This document shows positions 1 to 33,232 of a stretch of DNA of 33,232 bases, piece by piece; positions within the stretch are counted from its first letter, which is position 1; each line of letters starts with the position of its first letter. The position numbers and the translations under genes were made by a program. The notes beneath the pieces were generated by a model. The model made no database searches and was not told where the DNA came from. It saw only the letters and a program-made list of their open reading frames with translations. Source of the DNA: a virus; IMG/VR virus record IMGVR_UViG_3300035182_000755, positions 1-33,232 of that record. The stretch is one strand, 5' to 3'.

Positions 1-204
1 TTGCGCCGTCGCCGGCCACGGCGTCGGCTCCGGCCTGCTCCTGGATGTCCTCGTACATCCACTGCACGAGCATGTTTTCGAGGTTCGGCACGGCGTCGAG
101 CGCGAGCTGCGTCGCGCGCTGGTCCGAGTAGTAGTCATAGCAGGTGAGCGTCGGGCCCGTGAAGGTCGGCGCGTTCTGCTCGACGCGGGCATCGGTCTCC
201 GCCG
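1..204. repeat. Terminal direct overlap (left copy)
   Basis: These 204 bases are repeated at 33029-33232, with one difference (T at 77, C at 33105). Both copies lie inside the major capsid reading frame, and joining them restores one uninterrupted frame. That is what an assembler leaves when it opens a circular or circularly permuted molecule. It is not evidence of biological terminal repeats, because the break falls in the middle of a gene. Confidence 0.93.
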
Positions 205-694
205 CGTTCGTGGCGACGCCGTGGGAGGCCTTGAACGGCAGCACGATGGTGGGGTCTCCGGTCAGGTTGAACACGGTTGCGCGGCCGAAGATCGGGTCAT
301 TCTTACGAATCTTCTCGATCAGCTCGGCGTGCATCGGCTCGGGCACGATGTAGCCGCCGTTCGCGTCCGTGTAGGACAGCGATGCATTCTCGATCTTGAG
401 CGGGCCGTCATCGCCGGTCCGCAGGTAGTTCATGAACGCGGCGCGGTGTTTCTGGTCCGGAGTCTCGCCGCCGTCGGCCACCGTCTCGCCTGCGGCAACC
501 ATGGCGCGCAGCTCTGCGAGTTCGTGGTCCTTCATCTGGCCAGCAATCGACTCGATCGCAGAAATCTGACCCATGAGCGAGGCCGCTTCAGCCTGCTCAG
601 CGGCGCTCGGGTTCTCGAGCGCGGCGAGGGCGGTTACGCGAGCCTGAAGCGGCTTCGCGTCCTCCTCGAGCTTCCTGTAGTCGTAGAGCTTCAC
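1..694 (-). CDS. Major capsid protein, HK97 fold (N-terminal part, continues at 33232)
   Basis: This is the start of the main shell protein; the rest is at 32550-33232. Removing the 204-base overlap gives 1173 nt, or 390 residues, the usual size for an HK97-type capsid protein. The start is GTG at 694, preceded by a GGGGGA ribosome site and overlapping the protease stop as GTGA. The first 110 or so residues are charged, helical and Ala/Glu-rich, like the N-terminal delta or scaffolding domain of this family, which the prohead protease normally removes. The shell domain follows, with the family signature 'GGYIVPEPMHAELIEKIRK' near residues 117-135. The order portal, ClpP-like protease, capsid supports the call. 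The protein is intact once the circle is closed. Confidence 0.93.
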   Translation of the reverse strand, partial: MKLYDYRKLEEDAKPLQARVTALAALENPSAAEQAEAASLMGQISAIESIAGQMKDHELAELRAMVAAGETVADGGETPDQKHRAAFMNYLRTGDDGPLKIENASLSYTDANGGYIVPEPMHAELIEKIRKNDPIFGRATVFNLTGDPTIVLPFKASHGVATNAAETDARVEQNAPTFTGPTLTCYDYYSDQRATQLALDAVPNLENMLVQWMYEDIQEQAGADAVAGDGA

Positions 695-1530
695 GCTTCC
701 CCCTTTGGGTGCGAACGGTGTACGGCGATGGCAGCTCGGTACGCGAGCGGCGGCGCGACCTCTGCGGCCATGCCGTCCGGCTCCTGTGCGGGTCCGGACG
801 GTGCGTCTCCGGCGGCGTCCTCCGCTACCTGAGAAAGAACCTCGTCGATGAGGTTGCGAGCATCGTGAAGCTTGGCCTCATTCGCAGCTGAGAGCGTGCG
901 GCCGACGGCCTCCGGAGCTGCGGCGATGGCCGGCGGCCTGCGGAACTGGAGGCCCTCAAGGTCGAACTCGGCGGCTACCTCGATCGGTCCGGCGACCTCG
1001 TCGGCGAATCCCCAGTCGAGTGCCTCGCCGGCGGACAGCCAGGTCTCCTCGGCCATGGCCGCCATGAGTTCGTCGCGCGACCGGCCGGTCTTGGCTTCAT
1101 AGACGCCGAGGATCGTCTCCGCGACGGCGTCGAGGATCTCTGCCATCTTGCGCATGTCGGCGGCGGTGCCGGCGGCCGCTCCGGACGGCTCGTGAATCAT
1201 GAACAGTGCGTTACGCGCCATCACGACAGTGTCGCCGGCGAGTGCCACGACGGAGGCGATGGACGCGGCCCAGCCGTCCACGTAGCTCGTGACGACGGCC
1301 GGATGGTTACGCAGCGCGGTATAGATCGCCTGCCCATCGAACACGGACCCGCCCGGCGAGTTGATATGCAGGGCAATCTCGTCAACCTTGAGCGCCGCCA
1401 GTTCCTGGACGAAGCTCTTGGCGTCGACGCCCTCGCTCCACAAGTCGGCGCCGATGCGGTCATAGATCCATACATCGGCCGATGTGCTCCCGGCTTCGTT
1501 TTTGATCTCGTAAAACCGGCGTTGCTTCAC
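691..1530 (-). CDS. ClpP-like (S14) prohead maturation protease
   Basis: This 279-residue serine protease probably cleaves the capsid delta domain and other prohead proteins during head maturation. The ClpP fold is recognisable from INSPGGSVFDG (residues 56-66), the nucleophile motif GWAASIAS with Ser90, and the catalytic His113 in FMIHEPSG. Residues beyond about 200 form an acidic, Ala-rich tail that could act as a scaffold, as in some phage protease-scaffold fusions; that part is inference. I chose GTG at 1530 because GAGGAG lies seven bases upstream and the gene then starts four bases after the portal stop. The open frame runs further upstream to 1749, but that extension would overlap the portal out of frame. 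The stop overlaps the capsid start. Confidence 0.92.
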   Translation of the reverse strand: MKQRRFYEIKNEAGSTSADVWIYDRIGADLWSEGVDAKSFVQELAALKVDEIALHINSPGGSVFDGQAIYTALRNHPAVVTSYVDGWAASIASVVALAGDTVVMARNALFMIHEPSGAAAGTAADMRKMAEILDAVAETILGVYEAKTGRSRDELMAAMAEETWLSAGEALDWGFADEVAGPIEVAAEFDLEGLQFRRPPAIAAAPEAVGRTLSAANEAKLHDARNLIDEVLSQVAEDAAGDAPSGPAQEPDGMAAEVAPPLAYRAAIAVHRSHPKGEA

Positions 1531-1534
1531 GGCG

Positions 1535-3070
1535 TCACTCCTCTTCGGTCCCGGAGGCTGGCGACTCCATATTGCCGGGCGTGTCACCCGAGCCTGCCAA
1601 GGGATTCTTCTCGAGCGCGTCCGCCAGGAATGCGGCGGCGTCGAACGGGATTCCCGCGGCAGCGCACGCCGCCGCGATCGGCGCGAGCTTCTCACTCGCG
1701 AACTTCTCAGTGTCCGCGCGGCTGCGCCCGCGCTTGGCATCGGCCTCAAACCTAGCGCGAATCCTGTCGGCAGCGTCGCTCAGAATCGGCGCGAGCATTG
1801 CGCTTGCGGTCGCCGGCTGGGCTGCCGGCGGCGGCGCGTCCAGTGGGGCCGCAGGCCCGTGGATGAGGCCGTCTTCTGTCACCGTGCCGAGCGTCAGCTC
1901 TGCTCTCGGCCGCTCGAGGCCCTTGACCGGGTTGAGGTCATAGTGCGCGCGGCCCTCGTTCGGGGCGATGATGCCGGCGCGCACCAGCATGGCGTCTCCC
2001 TCGGTGCGCGTCTTGTAGTCGCCTCGCAGCATGGAGTCGATGTTGAATCGCGCCGAGTAGGCGGGCTTCATGGCGAACAGGCGGTGTCGGATCACGGCCT
2101 CGGTGTCGACGCAGATAGGCTGGGCGGTGTACTTCGCCAGCGAGAGGTCCTGCTGTTCGGTGTTTGAGTAGGTGCCGTTCGTGAGGTCCTGTACGGCCGC
2201 CATGGGGACGCGAAACACGCTGCAGATTTGCTGCAGCTGCCAGCGCATCTGCTCGACGAGCTGCGCGTCCTTCAGGCTCATGTCGTTCTGCTTGTACGTT
2301 AGGCCGCGGTCGAAGATGCGGACCTGGCCGGCGTTGAGCAGGCCGGAGAATCCCTTCAGCTGCTCGCTGATCGCCTTGTAGTCCTCTGGAGTGAGGTCGC
2401 GGTCCGTCTCGAGGTAGCCCGGGAAATGCGAGCCGTTCCCGAGCAGGCGAGCGAAGAACTGCTCCGTTCCAATCGAGACGCCGATCGCCTCGCTCGCGAG
2501 GCTGATCAGGCTGCGCCCCTCGTAGGGAGACGTCAGCACCGCGCTCTTGAAGTGCAGCACGTCGCGCAGCGGGATCGGCCCGGCGGGCGTGAAGTTGTCG
2601 CCGGTGTAGTTCCAGGCCGCGGTGCGCGTCGCGCGGTCGATCACGAGCGCCGGCTGCGGCCCGGTGAGGGGCCAGATTTCGCGCGGCTCATAGCCGTCCC
2701 AGACGATGCGCGCGTAGGCGTTGCCGGTGGTGTCCTCGCGGAGTTGCTTCCAGCGCCAAAACTCCTTCGACGTCATGAGGTCATTCGGAGCGATCGACAG
2801 AAGCCGGTACTCCGGCGTCTCGATGTCGTGTGTCTTGCTTCCGTCTGCGTTCTGGCGGAGCACGTCGACGGGCAGCGTGGATACGGTCTGTGCGCGGACA
2901 ATCAGGCAGGCGAGGACGGCCGTGGAGCGCATGGCCGTTTGTTCATTGACGGCCACGCCCGAGGACGAGAGTTGTGAGAGTGCCCCATAGAACGCCTTGA
3001 GCACGTTGTCGTCACTGAGTGAGTACTCCTCCGCCTCATTGCGGACGAACAACCGCAACGGGTTCCACAC
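1535..3070 (-). CDS. Portal protein (HK97 gp3-like)
   Basis: A 511-residue portal protein, the dodecameric ring at the capsid vertex through which DNA enters and to which the tail attaches. Family features are the N-terminal 'AVLACLIVRAQTVSTLPVDVLR' region, the 'FWRWKQLREDTTGNAYA' stretch and a mid-protein 'PMAAVQDLTNGTYSNTEQQ' segment typical of HK97-type portals. The C-terminal 100 residues are Pro/Ala-rich and less conserved. The start is set at GTG 3070, six bases after GGAGG. An ATG at 3103 is also open, but it lies inside the 23-bp repeat at 3100-3122 and has no ribosome site. The last residues (GDTPGNM, 1567-1589) are encoded by a second copy of the same repeat, so the repeat is coding here and noncoding upstream. 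Confidence 0.92.
   Translation of the reverse strand: MWNPLRLFVRNEAEEYSLSDDNVLKAFYGALSQLSSSGVAVNEQTAMRSTAVLACLIVRAQTVSTLPVDVLRQNADGSKTHDIETPEYRLLSIAPNDLMTSKEFWRWKQLREDTTGNAYARIVWDGYEPREIWPLTGPQPALVIDRATRTAAWNYTGDNFTPAGPIPLRDVLHFKSAVLTSPYEGRSLISLASEAIGVSIGTEQFFARLLGNGSHFPGYLETDRDLTPEDYKAISEQLKGFSGLLNAGQVRIFDRGLTYKQNDMSLKDAQLVEQMRWQLQQICSVFRVPMAAVQDLTNGTYSNTEQQDLSLAKYTAQPICVDTEAVIRHRLFAMKPAYSARFNIDSMLRGDYKTRTEGDAMLVRAGIIAPNEGRAHYDLNPVKGLERPRAELTLGTVTEDGLIHGPAAPLDAPPPAAQPATASAMLAPILSDAADRIRARFEADAKRGRSRADTEKFASEKLAPIAAACAAAGIPFDAAAFLADALEKNPLAGSGDTPGNMESPASGTEEE
1567..1589 (-). repeat. 23-bp junction repeat, copy 2 (portal/protease)
   Basis: Identical 23-bp sequence to 3100-3122 and 32466-32488; on the minus strand it begins GGGTGACACG and ends CAATATGG. 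This copy is translated as part of the portal C-terminus and lies 37 bases upstream of the protease start. Similarity to the 32466 copy appears to continue downstream, through a GGACCGAAGAGGAGTGAC-like segment into the first codons of the protease, which suggests a duplicated junction. Confidence 0.85.
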
Positions 3071-3099
3071 GCCGCACCTCCGAGGTCGGGACCTAAGGC

Positions 3100-3122
3100 C
3101 CATATTGCCGGGCGTGTCACCC
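3100..3122 (-). repeat. 23-bp junction repeat, copy 1 (terminase/portal)
   Basis: Identical to the copies at 1567-1589 and 32466-32488. It starts with the last Gly codon and TGA stop of the large terminase and then occupies most of the short gap before the portal ribosome site. Function is unknown; a regulatory site, a recombination boundary or duplication debris are all possible. Confidence 0.85.
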
Positions 3123-4568
3123 GTCGAGCCTCAGCGTCCAGATGCCGCCGGTCTCGGCGAAGCTCGGGGCGAAGGCTGACCCCTCCGCTTCTGCGAGGTA
3201 GACCGCCATTGCCAGGGCGACCGCGGCGTCCACCTTGCGCTCCTCCTCGATGCGCGTGATGCGCCAGCCGTAAGGCGTCGCCTTGACGCCGGCGTTCAGC
3301 ACCTGATCGGTCAGATCGGAGTCACCGCCGTGAGCGATGCGGCCCTCGAGGATCACGTCGTACAGTGCCATGCTAGCAGCGCTCATGCGCTTCGCGTCCT
3401 GCGGGAACTCTTCGATCGGCAGATGGAACTCATGCTCGAGCTTGAGCATGGAGCGCGTGAAGTAGTTCGGGTCGCAGGCGATGCGGACCACGTTGTAGGC
3501 GGCGCAGAGCTCGACAATCTTCGCCTCCACGGCCTCGTGGTCGATGTGGCCCATGGCCGCGTCCTTCCGCCAGACCTGTGACCAGACGGAGTGCCGGCCG
3601 GCGTCGCTCCGCTGCACCATGACGAGCGCTGTCGTGTCGCGCGTCCAGGATGCATCTAGTCCGAGCAGCGTCGGGCGTTCGGGGTCGAAGTTTGGAGGTG
3701 CGCTGCAGGCGTACCAGCGGTCGGCTGGATAGGCGCGGTTGGTACCCGAGCTCGGGAAGCGATTTAGGTGCAGGCGTTCGAAGACGGGGAAGGGCAGCGT
3801 GCGGTACTGATCACGAAGCATCTTCAGCGTGATCCACTTCGACGGGTTGGCCCGGCGCCAGACCTTGGGGTCGTGTCCGTCCTCATCGTCTCCGGCGCCA
3901 CACCAGTAGACGTAGGCCCGCGGGTCCTTCGGCGCCGTGCGCAGAAGCTCCCACAGCGGGCCCTTGCGCTCCGGTCCGGCGGTCGAGATGGTGATCAGCA
4001 GGCCGTTGTCGCTGCCGACCATGCCGGACAGCATCGCCTCGCGCATGGAGGCGTTTCGGTGCACGTGGTACTCGTCGATGATGCAGCACGTGGGGTGGAA
4101 TCCCTGCGCCGTGTCCGCGTCCCAGGGCAGGACGCGGAAGATCGCCCCGGTCTCCTCCACCTCGATGAGGTTGCGGTAGACGTGCGTCGCGGCGCGCAGC
4201 TGCGGGTCGGAGAGCACCATGCGCTTGGCCTTGTCGAAGACGATTCCGGCCTGCTGGCGCGTGGTCGCCACGACGTAATACTCGCCCTCGTAGACGGGCT
4301 CAGTAAACATCACGGCCAGGGCGAGCCCGGCGGCGACCTGGCTCTTGCCACCCCATCGCGGCAGCCCGAACAGCGCCTCGCGGTAGACGCGCTTGCCCCG
4401 CGCGTCCAGGGTGCCGAACAGCGGCTTGATCATATGCTTGTACTGCCAGGGCTCGAGGACGAACGGCTTGCCCGCCCATCGGCCGCCGGTGAAGCGCAGA
4501 TGCTCCGCCATGAAGAGGCGGATGAGCTCCGCCGACAGTTCTCCGGAGATGCGCTTGCGACCGGCCAC
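3117..4568 (-). CDS. terL: Terminase large subunit (ATPase/nuclease)
   Basis: A 483-residue DNA-packaging motor that hydrolyses ATP to pump DNA into the prohead and cuts the concatemer. Seen: an adenine-binding FVLEPWQ motif (residues 36-42), Walker A GLPRWGGKS (68-76), and Walker B CCIIDE with catalytic Glu (161-166). The C-terminal RNase H-like nuclease has acidic residues in LGLDASW, IACDPNYF and KVDAAVALAMA. This arrangement fits the HK97 or Terminase_1 group. I set the start at GTG 4568, just after the small-subunit stop at 4573 and behind a GAAAGG site. An upstream ATG at 4637 would add 23 residues overlapping the small-subunit gene and looks spurious. The stop lies in repeat copy 1. 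Confidence 0.95.
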   Translation of the reverse strand: MAGRKRISGELSAELIRLFMAEHLRFTGGRWAGKPFVLEPWQYKHMIKPLFGTLDARGKRVYREALFGLPRWGGKSQVAAGLALAVMFTEPVYEGEYYVVATTRQQAGIVFDKAKRMVLSDPQLRAATHVYRNLIEVEETGAIFRVLPWDADTAQGFHPTCCIIDEYHVHRNASMREAMLSGMVGSDNGLLITISTAGPERKGPLWELLRTAPKDPRAYVYWCGAGDDEDGHDPKVWRRANPSKWITLKMLRDQYRTLPFPVFERLHLNRFPSSGTNRAYPADRWYACSAPPNFDPERPTLLGLDASWTRDTTALVMVQRSDAGRHSVWSQVWRKDAAMGHIDHEAVEAKIVELCAAYNVVRIACDPNYFTRSMLKLEHEFHLPIEEFPQDAKRMSAASMALYDVILEGRIAHGGDSDLTDQVLNAGVKATPYGWRITRIEEERKVDAAVALAMAVYLAEAEGSAFAPSFAETGGIWTLRLDG

Positions 4569-4572
4569 GTGG

Positions 4573-5061
4573 TCAGCCTTTCGCCAGCTTGGAGACGAGA
4601 CGTTCGCGGATGTCCAGGACCATGCTCTGGCCGGCAATCTCGAGCAGGCCGCCGCGAATCCGTGCCAGCGGGTTGAGCCCGAGCACGTCGGAGAGCTGGC
4701 GCATAGTGGTGGCAGCGTCCTTCTGCACCTTGACCATGGGATTGACGACCGGCCCGTAGGCTCCGTCGGTCATCAGGCCCTGGGCGTGAATCATGGCGCT
4801 TGCTTGCAGGTGTAGGTAGGTAGCCTCGCAGTAGGCGCGCAAAAGGACAAGGTCGGGAGCACGCAGGTGGCGGTTCGCGCCCATCTCCCTGACGCAGGCG
4901 CTCCAGACGTCGCGGACCTGCCTCGGCATGTCAGCAGGCGGCTCCGTCTCCGCCAGATCCCCGGCCGGCAGCGCCCTCGTCAGGGCCGCCTTCTCTTGAC
5001 CGCGGGGAGGCCGCTTGCTGACTTCCGGGCGCGTCCTTGCCTTCGGCGGCGGCCCGCTCAC
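4573..5061 (-). CDS. terS: Terminase small subunit, P27 family
   Basis: This 162-residue protein should bind the packaging site and recruit the large subunit. The basic, Pro-rich first 35 residues are followed by the family pattern: a Trp in 'VRDVWSACVREMG', then 'LRAPDLVLLRAYCEATYLHLQA' and 'GPVVNPMVKVQKDAATTMRQLSDVLGL', the P27 or Terminase_4 signature. It ends just before the large subunit and overlaps the upstream zinc-finger gene by four bases (5058-5061). The position at the head of the packaging module fits. Confidence is high from motif order and neighbour. Confidence 0.9.
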   Translation of the reverse strand: MSGPPPKARTRPEVSKRPPRGQEKAALTRALPAGDLAETEPPADMPRQVRDVWSACVREMGANRHLRAPDLVLLRAYCEATYLHLQASAMIHAQGLMTDGAYGPVVNPMVKVQKDAATTMRQLSDVLGLNPLARIRGGLLEIAGQSMVLDIRERLVSKLAKG

Positions 5062-5402
5062 AATACGCCCTCGAAGTAGTCATCGATCGCGCAGGCGATC
5101 ACATCGCCGAGCATACGGCAGCGCCAGGCAAGTCGCGGCTGCGCCTGCGACCCGAGCCTGATCAGCGCTCCAGAGAGACGTTCGGCCTCGAGCAAGGCCA
5201 CGGCCACCTGCTCATCCGTTTCCGCGGGGCGCGGCGCGGCTGCTGCGGCGGGCTCTGCTCGGCGCTGGCGTCCGCTCTCCTCGGCCTTGCGGAGTCTGTA
5301 GGCCCTTTTCCGGCAGCGGTCCGAGCAGTAGAGCGGCGGACGGCCAACGCCGGTCGGCGTGATCTCGTTTTGGCATTGGGGTCCTGCGCAGATCATGACC
5401 AT
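5058..5402 (-). CDS. Small zinc-finger protein upstream of terminase
   Basis: A 114-residue protein of unknown role. Residues 5-35 hold a four-Cys cluster (CAGPQC, then YCSDRC), a likely zinc-binding ribbon that also fits the form of small DNA- or RNA-binding phage proteins. An Arg/Lys-rich stretch, an Ala/Pro linker and a helical C-terminus follow. It is the first gene after the 120-bp gap at the early/late boundary and overlaps the terminase small subunit. No good ribosome site precedes ATG 5402; ATG 5396 is an alternative start. It could be a packaging accessory factor or a transcription regulator of the late genes; neither is shown by the sequence. Confidence 0.75.
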   Translation of the reverse strand: MVMICAGPQCQNEITPTGVGRPPLYCSDRCRKRAYRLRKAEESGRQRRAEPAAAAAPRPAETDEQVAVALLEAERLSGALIRLGSQAQPRLAWRCRMLGDVIACAIDDYFEGVL

Positions 5403-5522
5403 AGTATGCCACTTTCGTCACCCGCTTTCGTCCCCCCCGGTTTCCCAACCCGCGGAAATTTGCGCGGGGCGGCTGGCAGGGTGGGCGCGATGGGCTTGCA
5501 GTGATGATACCCCCCTACCCCT
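5399..5522 (-). promoter_or_regulatory. Early/late junction gap; possible cos or late control region
   Basis: A 120-bp noncoding gap separates the early operon (ends 5523) from the packaging and structural genes (start 5402). It has a run of seven C followed by GG (5432-5440) and an imperfect dyad around AAATTT flanked by CGCG near 5450-5466. Next to the start codon, 5399-5423 is a loose relative of the 23-bp repeat (GGGTGAC, six bases, GGCA, then TATGG). A cos site directly upstream of terminase genes is common in HK97-like phages. I see no convincing -35/-10 pair. Either assignment is inference. Confidence 0.35.
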
Positions 5523-6005
5523 TCACTGCGTCGCTGCGCCTTGAGGCCGAGCGAAGGTCGCTGCTCCCGAGATGCGCGCGGATGCGGACGCCACTCTCCA
5601 CAGCGCATCTCCTAGTGTTGCGGGAGTTGCCCAGGAAGTAACGCGCCCATCGAAGAAGCCGACTCCAAGAGACGCGCATATCTCCTGCGCCGCAACCTTC
5701 ACGGCTCTGCGCCGGGCGCCCGGACGATTGACAGCCGCCCCGAATCCTTCTCCATAGTCGGTGACCTCGAAGCGCCCCTCGTCCTCTCGCACATAGACGA
5801 CCACGCTATCGCCCTGCGGATAGAACATCGGGAAGTCGCAGGCGACGCGATCGTCAAGCTGACTGAAGCTCACCTGTCGGGTAGACAGCCCCGCCTGCTC
5901 TGCCTCGGCCTCGGCCTGCCCCAGCATCTCACCCACGACGGCCGGTGGCACGTACCGCTTCCCGTCAACGAAGCTCTCGCGCTTCCCGTCGTATCGGATG
6001 CTCAT
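5523..6005 (-). CDS. DUF1828-like protein, last gene of the early operon
   Basis: A 160-residue protein. The middle part, 'FYPQGDSVVVYVREDEGRFEVTDYGEGFG' (about residues 60-90), resembles the DUF1828 core: a small beta sheet ending in a (L/V)TDxG motif. That family has no firmly known function. A helical C-terminal part with a Gly/Ala-rich end follows. It starts with ATGA overlap on the previous gene's stop at 6002 and ends the early operon. It might belong to a group of accessory genes with 6002-6592 and 6589-6981, possibly host-interaction or anti-defence factors; this rests only on position. Confidence 0.75.
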   Translation of the reverse strand: MSIRYDGKRESFVDGKRYVPPAVVGEMLGQAEAEAEQAGLSTRQVSFSQLDDRVACDFPMFYPQGDSVVVYVREDEGRFEVTDYGEGFGAAVNRPGARRRAVKVAAQEICASLGVGFFDGRVTSWATPATLGDALWRVASASARISGAATFARPQGAATQ

Positions 6006-6592
6006 GACTCGCTCTCTTCCACAAGCGGCCCCTCTTCACCACTGAGATAACGAGCGAGAAGTCCAGCCTGTGCATCCCACGCTGCATCCCACGCTGCATC
6101 CCTCGCTGCATCCTTCGCTGTGGTGCCTGCTGCGTCCTTCGCTACGGCACACGCTGTGGCCCACGCTGCGTCCTTTGCTGCGGCGCTTGCCTCGCCGTAT
6201 TTGGCATAGGCCACGCCCGCGTTGAGGCAGTCGCCCAGCAGACGCGATGGTTCCAGATTCAGATGAGCCACGAGCCTCGCGCAGTCCATGGCGAACAGTC
6301 GCTGGTTCCTCTCGTTCCACTCTGGGACTCGGCGCACGAGCCGCAGTTGCTCTGCCGCCGACTTGTCGCTGCCGTGGACCTGCTCACCCTTCACCTCGAT
6401 TTCGTACAGCGCCTCGCCAGCGTGGATGATGGCTTGTTTGAGATCGCGGCAGTAGTGATAGCCAGACGTGCAGAGGACTGGTTTCTGCTTCGGTAGCCAC
6501 TTGCCGGGACGTTTGCCGTGTGGCAGGTAGTCGGTGTAGTCGCCATAGCCGTACGATCCGGTGGTGCCGTTCATCATCTTGTAAATGCTCAT
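6002..6592 (-). CDS. DUF7666-like protein with Ala/Asp repeat tail
   Basis: A 196-residue protein. The first 100 residues ('MSIYKMMN...KPVLCTSGYHYCRDLKQAI...ALYEIEVKGE') match the pattern I know from phage and plasmid proteins labelled DUF7666: a leading 'IYK' strand, then 'C.SG.H.C' and 'YE.EV.G'. Function is unknown. Residues about 135-180 are degenerate repeats of AAKDAA/AAWDAA, encoded by imperfect 12-bp units between about 6065 and 6185; many proteins of this family carry Ala-rich repeat tails. The ATG at 6592 overlaps the upstream stop as ATGA. The frame is open to 6913, but that extension overlaps the upstream gene. Confidence 0.75.
   Translation of the reverse strand: MSIYKMMNGTTGSYGYGDYTDYLPHGKRPGKWLPKQKPVLCTSGYHYCRDLKQAIIHAGEALYEIEVKGEQVHGSDKSAAEQLRLVRRVPEWNERNQRLFAMDCARLVAHLNLEPSRLLGDCLNAGVAYAKYGEASAAAKDAAWATACAVAKDAAGTTAKDAARDAAWDAAWDAQAGLLARYLSGEEGPLVEESES
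6065..6185 (-). repeat. Imperfect 12-bp tandem repeat inside coding sequence
   Basis: On the plus strand, units close to GCATCCCACGCT and GCATCCTTCGCT recur about ten times, encoding the Ala-Trp/Lys-Asp-Ala repeats of the DUF7666-like protein. Unit number is likely to vary between relatives. Confidence 0.75.
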
Positions 6593-6981
6593 GACTCGCG
6601 CTCTCCCCTCACGGGGGGTTCCCACAGAGACTCGCCATCGAACCACTCGGTATGGCAGTGCTCGTGCGGCATCGTGTAACGATCGGGACCCCGCGCATAG
6701 CAGCGGAATCCAGACGACCATCCATATCGTGCATATGCGCAGTTCCCGCAGCACTTCAGCCGCTCCAGTTCGGCCTCGGCGCTCTCGGCTCGCTTGCGTT
6801 CGGCAAGGAACGACTCGTACTCGGCTTTGTGTGCGCCCGCCAGCTCGGCGATGGCGGCGTCGGCGAGACGCTTTGGTACGACTCCTGACAGTCCTGGCTC
6901 GGGCGGCGTCCACGCCCGGTACTCATCCAGCGCATTCATCTTATCTGTCGGTTCGTATTTGGGCATGTCGAGTGCGCTCAT
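6589..6981 (-). CDS. Hypothetical coiled-coil protein with Cys cluster
   Basis: A 130-residue protein I do not recognise. Residues 40-75 form a predicted helix or coiled coil rich in Glu, Ala and Lys. The C-terminal 55 residues contain CCGNCAY, CYARG and HEHCH, a probable zinc-binding site of the 'CxxC...C...C' type found in many small phage proteins. It starts in ATGA overlap with the 39-residue gene upstream and ends in ATGA overlap with the DUF7666-like gene, so it is translationally coupled on both sides. Confidence 0.72.
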   Translation of the reverse strand: MSALDMPKYEPTDKMNALDEYRAWTPPEPGLSGVVPKRLADAAIAELAGAHKAEYESFLAERKRAESAEAELERLKCCGNCAYARYGWSSGFRCYARGPDRYTMPHEHCHTEWFDGESLWEPPVRGERES

Positions 6982-7097
6982 GCGACCACTCCCTGTCGGT
7001 CGTCAGTCCGTCGGCGTGGCCGCGGCGGGAGATGCTTGCCCCACCGCTCGTTCCAGCGGCCGTAGTCGTAACGCGGGTTCCACGCGGGGCGATACAT
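6978..7097 (-). CDS. Very small hypothetical protein (39 residues)
   Basis: A 39-residue basic, aromatic-rich peptide (MYRPAWNPRYDYGRWNERWGKH..., then an Arg-rich end). ATG 7097 has a clear AGGAGG site eight bases upstream, and the stop overlaps the next start as ATGA; these two facts are the reason for the call. An ATG further upstream at 7184 is in frame but lacks such a site. It follows a 130-bp gap, the largest inside the early operon. Function unknown. Confidence 0.6.
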   Translation of the reverse strand: MYRPAWNPRYDYGRWNERWGKHLPPRPRRRTDDRQGVVA

Positions 7098-7227
7098 ACA
7101 TGCCTCCTGCTCCATGCCGCGTATTTGGGCCGTAGAGGCCCCTCTCAGGCGATTTGGTGCCGGGTGGCTACTCCGACGCCTCAAGCGGGCGTCATCGCCT
7201 TAGAACGCGGATTCTGCGTGGTGGTGG
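7098..7227. other. Noncoding gap in early operon
   Basis: A 130-bp interval without a supported gene. It has a short hairpin at 7175-7193 (GACGCC, seven-base loop, GGCGTC) and a small near-palindrome around 7138-7149. No T-run follows the hairpin, and there is no convincing promoter or tRNA. It may mark a processing site, an attenuator or a lost gene. Confidence 0.4.
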
Positions 7228-7533
7228 TCACCGGCCGTCATCCCCGCTCCCGTCTTTGCCGCAGGCAGCCCGGCGCCGGCGCGCGAAGTGCCAAGGCCAC
7301 TGCTCCAGGCGGTAGCCGGGCTCTCCCGCAGCAGCGTCGACGCACCACCTGTAGCGCCGGCGCAGCTTCCCTACGGCCTTATTCACGTCGATGTTGGTGG
7401 CCAGAATGCCGCGGCGCTCGAGCTCCTGCTGCAGCCAGACCTTCTGACCGGGGCGCTCGACGGCGGCAGTGAGTAGCTGGCCGGCCACGGCAAGGACTAG
7501 GTCATCCGGGTGCAGGACGCGCCAGTTGTTCAT
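7228..7533 (-). CDS. Hypothetical winged-helix-like protein
   Basis: A 101-residue protein with a basic C-terminus. Residues 5-75 ('DDLVLAVAGQLLTAAVERPGQKVWLQQELERRGI...VNKAVGKLRRRYRW') suggest a small helix-turn-helix or winged-helix fold with a beta hairpin at 'GEPGYRLEQW'. DNA binding is an inference. ATG 7533 overlaps the MT-A70 stop as ATGA; the longer frame from 7575 lies within the methylase gene and is not preferred. Confidence 0.65.
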   Translation of the reverse strand: MNNWRVLHPDDLVLAVAGQLLTAAVERPGQKVWLQQELERRGILATNIDVNKAVGKLRRRYRWCVDAAAGEPGYRLEQWPWHFARRRRAACGKDGSGDDGR

Positions 7534-8102
7534 GGCCGGCCCATCTCGACATCGCACCGACACTCGTTGCCCCATGTGTCCCAGCCAAGGCGTTGACGGC
7601 GAGCGAAGAGCTCAAGGTAGGGGCCGGGAGATACTTGCTCGACTAGATCCAGGAAGGCCTCGGGCTTCTGCGAGTGAGCGGCGCGCGGCCACTCGTACCA
7701 CGTCGAGTCCGTGCGCCGCAGGGGCCTCGGGCGGCCACGCCGCGCAACGATGACAAACTCCGTCGTGCTCGCGAACACGCCGCCTGGCCCAATGCCGCGC
7801 CGCGGCTTGCACCACGTCAGTATCTGAGAGAATCGGAATCCCCACGACTCTGACACATCGTAGGAGTCGCGCAGGTAGCGGTTCGTCGTCCACAGGTATA
7901 GCGTCGCGTCCTCTTCTGCCATGTCGGCGACTGGCAAGGCGCAGATGTCCGCGACGGACATGGCCGGGTATGGGAGCGGTGCCCTCACGTTGCAATCCGC
8001 GGGGATTCCGTTGCGGTTGAACTTCGACTTGGCCGACGTACTGGCTGTTGGCCACAGGTGGTACTCCCACGGCGGGTCCGCAACGATGGTCCTGTATTTC
8101 AT
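7530..8102 (-). CDS. MT-A70 family adenine-N6 methyltransferase
   Basis: A 190-residue SAM-dependent methylase. The catalytic DPPW motif is at residues 9-12 (IVADPPWEY), followed by 'DATLYLWTTNRYL' and 'GFRFSQILTWCKPRRGIGPGG', and the C-terminal 'PYLELFARRQRLGWDTWGNE' motif, all typical of phage MT-A70 enzymes. The expected reaction is methylation of adenine N6 in DNA, which could hide phage sites from host restriction or mark DNA. It lies between RusA and a small HTH-like gene in the early operon, with overlaps on both sides. The target sequence cannot be read from the protein. Confidence 0.92.
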   Translation of the reverse strand: MKYRTIVADPPWEYHLWPTASTSAKSKFNRNGIPADCNVRAPLPYPAMSVADICALPVADMAEEDATLYLWTTNRYLRDSYDVSESWGFRFSQILTWCKPRRGIGPGGVFASTTEFVIVARRGRPRPLRRTDSTWYEWPRAAHSQKPEAFLDLVEQVSPGPYLELFARRQRLGWDTWGNECRCDVEMGRP

Positions 8103-8512
8103 GGCCGTCCTGCCTCGAAGATGCGCAGCTCGACCCGTGGATTTTCACGGTCACAGGTGAAGTCCTGCTCACGCGCCAGGGCATAGCAGTCGTTCGGGAA
8201 GACGAGCGCCCGCTCCAGCGCGTCCATGAGCTCCTTCAGACGGTTGTGCGTGTCGCGCTCGTAGGATTCGTCGGGCCAGTAGTACCAGACCTCGACGACC
8301 ACCTTCGCGCCCGGGGCCGGCGTCCGCCAGGACTGCGTGACGATCGCGTTCCTGAGAGCGACGTGGGCCGCGCTTCGCCAGGCTGTCGTGCGGGACGTCG
8401 GTACTCTGGCCGTATAGAGCTTGCCGGACTTCGCCCGGCGCCGGGCCATGGCGTGCGAGTGGTTGACGCTGGGCGGAAGCGGCAGGGAGACGTTCAGCTC
8501 GCGGCTCATCAT
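8099..8512 (-). CDS. rusA: RusA-like Holliday junction resolvase
   Basis: A 137-residue endonuclease of the RusA family, which cuts four-way junctions made during recombination and late replication. Seen: N-terminal 'LPLPPSVNHSH', central 'ERDTHNRLKELMDALERA', which corresponds to the D-x-D/H-N-x-x-K-x-x-x-D-A-L signature with metal-binding acids, and 'VFPNDCYA', matching the second conserved Asp. ATG 8512 overlaps the upstream stop as ATGA; ATG 8509 is one codon later. It probably works with the RecE-like nuclease encoded earlier in the operon and would clear branched DNA before packaging. Confidence 0.9.
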   Translation of the reverse strand: MMSRELNVSLPLPPSVNHSHAMARRRAKSGKLYTARVPTSRTTAWRSAAHVALRNAIVTQSWRTPAPGAKVVVEVWYYWPDESYERDTHNRLKELMDALERALVFPNDCYALAREQDFTCDRENPRVELRIFEAGRP

Positions 8513-8757
8513 CTCTCCACCATTGAGCGCAGGGCTGCGAGCCATGCATCAAATCCAAGATCAGACCACACCCGCGCTGCCGACCACGCCAGTCGTAGCA
8601 TCCGGTCACGGTCCGCCAGCGCTGACTCCAGTTCGGCGACGCGGGCGGCCGCATCCTCCCTCTGTTTCTCGATGTAGGCGCACCACAGCTTCACCGTCTC
8701 AGTGTCCTTCCACATCCACGGACTCAAGTGCGGGTCTACGGGAGGCAACTTACTCAT
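8509..8757 (-). CDS. Hypothetical coiled-coil protein
   Basis: An 82-residue protein I do not recognise. Residues 20-55 form an amphipathic, Glu/Ala/Arg-rich helix, probably a coiled coil ('IEKQREDAAARVAELESAL'). It has ATGA overlaps with the genes on both sides, consistent with stoichiometric translation in the early operon. No catalytic or metal-binding motif is visible. Confidence 0.7.
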   Translation of the reverse strand: MSKLPPVDPHLSPWMWKDTETVKLWCAYIEKQREDAAARVAELESALADRDRMLRLAWSAARVWSDLGFDAWLAALRSMVER

Positions 8758-8957
8758 CTAGGCTCCCTGGAGCCTTCGAAGTCGAGCCAGGTCGTCGGCA
8801 TCCCGAACGCCCGCCGCTCCGAGTCCTGCGGCCACCTGACGATCACGTGCCGCGAGTTGGCGCCGGGGCGGACCACGACGAGCTCTTGTCCGACGCGGCC
8901 GGCCCAGACGCCGCTAGCGTTGTCATTGACGTGCGCGAGCACTGCGGCCTGCTTCAT
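8754..8957 (-). CDS. Small hypothetical protein
   Basis: A 67-residue protein, beta-rich in its first half ('SGVWAGRVGQELVVVRPGANSRHVIVRW'), resembling a small SH3-like barrel; that reading is tentative. A strong AGAGGAGG site precedes ATG 8957, which overlaps the stop of the membrane protein upstream as ATGA. Function unknown. Confidence 0.7.
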   Translation of the reverse strand: MKQAAVLAHVNDNASGVWAGRVGQELVVVRPGANSRHVIVRWPQDSERRAFGMPTTWLDFEGSREPR

Positions 8958-9091
8958 GGCGTCCTCCTCTCGTCCTGCAGCCGCTGCGCGTCCATGTCCG
9001 ACAACGCCGCCATGCGGCTCATGGCCCAGGCGAAGACGATGAGTGGGACGACGCAGAGGACGGCGGCGGCGGTGATGATGAGTGCGATCAC
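8954..9091 (-). CDS. Small single-pass membrane protein
   Basis: A 45-residue protein starting at GTG 9091, which overlaps the previous stop as GTGA. A single hydrophobic segment (residues 2-22, ALIITAAAVLCVVPLIVFAW) is followed by a charged tail. A longer in-frame start at 9181 exists but lies fully inside the upstream gene. Its early position argues against a holin; it could be an inhibitor of a host membrane process or a superinfection factor. That is speculation. Confidence 0.6.
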   Translation of the reverse strand: MIALIITAAAVLCVVPLIVFAWAMSRMAALSDMDAQRLQDERRTP

Positions 9092-9705
9092 GACTTCACC
9101 TGCACCGGCTCGCAGACGGGACAGTGCAGGTCTTCGGTCCCGTCGCCGTTCGTCTGCAGATACGCGCCGCATGTCTTGCACTCAACGCGGGCGCGCGGCG
9201 CTTCTGGTGACGCCTCGCCCGCGCCCGCGTTTTGAGCTGAGCTGAGTAGAGCTGAGAAGAGCTGAGGTTTGCCGTATCGTTCCGGCAATGATTCGCGCAA
9301 TGATTCGGCCAATGGTTCGCAATAGGTTATTGCCGACCGGAGAAACAGTTCGTCCAGCCTCGATTCCGGCACGGTCGCGATCCGTCTCACCGCCGCCTTC
9401 ACCATGTTTGGGTTGCGGGGCGGTTGGTAGTGCAGCGCCTTAACGATGAGGCACACCTCCTCCTCGTTGTCGTAGTCTAGGAAACCATCGCTCACGAGCG
9501 TGCGGAATGGTTCCTCCAATGATTCAGGTGACCATTTCAGGTCGGCGCAGATGTAGGGAATCGGCAGGACGAACAGCCCTTCCAGGGTCCGGTGCTGGCA
9601 GGTGAGCAGGTAGAGCGCCAGGTAGCGCGCCGGCTCCGTCCATTTCTGCCTCCAGATCCCTGGAGACACGCGGAAGTACATCGGGGTGAGAGCGTCGTCC
9701 ATCAT
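9088..9705 (-). CDS. Phage replication-initiator-like protein (winged helix + zinc ribbon)
   Basis: A 205-residue protein. The first 110 residues ('FRVSPGIWRQKWTEPARYLALYLLTCQHRTLEGLF...LKWSPESLEEPFRTLVSDGFLDYDNEEEVCLIVKAL') have the layout of phage replisome-organiser or DnaD-type N-terminal winged-helix domains, which bind the phage origin. A linker and a C-terminal zinc ribbon follow (CKTCGAYL...HCPVC). No ATPase motif is visible, so it may act as an initiator that recruits host helicase. ATG 9705 overlaps the upstream stop as ATGA; GTG 9714 and ATG 9702 are alternatives. Assignment is by pattern, not full alignment. Confidence 0.7.
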   Translation of the reverse strand: MMDDALTPMYFRVSPGIWRQKWTEPARYLALYLLTCQHRTLEGLFVLPIPYICADLKWSPESLEEPFRTLVSDGFLDYDNEEEVCLIVKALHYQPPRNPNMVKAAVRRIATVPESRLDELFLRSAITYCEPLAESLRESLPERYGKPQLFSALLSSAQNAGAGEASPEAPRARVECKTCGAYLQTNGDGTEDLHCPVCEPVQVKS

Positions 9706-10028
9706 CCCGCCCACCGATCGACCATCGCCTCACGAGTCGGACACTTGAGGTCCGGGTACTCACGGTTCAGGTATCGCGCCAATCCCGATGAAAGATGGTC
9801 ATTCAGCCGCACCGGCGAACCCGGCGTCGGCGCGAGCCCGAGCACGGACGCGAAGTGCGGCCGGCGCAGGAGGCAGAGGTACAGCCGCGTCGACGGGGCG
9901 ATCCCGGCGGCGCGGTCCTCATGGGCCCAGAGGACGACTGCCCGCCAGGCTTGCGGATTGTTGCGCCGCCAGGCGACCACGTCGCCGAGTGGGTCCACGC
10001 CCTGCCCAATCGACAGTTGCTCAGACAT
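9702..10028 (-). CDS. Hypothetical protein preceding the replication-initiator-like gene
   Basis: A 108-residue protein, mainly helical and Arg/Trp-rich ('VVAWRRNNPQAWRAVVLWAHEDRAAG...LYLCLLRRPHFASVLGL', then 'LNDHLSSGLARYLNREYPDLKCPTREAMVDRW'). I do not recognise the family. The C-terminal helix pair could be a DNA-binding element. It overlaps both neighbours, and its position directly before the putative initiator suggests a replication role. Confidence 0.7.
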   Translation of the reverse strand: MSEQLSIGQGVDPLGDVVAWRRNNPQAWRAVVLWAHEDRAAGIAPSTRLYLCLLRRPHFASVLGLAPTPGSPVRLNDHLSSGLARYLNREYPDLKCPTREAMVDRWAG

Positions 10029-10227
10029 GATCGCCCCGCCGCTCGTACACCACGCCGCCGCAGCGCTTGGTGAGATCGCACCACTCCATCGCCTCGGCGG
10101 TCGACAGGTGCTTGTCCGCGACCACGGAGCCGTCGACGGTCGTCTGGAGCACGTAGCCGGAGCGTGTGCTCCACAGCGCGTGGCAGGCGGAGTCGGTGGT
10201 CAGCTTGGCGACCGGCTCGGCCCTCAT
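10021..10227 (-). CDS. Small hypothetical protein
   Basis: A 68-residue protein with a beta-hairpin-like centre ('SGYVLQTTVDGSVVADKHLSTAEAMEWC'), pairs of Cys at 15, 50 and 56, and a charged end. ATG 10227 overlaps the upstream stop as ATGA, and the stop overlaps the downstream start. No function assigned. Confidence 0.68.
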   Translation of the reverse strand: MRAEPVAKLTTDSACHALWSTRSGYVLQTTVDGSVVADKHLSTAEAMEWCDLTKRCGGVVYERRGDHV

Positions 10228-10970
10228 GAGCCCCGCTCCTCGAGCGCCCCGATGACGTACATGGCCGTCTCGTGCGTGAGCCCGTAGCCCTCGGCGTTGA
10301 AGTCGCCGTACGTGTCGATCACGGAGGCGAACTCCGCCTCATAGATGCCGCTCGACTTCCGCAGCTTGGCGATCTTGTCGAGCTGCTGCTCGTCAGCGGC
10401 GGCGGAGCTCATGTCCGGCAGCGGACCGCGGCCGGGCGGCTCCTCAGCGATTTCGCCGTTTGCGGCGTCGAAGCCCGTTTGCGGCTCCGTGGTCGCGTTC
10501 GGCATAGAAACGTCTCTAAGGGCCCTTTCTGTGGCAGGAGCGGCCTGCTTCGCGCCGTTCGCCGTCGGGACTAGCGTCTGCGTGAGCATCTTGCGGCCGA
10601 CGTGGGCGCGGAACTTGATCGGCTCGTCGATATCCGGCGAACCCTTGACGCGGATGCAGAGGCCGGACTCCGAGAGGCCGGAGTCGTCCTTGACAGGGTG
10701 CAGGGTGATGCGCTTGCCGTCGTAGGCGCGTGGGTCGTCGCCGAACATGGCGCGCAGGCAAACACCGTTGGTCTTGTTCATAACGAACTTCTTCGGCGTC
10801 TCGGCGAAGTGCACGACCGTGGCCGGCTCCTCGTTCCCGCTGCCGTCACTGAGCAGCGGGCGCTCGATTTCGGTGATGGTAAGGGTGACGGCCTTGCCGC
10901 CGAACTCGCCGGCCTTGAGGAACTCGCCGGGGTAGAGCTGGTCGAAGGATGTGAAATGGGTCGGGCTCAT
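10224..10970 (-). CDS. OB-fold-like DNA-binding partner of the RecE-like nuclease
   Basis: A 248-residue protein. Residues 1-120 ('YPGEFLKAGEFGGKAVTLTI...VVHFAETPKKFVMNKTNGVCLRAMFGDDPRAYDGKRITLHPVKDD...IRVKGSPDI') match a common phage family seen next to RecE- or AddB-like nucleases. It looks like an OB-fold and is thought of as single-strand DNA binding. The middle is low-complexity, and residues 190-248 form a helical domain like those appended to phage recombination proteins. It could replace RecT or Erf, which are absent; that role is inference. Start ATG 10970 overlaps the nuclease stop as ATGA; an ATG at 11021 lies inside that gene. Confidence 0.72.
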   Translation of the reverse strand: MSPTHFTSFDQLYPGEFLKAGEFGGKAVTLTITEIERPLLSDGSGNEEPATVVHFAETPKKFVMNKTNGVCLRAMFGDDPRAYDGKRITLHPVKDDSGLSESGLCIRVKGSPDIDEPIKFRAHVGRKMLTQTLVPTANGAKQAAPATERALRDVSMPNATTEPQTGFDAANGEIAEEPPGRGPLPDMSSAAADEQQLDKIAKLRKSSGIYEAEFASVIDTYGDFNAEGYGLTHETAMYVIGALEERGS

Positions 10971-11797
10971 GCGAGTACCTCGATAAGATCGGAGTAGGCG
11001 TCGCCGTCGGGCAGCGCCCATGTCGGGAAGTCGAGTTTCTGAACGCCGGGGTCGCGTCCGGGCCAGCTACGCCGCTTGCGGCAGGCGCGGACTTGGTGCA
11101 GGTAGTCGTGCACGAGCAGGTCGCCGGCGAGGAGCACGTCCTCGTCCACCTCGAACACGGAGACGTCGTGCGGTGCCTCCGTCTCCACGGCGATGATGTA
11201 GACCGGCGCCGGATCGTGGCCACTGGCCAGCAGGCCGCGCCGGTAGAACGCGAGTTGGCCGTGATAGCCCATGCGCTCGGCGAGTCGACCGAAAACGCGC
11301 GGGTCGCCGTCGCGGGTGCTCTTCAGGTCGATAAGCACGCCGCCGGGTGCAATCCAATCGAGCCGCGCCTTGCAGCGCAGCCGCGTTTGCGGATCGACCC
11401 ACTTCAGGGTGACCTCGGCCTTGCCCCAGCGCAGCATCCGCCGCGCCGCCTTGTGCCGGCGCACGGCGTCTCGCACGGCGAGGCAGGTCTCGTACTCCTC
11501 AGCCCTCAGAATGGTTTTGTCCGCGTTGACGCGCGCGAACTCGTCCCAGTCCTTGCCGGCGCGCCGTGGACCCTCGTAGATCGTATATTCCAGCGGGAAG
11601 GCGTCGGGCTCGAGCGCCGCCGCGTGGATCGCGCGGCCCATGCGCATGGCCGACGTGTCGTCGCGCGGCGTGATGAGTCGGTGATGGTAGTGCGCAGGCG
11701 AGCGGCCCATTTCCTTGAGCGTGGACCAGTTGACGCCCGGCGCGGCCGCGTAGGATGCGTAGGTCTCGTGGCGGTGATGCTTGCCGTTGCCGCTCAT
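10967..11797 (-). CDS. RecE-like 5'-3' exonuclease (PD-(D/E)XK fold)
   Basis: A 276-residue nuclease resembling the catalytic domain of RecE/exodeoxyribonuclease VIII. Seen: the family opening 'VNWSTLKEMGRSPAHYHHRL', 'MRMGRAIHAAALEPDAF', and the metal site 'ARLDWIAPGGVLIDLKSTRD' with the D-x20-D-x-K arrangement (about residues 150-165). Then 'YHGQLAFYRRGL' with the QxxxY motif of this nuclease clan. The expected activity is resection of double-stranded ends to feed annealing. It heads the recombination part of the early operon and is coupled to the OB-fold-like gene. Confidence 0.9.
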   Translation of the reverse strand: MSGNGKHHRHETYASYAAAPGVNWSTLKEMGRSPAHYHHRLITPRDDTSAMRMGRAIHAAALEPDAFPLEYTIYEGPRRAGKDWDEFARVNADKTILRAEEYETCLAVRDAVRRHKAARRMLRWGKAEVTLKWVDPQTRLRCKARLDWIAPGGVLIDLKSTRDGDPRVFGRLAERMGYHGQLAFYRRGLLASGHDPAPVYIIAVETEAPHDVSVFEVDEDVLLAGDLLVHDYLHQVRACRKRRSWPGRDPGVQKLDFPTWALPDGDAYSDLIEVLA

Positions 11798-11973
11798 GAC
11801 TCGGCCTCATCTTCCAGCAGTTCGAGGAGGCGCGTCATCAGGCGCCGGTAGTCGGCGCGCACGGCGGCTAGCTCCTTGGCGACCTCCTGAAACCGCCGAT
11901 GGTAATACTCGGCTTCGGTCTCGTCGGGGACGCTGACCGGGATGACGTACGCGAGCGGCTTGGACTCGGTCAT
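11794..11973 (-). CDS. Small hypothetical protein (59 residues)
   Basis: A 59-residue acidic protein: a short beta segment 'PLAYVIPVSVPDETEA', then one long amphipathic helix. It is coupled upstream (ATGA with the membrane protein) and downstream (ATGA with the RecE-like gene). No motif recognised. The couplings are the main support for it being real. Confidence 0.65.
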   Translation of the reverse strand: MTESKPLAYVIPVSVPDETEAEYYHRRFQEVAKELAAVRADYRRLMTRLLELLEDEAES

Positions 11974-12137
11974 GGCACCACGATCCAGAGGATGGCGCAG
12001 AAGGCGATCTCGATCACGGCCAGCACGGCAAAGAACAGAATCCAGGCCGCGACGTCCGAGGCGGTAAAGCGCTTCCTACGGGCCTGGCGGGTGCTACGCG
12101 GCCGGCTGCGAGCCGGCGTCTGCATGTCGTATCTCAT
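11970..12137 (-). CDS. Small single-pass membrane protein (55 residues)
   Basis: A 55-residue protein. The first 25 residues are strongly basic and predicted cytoplasmic; residues 30-54 are one hydrophobic helix (AAWILFFAVLAVIEIAFCAILW). Start ATG 12137 lies behind GGGAGAG, with M5 as an alternative. It overlaps the end of the HTH gene by 44 bases in another frame and the next start as ATGA. Early expression suggests a host-takeover or exclusion role rather than lysis; this is a guess. Confidence 0.6.
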   Translation of the reverse strand: MRYDMQTPARSRPRSTRQARRKRFTASDVAAWILFFAVLAVIEIAFCAILWIVVP

Positions 12138-12327
12138 TGCGTCTCTCCCTCTCCGCGGCCATGGCGTTGACGACTTCCTCAGGGATGCGCCACAGGCCGC
12201 TGTACTCGTCTTTCCGGGCGCCGGGGAATCTGCCCTCCTGCGCCCATACGGTCGTCGCCTGCCTCGTGATACCGAGGCGCTTGGCGGCTTCGTTTGCGGT
12301 GATGTCGATTGGTCTCACCTCCTTCAT
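12094..12327 (-). CDS. HTH DNA-binding protein (excisionase/MerR-like fold)
   Basis: A 77-residue protein with 'ITANEAAKRLGITRQATTVWAQEGRFPGARK' and 'LWRIPEEVVNAM', the winged-helix pattern of AlpA/Xis/MerR-type DNA binders. As first gene of the early operon it is a candidate regulator, perhaps of its own promoter. An excisionase role is unlikely because no integrase is visible. The sequence AAGGAGGTGA sits in codons 2-4, downstream of ATG 12327, so either a short-leader ATG is used or an uncommon start follows. GTG 12318 overlaps the site itself. Start therefore uncertain. Confidence 0.75.
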   Translation of the reverse strand: MKEVRPIDITANEAAKRLGITRQATTVWAQEGRFPGARKDEYSGLWRIPEEVVNAMAAERERRNEIRHADAGSQPAA

Positions 12328-12372
12328 CGGTTGCGTGCTTGACAGCGTATATCCTGGGATGCGGGTGTCAAG
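12328..12372 (-). promoter_or_regulatory. Probable early promoter with inverted repeat
   Basis: On the minus strand a perfect TTGACA -35 box (12371-12366) precedes AT-rich GGATATACGCT. The best -10 at 16-17 spacing is weak (TACGCT); TATACG fits better but is only 14 bases away. CTTGACA and TGTCAAG (12338-12344 and 12366-12372) form an inverted pair 21 bases apart, a plausible operator. The -35 box overlaps the cytosine methylase stop. It should drive the early operon, and a repressor or activator may be needed. Confidence 0.6.
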
Positions 12373-13525
12373 TATCTAGAATCCCAGCCTCGCGAGCCAG
12401 GTACGTCCACGCTGCAGCCATCGTGAGAGGCACCTGGCCGTTGCCAAGTGCGCGCAGGCGGTTGACGCGAGAGGACACCCCGACTGCCACTCTAGGGATG
12501 CGTCCTCCCATCCAATCGGCCAGCCCATGAGCCATGCCGTCCACGCAGGGTTCAGCGAGCCGGGAGTCGGCGGAATCCCCTCCGCTATTTCCGCTTGCTG
12601 CTCCAGACCCGGCGGCGAACTCTGGCCGCCGTTCGCACTCGGAGCCATCGCGCGTTCTGACTTGCGGTTCATTGTGCAGGGTGTCTGCCACGTCTGCGGG
12701 ATCGACCGCCCATGGGCCGCCCCAGTCCTCAGGTCCACTTGGTACCGCACCGCATCCTGGAGGTATGTCGCCCTGAGAGTGCCGCCGAAGGACTCCCTCC
12801 GGCACCCCCACTGTTCGGTCGTGCACTCTCGCGTCGTAGCCGTGGCGGTCGGCCACATCCCGCGCGCTTTCGCCGCCTTGCGCGAGTTGCTGCCTCCATC
12901 CAGTCCAGTAGTCCGTGCGGTAGGCCAGAATCCACAGTCGTTTGCGTCGATGCGGGGCGCCGACATCGTCTGCTCCCAGCACGCACCATTCCGCATCGAA
13001 CCCCGCTTCGGCCAGGTCTCCGAGAACGGTTCCGAAGTATCCTGAGCTGAGAAGTCCAGGCACATTTTCGAAGAATCCCAGCGGCGCGCCAGACTCGACC
13101 AGTATGCGAACGGCGTGTGGCCACAGGTTGCGCGGGTCATCCTCGCCGAGTCGCTTGCCGGCATGACTGAACGGCTGGCATGGAAAGCCGCCGGTGACGA
13201 TGTCGCACGATCCGGGGACGGGATGGAAGGTGCGTACATCGGGGTAGACGGGGAACTGAACAGGCCAGGATGCTGCCTCTCTGCTTCGATTGCGTGCGTC
13301 AGGTACAGGCTGTGACGGCTGCCCGAGAGCAGGTTCTGCACTTTGGAGTTGTTCCGTCCTGCTCCCGGCATCTGCGCTTGTGGTGTCGGCCATATAGCCG
13401 CCCCGCGCACAGAGGACTCGCTGGCAGTAGGAGTCGTACTCAACAGCGGCAACTGTTCGCCATCCGAGGAGCATTGAGCCGAGCAGTCCGCCGCCCGCGC
13501 CGGTGAAGAGTGAGAGTTCACGCAC
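12368..13525 (-). CDS. C5-cytosine DNA methyltransferase
   Basis: A 385-residue enzyme that methylates cytosine C5 in DNA using SAM. Motif I is 'LSLFTGAGGGLLG' (5-16), motif IV 'GGFPCQPFSHAGKRLG' has the nucleophile Cys116, motif VI 'FFENVPGL' follows near 151, motif VIII is 'GAPHRRKRLWIL', and motif X 'RALGNGQVP' is near the C-terminus. The variable target-recognition region between VIII and X is long and Gly/Asp-rich. GTG 13525 overlaps the preceding small gene by eight bases; an ATG at 13669 lies in that gene. No companion restriction gene is visible, so self-protection against host restriction is likely. Confidence 0.95.
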   Translation of the reverse strand: MRELSLFTGAGGGLLGSMLLGWRTVAAVEYDSYCQRVLCARGGYMADTTSADAGSRTEQLQSAEPALGQPSQPVPDARNRSREAASWPVQFPVYPDVRTFHPVPGSCDIVTGGFPCQPFSHAGKRLGEDDPRNLWPHAVRILVESGAPLGFFENVPGLLSSGYFGTVLGDLAEAGFDAEWCVLGADDVGAPHRRKRLWILAYRTDYWTGWRQQLAQGGESARDVADRHGYDARVHDRTVGVPEGVLRRHSQGDIPPGCGAVPSGPEDWGGPWAVDPADVADTLHNEPQVRTRDGSECERRPEFAAGSGAASGNSGGDSADSRLAEPCVDGMAHGLADWMGGRIPRVAVGVSSRVNRLRALGNGQVPLTMAAAWTYLAREAGILDT

Positions 13526-13697
13526 GGTCGGAGTCGTCGCGTGTGGTCGCTCCGTAGGTGCGCAGCGTCGCCCATGCGGCGGCGAGCGCGTCGGCCTGTT
13601 CCATGTTCCGGTTCGTGATCGGCGAGTACTCTGCGATGATGCGCCGAGCGGTCGCGACCTCTGCCTCAATCATCTTCGGGTTCATCGTGCAATCCAT
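13518..13697 (-). CDS. Small hypothetical protein before the cytosine methylase
   Basis: A 59-residue, mostly helical protein (starts MDCTMNPKMIEAEVATARRI). AGGAGA lies seven bases before ATG 13697, and a near-consensus promoter lies upstream, which together support it strongly. It overlaps the methylase start. It may be a small partner of the methylase or an independent factor; no motif is recognised. Confidence 0.72.
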   Translation of the reverse strand: MDCTMNPKMIEAEVATARRIIAEYSPITNRNMEQADALAAAWATLRTYGATTRDDSDRA

Positions 13698-13732
13698 GTC
13701 CGTCTCCTGGAGTGGCGGTTGCTGACTGCCTC

Positions 13733-13760
13733 ATTCTATCCGGCGGGTTTACGGTGTCAA
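13733..13760 (-). promoter_or_regulatory. Near-consensus sigma-70-type promoter
   Basis: Minus strand: TTGACA (13760-13755), 16-base spacer, TAGAAT (13738-13733), six of six and five of six matches. Predicted transcription begins near 13726, about 28 bases before ATG 13697. It lies between a terminator (13790-13822) and the methylase unit, exactly where a new transcript is expected. Confidence 0.82.
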
Positions 13761-13789
13761 TAGGCAAGCCCGGCGGGAAGACGACAAAT

Positions 13790-13822
13790 GCCCCGGCCCC
13801 CGCTGAGGACGAGGGCCGGGGC
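13790..13822 (-). terminator. Terminator after the holin
   Basis: Perfect 10-bp GC stem (gccccggccc / gggccggggc) with a 13-base loop, followed on the minus strand by ATTTGT. It lies 29 bases past the holin stop and just before the next promoter, so it likely ends the long structural/lysis transcript. Confidence 0.78.
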
Positions 13823-13851
13823 TGGCGGGGAGAGCCGCCGTACTCGGTAGT

Positions 13852-14046
13852 CTACTGCACGCCGCTCTTGGCGATCGCCGCGCGGAAACTGACGCCGGTG
13901 AAGGTGGCAACGAGGAGGATCACGACCTGATACCACGTATCGCCGATCGAGACGACGCCGGTGCTGGCGAGGATGCCGAGGATGCCGAGGGCGAGCGTCC
14001 CGATGATGCTCTTCTTGCCGTCGAGCCAGGTTGCGATGTTGCTCAT
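13852..14046 (-). CDS. Holin, two membrane segments
   Basis: A 64-residue protein with two hydrophobic helices (about 13-33, IIGTLALGILGILASTGVVSI, and 38-56, WYQVVILLVATFTGVSFRAAI) separated by a short turn, and charged ends. This is the class II holin layout: pores formed at a set time release the endolysin. A very strong AAGGAGGTGA site precedes ATG 14046. It is the last gene before the terminator. The long frame from 14214 runs through the methylase gene and is not used. Confidence 0.78.
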   Translation of the reverse strand: MSNIATWLDGKKSIIGTLALGILGILASTGVVSIGDTWYQVVILLVATFTGVSFRAAIAKSGVQ

Positions 14047-14083
14047 GAATGTCACCTCCTTCAGAGAGCCCGGTCGCGGAGGG

Positions 14084-15385
14084 TCATACCGAGATCCTGC
14101 ACTGAGCGTCAGCGGCCTCGATGCGTCGGCGAGCGATTTCGACGTACTCGGCCTCGCGCTCGATGCCGATGAAGGCGCGGGACTCCTCAACGCAAGCGAC
14201 GCCCGTAGTGCCACTGCCCATGAACGGGTCGAGCACCACGTCTCCGGGCCGTGCCACGAGCTTGACCAGCCAGCGCATGAGGGCGATGGGTTTGACGGTT
14301 GGGTGATGATTGGCTCGCGGGCGCGGCTTGATCTCTATTGGCGCGCTTGTGTACGGATGCACTCCATAGGCCCGGTCGCCCAGTGCGACCGACTGCACGA
14401 CTATCTGCGGCATCCCCTCCAGCCCCGCGTCTCTTTCCTTCCGGCTCGCCTTGGCGCAGTAGAAGAAGCGTGATGCGCCGCCGCCCTGCCCGTACCCGAC
14501 GTCCCGCGTGTCCTTCTTCCGCGCCCCAAGAATCCGGTTCGCTATCTCGCCTCCATTCCGGTTATGGCCCACATGGAAGCCATCGCGCTGCATTCCAGAC
14601 TGCGCGTCAAGAAACGCCGCCGCCTCTTCGTCCAGAACGAGGTTCGCAGGCCAGCGACCGGAAGGGGACGACTTGGCGATGCCGTCACCTATCAGGATTT
14701 TCTTCCCGCTGCCGCTGCCATAGTTGCCCCCGCGCATATCGTCCCGCATACCACGGCGCTCCCACGGCTCGCCCCCGGCGACCCGACACTCCTCAATCCC
14801 CAGCGCCCTCTTCCGACCCGGCTTGCGGGCGAGGATGATTGGCTCCCATGCGGGCTTGAGGTTGGCATCCCCCTTTGGAAACCCGGTTCCGTACAGCCAC
14901 ATGATCGTGTCGCGTATCTCAAACCCGGCGTCCTCCAGAGCGCAGGCTAGTCGGTGCCAAGTGCGTGTGCCGCCAAATGCGAGCAGATAGTGGCTGGGCT
15001 TAAGGACGCGGAGGGCTTCTGTGGCCCACGCCTGATGCCACTCCTGCATCATGGCGGCGCGGTGGGCGTTACGGCTGTGGTACGCCTCGCCCTTCACGCG
15101 CCATTCGGGAGACTCGCAGTTGCACTTGTTCGCGCCGCGCATCCTGCCTCCGCAGACGGCGCAGGTAGCGTTCGCCGTTTCGCCGCCGTAACTTACCCAC
15201 TCCGTCGCTCGGTCGCCGAGGCCGCACTTGCTCATTCCGCCACCGTCGCGCCAGTCCAGCTTGTCCCACGACATGCCCATGAACTCAAGTCCATACGGCG
15301 GGTCCGTCACGACCGCGTCCACCGATCCTGCCTCCATCCCGGCCATGACCTCGAGACAGTCGCCGTGATGCAGGGTGAAGCTCAT
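14084..15385 (-). CDS. Beta-class DNA N4/N6 methyltransferase
   Basis: A 433-residue amino-methyltransferase. The catalytic DPPY motif (VVTDPPYGL, residues 25-33) comes first and the SAM-binding 'VVLDPFMGSGTTGVA' motif near the C-terminus, the beta-class order. 'HHPTVKPIALMRWL' is also diagnostic. A large insert between them holds a Cys cluster (CAVCGGR...CNCES) and a Gly/Arg-rich region, probably involved in target recognition. The product is N6-methyladenine or N4-methylcytosine; the sequence does not decide. Start ATG 15385 overlaps the lysin stop as ATGA. It lies inside the lysis region, an unusual place for a methylase. Confidence 0.93.
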   Translation of the reverse strand: MSFTLHHGDCLEVMAGMEAGSVDAVVTDPPYGLEFMGMSWDKLDWRDGGGMSKCGLGDRATEWVSYGGETANATCAVCGGRMRGANKCNCESPEWRVKGEAYHSRNAHRAAMMQEWHQAWATEALRVLKPSHYLLAFGGTRTWHRLACALEDAGFEIRDTIMWLYGTGFPKGDANLKPAWEPIILARKPGRKRALGIEECRVAGGEPWERRGMRDDMRGGNYGSGSGKKILIGDGIAKSSPSGRWPANLVLDEEAAAFLDAQSGMQRDGFHVGHNRNGGEIANRILGARKKDTRDVGYGQGGGASRFFYCAKASRKERDAGLEGMPQIVVQSVALGDRAYGVHPYTSAPIEIKPRPRANHHPTVKPIALMRWLVKLVARPGDVVLDPFMGSGTTGVACVEESRAFIGIEREAEYVEIARRRIEAADAQCRISV

Positions 15386-16050
15386 AGCGACCACGCCGGA
15401 TAAGGCGAGTCGTGCTGCACGTCGTGGAAGATGTGCCAGGCGGTGCGGCATTGATTGAGCGGGTCACTCATCCACGCAGCACCGCACGGCCACCAGCAGC
15501 CAGCCAGTTGGTACAGGCCGTAGCAGCCGGAGCCCTGATGATTCCAGACGTGCGGCGACCCGCTCGACTCGCGCATCACAATCGGCACCATCACGCGGAT
15601 GCCGTACTCGCTCCAGCCGGCGTAGCGCATCGCGGGGACCCATCGTGCCGCCCCGCTCCCGCCGGGATGGCGCAGCTTCGCGATGCCCTCCTTCGTCTTC
15701 GCCCGCCAGCCGTTCGCCTGCGCCCTCCATCGCCGCGATGCCCGCGTCCACGCCGCCTCGCTCTGGAGCCGCCTGGGCGCAGGAGAGACGCGGACGGGCA
15801 GTGAGTCGCCGAAACACCTGCGGACGCGGGAAAGTGCATTCCGCGCCCTCTCAGCGCGGCGGCGATTGGCAAGGGCGGAGTGCACGGTCGCCGAGGAGGC
15901 GGGAGCAGGTGGGGGCGACGCGCTCGGCGTGGCCGCCGGAGCCGGAGAGGCCGGCGAAGCGCCGGCGAGCGCAGCGAGCGCCAGCGCGGCCACGGCCACG
16001 ATCAGGCCAATGGTGAGCAGCACGATCGCCAGGGTCAATGAGATCCTCAC
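15382..16050 (-). CDS. Membrane-anchored transglycosylase/lysozyme-like protein
   Basis: A 222-residue protein. Residues 1-30 form an uncleaved or signal-type membrane helix, residues 31-55 an Ala/Pro/Ser linker, residues 56-135 a basic helical region, and residues 136-222 a lysozyme-like fold: 'WSEYGIRVMVPIVMRESSGSP' with likely catalytic Glu161, 'GSGCYGLYQL', and 'DPLNQCRTAWHIF', typical of SLT or Rpf-like glycosidases. It should cleave cell-wall glycan. The GTG at 16050 has GGGAGG six bases upstream, better than the open frame from 16134. It may be a second lysin or a virion-associated exolysin. Confidence 0.8.
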   Translation of the reverse strand: MRISLTLAIVLLTIGLIVAVAALALAALAGASPASPAPAATPSASPPPAPASSATVHSALANRRRAERARNALSRVRRCFGDSLPVRVSPAPRRLQSEAAWTRASRRWRAQANGWRAKTKEGIAKLRHPGGSGAARWVPAMRYAGWSEYGIRVMVPIVMRESSGSPHVWNHQGSGCYGLYQLAGCWWPCGAAWMSDPLNQCRTAWHIFHDVQHDSPYPAWSL

Positions 16051-16137
16051 GGGAATCCTCCCGGTGAGCTCGCGGCTACGCGACCGGACCCGGCCGCGCC
16101 CGCCTGATGCTCGGAATGGTATGGGCCGCGTCACCCG

Positions 16138-16479
16138 TCACTCGCAGATGAGCGTCCCGCCTTCCTCGATCGGGCGCTCCGTGACGGCTGCGACGCGGAC
16201 CAGGACCTTATACGAGCCCGGCTCGAGCCGCACGGCGCCGGACTGCGTGACGGAGTTGGCGACGAGGCAGAGCGCGTCATAGCCGTCGGCTAGGGGGTCG
16301 GCGTCCCAGGTGGCGGCGTTGTACGTCGCCTCAGATTCCGATGCGCCAGGCGCGACGAAGGCGAGCTCCACCGTCCCCCCGGTCGGGTCATAGCGCGCGC
16401 CGCTGCGCTTGGGCGGCCGGATGCGCACGCGCACGTACTTCCATGCGCCGCGCTTCAGCCTCAGGGTATTCACGGTCAT
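16138..16479 (-). CDS. Hypothetical virion or tail protein
   Basis: A 113-residue, beta-rich protein ('TVELAFVAPGASESEATYNAATWD' and 'LEPGSYKVLVRVAAVTERP'). The pattern resembles small tail-associated Ig-like domains that are common after tail fibre genes. ATG 16479 overlaps the stop of the repeat protein as ATGA; the frame is open upstream to 16878 but would run through that gene. Confident it is a gene, unsure about function. Confidence 0.68.
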   Translation of the reverse strand: MTVNTLRLKRGAWKYVRVRIRPPKRSGARYDPTGGTVELAFVAPGASESEATYNAATWDADPLADGYDALCLVANSVTQSGAVRLEPGSYKVLVRVAAVTERPIEEGGTLICE

Positions 16480-17657
16480 GGCCCGTCCTCCAGTGCATAG
16501 GCGCGGACGCTCCAGTCGTCCCCGCGGCTTGTCTTCCATGCATCGCCCGGCAGGTGGCACGTCCAGGTCTGCACGAGACCTTCGACGCTCCAGGTGATGC
16601 CGCTGATCTTCCGCGTTACCGAGCCGGTGGCGAACGCCGCGCTCACGCTCTGACTGACGAGCGCCAGCTCCCACGTCGCGTGCGTGACGGTCGCGGTCGC
16701 GGCCACCGCCGACTTCGCTTCGCCGGTATAGTTCAGCTCCAGCGTCCGATGCACCGCCGCCGTGACGACGACGGCAGACGTGGCCTCGCTGGCAAGCATG
16801 AGCTCCCACGTCGCATGGGCCACAGATCCGGCGGCGGCTACGGTGCTCTGCGCCTCCGATGTGAGGGCGAGATCCCACGTCGCATCAACCTTGCCGGCCG
16901 CGGCGGAGACCGCGCTCTTCGTCTCGCTGGCAAGCGCAAACTCCCACGTGGCGTGGGTGACGGATCCACTGGCCGCTACCGCGCTCTTCGCCTCGCTCGC
17001 AAAGGCGAGTTCGTGCGTCTGCGCGCCCTGCTTCTGCCCGGTCGCCGCGACCGCAGATGCCGCCTCGGACGCCAGCGCCAGCTCCCACGTCGCGTGCATG
17101 ACGCCGCCGGTGGCGGCCACCGCGCTGACGGACTCGCTGGCAAGCGCGAGCTCCCACGTGGCGTGGGTGACGGAACCTGTAGCGCTGGCCGCGGACTTGG
17201 CTTCGCCGGTGAGGGCCAGCTCCCAGACCGCGTGAGTGACGCTGCCCGTCGTTGCGACGGCGGACTTGGCCTCGCTCGCTAGTGCCAGTTCCCACGTGGC
17301 CCGCGTGACAGAGCCGGTCGCCACTATGGCGCTCTTGGCCTCGCTGGCGAGCGCGAGTTCCCATACGGCATGAGTGACGCCGCCCGTCGCCGTGACGGAA
17401 GACTCAGACTCACTCGCGAAGGCCAGGTCCCATACTGCCTGCGCGACGGAGCCGGTAGCCGCTACGGCGCTCCCCGCCTCGCTCGCAAGCGCGAGCTCCC
17501 ACGTGGCGTGCGTGACGGCGCCCGTGGCGGAGACTGCGGACTTGGACTCGCTCGCGAGGGCAAGCTCCCATGTGGTGGGCGCGGCGGATCCGCCCAGGCC
17601 CCAAGTGACGAGAAGATCGCTGCTGTCGCCGAGCCCGCGTGTGACGATGACGGACAC
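16476..17657 (-). CDS. Tail fibre-like protein made of 23-residue Trp repeats
   Basis: A 393-residue protein. From about residue 29 to 345 it is built of fourteen tandem copies of a 23-residue unit, close to 'TWELALASEAKSAVAATG' plus 'SVTHA'. A different C-terminal domain with several Trp follows (residues 346-393). Repeats with W-x-(V/L)-x-A spacing are known from minor tail proteins of actinobacterial phages, where they likely form extended beta stalks. One unit near the middle has 24 residues and lacks Trp. Start is GTG 17657, directly after the previous stop. Role in host contact is inference. Confidence 0.8.
   Translation of the reverse strand: MSVIVTRGLGDSSDLLVTWGLGGSAAPTTWELALASESKSAVSATGAVTHATWELALASEAGSAVAATGSVAQAVWDLAFASESESSVTATGGVTHAVWELALASEAKSAIVATGSVTRATWELALASEAKSAVATTGSVTHAVWELALTGEAKSAASATGSVTHATWELALASESVSAVAATGGVMHATWELALASEAASAVAATGQKQGAQTHELAFASEAKSAVAASGSVTHATWEFALASETKSAVSAAAGKVDATWDLALTSEAQSTVAAAGSVAHATWELMLASEATSAVVVTAAVHRTLELNYTGEAKSAVAATATVTHATWELALVSQSVSAAFATGSVTRKISGITWSVEGLVQTWTCHLPGDAWKTSRGDDWSVRAYALEDGP
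16620..17575 (-). repeat. 69-bp tandem repeats in tail fibre-like gene
   Basis: About fourteen diverged 69-bp units encode the 23-residue repeats. Conserved stretches such as GAGCTCCCACGTCGCGTG (plus strand) recur at regular spacing. Divergence is mostly synonymous or conservative, so the repeats look old and selected rather than a recent expansion. Confidence 0.85.
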
Positions 17658-18263
17658 TTACGCCAGCCTGTTCCGCCTATTGGCCCCAGTGCCGTCAAAC
17701 TGCGTCGTCCCGGCCGCGTCCTTGTAGAGGTTCGCGGTCATGAGCACGTCCGTGCCGTTGTCGTCGTAGACGGTCATAACGCCGGTTGAAGGGTCGGTCA
17801 CCGTCTTGTTCCGCAGCAGCTTGATTGCCGTTGCCAGAACGGTGCCGAGCTCTGTGGGCAGAGCTCGCACCGCGTCATCGAGCACCGCAGAATCAAGCCG
17901 GTTCTGCCGATTCGCGCCAGTGCCATCGAACGGCGTCGTCCCGGCCACGTCCTTATACAGCGTCCCCGAGCAGAGCGTGGTGGCGTTGTCATCGTCATAG
18001 ACCGTCTTCGCGCCCGTCGAGGGGTCGGTCACCGTCTTGTTCCGCAGAAGCTTCAGGAGAGCCAGGAGGGCGGGCCTTGACACGCCGGTCGGGTCGACGA
18101 CATTGGCGGCCCAGGTCCAGACGTGCCACTGGGCTATGCTGAGCGTCCCCGTAAGCGCAAACGCCATCATCGGCGTCGAGTTCATCGTCTGCGGCGCAGA
18201 GAACGGCGTCGCCGGATAGGTGCAGTAGCCCTCTTGCGTGAGGACGGTTCCGAGATCAGCCAT
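17658..18263 (-). CDS. Minor tail protein with duplicated 54-residue module
   Basis: A 201-residue protein. Residues 71-124 and 148-201 are two copies of a 54-residue module 'KLLRNKTVTDPSTG...TVYDD...LYKDAAGTT...FDGTGANR.NRL', separated by a 23-residue linker. The module occurs at the C-termini of many phage tail proteins, so this gene belongs to the tail tip or fibre set. The N-terminal 65 residues are unrelated, ending in a Trp-containing strand. The ATG at 18263 overlaps the previous stop as TGATG. Two modules in tandem, with high identity also at DNA level, point to a recent duplication. Confidence 0.78.
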   Translation of the reverse strand: MADLGTVLTQEGYCTYPATPFSAPQTMNSTPMMAFALTGTLSIAQWHVWTWAANVVDPTGVSRPALLALLKLLRNKTVTDPSTGAKTVYDDDNATTLCSGTLYKDVAGTTPFDGTGANRQNRLDSAVLDDAVRALPTELGTVLATAIKLLRNKTVTDPSTGVMTVYDDNGTDVLMTANLYKDAAGTTQFDGTGANRRNRLA

Positions 18264-19204
18264 CAGACCGAGTTGTCGACGAAGAGGAGGCCAGCCGTAG
18301 TGCCGGCGCACATGCGCACATAGGTCTTGCCGCCGTAGCTGATGGTGTCGCCGTTGACGGCGGTAGCGAGTCGCGGCACGCAGATGATGTCCACGGGCAG
18401 CAAGGCACGCGGTATATATAGGGTCGAGGCGTTGCGCGAACTATAGAGAGGCTTGCGCCCTCCCAGAGGTCCAGGCTTATAGGCCCAATCGACGGTTGCG
18501 CCCGCGAGATTCGGCCACAGCGCCGTGCCCGAGGTTGACGGCATCGGGACGACTGCGAAGTTTCCCGTAGCTGCGGATGGCGCTCCTGGCTCGCGCGTCA
18601 TTGAGAACCCGGTCGTTGAGGCGGAGGCGTTGTTCGTAAGCGTAGTCCCAGTGGTGGCCCCGACGCCGAGGCAGACTGACGAATATGGCAAGTCAGTCGT
18701 ATTTAGCAGGTTGTCACACATGCCCGCAAAGATCCCGTAATCGGTTGAACTGACGCGAGTGGCGACGACGATGCGCTTAGCCGAGACGCTGACCCAATAG
18801 GTGAAGCCCCCCGTGTCGATCGTGAGAGGTGATTGGTAGGCCGTCGCCGAGTCGGGAAGGACTCCGGTTGCGTCGGTCACGGTATTGTCGGAGGTGCTCA
18901 CAGTGATGCTGGCGCCAGATGCGGGAGCGTACTTCTGCAACTTGTGGTTGACAGAGTCGTATGCCTCGCAGATCGCAAAGGTGATAGTCGTCGCGCCAGC
19001 CGCACTAGCGTAAGCAACGACGTAGAAGTCCACGCCGCCGTTCTGGGCTGCGGCACTCTTCCACACCTTCGCCGTCTTGCCGCTGCTCGACCAGGTCTCA
19101 ACGAGGGACCAGCCGGATACCGCCGTGATGAGCCCGCTGAGGGTGCCGAGGAACGTGGTCGCGCAGTTTGAGTCCGACCCCTGCGTGTTCGTGGTATAGG
19201 ACAT
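18263..19204 (-). CDS. Virion structural (tail tip/fibre) protein
   Basis: A 313-residue, Ser/Thr/Ala-rich, beta-strand-rich protein with few charged residues, typical of phage fibre or spike domains. The layout (an N-terminal 'SGWSLVETWSSSGKTAKVWKSAAAQNGGVDFYVVAYAS' block, then a central 'TYWVSVSAKRIVVATRVSSTDYG' block) resembles proteins from environmental siphoviruses that I cannot name. The C-terminal 'PVDIICVPRLATAVNGDTISYGGKTYVRMCAG' could be a small capping domain. AGGGAG precedes ATG 19204. It lies between two other tail genes. Confidence 0.72.
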   Translation of the reverse strand: MSYTTNTQGSDSNCATTFLGTLSGLITAVSGWSLVETWSSSGKTAKVWKSAAAQNGGVDFYVVAYASAAGATTITFAICEAYDSVNHKLQKYAPASGASITVSTSDNTVTDATGVLPDSATAYQSPLTIDTGGFTYWVSVSAKRIVVATRVSSTDYGIFAGMCDNLLNTTDLPYSSVCLGVGATTGTTLTNNASASTTGFSMTREPGAPSAATGNFAVVPMPSTSGTALWPNLAGATVDWAYKPGPLGGRKPLYSSRNASTLYIPRALLPVDIICVPRLATAVNGDTISYGGKTYVRMCAGTTAGLLFVDNSV

Positions 19205-19219
19205 GCTACGTCTCCCTTC

Positions 19220-20113
19220 TCAGTTCGACTCGTCGAGACTGATGGAGATGTCACCAGCAGCGATGGAGAAGATGTCCCCGACGTCGATCTCGACGTCGTT
19301 CGGAAGCTGCTTGATAGCGTAGTAGTGACCGATGGGCCCAGAGGCGGTGTCCACGAGAGCGACGTAGCGGCAGATGCCCCAAGCAATCCCTGCGGCACTC
19401 CACGAGTTCACAGCGGCAGCATTGCTGATCTTGTAGCCGGTGCCACTCACGGCGGCGGCGTTCCAGAACGTTGAGGACGTGATGGCAGGGCGGGAGTAGT
19501 TGGTGCCCGATGTGGAGACCTCGGTCCCATTCGCGCCTGTCATCAGGTTGATGGCCGTGGCCGACGTATAGACGGCCAGGTAGGCCGTAGCCGGAACGCG
19601 GTTGGCCGACTGGTCAGCGATGAGCAGGTGCTGGAGCATGGCCGTCTTGGCCTCTGTGCTGATGCCAGCTAGCGTTGTGACATCGAGCTTGAGCTGAAGC
19701 GCAGCTGCCGCGAAGCGCGCCGTGTCGCCAGTTGACGGGTCACGCGGCGTGGTCAGCGCGCCTCCCCAGAGCAGGTCGCTGCCGCTGGCGTTGCCGTCGA
19801 AGAGCGCCGCGCCGTTGATCGCTGGCCAGTCCGAGCCGACGGACCACGAGAAGGCGGATGTCAGCTTGTTCTGGCCGACCATGCCGTTGCCGGACGCGAT
19901 GACCTCCCAATTGGTCGAGCCGCGCGCGGCGAGCTGGCCATACTGGACGTAGCCGGTTCCTACCATCTCGGTCCCGCCAGTCGGCGGATTCGACTCAAAA
20001 TCGGTCGGGTTCGTCGAGTAGAGGCGAATGTAGGGGTCGGCACCCGTCCACGTCGCCCTGCGGAAGTACCAGTCGAGCAGCTGCTGCTCTGCGTAGTTGC
20101 TCATTCCTGCCAT
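19220..20113 (-). CDS. Tail protein with two related domains
   Basis: A 297-residue protein containing two copies of a fold: residues 5-150 ('AEQQLLDWYFR...PYIRLYSTNP...GTEMVGTGYVQYGQL') and residues 155-297 ('AKTAMLQHLLI...AYLAVYTSA...GTEVSTSGTNYSRP'). Each begins with a helix, then a Tyr-rich strand and a 'GTE(M/V)...Y' turn, as in short phage tail proteins that carry one such domain ('LYTSNPT' type). Here the two are fused or duplicated. AAGGAG precedes ATG 20113. Probably part of the tail tip or fibre assembly; precise role unknown. Confidence 0.75.
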   Translation of the reverse strand: MAGMSNYAEQQLLDWYFRRATWTGADPYIRLYSTNPTDFESNPPTGGTEMVGTGYVQYGQLAARGSTNWEVIASGNGMVGQNKLTSAFSWSVGSDWPAINGAALFDGNASGSDLLWGGALTTPRDPSTGDTARFAAAALQLKLDVTTLAGISTEAKTAMLQHLLIADQSANRVPATAYLAVYTSATAINLMTGANGTEVSTSGTNYSRPAITSSTFWNAAAVSGTGYKISNAAAVNSWSAAGIAWGICRYVALVDTASGPIGHYYAIKQLPNDVEIDVGDIFSIAAGDISISLDESN

Positions 20114-20136
20114 GGGTCAGCTCCTTGTCTGGCGGG

Positions 20137-20781
20137 CTACGAGGCCCTGCCGATAACGGTGACTTCCGAGCGGTGGCGCCGGGTACGTGCGACCATGCCG
20201 CCGTTGCTGTTCTGGCCGACCGGCGAGGTGTTGCCGCCGATGCAGAGGAGGTAGTTGCCGTCGCGCCCGGTCACGATCTCAATGTGCTCCGATTGCCAGA
20301 GAGTGACGAGGTCGCCGGGACGGGCGTGCTCGAACGTGACCCTCTGCCAGCCGCCGCCGCCGACCATGATCATGTTCGTCCAACTGGGCACGTAGGCGGG
20401 TGTCGGCGCGACTTGCCCCTTGTAACCAGCCTGCCGCAGTACCCAGCGGACGAACGAGGCGCACCAGGGCGCATGGTAGGCCCCGGTGCTTGACTGGTAG
20501 ACGCGCACTCGCGGCCCGTCGTTGCTCCCCGGCGGGTGCTCGGTCGTGCCGACTTCCCTGGCGGCCACGGCCACGATGCGCTCGCCGAGCGTCGGCGGGT
20601 TGAAGTGGCGCCAGAGCTCGGCCCTGTCAGTGGTCGCCTTGCCGTAGTGGCCGGACACTCGCCAAGCGAGCGTCCTTGCGCCCACGCCCCAGACATTCGA
20701 CTTCCACGCCACGCGCGGCACGGGGATGCCGTGCTCGATGGCATAGGACTTCATCTGCTCTTTCAGCTTCGGCACATTCAC
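20137..20781 (-). CDS. Endolysin with CHAP/NlpC-like amidase domain
   Basis: A 214-residue cell-wall hydrolase. The catalytic domain spans residues 65-190, with the nucleophile Cys107 in 'HAPWCASFVRWVLRQAGY' and His166 in 'GDLVTLWQSEHIEIVTG', plus the final 'LCIGGNTSP' strand. The N-terminal 60 residues form a separate, basic module that might bind the cell wall. The expected reaction is cleavage of peptidoglycan peptide or amide bonds at the end of infection. No signal peptide, so release needs a holin. GGGAGG precedes GTG 20781. Confidence 0.87.
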   Translation of the reverse strand: MNVPKLKEQMKSYAIEHGIPVPRVAWKSNVWGVGARTLAWRVSGHYGKATTDRAELWRHFNPPTLGERIVAVAAREVGTTEHPPGSNDGPRVRVYQSSTGAYHAPWCASFVRWVLRQAGYKGQVAPTPAYVPSWTNMIMVGGGGWQRVTFEHARPGDLVTLWQSEHIEIVTGRDGNYLLCIGGNTSPVGQNSNGGMVARTRRHRSEVTVIGRAS

Positions 20782-20802
20782 GGCTGCCTCCCGATAACGG
20801 CG

Positions 20803-20982
20803 TCAGGAACTGGGTTGCTCCTCTTCCTGGAGCCGCCCCCATCCGCGGCAGACCTCGCGGAAGGCGGCGCGGCTCATGTCGATCGCGTCGGCTCCGTGGT
20901 GGATGACGACGGCATGCTGGTCGGCCTCGACAAGTATCCGGCCGTCTCCGTAAATGGTGCGCGTCTCTTCGCCCATGCTCAT
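20803..20982 (-). CDS. Small hypothetical protein (59 residues)
   Basis: A 59-residue acidic protein with a beta-hairpin start ('TRTIYGDGRILVEADQHAVVIHHG') and a helical end. It is coupled to the HNH gene upstream by ATGA overlap at 20979-20982 and has GGGGG in its ribosome site. It might be a small regulator or inhibitor of the nuclease or lysin next to it; no direct evidence. Confidence 0.65.
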   Translation of the reverse strand: MSMGEETRTIYGDGRILVEADQHAVVIHHGADAIDMSRAAFREVCRGWGRLQEEEQPSS

Positions 20983-21410
20983 GCCCCCTGTTCTTTGCGC
21001 CGGCGACGGTCGAGCCTCGTCTTCCTACGATGACAGGTGACGCACTGCCAGCGCAGATTTTCTACAAGGTTCGTGCCTCCGTCACGCAGGGCCACGATGT
21101 GGTCGCACTCGGCTGCCTCGCGCGCGATCGGCGCTCCGCAGACCTCACAGTGCCCGGAGGCCCGTTTCCAGGCCAGTTCGCGATTCCGCAAATATGCCGG
21201 GTCGTAGTAGCCGACCCGCCAGGGCTGGCGCAGGAGACGTTCCTGCTCAGCCGAGTGCGCCGGGCAGTACTCCTCTCCTGCCTCCGTGCGCACGCCGCAG
21301 ATACGGCACGAGGATGCCCGGAAGCTGCCTGCGGGGCCGCATACCGGGCAGACGCCGCCGGCCGGGATTCTGGCGCCGCAGGATGGGCAAGGATGGGCGA
21401 ACAGGCTCAT
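20979..21410 (-). CDS. HNH endonuclease with zinc ribbons
   Basis: A 143-residue nuclease. Residues 8-55 hold several CxxC pairs (CPSCG, CPVCG, CRICG, CPAH), making one or two zinc ribbons. The HNH domain is at residues 85-135: 'HCEVCGAP', 'ECDHIVALRDGG', 'NLRWQCVTCHRRKT', with the metal-binding His/Asn/His pattern. Phage HNH proteins either aid terminase cutting or act as homing nucleases. Here it is far from terminase, next to an HTH/zinc gene. Start ATG 21410 overlaps the upstream stop as ATGA. Confidence 0.88.
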   Translation of the reverse strand: MSLFAHPCPSCGARIPAGGVCPVCGPAGSFRASSCRICGVRTEAGEEYCPAHSAEQERLLRQPWRVGYYDPAYLRNRELAWKRASGHCEVCGAPIAREAAECDHIVALRDGGTNLVENLRWQCVTCHRRKTRLDRRRRKEQGA

Positions 21411-21937
21411 GCGCCGGCCTCCATATCGAGGGCTTGCTTGGCTCGTTTGATCTGCTGTCGGGAGGTCCATAGCTCCTGCGTCGCCTCCGCTTCTGCGGCG
21501 AGGTCGGCCAGAGCGTCGCGGTGAGCGGCGGCCAGGCGCCGCAGATGGCAGGGACGGCAAAGGCCTGAAGATGCAACGGCGATCTCGCGGACGCCGCAGC
21601 CCGGGCAGAGGTCGGCGCCGGCGCCGAGTGCAATGCGCGCATCGAGCGCTTCTGCCGGAATCCGGCCGCTGACCACGCTCTCGCGTATCAGCCGGGAGAT
21701 GGACACGCCGCGGGGCTGGCCGAGGACCGCTCCACGGCGGCTCCCCGCGCGGCGCAGGGACACGCGCAGGCGGTAGGCCTGGCGCTCGACAGAGGCGACG
21801 GAGCGCCCAAGCTCCTCGGCTATGCAGCGAGCTCCCCGCTCTGCATTGCGCCTCAGATAGGAGACCTCTGTTCCCGACCATTCCATCCGCGCAAAGCATC
21901 CGTGAATCGTGGACTCAGGCCCGAACCGCCTTATCAC
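21407..21937 (-). CDS. HTH plus zinc-finger DNA-binding protein
   Basis: A 176-residue protein. After about 17 leader residues, 'MEWSGTEVSYLRRNAERGARCIAEELGRSVASVERQAYRLRVSLRR' reads as a Myb/SANT-like or homeodomain-like HTH, followed by a zinc ribbon (CPGCGVREIAVASSGLCRPCH) and a helical C-terminus. It likely binds DNA specifically. Start is set at GTG 21937, which overlaps the previous stop as GTGA; ATG 21886 is a good alternative. Coupling to the HNH gene suggests a two-gene unit: target recognition plus cleavage, or a late regulator. Confidence 0.72.
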   Translation of the reverse strand: MIRRFGPESTIHGCFARMEWSGTEVSYLRRNAERGARCIAEELGRSVASVERQAYRLRVSLRRAGSRRGAVLGQPRGVSISRLIRESVVSGRIPAEALDARIALGAGADLCPGCGVREIAVASSGLCRPCHLRRLAAAHRDALADLAAEAEATQELWTSRQQIKRAKQALDMEAGA

Positions 21938-22299
21938 TTCCCGATGACGGCGAACTGGATGAGGCCGACAAGCAGGCCGATGAACGCGACGATGAAGGCC
22001 GACACGGCGACCCAAGTGATCCGAGACAGCGTCGCCATGGAGCGTTCGAGGCCGTTGACGCGGTCGTCGAGCCCGGCGACGCCGTTCTCCGCGGAGCCGA
22101 AGACGGTCGCCTTCACGTGCTCAATGTCGACGGCGTGCGGCAGGCAGGAGGATTTCTGGTACTTGTCCATCGCAGACTCGACGCCGGCAGCGACGCACTT
22201 CTCGATGGTCAGCAGGAAGAGCTCGTACTCCGTGTCGTTGAGGCTTGGGAACGGGTTTCTGCGCCGGTCGCCGGCGATGCCCCTAGCGTCATCCGTCAT
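21934..22299 (-). CDS. XhlA-like membrane protein (possible holin partner)
   Basis: A 121-residue protein. Residues 75-95 form a short coiled coil ('GLDDRVNGLERSMATLSR') directly followed by one C-terminal transmembrane helix (residues 96-118), the layout of XhlA-type proteins that aid lysis in Gram-positive phages. The first 70 residues are soluble and helical, longer than in typical XhlA. ATG 22299 overlaps the upstream stop as ATGA. Alternatively a tail-associated membrane protein that helps DNA entry. Confidence 0.6.
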   Translation of the reverse strand: MTDDARGIAGDRRRNPFPSLNDTEYELFLLTIEKCVAAGVESAMDKYQKSSCLPHAVDIEHVKATVFGSAENGVAGLDDRVNGLERSMATLSRITWVAVSAFIVAFIGLLVGLIQFAVIGK

Positions 22300-23039
22300 T
22301 CCGGCCACCTTGTGAGCTGCAGGTCGATGACTACCGTGTGCTGGAGATAAAAGGCGTTGTCTTCCGGCACCCTTGGCGCCGGGCTCGGGGCGATGGTGAA
22401 GGTGCGCACCGGCGCCGAGGGCGATTCCTGCCACGTGAGCGAGCCGCCGGCGAGGCAGGCAGCGCGCACGGCATCGAGCCATACAGCGAGGCCGCCGGCG
22501 TCGCTGAACTTCGCGCGCACCGGCACCGAGATCGCCACGAGCTCCGTGTGCACGTCGTGGATGACGAGCGAGCCGTCGTGGTGCCTGATCTGGTCATACG
22601 CGGGCGTGTCGCTCCCGAGGTCGCTGGCGTCGGCCAGCACCCACGTGTTCACGCCATCGTTCATGTTGATGCCGTTGTAGATGCAGATAACGCTCACGTC
22701 GTCGGCCCTCCTGTCTACGTCCCATGATACCCGCCCCGCCCCGCGCACAAGGCCGGCGACTCGCCAGCCGGCCGCCGGCGCGCTGCGCACGGGGTTCGAC
22801 TCGACGATACCCCACGAGGACTCCGGCGCGCTGCGCACGGTCTCGGAGACGTTCCACGATGCAGTGGCGGCGCCGCGCACCATACTCTCGCCGGGCAGGA
22901 TGCTCCATAGGCTCCGCGACTCGATCGTGACCATCTCGCCCGTCCACGTCGTCCGGTACGCCCATGACGTCCACGTGCCGATCTGGACTGCGTTCCAGAC
23001 CAGCCACGAGGACGAGGGCTCTGAGCGCACGAGGCTCAT
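22296..23039 (-). CDS. Tail protein with Trp repeats and C-terminal domain
   Basis: A 247-residue protein. Residues 1-110 carry repeated S-W-x-V elements ('ASWNVSETVRSAP', 'SSWGIVESNPVRSAP', 'AGWRVAGLVRGAG', 'VSWDV') at 16-20 residue spacing, like the Trp-repeat stalk in 16476-17657 but shorter. The C-terminal 130 residues form a mixed alpha/beta domain ('ELVAISVPVRAKFSDAGGLAVWLDAVRAACLAG'). Probably a minor tail or fibre-adaptor protein. It lies directly after the two tail-tip genes. Confidence 0.72.
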   Translation of the reverse strand: MSLVRSEPSSSWLVWNAVQIGTWTSWAYRTTWTGEMVTIESRSLWSILPGESMVRGAATASWNVSETVRSAPESSWGIVESNPVRSAPAAGWRVAGLVRGAGRVSWDVDRRADDVSVICIYNGINMNDGVNTWVLADASDLGSDTPAYDQIRHHDGSLVIHDVHTELVAISVPVRAKFSDAGGLAVWLDAVRAACLAGGSLTWQESPSAPVRTFTIAPSPAPRVPEDNAFYLQHTVVIDLQLTRWPE

Positions 23040-23042
23040 ACG

Positions 23043-23555
23043 TCAGACCGTGTCGCCCTCAACGGCCCACGCGCACTCATCGTCGAGCATGACGCGCGCG
23101 CCGGCCGGAACGTGACGGCGGAACCAGACGCCCACATAGTCGTCCTGCACGTAGGGCGCGTCCGGCAGGGCAATCCCGGCGCCCTTGGTCGCAGGCGCGG
23201 AGAATGTCACGCCGGCCGGCGCGGTGTAGTCGTTGGCAATGGCGGCCTCTACGGCGTTCTTTCCGGCCGCAGCGATACCGATCGCGAGGTCGTCGTCGCC
23301 AGGCGGCTGCGTCGTGATCCACATGATCGGGTTGTCAAGGCCGAGCTGGTCGCTGTCAATGTTTTGGAAGTAGAGCAGGCGGTACTCATCGGCGCCACTC
23401 GTGGCCTCGTCGCCGGTCACGTCGTCGAACAGGTTGTTGAGGGCAGACGTGGACAGCGCGACGCTGCTCATCGCGCCGCCGATCGATAGGGCGGGGTCGC
23501 TGTTCGTCGCGCCTCCCGAGAGGTACCACTTCAGACTCGTAGCGGCGATGGTCAT
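23043..23555 (-). CDS. Conserved phage structural protein (YLSGGA family)
   Basis: A 170-residue protein matching a family common in environmental siphoviruses: opening 'KWYLSGGATNSDPALSIGGAMSS', 'LNNLFDDVTGDEATSGADEYRLLYFQN', and 'APAGVTFSAP' to 'VWFRRHVPAGARV'. I know it only as a hypothetical structural protein near the tail tip genes. Start ATG 23555 has AAGGAG at good spacing; the long open frame to 23726 overlaps the upstream gene. Confidence 0.8.
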   Translation of the reverse strand: MTIAATSLKWYLSGGATNSDPALSIGGAMSSVALSTSALNNLFDDVTGDEATSGADEYRLLYFQNIDSDQLGLDNPIMWITTQPPGDDDLAIGIAAAGKNAVEAAIANDYTAPAGVTFSAPATKGAGIALPDAPYVQDDYVGVWFRRHVPAGARVMLDDECAWAVEGDTV

Positions 23556-23565
23556 GCGGACTCCT

Positions 23566-25536
23566 TCATTTGCGTCGGCGCCTCTCCAGGCGCAGGTCGA
23601 GACGGGTGAGCCGGCGCTGGCTGCGCGGCCGCGCGGTAGCGGGGCGACCGGGAACAGAGGCCGGGAAGCGCCCGACGTAGCCGGTACTGCCGAGCTCAAG
23701 GGTGACGCGGTCCTGCTCGGCGTCACATGTGGTCGATGTGATGAGGGCTCCTGTCACCTGGCCGCAGGTGATCGCGTAGCCGGGGCGGATAGTCGACGCG
23801 CCAGCGATGCCGGTCAGGATGATCGTTCCGCTCCAGCGGCCGGGCAGGCGCTCGAGGCAAGCGAGCTGCCCCATGCGCTCCGCGCCCTTCGCTCCGGATG
23901 TGTCGCTGGTGGCGTCGACGAAGGCGACGCGGTCGCCTTCGGCCGGCTGCCAGCCAAGCGGCGGGTAGCTGACGTCGCCGTCGGCCGTGACCGTCATGAG
24001 CGCCGGCGTGTTGACAACGAGCATCCCACTGGGCTGTTCTGCTGCCGCTGGCGAGTATGCCACGAGCGCGTAGTCGACCGCGCCCTCGTCATCGAGGCTG
24101 GCGTCGATCTCAACGCCGGGGCCGTATGGGATGGTGACGCTGCCGTAGGTATGTGCAACCACGAGCCTGCCGTCCTCCCACACGCCCCAACACATCTGCG
24201 CCGGGTAGAGGGCAAGCAGGGACTCAATCGCCGCGAGCCTCGTGGTGAACGGCGGCACGACGATACTCGTGGTCGGGGCCTTCGGGTCGCTCTCGGAGAG
24301 CCGCATGGCCGGGACGGACGCGCCGGGCACCACGAGGCGGATGGCCGCGCCGACGTCATCGTCTGTGAAGTGCTGCGCCCTGATCGCGAGGTTGCTAAGC
24401 TCGACGTACTCCCCGGGCTCGGCGTAGATGCGATTTACGGCAACCCACTTCGTGCGGATGATGTGGTCGGCGTTGACAGAGTAGCGGGTGCTGAGGTTCA
24501 CAGGCAGGCGCACAGGCTTGTACGTAGCGTAGATGACCACCATGCGCGTCCCGGGATGCACGGTGAGGCGGAAAGGCTCCTGCTCTTCCGTCTCAAAGCG
24601 AGCGCGATGACGTGGCAGGCGAATCGTCACGCGCTTGGTCTTCGCGTGCGAGGTGCGGCCGTCGAAAAGGTGGAGCAGATGCGGATCATTGCGCATCGCC
24701 CAGGGATCGTCTACCGGCAGGTCGGCGGCGTCGTTCACGCCGTAGATGCCCACGAAGGCGGTCGCCGGGGCGTGGTCAAGCCCGTAGAAGTCGGCCCAGT
24801 AGTTGATTCGGGGGTACCGGCTGAAGCGGTGGCCGTACTTCTCATCTGCGGGGCCGATCGGGTTCGCGTAGTCGGGCGTCTGCATAGCATCGAGCTTTGG
24901 CGTCCGCAGGTCCCAATAGGCATCGAAGGAAAACGACGTGATGGGGCGCGGCGAGAGGCCGCCGCCGATGACGTAGTAGGCGGCCGTCCATAGCGTCGCC
25001 GGCCAGGCGAAGTCGGAGTGCTGGTATCGCGGGACCGCGTTGCCGATATGGTCGTAGGCGGTAGCGCCGGCCTCGTCCGGGTCCGACTGATGCACGATGA
25101 GCTTGTCGGTGTCGGGCCAGCTAAAGGCGAGCGAACCCTCGGTCGCGACGTTGACCCGGAAGTGAGGGGCCGCTGCCCAGTTGCCGCAGTCGGCGGTCTG
25201 CCACGCGGAGAGGTCGCGGTGGACGAAGACGGCCTCATACGTCTCATCGTCGGCGAGTTCGGCGAAGCGGCCGACGCACTCGACGTTGTAAATGAGCTTC
25301 TCGCCGGTGCGCGCGAGCGAGGAGCTCGCGACCTTGCCCTCGAAGACGTGGACGCCCTCGGAGACGATCGTGACCGGCGTGCCGTAGGCCGGCGGCGGCG
25401 TGAGCTGCTGCCACGACGCTGACCCATAGCCGCCCTGGTTCTTGTTCGACCAGGTGAGGCCGAGAGGATCGGCGCAGCAGGACACCGTATAGTTGCCAAG
25501 CAGACGGTGTGGGATGATTCCGCGTGTGGGGCTCAT
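23566..25536 (-). CDS. Large tail protein, ReqiPepy6 Gp37-like
   Basis: A 656-residue, beta-rich protein in the place of the tail-hub or baseplate-like protein of siphoviruses. Features such as 'VVPPFTTRLAAIESLLALYPAQMCWGVWEDGRLVVA', 'PGYAITCGQV' and 'CDAEQDRVTLELGSTGYVGRFPAS' fit the Gp37-like group of actinobacterial phages, which resembles the gp27/Dit-Tal hub fold. A central part (about 280-330) contains His-rich 'DPHLLHLFDGRTSHAKTKRVTIRLPRHRARFETEEQEPFRL'. The C-terminal 30 residues are strongly Arg-rich. ATG 25536 overlaps the upstream stop as ATGA. Confidence 0.75.
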   Translation of the reverse strand: MSPTRGIIPHRLLGNYTVSCCADPLGLTWSNKNQGGYGSASWQQLTPPPAYGTPVTIVSEGVHVFEGKVASSSLARTGEKLIYNVECVGRFAELADDETYEAVFVHRDLSAWQTADCGNWAAAPHFRVNVATEGSLAFSWPDTDKLIVHQSDPDEAGATAYDHIGNAVPRYQHSDFAWPATLWTAAYYVIGGGLSPRPITSFSFDAYWDLRTPKLDAMQTPDYANPIGPADEKYGHRFSRYPRINYWADFYGLDHAPATAFVGIYGVNDAADLPVDDPWAMRNDPHLLHLFDGRTSHAKTKRVTIRLPRHRARFETEEQEPFRLTVHPGTRMVVIYATYKPVRLPVNLSTRYSVNADHIIRTKWVAVNRIYAEPGEYVELSNLAIRAQHFTDDDVGAAIRLVVPGASVPAMRLSESDPKAPTTSIVVPPFTTRLAAIESLLALYPAQMCWGVWEDGRLVVAHTYGSVTIPYGPGVEIDASLDDEGAVDYALVAYSPAAAEQPSGMLVVNTPALMTVTADGDVSYPPLGWQPAEGDRVAFVDATSDTSGAKGAERMGQLACLERLPGRWSGTIILTGIAGASTIRPGYAITCGQVTGALITSTTCDAEQDRVTLELGSTGYVGRFPASVPGRPATARPRSQRRLTRLDLRLERRRRK

Positions 25537-25997
25537 CCGATCACCGTTCCCCCCGTGATGTTGCAGCGCTTGCCGATGGTCCAGTCAGACGCAATCCTCG
25601 ACCCGTCGTCGATGTTGTAGCCGTCGCCGACGGTCACGCGGTCGCCGATGGTCACGTGGTCGCCGATGCGTGCCGAGACCGTCCCGAACCTGCAGTCCTC
25701 GCCGATGATAGTGCCGTCACCAACATGGGTGAGGTATGCTTCGTCGCTGATCCAGACGCTGCCGGCGCCGAGGCGCGCGCCGCTACCGATGTATGACGGC
25801 GCCCCTACGTCGACCCAGTCGCCGATGGTTGCCGTGCCGCCGCGGGCGATGTAGAGGTCGTGCCCGGCTAACCACTTGATATGTACGCCCGACGATGGCT
25901 GCACATGCCAGCCGTCGACGACCGGCCAGTCGTTCGGGTTGAGGTCTGGTGGCGTCCCGAAATCGGTCGAGAGATTCTCGGCGTAGAGGCGGCCCAT
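25533..25997 (-). CDS. Hexapeptide-repeat (left-handed beta-helix) tail protein
   Basis: A 154-residue protein. After a 50-residue N-terminal part ('NPNDWPVVDGWHVQPSSGVHIKW'), residues 55 to the end are repeats of the hexapeptide form ('ATIGDWVDVGAPSYIGSGARLGAG', 'TIIGEDCRFG', 'ARIGDHVTIGDRVTVGDG', 'WTIGKRCNITGGTVIG'). The [LIV]-[GAED]-x2-[STAV]-x pattern builds left-handed beta helices in acyltransferases and other proteins. Here no catalytic His or acyltransferase context is visible, so a structural helix is likely. It ends abruptly on TVIG, and starts in TAATG overlap with its neighbour. Confidence 0.72.
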   Translation of the reverse strand: MGRLYAENLSTDFGTPPDLNPNDWPVVDGWHVQPSSGVHIKWLAGHDLYIARGGTATIGDWVDVGAPSYIGSGARLGAGSVWISDEAYLTHVGDGTIIGEDCRFGTVSARIGDHVTIGDRVTVGDGYNIDDGSRIASDWTIGKRCNITGGTVIG

Positions 25998-26950
25998 TAG
26001 GGCCTCACAATCGTGCCGTCAGCGACCGTCGTCCCGTCTGGGATGACGTAGTCATTGACGAGGATATGCACGTCGCTGCCGATCACGCAGTAGGTTCCGA
26101 TTCTGACTCCGCCGGAAGTCGTCGTCCTGTCGCTGATCGTGGTGCAGTCCCCAATCACGTTCCCCGTCGCTAGGTCAACGCCGCCTCCGATCGCGCACCC
26201 GTCGCCTACGGTCCCCTGGTTCATGACGAAGTCGTCGCCGATGGTGTTCCCCCGCACGGGAACTACCGGCTCGACCGGCTCGCGGCTCTTGCCCGGGGTC
26301 GGGATCGCCTTGCCGGTCGGATCTGAGAGGTTGAGGGCGCGGTCAATCGCCCGAATGATGTAGGGCTTGTTCGCGTCCGTCGTTTCGTCGGTCCACTCCA
26401 GCCGGTGAGCATCCGTCTTCCTGACGCGGTCGTTCTCCTCGTCAACCCAAAGCACGGCGTCGGGCTGATGTTCGTTGGCGCTGTAGATGAAATAGGCAAG
26501 AACGCCGCTCTCGTCGTCGCTGGATGGCAGCCACGATATCCGGTTGCCCTTGCTGGTGTGCACCGCGCGCAGATCGTCAGGCGGCGTCGGCGGCGTCACG
26601 TCGGCGGAGGCGCCCGCGCGCCCGGGCATCTCTACGTCGATCGTCGGGCCGACTTGGCGCAGGCCGCCGCCGGCGGCCTTTTCCATGACCCAGTACGTAG
26701 CCCGGCTGCCGTTCGCGATGTGCTCGTCGAGGAATGCCTCGGCATCGGTTTCACCGATGCAGACGGCTGGGCCGCCGCTCTCCGGGTCGATCGCCCGCCA
26801 GATCTCACAGGTGCCGAGCAGTTTCTCTTTGATTGGCTTGCCCTCGGGGTCGGCTGCGAACGTGGGGCCCGTGCCCGAGCCCCACGTGATGAGGCAGCAA
26901 CCGTCGCCGGTCCACGGCCCCGGAGATCCGCCCGCACCTTCGGCGCTCAT
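25997..26950 (-). CDS. Tail protein with FN3-like domain and beta-helix end
   Basis: A 317-residue protein. Residues 1-110 are an unassigned N-terminal domain, about 118-215 are an FN3-like fold ('PPDDLRAVHTSKGNRISWLPSSDDESGVLAYFIYSA' to 'PYIIRAIDRALNLSDP'), and 233-317 hold hexapeptide-like repeats ('NTIGDDFVMNQGTVGDGCAIGGG', 'NVIGDCTTISDRT', 'RIGTYCVIGSDV', 'YVIPDGTTVADGTIV'). The same repeat type follows in the next gene, so the pair may form one continuous helix or arise from a split gene. It lies directly after the tape measure gene. Probably tail tip or fibre; details are inference. Confidence 0.72.
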   Translation of the reverse strand: MSAEGAGGSPGPWTGDGCCLITWGSGTGPTFAADPEGKPIKEKLLGTCEIWRAIDPESGGPAVCIGETDAEAFLDEHIANGSRATYWVMEKAAGGGLRQVGPTIDVEMPGRAGASADVTPPTPPDDLRAVHTSKGNRISWLPSSDDESGVLAYFIYSANEHQPDAVLWVDEENDRVRKTDAHRLEWTDETTDANKPYIIRAIDRALNLSDPTGKAIPTPGKSREPVEPVVPVRGNTIGDDFVMNQGTVGDGCAIGGGVDLATGNVIGDCTTISDRTTTSGGVRIGTYCVIGSDVHILVNDYVIPDGTTVADGTIVRP

Positions 26951-28791
26951 CAGTAGGCCGTCCTAGCGGTGAGCCGCTGCCTTTTGGCGAGCTTGGCCTC
27001 CACGAGGCCGGCCACCTGGCCCGCGAGCATCTCGGCAGCGCGCCTGTCGGTGCCATGCAGGTTGTCGATGCGAATGCCTCCGAGGTTGATAACGACCGTT
27101 TGCGAGCCCGCCGAACTTCCGGCCGGGGCTGCGAATGCGAAGCGCGTGGCGCTGCCCACGCCCGCGCCGGCCGGCAGAGACGCCCCCAGGAGTGCCTCGG
27201 ACGCGCTCCGCACCATGCGCTGCCCGCCCCCGATGCCAAGCGCGAGGCCCTTGGCGACGTTGCCGCCGATCTCGGCGAAGACTTTGGATGGCGATCCGAT
27301 GTGCAGAACCTTCTTCGCCCACTTGACCGGCTGGCCGATGAGGCCCTTGAACCAGCCCTCGAGGTGCCCCCATTCCCAAGAGATGCCCTTCTTGATACCC
27401 GAGACGATCGCCTTGCCGATATCGACGAACTTGGAGCCGACGTCAGAGAAGACGGCGACGATCCTCGCCCAGGCGGCCGCGATGGCACTCCTGATACGGG
27501 CCCACATCTTCTCTGCGGCGCTCAGGATCTGCCGCCAGTGGCCGGCGATGACGCCGGCCGGGCTCAGCCTGAAGGCGTCAACGATGAGGCCCCACACGCG
27601 GCTCAGAAAGTCCTTGATCGCGTTCCAGATTTTCGCGGCCTCTTCCTTGACCAGGCGCCAGTGCTTCACGACGAGCATGACCATGATGCCGATCGGGCCG
27701 ATGATGGCGGCCAGGATTGCCTCGCCCCACTTCTTGAAGGCGCCGACGAGCCAGTCCCAGACCGCCACGGCGGCTTTCTTTATGCCGTCCCAGACGGCGG
27801 TCACGAGGCGGCGGAAGGCCTCGTTCTTCTTCCACAGGATGATGATCACGGCAACCAGCGCGGCGATCGCTGCGATGACCAGGAAGATCGGGTTCGCGTC
27901 CATGGCGGCGTTGAGGAGCCACTGCGCTGCGGCCGCCATCTTCATCGCCTTGCTGACGGCGATTACCGATTCGACGAACGGTGCGATGATCAGGGCGGCG
28001 CCGGCCATGGCGGCGATGCCGATCACGAGCTTCTGAACCGGCCCCGGCAGCGCTTGGAACGTCTGCAATAGCCCGGTCAGCGCACCCATGAGCGAATTGA
28101 TTGCCGGCAACAGTGCCGTACCGACCGTCACCTGCAGCGCCTTGAGGGCGTTCCTGAACTTGTCCTGTGCGCCGGCCGATGTGTCGCCGTATGCCTTCGC
28201 CTGCCCGGCGAAGCGCTCCTGCACTACCGCCAGCGCCTTCTGAGCCGGGGTGGTCTTCTTGAGCGTGATGCCGAAGCGGGCGAGCGAGCTATAGTTGCCG
28301 TTGGCGACCTTGCCGACCATCAGCGCAGCCCTGCCCAGGTCCATGCTCTTGGCGCGCGCCAGATCAGTCGCAAGGCTAAGGAGGTTCAGGCCCTTGGTGG
28401 CGCTGCCGGTGGTCTGCGTGAGTGTGCTGAGCGCGTTTTTGAGGTCAACGCCAGAGTAGGCGGAGATCTGCATCTGCTTATTGACCACGTCCTGCATGGC
28501 CCTCGAGTAGGTATTCCAGTCCCCGCCGGTAGCCTGCACCGAGGTCTGCAGCTTCTTCATCGCCACCTCGGCATCGTCCGCCGCATGGACGGAGTCCATG
28601 AGCCAGTGCGTGATGCCAGCCGCGGCGAGGCCGCTCGCGATCTTGGCGCCGGTGGAGCTGATCGCGGAGCCCATGCGGCCCCACACACTGGACTGACCCG
28701 CGACCTCGCGCTTCAGCTTTTGCAGGCTGGCCTCGGCGCGCTCGATCTGCTCCATGTTGGCCCGGCCATACACGTTTACGCTGACGGTCAC
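26950..28791 (-). CDS. Tape measure protein
   Basis: A 613-residue protein that sets tail length and helps DNA delivery. Seen: long Ala-rich helical N-terminus with heptads, several hydrophobic stretches (about residues 260-285, 303-325, 365-385), repeated W-motifs in 'IKKAAVAVWDWLVGAFKKWGEAI' and 'IWNAIKDFLSRVWGLIVDAF', and the C-terminal 'HIGSPSKVFAEIGGNVAKGLALGI' signature shared by many tape measures. By the usual rule of about 1.5 angstrom per residue the tail would be near 90 nm (an estimate). Starts at GTG 28791 two bases after the gp10-like stop, with GGAGGTG upstream. Confidence 0.93.
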   Translation of the reverse strand: MTVSVNVYGRANMEQIERAEASLQKLKREVAGQSSVWGRMGSAISSTGAKIASGLAAAGITHWLMDSVHAADDAEVAMKKLQTSVQATGGDWNTYSRAMQDVVNKQMQISAYSGVDLKNALSTLTQTTGSATKGLNLLSLATDLARAKSMDLGRAALMVGKVANGNYSSLARFGITLKKTTPAQKALAVVQERFAGQAKAYGDTSAGAQDKFRNALKALQVTVGTALLPAINSLMGALTGLLQTFQALPGPVQKLVIGIAAMAGAALIIAPFVESVIAVSKAMKMAAAAQWLLNAAMDANPIFLVIAAIAALVAVIIILWKKNEAFRRLVTAVWDGIKKAAVAVWDWLVGAFKKWGEAILAAIIGPIGIMVMLVVKHWRLVKEEAAKIWNAIKDFLSRVWGLIVDAFRLSPAGVIAGHWRQILSAAEKMWARIRSAIAAAWARIVAVFSDVGSKFVDIGKAIVSGIKKGISWEWGHLEGWFKGLIGQPVKWAKKVLHIGSPSKVFAEIGGNVAKGLALGIGGGQRMVRSASEALLGASLPAGAGVGSATRFAFAAPAGSSAGSQTVVINLGGIRIDNLHGTDRRAAEMLAGQVAGLVEAKLAKRQRLTARTAY

Positions 28792-28793
28792 CT

Positions 28794-29291
28794 CTAGAAC
28801 ACCTCCCCCGCCGCGTTCAGGCGTTCCTGCAGTTCGCGCTCGGCGCCGGCCATAGACTCACGGATGCTGGCCTCGATGCGATCCTTGTTGCGGTCCCACG
28901 AATCCCAGAGGAAGCGCCCCGGAGAACCGAACCCATTCAGCCAGTTGATCATCGCGAGGCCCTGTGGCGTCGGCGGGCCATTGCCTGCGCGGTTGCGCAT
29001 CTTCGTGCCGGCGAACTCGAAGATTGCCGTGTCCCGGTCAACCGCCATCACTGACATGCCGGCTTTCTTGCCGCGCTGCCTCATGCGCACCCGGTAGATG
29101 AGCGTGTGACCGGGAGGCGCTGACCTGGCGGCGTCGGAGGCGATGAGGCGGCCGATGCCTCGCATCTCGCGGTTCAGGCGCTTCAGCACGTCCGGAGCGA
29201 GGGAGCGCAGGGCAGCGACCGTCTCCTCGAGGCCGGTGATACGGATCTCTGCCGAGTATCCCTTCCCGCCTGCTCCTACGACCTTGCTCAC
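28794..29291 (-). CDS. HK97 gp10-like head-tail/tail completion protein
   Basis: A 165-residue protein of the HK97 gp10 family: 'EIRITGLEETVAALRSLAPDVLKRLNREMRGIGRLIASDAARSAPPGHT' then 'FEFAGTKMRNRAG' and a helical C-terminus. Members usually sit between connector and tail terminator and help join head and tail. Here the gene lies after the tail chaperone and directly before the tape measure, out of the usual order. GTG 29291 overlaps the -1 frame stop of the chaperone as GTGA. Confidence 0.82.
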   Translation of the reverse strand: MSKVVGAGGKGYSAEIRITGLEETVAALRSLAPDVLKRLNREMRGIGRLIASDAARSAPPGHTLIYRVRMRQRGKKAGMSVMAVDRDTAIFEFAGTKMRNRAGNGPPTPQGLAMINWLNGFGSPGRFLWDSWDRNKDRIEASIRESMAGAERELQERLNAAGEVF

Positions 29292-29724
29292 TTGCCCGTC
29301 ATCCCATCGAGTCGCTGTCTCATCTGTTGACGCTGCTCTTCGCGCGCCCGGCGTTCGAGTCCGTCGACCACAGCCGCAAATACCTCCGGGGAACAGCGTT
29401 CGAGGTCAAGGCCGAAGCCGGCTGCGAGCGCCGCCTCTGCTATCAGCTGGGCGGCGCCTGAGCTTCCCCCGAGTCGTCCTCCTCCGGGCTGATCATGGCG
29501 ACGTTGTTGAGCCAGGCGTCATAGGTCGCGCCCTCCTCAACCAGGCCGGAGCGCTGCGAAGCCAGGAAAGCGGCATATCCGAGGGCGTCCATGTTGCCCT
29601 CGCCCATGACACCGTTGCCGTACTTGCGCTCCGCCAGGATGAACTCGCGGATCCCGACGATGACGACGGTGACGTTCCCGCCGTAGTCCGTCACGCGGAA
29701 TCGCTGTAGATTGTCGGCTCCCAC
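29288..29724 (-). CDS. Tail assembly chaperone, candidate -1 frameshift product
   Basis: Reading the chaperone gene with a -1 shift at the run of five G (29470-29466, in GACTCGGGGGAAGC) continues open to a stop at 29288, giving about 145 residues. The added segment ('GSSGAAQLIAEAALAAGFGLDLE', then 'RARE.QRQQMRQRL') is helical and Gln/Arg-rich, like other frameshift extensions in tail chaperones. Known: most long-tailed phages make such a short and a shifted product between the major tail and tape measure genes. The slip site itself is inferred, and slippage of the A-site codon GAA to GGA is imperfect. Confidence 0.65.
29443..29724 (-). CDS. Tail assembly chaperone, short form
   Basis: A 93-residue protein starting at GTG 29724 with AAGGGAGG upstream. 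It begins 18 bases after the major tail stop, the place expected for the G-type chaperone that binds the tape measure during tail assembly. Acidic C-terminus (EEDDSGEAQAPPS). A longer frame to 30000 lies within the major tail gene and is not used. See the frameshift product at 29288-29724. Confidence 0.78.
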   Translation of the reverse strand: MGADNLQRFRVTDYGGNVTVVIVGIREFILAERKYGNGVMGEGNMDALGYAAFLASQRSGLVEEGATYDAWLNNVAMISPEEDDSGEAQAPPS

Positions 29725-29741
29725 TTCGCCTCCCTTTCGAA

Positions 29742-30710
29742 TCAGTACGTCGCCTGCGTGTTGACCAGCGTGGCCGTGATCGGCGATGCAGCCGCGCCGC
29801 GATAGGCGGTGCCTACAAGCTCGACTTTCGCCGAGCCGCCGGCCGGGTCCGCGTCGGGCATGTCGCACAGGAAAGCGACCGACCCGGCGGCGAGCTTGAG
29901 CGAGTCGGCGCCCTTCGTGAAGGCCACCTCTGCCGACCCGTACAGCGGCGTCGTCTGGATAGACGTGCCGGTCGGCGAGCCGGTCACGACGTTCTTCCAA
30001 AGCGCCATGTCGTCGGGGAGCACCGTAAGGCTCAGCTCGACCGAGCAGCCGCCTTCCTGGACGTCATCCGCCTCGATGGTGCCGCTCTTGAAGACAGCCT
30101 CCGCGCTGCGCTTGATCGTGATCTTGCCGCCAACGATGGCAGCGACCGCCGGAGTGCCGGAGTCTACGGCGTACTTGAATGTCCCGCCTACGGGAACGTA
30201 GTAGTTCGCGGTGTCGGACTCGTCGACGGCCGGGGTAAAGGTCGAAGGCACTGACCACACGCCGGCGACCGTCGTGACCTTGAGGTCGAGCGGCTTGTTC
30301 TCTTCCCAACTGATCTCGAGCTCGTCGACCTTGGCATCGCGCAGAGCGTGCAGGGAGCCGTCGCCCTTCTTTTCGAAGAGTGACAGGTACGGCGTCGAGC
30401 TCCCCAGAGTGATCGTGTGCGTGTACGGGCCCGTGCCGGTGACCACATCGCTGCCGAGCGCCCCGAGCAGGTAGAGGCCGATGGCCTTCTGCCATACGCG
30501 CGTCTCAACCTGCGCTCCAGCCTCGATCTTGTCGCGGTAGGCGCCGGCAGGGCTCAGGTAGGCGCTCGTGATCGGGTCGGCCTCCTGGCTGATATCGACC
30601 TTGATGCCGCCGCCAGTCAGGCCGTGGGCGAACGTCGGGTTCGCGGCCAGCGCACCCTTGCCCGACTGCCTGGCGACGCCGAAAACGTCTTTCCCAACCT
30701 GCAGACCCAT
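29742..30710 (-). CDS. Major tail (tube) protein
   Basis: A 322-residue protein that should form the stacked hexamer rings of the tail tube. It shows the layout of actinophage and Gram-positive siphovirus tail tube proteins: an N-terminal 'VGKDVFGVARQSGKGALAANPTFAHGLTGGGIKVD', a central 'LGSSTPYLSLFEKKGDGSLHALRDAKVDELEISWEENKPLDLKVTTVAG' region and a C-terminal 'VAFTKGADSLKLAAGS' Ig-like part. Beta-rich throughout. It lies between the terminator/adaptor genes and the tail chaperone as expected. AGGAGTAGGCC precedes ATG 30710. Confidence 0.88.
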   Translation of the reverse strand: MGLQVGKDVFGVARQSGKGALAANPTFAHGLTGGGIKVDISQEADPITSAYLSPAGAYRDKIEAGAQVETRVWQKAIGLYLLGALGSDVVTGTGPYTHTITLGSSTPYLSLFEKKGDGSLHALRDAKVDELEISWEENKPLDLKVTTVAGVWSVPSTFTPAVDESDTANYYVPVGGTFKYAVDSGTPAVAAIVGGKITIKRSAEAVFKSGTIEADDVQEGGCSVELSLTVLPDDMALWKNVVTGSPTGTSIQTTPLYGSAEVAFTKGADSLKLAAGSVAFLCDMPDADPAGGSAKVELVGTAYRGAAASPITATLVNTQATY

Positions 30711-30713
30711 GGC

Positions 30714-30902
30714 CTACTCCTTCTCGTCCGGCGCGGCGACGGAGGCGGCGCCGATTGTCACAAGGTGCTCGAACAGTTCGCATTCTCCGGGCGTTCCCGG
30801 CAGGTGGTCTCCGGGCTCGTAGTCGGCTTCGATGCGGCCGCCGGCAAGGGGCGGAGCAAAGTCGACGTGCAGCGGCTCGGACAGCTCGTAGCGTGTGCTC
30901 AT
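30714..30902 (-). CDS. Small hypothetical protein in head-tail region
   Basis: A 62-residue, acidic, Pro-rich protein ('ELSEPLHVDFAPPLAGGRIEADYEPGDH'). An AGGAGG site precedes ATG 30902. Position between the tail terminator candidate and major tail protein is typical for small accessory genes of siphoviruses. No fold or function recognised. Confidence 0.7.
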   Translation of the reverse strand: MSTRYELSEPLHVDFAPPLAGGRIEADYEPGDHLPGTPGECELFEHLVTIGAASVAAPDEKE

Positions 30903-30923
30903 GGTCTTATCCTCCTGCGCGCG

Positions 30924-31364
30924 TCACCCGCGCACGACGGAGCCCTCGCAGGTGACGGTGACCACCACGAGGTACTGCCGCGTGGTTTCGTCGGGCAGCG
31001 CTTCGCTACCCTCGATCGCAGACACATAGGCGTTGTCACAGATTCCCCCGAGCGTCGGGTCGGCGGACACGGCGTCTTCTACGTCACCCGCCAGATCGAG
31101 CGCTCCGGACTGCACCTCTAGAAAGTCATCTGTCGAGCGCGAGCAGATCGTGCGCACGTTGATATCAACTTCTTCCCCGCGCTGGCCGCCGCCGGAGGTT
31201 TGGCGCACGACGCGCACGTCAAAGGCGCCGCCGACGTATACGTGGTCTTCATCGAGGCCGCCGACGGGGTATCCGATATCGCAGCGGACTCCGGGCGGCA
31301 GCAGGGCCGTGACCGCCTCCTGCAGCGCCCGCTGAATCTGTGGTGCTAGGGTGCGGAAGCCCAT
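30924..31364 (-). CDS. Tail terminator / head-tail joining protein (candidate)
   Basis: A 146-residue alpha/beta protein with 'LAPQIQRALQEAVTALLPPGVRCDIGYP' and 'FDVRVVRQTSGGGQRGEEVDINVRTICSRSTDDFLEVQSGALDLAGDVEDAV', then 'TTRQYLVVVTVTCEGSVV'. The helix, strand, helix plan with a terminal strand resembles gpU-like tail terminators of actinobacterial phages. It lies between connector and major tail protein, the usual place. A role in capping the tail tube before head joining is inferred from that. Confidence 0.75.
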   Translation of the reverse strand: MGFRTLAPQIQRALQEAVTALLPPGVRCDIGYPVGGLDEDHVYVGGAFDVRVVRQTSGGGQRGEEVDINVRTICSRSTDDFLEVQSGALDLAGDVEDAVSADPTLGGICDNAYVSAIEGSEALPDETTRQYLVVVTVTCEGSVVRG

Positions 31365-31368
31365 GACG

Positions 31369-32229
31369 TCAGCCGATCAGCGGCGGCCGGCGCCCGAACG
31401 CTCCGGGAGCGGCCACAGCGTCAACCTCGGGAATGCCGGTCGAGCCCGTCTTGTCGGCGATTGAGAGCCGGAAGGTGCCGATGTCAGTAGACTCGGCGGT
31501 GGCCCTGGATCCGAGCGTCTTGCGAACGAGGTAGTCCTTCGCCAGCAGCATCACGGCTTGTCGCACCGGTTCGGGCGGATAGTCGAGGCCGTGCTCGTAG
31601 TAGAGCTCGATGACCGCCCCGTCATCCCACAGAAAGCCGGCCGGGCGGTCAATCGCGCCCCACTCCCGCGGCGTCAGCGCGGCGAGATCGGAGGCCGTGA
31701 GCGCGGCTCCGGCCACCGTTGCAGAGATGACGCGGCGCACGGCGTTGTGCGGTACGCGGATGCGTTGCTGACCGTTTCCGATGAGGACGACGCGCGCGCC
31801 GCGTGGCACATAGGCGAGGTTCGCGACCGCCTCGAAGCGCTGCTCTGCCGCGGTGCGCGCGGCGCGCACGGCGGCGGATGAGTACTTGGCCACGTCGGAC
31901 AGAGATGCGTCGGAGGCGCGCAGTTCGGCGACCTCGAACAGGTAGCCGCCGGCGACTTCGAGAGCCGCCGGCCATGCCATTTGTCCCGCCGCGGTGGTGC
32001 CCGTCCATGTGAGCGAGTAGACGTCGAGCGCAGTCAAGAGATCGGCCGGCACGTCCGCGGTGATGGTCCCGGCCGATGGCACCGGCGTGCCGTCGTAGGT
32101 GACCGCGGCGCCGGCTCCGTCCTTGATAGACAGAGCAGGATCGGTCACGGTGACGGGGTTGCCGTCGTCGTCGTTAGCGGCGACGCTCAGGCGGTAGGCC
32201 CCGGTCGTGACTTTGCGCAGTCGTTCCAC
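31369..32229 (-). CDS. Head-tail connector (adaptor) with N-terminal beta domain
   Basis: A 286-residue protein. Residues 110-286 fit the helical connector family (gp6-like): 'LSDVAKYSSAAVRAARTAAEQRFEAVANLAYVPRGARVVLIG', 'ELYYEHGLDYPPEPVRQAVMLLAKDYLVRKTLGSRA'. The first 100 residues form an additional beta-rich part ('YRLSVAANDDDGNPVTVTDPALSIKDG...TPVPSAGTITADVPADLL') that looks like an Ig-type domain, not found in the shortest connectors. GTG 32229 follows the small gene's stop by one base. It should bind below the portal. Confidence 0.82.
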   Translation of the reverse strand: MERLRKVTTGAYRLSVAANDDDGNPVTVTDPALSIKDGAGAAVTYDGTPVPSAGTITADVPADLLTALDVYSLTWTGTTAAGQMAWPAALEVAGGYLFEVAELRASDASLSDVAKYSSAAVRAARTAAEQRFEAVANLAYVPRGARVVLIGNGQQRIRVPHNAVRRVISATVAGAALTASDLAALTPREWGAIDRPAGFLWDDGAVIELYYEHGLDYPPEPVRQAVMLLAKDYLVRKTLGSRATAESTDIGTFRLSIADKTGSTGIPEVDAVAAPGAFGRRPPLIG

Positions 32230-32230
32230 G

Positions 32231-32425
32231 TCACTTGCGCTTCGCGCCTGTGGCAGCGCTAGGCCCCGCCGCTACGCGCTCCGCGTAGCCGCGCTCTTCG
32301 AGCAGCGCTGCGGCGTCTTCCGGAACGTCGTCCTCTGTGCCGGCGTCCCCAACGTAGACGCGGATATCCTCGGGGTCGGAGGCGATCTCGATGCCCTGGC
32401 CCGTCGTGTAGCGTACTCGCGCCAT
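32231..32425 (-). CDS. Small protein between capsid and connector
   Basis: A 64-residue protein ('MARVRYTTGQGIEIASDPEDIRVYVG...EERGYAERV', ending in GAKRK). This form occurs in many siphoviruses between capsid and connector as a small hypothetical protein. AGGAGAG precedes ATG 32425; GTG 32431 is a less likely start. It is the first gene after the terminator and the third copy of the 23-bp repeat, so it may start a new transcript. Confidence 0.78.
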   Translation of the reverse strand: MARVRYTTGQGIEIASDPEDIRVYVGDAGTEDDVPEDAAALLEERGYAERVAAGPSAATGAKRK

Positions 32426-32465
32426 GGTCACTCTCCTGTTTCAGCGGGTCGCTTCTCTTCGGCCC

Positions 32466-32488
32466 CCATATTGCCGGGCGTGTCACCC
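32466..32488 (-). repeat. 23-bp junction repeat, copy 3 (capsid/connector)
   Basis: Identical to 1567-1589 and 3100-3122. It lies in noncoding sequence just after the terminator hairpin (32495-32534) and 41 bases before the start of the next gene. The sequence after it resembles the start region of the protease gene (CCGAAGAG.AG.GAC, then TGAA.CA), so it may be a copied junction. Confidence 0.85.
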
Positions 32489-32494
32489 AAAGAC

Positions 32495-32534
32495 AGAAAG
32501 GGCCGCCGGAACCTGGGCTCCGGCGGCCCTTTCT
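32495..32534 (-). terminator. Strong terminator after the major capsid gene
   Basis: A perfect 16-bp stem (agaaagggccgccgga / tccggcggccctttct) with an 8-base loop, flanked by A and T tracts on both sides so it could work in both directions. It begins 15 bases after the capsid stop. Such a site is common after capsid genes and would reduce or reset transcription before the connector and tail genes. Confidence 0.92.
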
Positions 32535-32549
32535 GCGCGGCGCTACTGG

Positions 32550-33232
32550 TTAGGCGTTGTTGCTCTTAAGGAGTACGGCCGCCTGGTGGTCCCAGGCGCA
32601 GCCGCCGAGGCGGGCGAGCGAGTAGAAACGAATCTTCGGCGTTGCCGTGTACGGGTCGCGGAGAATCGTCGTGTTCCTGTGGATGCCCACGGCATAGGCC
32701 GCGCCGATGTTGGCGAAGGCGACCGGGTAGTTCGCAGCGCCGATCGCGGGAGCCGAATCGGTCTCGACGACGGGCTTGCCGAGGATTCTGTACTCGCCGG
32801 TGTTCGGGTCCTGCGTAGCGAGCGGCACGGTGCTCGACGCAGCCGGATGGCTAAAGGCCGCGACCACAGACAGCGTGGCACCGCTCATGAGCCACACGGC
32901 GTCACGGCGGTACTTCATCGGCAGCGCGAACTGCACCGTCAAGAAGTTGGTGTTGGCGAGCGCGCCGGCCACGCCGGAGAGCTTGGTCGTGTAGCTTGCG
33001 GTCTCCGCGAAGAGGCCCTTGATCTTGGTTGCGCCGTCGCCGGCCACGGCGTCGGCTCCGGCCTGCTCCTGGATGTCCTCGTACATCCACTGCACGAGCA
33101 TGTTCTCGAGGTTCGGCACGGCGTCGAGCGCGAGCTGCGTCGCGCGCTGGTCCGAGTAGTAGTCATAGCAGGTGAGCGTCGGGCCCGTGAAGGTCGGCGC
33201 GTTCTGCTCGACGCGGGCATCGGTCTCCGCCG
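32550..33232 (-). CDS. Major capsid protein, HK97 fold (C-terminal part, joins 1-694)
   Basis: The rest of the major capsid gene, joined to 1-694 through the circular overlap. It carries the HK97 A-domain and P-domain patterns: 'LENMLVQWMYEDIQEQAGADAVAGDG', 'GATLSVVAAFSHPAAS', 'YRILGKPVVETDSAPAIG', and the final 'TPKIRFYSLARLGGCAWDHQAAVLLK'. The stop at 32550 lies 15 bases before the terminator hairpin. Base 33105 differs from base 77 (GAG versus GAA, both Glu), so two variants may have been present in the sample. Confidence 0.93.
   Translation of the reverse strand, partial: AETDARVEQNAPTFTGPTLTCYDYYSDQRATQLALDAVPNLENMLVQWMYEDIQEQAGADAVAGDGATKIKGLFAETASYTTKLSGVAGALANTNFLTVQFALPMKYRRDAVWLMSGATLSVVAAFSHPAASSTVPLATQDPNTGEYRILGKPVVETDSAPAIGAANYPVAFANIGAAYAVGIHRNTTILRDPYTATPKIRFYSLARLGGCAWDHQAAVLLKSNNA
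33029..33232. repeat. Terminal direct overlap (right copy)
   Basis: Matches 1-204 except for base 33105 (C here, T at 77). Together they show the assembly closes to a circle of about 33,028 bp. Confidence 0.93.

Follow-up and report, generated by a model that had tools for sequence, protein, structure and literature searches.

A short repeat in the viral DNA studied here (a stretch of 33,232 nt, hereafter the window) very probably marks five late promoters scattered over the genome, all with a phage-specific box in place of the -35 element. The promoter assignment is well supported at the level of sequence, from which we also infer promoter activity, use of sigma-A, positive control, and late timing. 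Positions 1 to 204 of the window are identical to positions 33029 to 33232; this 204-bp direct terminal repeat, which leaves 33,028 bp of unique sequence, shows that the genome is complete and either circular or circularly permuted, with a size of about 33,028 bp. All identified genes lie on the minus strand, as do the hairpin and the promoter sites described below. The repeat itself, GGGTGACACGCCCGGCAATATGG, occurs on the minus strand as an exact 23-mer at 3100-3122, 1567-1589, and 32466-32488, and a search of the whole window found nothing else within 7 mismatches. Three exact 23-mers in 33 kb cannot be due to chance. Gene identification with Pfam and PHROGs placed the copies at the terminase large subunit (TerL)/portal, portal/protease, and capsid/connector junctions. 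GGGTGA of the copy at 3100 contains the stop codon of TerL (3117-4637; PF03354/PF20441). The copy at 1567 is translated as SGDTPGNME in the C-terminus of the portal protein (1535-3070; PF04860), ahead of a ClpP-type head maturation protease (691-1530; PF00574). The copy at 32466 is noncoding and follows the capsid gene behind a terminator-like hairpin (32494-32535; 20-bp arms, 95% complementary), upstream of a small connector-region gene (32231-32431); since the contig is circularly permuted, this copy is part of the same head module. An earlier sequence-only reading had given these positions and contexts correctly. Its remark that the copies at 1567 and 32466 share more downstream sequence did not hold: their ungapped flanks match at chance level (10-16/60), and a short GGxCCGAAGAG, at differing offset, is the sole downstream likeness.

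In each promoter, a 7-bp box (GGGTGAC, about -27 to -21) would be separated by 8 bp of free sequence from the -10 hexamer (YANNNT, -12 to -7). Predicted late promoter 1, before the portal gene, spans 3102-3122 (box GGGTGAC at 3116-3122, spacer at 3108-3115, -10 element CAATAT at 3102-3107), with transcription predicted to start near 3095; it is an exact repeat and is found at the same junction in relatives. Predicted promoters 2 (1569-1589, inside the portal C-terminus and before the head protease) and 3 (32468-32488, directly downstream of the hairpin and before the connector genes) both read GGGTGAC ACGCCCGG CAATAT. Two weaker relatives of the repeat, noted previously at 5399-5423 and 16113-16136, proved real, but the spacing originally assigned to them was wrong, and both fit GGGTGAC-N8-YANNNT. 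The first, predicted promoter 0 (5403-5423; GGGTGAC GAAAGTGG CATACT), precedes a zinc-finger gene and the terminase genes and stands 6 nt from the ATG at 5396, a leaderless spacing. The second, predicted promoter 4 (16116-16136; GGGTGAC GCGGCCCA TACCAT), precedes a lysin-like gene with transglycosylase matches; its counterpart in a 94% relative (G005) reads AGGTGAC GCGCCTTA TACCCT, with the spacer changed and GTGAC and TACC.T kept.

A matrix trained on 64 sites of relatives, with the window and G005 left out, gave its five highest scores in the whole window (14.9-17.0) to these same sites. In 30 randomized windows, the maximum averaged 10.1 and reached 15.6 at its highest, so that a lone score near 15 is no proof, whereas the joint ranking and the positions are. 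A sixth, weaker match in the ClpP gene (GCGTAAC GCACTGTT CATGAT) was discounted as a chance product of the protein sequence. At 30929, GGGTGAC represents a stop codon, with the ribosome site GAGGAT behind it, and is no promoter match.

Scanning viral contigs for the exact 23-mer recovered copies in only two near relatives, both near-identical contigs. Because such matches are uninformative on function, distant relatives were gathered via TerL and portal searches, which yielded about 30 more distant records, all uncultured; among genome contigs, a scan with TerL gave no match and one with a portal alignment gave three. At the same junctions, the relatives carry GGGTGAC-N8-CANNNT or GCGTGAC-N8-CANNNT with unlike spacers, and the scrambled spacers reveal the constrained parts: [GC]GTGAC, exactly 8 bases, and YANNNT. 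Most records with a match contain the pattern 2 to 6 times on the coding strand, and a reversed-pattern control gave none. Over 433 kb, the N8 spacing occurs 91 times forward (on the coding strand) and once in reverse, the forward count including some near-identical records (73 after removal of duplicates), while none of the other spacings between 3 and 15 exceeds 10 forward occurrences. The box was found in all main lineages. As expected of promoters with a phage-specific box and no -35, columns -40 to -29 carry little information (0.04-0.27 bits each) and show no conserved -35 element, and no column upstream of the box to -57 exceeds about 0.5 bits; in the logo, the sites were picked by pattern, and its fixed columns are so by construction. 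No description of GGGTGAC-N8-YANNNT was found in the literature searched.

At the portal, protease, and capsid junctions, the motif is missing from the four known phages with the nearest TerL (phiPsal1, phiBT1, Sebastisaurus, and vB_Gva_AB1). The Streptomyces phage phiBT1 (L084) instead has a palindrome, CCTACTCACGTGAGTAGgCTG, at about 2185-2206 and 5420-5445; lying at the same two junctions (TerL/portal and after the capsid gene), it is perhaps an analogous late control site. One 61.5-kb viral contig (L035-L037; IMGVR_UViG_3300042091_002940) contains two related phage genomes in tandem, 78-87% identical and with four promoter sites each, and is either a chimeric assembly or two adjoining prophages.

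The exact identity of the copies in the window could also be taken for a recombination boundary between head modules, as had been suggested, or for the leftover of a recent duplication, since the three window copies and G005 have one and the same spacer. In other lineages, however, the same junctions retain the box and the -10 element around a different spacer, and the flanks of the three copies are unrelated. Moreover, the flanks are unchanged at the element, which recurs in phages with intact gene order, so that a recombination boundary is unsupported and the whole explanation has next to no probability in our view. Because the spacer is largely free in relatives, its identity across the window copies and G005 speaks for a recent copying or conversion event, which the three window copies probably underwent, and not for a function of the spacer. 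Judged by the freely varying 8-bp spacers of relatives, function does not require that all 23 bp be identical.

The portal genes provided evidence that selection acts on DNA. In 16 of them, the second site lies within the coding C-terminus, and the peptide over the site differs (SGDTPGNME, RRDGVLTVG, TGDGSGTIG, PADAHASMG, and others) while the box is constant. In one phage (L048), the site is read in another frame with the box kept. Among GTGAC and GTGAG copies in the common frame, the codons GGT and CGT are invariant, despite accounting for just 5-7% of the Gly/Arg codons there. Fixed rare codons combined with a varying frame indicate selection on DNA, and the initial suggestion of such selection, for instance on a regulatory binding site, was right. 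The same reading had named absence of the repeat from relatives, or residues kept while bases drift, as outcomes that would speak against it; we found the element kept in related genomes and, in the portal genes, bases that stay while amino acids and even the frame change.

The position of transcription starts could be judged from the first late gene. In 17 of 18 phages, the start codon of the zinc-finger gene lies exactly 6 nt past YANNNT (the window, G005, two phages of G001, G002, G003, G004, L048, L050, L053, L055, L058, L060, L061, and L068, as well as L057 with the box GTGAG and the Coriobacteriia locus L075); in the exception, L069, the distance is 7 nt. The 18 phages include close relatives and hence fewer independent cases, with portal identities reaching down to 30%. 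No Shine-Dalgarno or ribosome site was visible at the zinc-finger genes among those inspected. A 6-nt spacing is the geometry of leaderless mRNA, which places YANNNT at -12 to -7 as a -10 element and GGGTGAC at -27 to -21; the -10 element thus stands at the correct distance from the transcription start in these 17 of 18 genes, with the start taken from the start codon. An outer group (L073 and L076) has GANNNT together with a leader and ribosome site at the zinc-finger gene. Elsewhere, distances to start codons differ between junctions, from 6 to more than 50 nt, with the motif itself fixed, and the element is accordingly positioned relative to the predicted transcription starts, not to translation starts. 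These distances bear on the idea that the repeat acts in translation or as an RNA signal at gene starts, a role proposed for the start-associated sequence (SAS) of cluster K mycobacteriophages. Every copy does precede a gene start, and the description as a start-associated sequence fits to that extent, but such a signal is hard to reconcile with the varying distances, and where the start codon is the first transcribed base the motif lies outside the mRNA; we regard this explanation as highly improbable.

On the promoter interpretation, the -10 hexamer, with its invariant A-11 and T-7, would be read by host RNA polymerase with a sigma-A-type factor, a phage-encoded DNA-binding protein on the box would compensate for the absent -35, and transcription would begin about 7 bases past the -10. 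Separate transcripts would then cover the zinc-finger and terminase genes, the portal gene, the protease and capsid genes, the connector genes, and the lysis gene. A C at -12 is unusual for sigma-A and counts against this interpretation. Contact between the box-bound protein and polymerase would also be unusual, as the box is 8 bp from the -10 and closer than the MotA box (12+/-1 bp). Readings as sigma54 or sigma70 -35/-10 promoters were checked by eye, and the spacing does not fit. TTGAC-type sigma70-like promoters on the coding strand were found only at 13760 and 12371, in the nonstructural region, and none in the head and connector regions scanned. The first is a canonical TTGACA-N16-TAGAAT (13733-13760) and the second, TTGACA-N16-TACGCT (12344-12371), precedes a helix-turn-helix gene (12094-12327); both are probably early, and host sigma for early genes with boxed promoters for late genes would fit this arrangement. 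In the same genome, three methyltransferase genes (MT-A70, C5-cytosine, and N6/N4; 7530-8102, 12368-13669, and 14084-15451) are present in 33 kb. A tail-region gene contains at least 9 tandem-like 69-bp repeats of 60-74% identity (16613-17640), and short ATCCCACGCTGC-type repeats at 6036-6225 encode an AKDAAW-like alanine-rich repeat in the gene at 6002-6913.

The sites might instead serve an alternative sigma factor of the host, or its polymerase together with a host activator, the phages merely making use of such promoters. Consistent with this, the 20 window proteins scanned with Pfam included neither a sigma factor nor an RNA polymerase, the single-subunit kind that goes with T7-type promoters among them, and the -10-like half has A-11 and T-7. 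Against it, a sigma -35/-10 pair would need a gap wider than 8 bp, the element accompanies a single phage gene, and box variants shift together inside single phages: L057 has GTGAG, and L059 has CTGAC, at all three sites (one -10 in L059 being GACGAT). Such concerted change within one genome points to one cognate trans-acting protein and suggests that the box is read by a trans-acting phage factor. In a Phycisphaerales metagenome-assembled genome (MAG) of doubtful binning that includes L074, moreover, the pattern is scattered on both strands off the phage contig. Host-controlled promoters therefore seem unlikely to us, although they are the foremost competitor. Operators for a phage repressor that keeps the head genes silent in a lysogen, like the stoperators of cluster A mycobacteriophages, would share the single orientation, the placement at gene boundaries, and the several copies. 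Genomes have just 4-5 sites, however, every site includes a -10, and some lie at a fixed distance from a leaderless start, which an operator does not need; as a nonexhaustive Pfam scan of window proteins also showed neither an integrase nor a repressor, we consider this very unlikely.

The most likely activator, although we hold this at slightly less than an even chance, is the 112-aa zinc-finger protein (5058-5396), whose own leaderless gene would be driven by the first site and is followed by the terminase small subunit gene (4573-5061; PF05119). It alone among the nonstructural proteins of the window has homologues in each of the six other near-complete genomes that carry the motif (G001a, G001b, G002, G003, G012, and G013). 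For matching box variants to zinc-finger residues, L057 offers the one informative pair in this set of phages. Its AlphaFold2 model (pLDDT 84, pTM 0.47) comprises a CxxxxC...CxxxC knuckle, a helix, and a helical hairpin. A fold search with this model found no structural relative and no match below E 1, the profile matched solved structures only weakly, at L24e-type treble clefs, and the family had no Pfam match, Ogr included. Binding of the box by this protein is our proposal, and it is possible, if rather doubtful, that this small treble-clef zinc protein occupies GGGTGAC beside the -10 and stands in for sigma region 3/4 on host RNA polymerase. If true, uncultured Actinomycetota phages would share a new form of sigma appropriation, and their late region would open with a leaderless switch gene that regulates itself.

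The best lead to the host group is L075, a prophage-like locus and distant head-module relative on a 232-kb Coriobacteriia MAG contig, which has the same leaderless zinc-finger promoter geometry at 6393-6420. Judged only from L075, L076, and the leaderless geometry, the host probably belongs to Actinomycetota. The portal match L074 (CAIWOY010000101.1), binned as Phycisphaerales, is a phage nearly identical to the viral contig L058; it is probably a binning error, and no host can be read from it.

The proposed late promoters resemble several known systems. P2 and P4 late promoters lack a -35 and depend on the small zinc-finger activators Ogr and Delta, whose sites (for Ogr) are dyads near -55. 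The likeness lies in the missing -35 and in the small phage zinc-finger protein proposed here as late activator; in contrast, the box is asymmetric and next to the -10, and Pfam revealed no Ogr/Delta homologue. Cluster A stoperators number about 20 or more repressor sites per genome, compared with 4-5 sites here. In T4 middle promoters, a phage-specific box likewise replaces the -35 of sigma70-type promoters that are dispersed in one orientation (PMC2988021). There, the MotA box, (a/t)3TGCTTtA, is centered at -30 and 12+/-1 bp from a good TAtaaT (PMC2988021), whereas here GGGTGAC lies at -27 to -21, with 8 bp between it and a weak CANNNT, and the window proteins scanned included no relative of MotA or AsiA. 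Mycobacterial leaderless promoters have a -10 TANNNT 7-12 bp before the start and no conserved -35 (PMC3898074); they share these features and leaderless mRNAs with our sites, but are host promoters without a GTGAC box. The SAS of cluster K mycobacteriophages, GGGATAGGAGCCC, precedes many genes in a role that is unproven (PMC3203893). Like our element, it is a short asymmetric repeat in one orientation before gene starts, conserved across subclusters, and its GGG...CCC 13-mer is superficially alike; the SAS lies a few bases from the translation start, however, whereas our element has another sequence, variable start-codon distances, a fixed promoter geometry, and only 4-5 late junctions. The 50-bp repeats of cluster DJ Gordonia phages are also intergenic promoter-like motifs with a -10 and a start site near the gene start, but are of TATAAT type, occur at the mid-genome genes 39-55, and are absent from head genes (PMC9671010). 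For a phage clade without close cultured relatives in the collections searched, whose hosts are probably Actinomycetota, a phylum in which the late control of phages has been little studied, the proposed promoters would offer a concrete late-transcription code, with late genes, operon starts, and one switch protein annotatable from sequence. Compared with these systems, late promoters with an activator box would be of a known kind, and the identity of the activator is a testable proposal.

Follow-up and report, generated by a model that had tools for sequence, protein, structure and literature searches.

The window analysed here is the whole 33,232-nucleotide stretch of IMG/VR virus record IMGVR_UViG_3300035182_000755, which derives from an uncultured phage. 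On its minus strand the tape measure gene, P0001, and P0002 are arranged head-to-tail, with P0001 immediately past the tape measure. P0001 is the ORF at 25997-26950(-), encoding 317 aa, and P0002 the ORF at 25533-25997(-), encoding 154 aa, as placed by an earlier sequence-only reading of this DNA. Successive ORFs along the run overlap in the motifs TGATG, TAATG, and ATGA. P0001 and P0002 share one base, with the P0002 ATG embedded in TAATG together with the P0001 stop and a ribosome-site-like GAGG five bases before it, while the stop of P0002 is supplied by the start codon region of the next tail gene (ATGA). The features of the locus are as follows.

26950..28791, minus strand: tape measure protein, 613 aa; matches PHROG tape-measure families (best E=1.3e-53) and is 86-87% identical in a close relative
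26258..26950, minus strand: P0001 residues 1-231, with a pair of FN3-like domains and a linker rich in proline; retained in the relative
25997..26257, minus strand: P0001 residues 232-317, hexapeptide-repeat stretch, from Hexapep/LbH_EIF2B, phrog_5353, and periodicity
25533..25997, minus strand: P0002, a non-repeat start of about 25 residues followed by at most 20 hexads that reach the last residue, from Hexapep and periodicity
25536..26264, minus strand: exchanged cassette of 729 b comprising the P0001 repeats and P0002, from blastn homology limits against the relative
23566..25536, minus strand: next tail gene (P0003), 656 aa; 92% identical in the relative, with no family found in Pfam, PHROGs, NCBIfam, or PDB

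The sequence-only reading had described two consecutive genes with hexapeptide repeats directly after the tape measure, and profile searches and periodicity agree with it. P0002 matches Pfam Hexapep (PF00132) in four stretches with 48.1 bits (E=7e-13), above the cut-off of 27, which places it in the hexapeptide-repeat superfamily. P0001 matches the same model in two stretches with 19.8 bits (E=6.4e-4), under that cut-off, and its repeat stretch also matches Pfam LbH_EIF2B. All six Hexapep matches from a six-frame search of the record fall inside these two ORFs. The best phage family for both proteins is phrog_5353, a PHROG with no assigned function (E=7e-11 and 1.6e-6), and the repeat piece of P0001 alone matches it with E=1.3e-7. 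Periodicity was scored by dynamic programming on I/L/V at every sixth residue against 5,000 composition-preserving shuffles; P0001 scored 10.5 and P0002 11.0, and none of the 5,000 shuffles reached either value (maxima 8.5 and 10.0). Cruder measures gave weaker values: the longest strict in-phase run was equalled by 47 of 20,000 shuffles for the P0001 C-terminus and 874 of 20,000 for P0002, and the motif count by 462 and 2 of 20,000, respectively. Such repeats do appear to be uncommon at a tail position, as had been claimed, with Hexapep found in none of the 26 other records searched, many of which are fragments.

The repeats of P0001 span approximately residues 230-317 (15 hexads); the stretch 232-317 holds about 14 hexads, which would form four to five coils if folded as a beta-helix. 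In P0002 the repeats possibly start around residue 26 instead of 50, giving 20 hexads that are broken twice, at 82-91 and 98-110. The earlier description of P0002 as starting afresh and ending abruptly thus holds for its end, where the last residue lies inside a hexad and no C-terminal cap follows the repeats, and much less for its start, where only ~25 residues are non-repeat. The repeat motif suggests a left-handed beta-helix fold for both proteins. AlphaFold2 single-sequence models, built without relatives, were of low confidence (mean pLDDT 43.7 for P0002 and 39.7 for P0001) and too poor to reveal a fold or an interface, and a Foldseek search of PDB and BFVD with the P0002 model found nothing at E<=0.001; because the models are of low confidence, this outcome is neutral on the fold. 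In the N-terminal part of P0001, FN3 domains in PDB chains are weakly similar to the second domain (~112-173; best E=0.24-0.29), and residues 114-232 match a region of NF041611 (E=9e-4). The first domain drew no database match and is FN3-like in our reading of its sequence.

Hexapeptide repeats are shared with LpxD, LpxA, GlmU, NeuD, and prophage NeuO, and P0002 could be a left-handed beta-helix acyltransferase in the manner of NeuO, acting on sugar of the host surface or on the tail of the phage itself, with the P0001 repeats as its docking partner. P0002 matches repeat stretches of the LpxD/LpxA/NeuD models (best E=3.2e-11), and its repeat has a four-residue bulge followed by His91, which aligns with a histidine of 3mqg, an LPS-biosynthesis acetyltransferase. 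The NeuO paper gives a catalytic histidine in a protruding loop as the rule for the superfamily. All NCBIfam cut-offs are nevertheless far above the scores obtained here: against a cut-off of 207 bits, the best score of P0002 is 43.0 bits and the best acyltransferase score of P0001 is 23.8 bits. In the alignment with LpxA, P0002 Asp94 stands opposite the chain's second histidine, which we take to be catalytic; P0001 has Thr262 at the LpxD histidine position, presumably the catalytic site. The missing cap and the place of the P0002 gene in a tail operon rather than among host-modification genes further set the pair apart from these enzymes, and we consider the acyltransferase explanation decidedly unlikely. 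Gamma-carbonic anhydrases, which carry zinc-binding histidines, have the same repeat type as P0001, and one of them, 9rmq, is its best PDB match (E=0.0035). Opposite two histidines of the 9rmq and CcmM (3kwd) chains, however, P0001 has Gly256 and Thr262 or Ala261. In these alignments P0001 therefore has Gly, Ala, or Thr where the enzymes have histidine. The sequence-only reading had named catalytic acyltransferase residues as evidence that would refute its interpretation; P0001 lacks them at the aligned positions, while in P0002 His91, at the end of its bulge, is a possible candidate.

The most telling line of evidence is comparison with the single close relative found, a contig of 33,952 bp (L005). 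The relative keeps P0001 residues 1-231 at 94% identity (L005:6154-6846), while window positions 25536-26264 are replaced by a 385-aa extension, giving a 616-aa chain in one ORF. The replacement DNA is ~1.16 kb and unrelated to the 729 b found here. Neither the extension nor the 616-aa chain has a hexapeptide match or a known family. Homology by blastn stops at window position 26265 and resumes at 25535, with ~91-92% identity on either side. One edge of the exchange falls at P0001 codon 229-232, inside the inter-domain linker EPVEPVVPV, and the other coincides with the next gene's start codon. Because the relative lacks the repeat stretches of P0001 and P0002 together, they appear to act as one unit. 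G+C within the cassette is 0.62-0.65 against 0.67 in the flanks, GC3 is 0.83-0.84 in the cassette and 0.83-0.88 outside it, and no reading frame is broken; these observations count against an assembly chimera. Across the parts of the window that encode head, tail, and lysis functions (16.9-33.2 kb and 1-5.5 kb), there are two non-homologous islands of at least 100 b, the 729-b cassette and one of 172 b, so that the cassette is the only replacement larger than 200 bp. By sequence, these close relatives share a constant, putative attachment part and differ in the distal part, in one genome pair that represents one exchange event of no given direction. In more distant relatives, with tape measures ~53% identical, the tail-tip genes include no counterpart to P0001 or P0003, and the constant mount is therefore untraceable further; profile comparison of P0003 and the P0001 N-terminus with their tail proteins also yielded nothing.

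This exchange bears on whether the beta-helix parts could be passive stalks or spacers at the tip, leaving recognition to other fibres. Hexapeptide helices often serve as scaffolds, and candidates for the true host-recognition parts lie downstream: a Gp80-type fibre gene at 19220-20113 and, at 16476-17657, an ORF rich in repeats. Those downstream genes, however, retain ~87-91% DNA identity between the relatives, except for the repeat array, whereas the cassette is wholly replaced. A spacer is not expected to be what gets swapped, so the exchanged part is unlikely to be filler.

The sequence-only reading had also raised the possibility that the pair stems from a split ancestor and had suggested looking for a fused phage homologue. 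A single gene for a longer beta-helix spike, now split or decayed into two frames whose products still stack end to end, would account for the shared repeat type and best phage family of the two halves, for their one-base overlap, and for the single continuous chain at the same site in the relative. That chain, though fused, has no hexapeptide match, and no fused beta-helix protein was present in any record searched. P0002 moreover has its own ~25-residue N-terminus and its own GAGG, neither of which is expected from a simple frameshift split. We judge this origin very unlikely. Programmed frameshifting that would fuse the two proteins was considered separately; no slippery heptamer was seen by eye before TAATG, and the mechanism was deemed unnecessary.

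Neither a fused homologue nor another tail with the cassette was recovered from viral contigs, searched with P0002, P0001, P0003, the N-terminal alignment, and the relative's head, or by tblastn with P0001 or P0002 against 50,697 phage records (no match at E<=0.01). The only viral-contig match to P0002 (L002, 35% identity) belongs to an unrelated genome, is another hexapeptide protein without recognised tail genes around it, and was taken as repeat similarity rather than kinship. The same repeats occur in phrog_5353 proteins and in similar proteins of L002, Flavobacterium columnare phages, and Aeromonas phages. At four loci of similar proteins (L002, Aeh1, V156, and Phosso), no annotated or recognised tail gene lies nearby, which says little about a tail setting either way because most neighbours are hypothetical. 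Bacterial and archaeal genomes were scanned twice for the terminase, but no prophage was detected, and hence no host is assigned.

The explanation we favour, at somewhat better than even confidence, is that P0001 and P0002 form one tail-tip recognition cassette, in which the mount stays constant and the head can be exchanged; the replacement of this stretch, and of almost nothing else among the virion genes, suggests that the cassette is probably an exchangeable host-recognition tip. We hypothesize that both proteins are virion components. The constant N-terminal 231 residues of P0001 would anchor it in the tail just past the tape measure, with the FN3-like domains as a spacer and a short beta-helix of hexapeptide repeats at its C-terminus. 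P0002 would be a second small beta-helix protein, translated separately from its neighbour P0001 yet coupled to it, and would most likely bind the P0001 helix or sit beside it at the tip, as T2-type gp38 does on gp37. Both beta-helix surfaces would then contact a sugar or protein of the host surface, although no receptor-binding domain is recognisable in either head version, and related phages would swap the whole head at once by recombining in the linker and where the next gene starts. Co-assembly of the two proteins into one spike, as the sequence-only reading had proposed, is plausible. A more specific arrangement, in which the uncapped helices join end to end, perhaps as trimers, to give a single cross-chain beta-helix, an enzyme-type fold minus catalysis that serves as a receptor-binding tip and is exchanged as one cassette for unrelated modules, seems a minor possibility. 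P0002 could instead be an enzyme or an assembly factor after the manner of T4 gp38, an alternative that we count against the tip reading.

Two-protein tips in which a small beta-helix adhesin sits on a fibre are described for gp37/gp38 of S16 and PP01. Specificity is set by gp38 in T2-type phages, where it contains a beta-helix domain; in T4 the gp37 tip alone occupies the same place, and gp38 acts as a chaperone and is released. The likeness to the gp37 trimer and gp38 adhesin of T2, S16, and PP01 would lie in a fibre protein whose end carries a small, separately encoded adhesin. The recognition part of gp38 is a polyglycine sandwich rather than hexapeptide repeats, and the mount here differs in its FN3-like domains and in adjoining the tape measure. 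No gp37 or gp38 chain appears among the PDB matches of P0001 and P0002 at E<=1. Gene order and joint exchange at this locus are compatible with a gp37/gp38-type tip. The Dpo31 tailspike of a marine podovirus also places a beta-helix in the tail tip, as proposed here, but is a large depolymerase, unlike P0001 and P0002, and its description does not use the term hexapeptide.

Exchange of tail-tip modules is well known, while the hexapeptide-repeat helix is known mostly from enzymes, best of all from sugar-modifying ones. In the open-licence literature searched, we found no description of such a helix as a two-gene exchangeable tip behind the tape measure. If the tip reading is correct, a compact and regular fold would join the natural receptor-binding modules, and the clean natural swap would provide one constant mount with two unrelated heads for testing the binding of each.

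The window is a single virus record from IMG/VR, 33,232 bases long, with its virion genes on the minus strand. The sequence-only reading placed two consecutive hexapeptide-repeat genes directly after the tape measure, which is borne out by the ORF coordinates and by matches to Hexapep (the Pfam hexapeptide-repeat family PF00132) and phrog_5353 (a phage family whose function is unknown). The series from the tape measure through the three following tail genes, P0001, P0002 and P0003, overlaps at TGATG, TAATG and ATGA.

Virion genes of the window
691-1749 (-), head protease, left end of the window
1535-3103 (-), portal, left end
3117-4637 (-), terminase, left end
23566-25536 (-), P0003, 656 aa, third after the tape measure
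25533-25997 (-), P0002, 154 aa, second after the tape measure
25997-26950 (-), P0001, 317 aa, first after the tape measure
26950-28791 (-), tape measure, with P0001 directly after it
right end of the window (-), major head protein, head-tail adaptor and tail tube, followed by the tape measure

Hexapep scored above its Pfam cut-off in P0002 (E=7e-13) and under it in P0001 (E=6.4e-4), while phrog_5353 was matched by both. Six-residue periodicity of I/L/V was as high in none of 5,000 shuffles of either protein; the periodic stretch covers residues 230–317 of P0001 and, with two interruptions, 26–154 of P0002. An ungapped, stricter run test was weaker, most of all for P0002 (874 of 20,000 shuffles were equally good), because of bulges in its repeat. 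Structure models of both proteins were of poor quality. In the remainder of P0001, the first 110 residues look FN3-like from a reading of the sequence, with no database match, residues ~112–173 weakly resemble FN3 domains, and a proline-rich linker, EPVEPVVPV, connects the FN3-like part to the repeats.

P0001 lacks the LpxD histidine, with Thr262 at the aligned place (the histidine is taken from chain 4e75; LpxD chain 4ihf has Ala there), and also lacks both aligned histidines of gamma-carbonic anhydrase chains, having Gly256, and Thr262 or Ala261, instead. Such histidines are catalytic in the acyltransferases and bind zinc in gamma-carbonic anhydrases. For every acyltransferase family listed, scores fell far short of the cut-off. 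P0002 could still be an enzyme, though this is the less likely reading: its His91 comes after a four-residue bulge, and the superfamily's catalytic pattern (PMC3046976) is a histidine in a protruding loop.

A tape-measure scan yielded one close relative, IMGVR_UViG_3300035180_001005 (33,952 b), with identities to the window of 97% in terminase, 86–87% in tape measure, 94% in P0001 residues 1–231 and 92% in P0003. Past P0001 residue 232 the relative has an unrelated 385-aa extension, making one chain of 616 aa, and P0002 is absent. Pfam, PHROGs, NCBIfam and PDB gave no match to the extension, and neither did 50,697 phages or other viral contigs. DNA homology ends at 26265 and resumes at 25535, within the P0003 start codon, and in both phages the P0003 start region is the source of the last cassette gene's stop (ATGA in the window, GTGA in the relative). 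P0002 was earlier read as ending abruptly, and it does so because this region provides its stop codon. The exchange is known from one genome pair, both metagenome assemblies; an assembly artefact is an unlikely source of the difference because base composition matches and frames are intact.

Homology to the relative covers 82% of the whole window. Within the virion and lysis genes, two gaps reach 100 b, the exchanged cassette (729 b) and 20799-20970 (172 b); the remaining large ones, of 268 to 1,568 b, are at 5.5–8.8 and 12.4–15.6 kb, outside the virion genes. Two stretches outside the homologous blocks, 12374-13515 and 14072-15639, coincide with DNA methyltransferase ORFs (12376-13575 and 14084-15451), genes that have been gained or lost between the two relatives. 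At the left end, 3-487 corresponds to the first 485 bases of the relative, and 361-5521 to its last part; both records thus have one gene order, cut open at different points of a circular permutation.

The pattern resembles that of receptor-binding parts: the mount stays constant, everything distal to a domain linker is exchanged, and nothing else of size differs in the virion genes of the two phages. According to PMC6851490 and PMC12892980, T2-type tips carry gp38, a small beta-helix adhesin from its own gene, on the fibre gp37, whereas in T4 gp37 alone does the tip's job. P0001 and P0002 resemble the T2-type tip, and the window phage and its relative similarly have two proteins versus one chain; the likeness to these phages is one of arrangement, not kinship. 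Contact of P0002 with P0001, the presence of P0001 or P0002 in the virion, and what the two would bind are points that we infer.

Hexapeptide repeats were rare among the other viruses searched. In six-frame searches Hexapep was found in one of six records, the window itself (E≤1), and in none of 21 further records (E≤0.01), many of the 27 being fragments that may not extend to the tail genes. P0001 residues 1–231 were present in one of 11 records, the relative. The tape measure was present in five of 12, at ~53% identity in four distant ones, where the genes after it had no match to P0001–P0003. The phage collection gave no match at E≤0.01; at E≤10, P0002 matched 11 phage records, the best being Aeromonas phage Aeh1 (E=0.08), whose protein carries the annotation similar to LpxD and is surrounded by hypothetical genes. 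The Flavobacterium phage V156 and Sinorhizobium phage Phosso loci had no annotated tail gene nearby and nearly all neighbours were hypothetical. In the part of the open-licence literature that was searched, no paper was found that describes such repeats in phage tails; PMC13317679 calls the helix of one tailspike left-handed.

L002, a viral contig whose hexapeptide protein is 35% identical to P0002, carries two nearby genes (5911-6615 and 7048-7644) of almost pure hexapeptide repeats with similar starts and no recognised tail gene close by. The 5911-6615 product has similar proteins, of unknown function, in 65 phage records, of which 51 are Flavobacterium phages. The L009 and L011 records (G004, G006) have an identical length of 61,563 b. 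Both show a pair of terminase matches and a pair of tape measures ~33 kb apart, so that each record probably joins two related phages or holds tandem prophages.

Elsewhere in the window, although the phage has a tape measure of the long-tail kind, 19220-20113 (-) encodes a Gp80-type protein, which Pfam assigns to podophage fibres (PF23140, E=1.9e-33) and PHROG to head proteins. A 69-base unit, repeated in tandem 7.8 times at 66% matches, occupies 17036-17575 (-) inside ORF 16476-17657, and in the relative its copies are diverged and differently arranged. This ORF is possibly a fast-changing, repeat-bearing fibre or adhesin.
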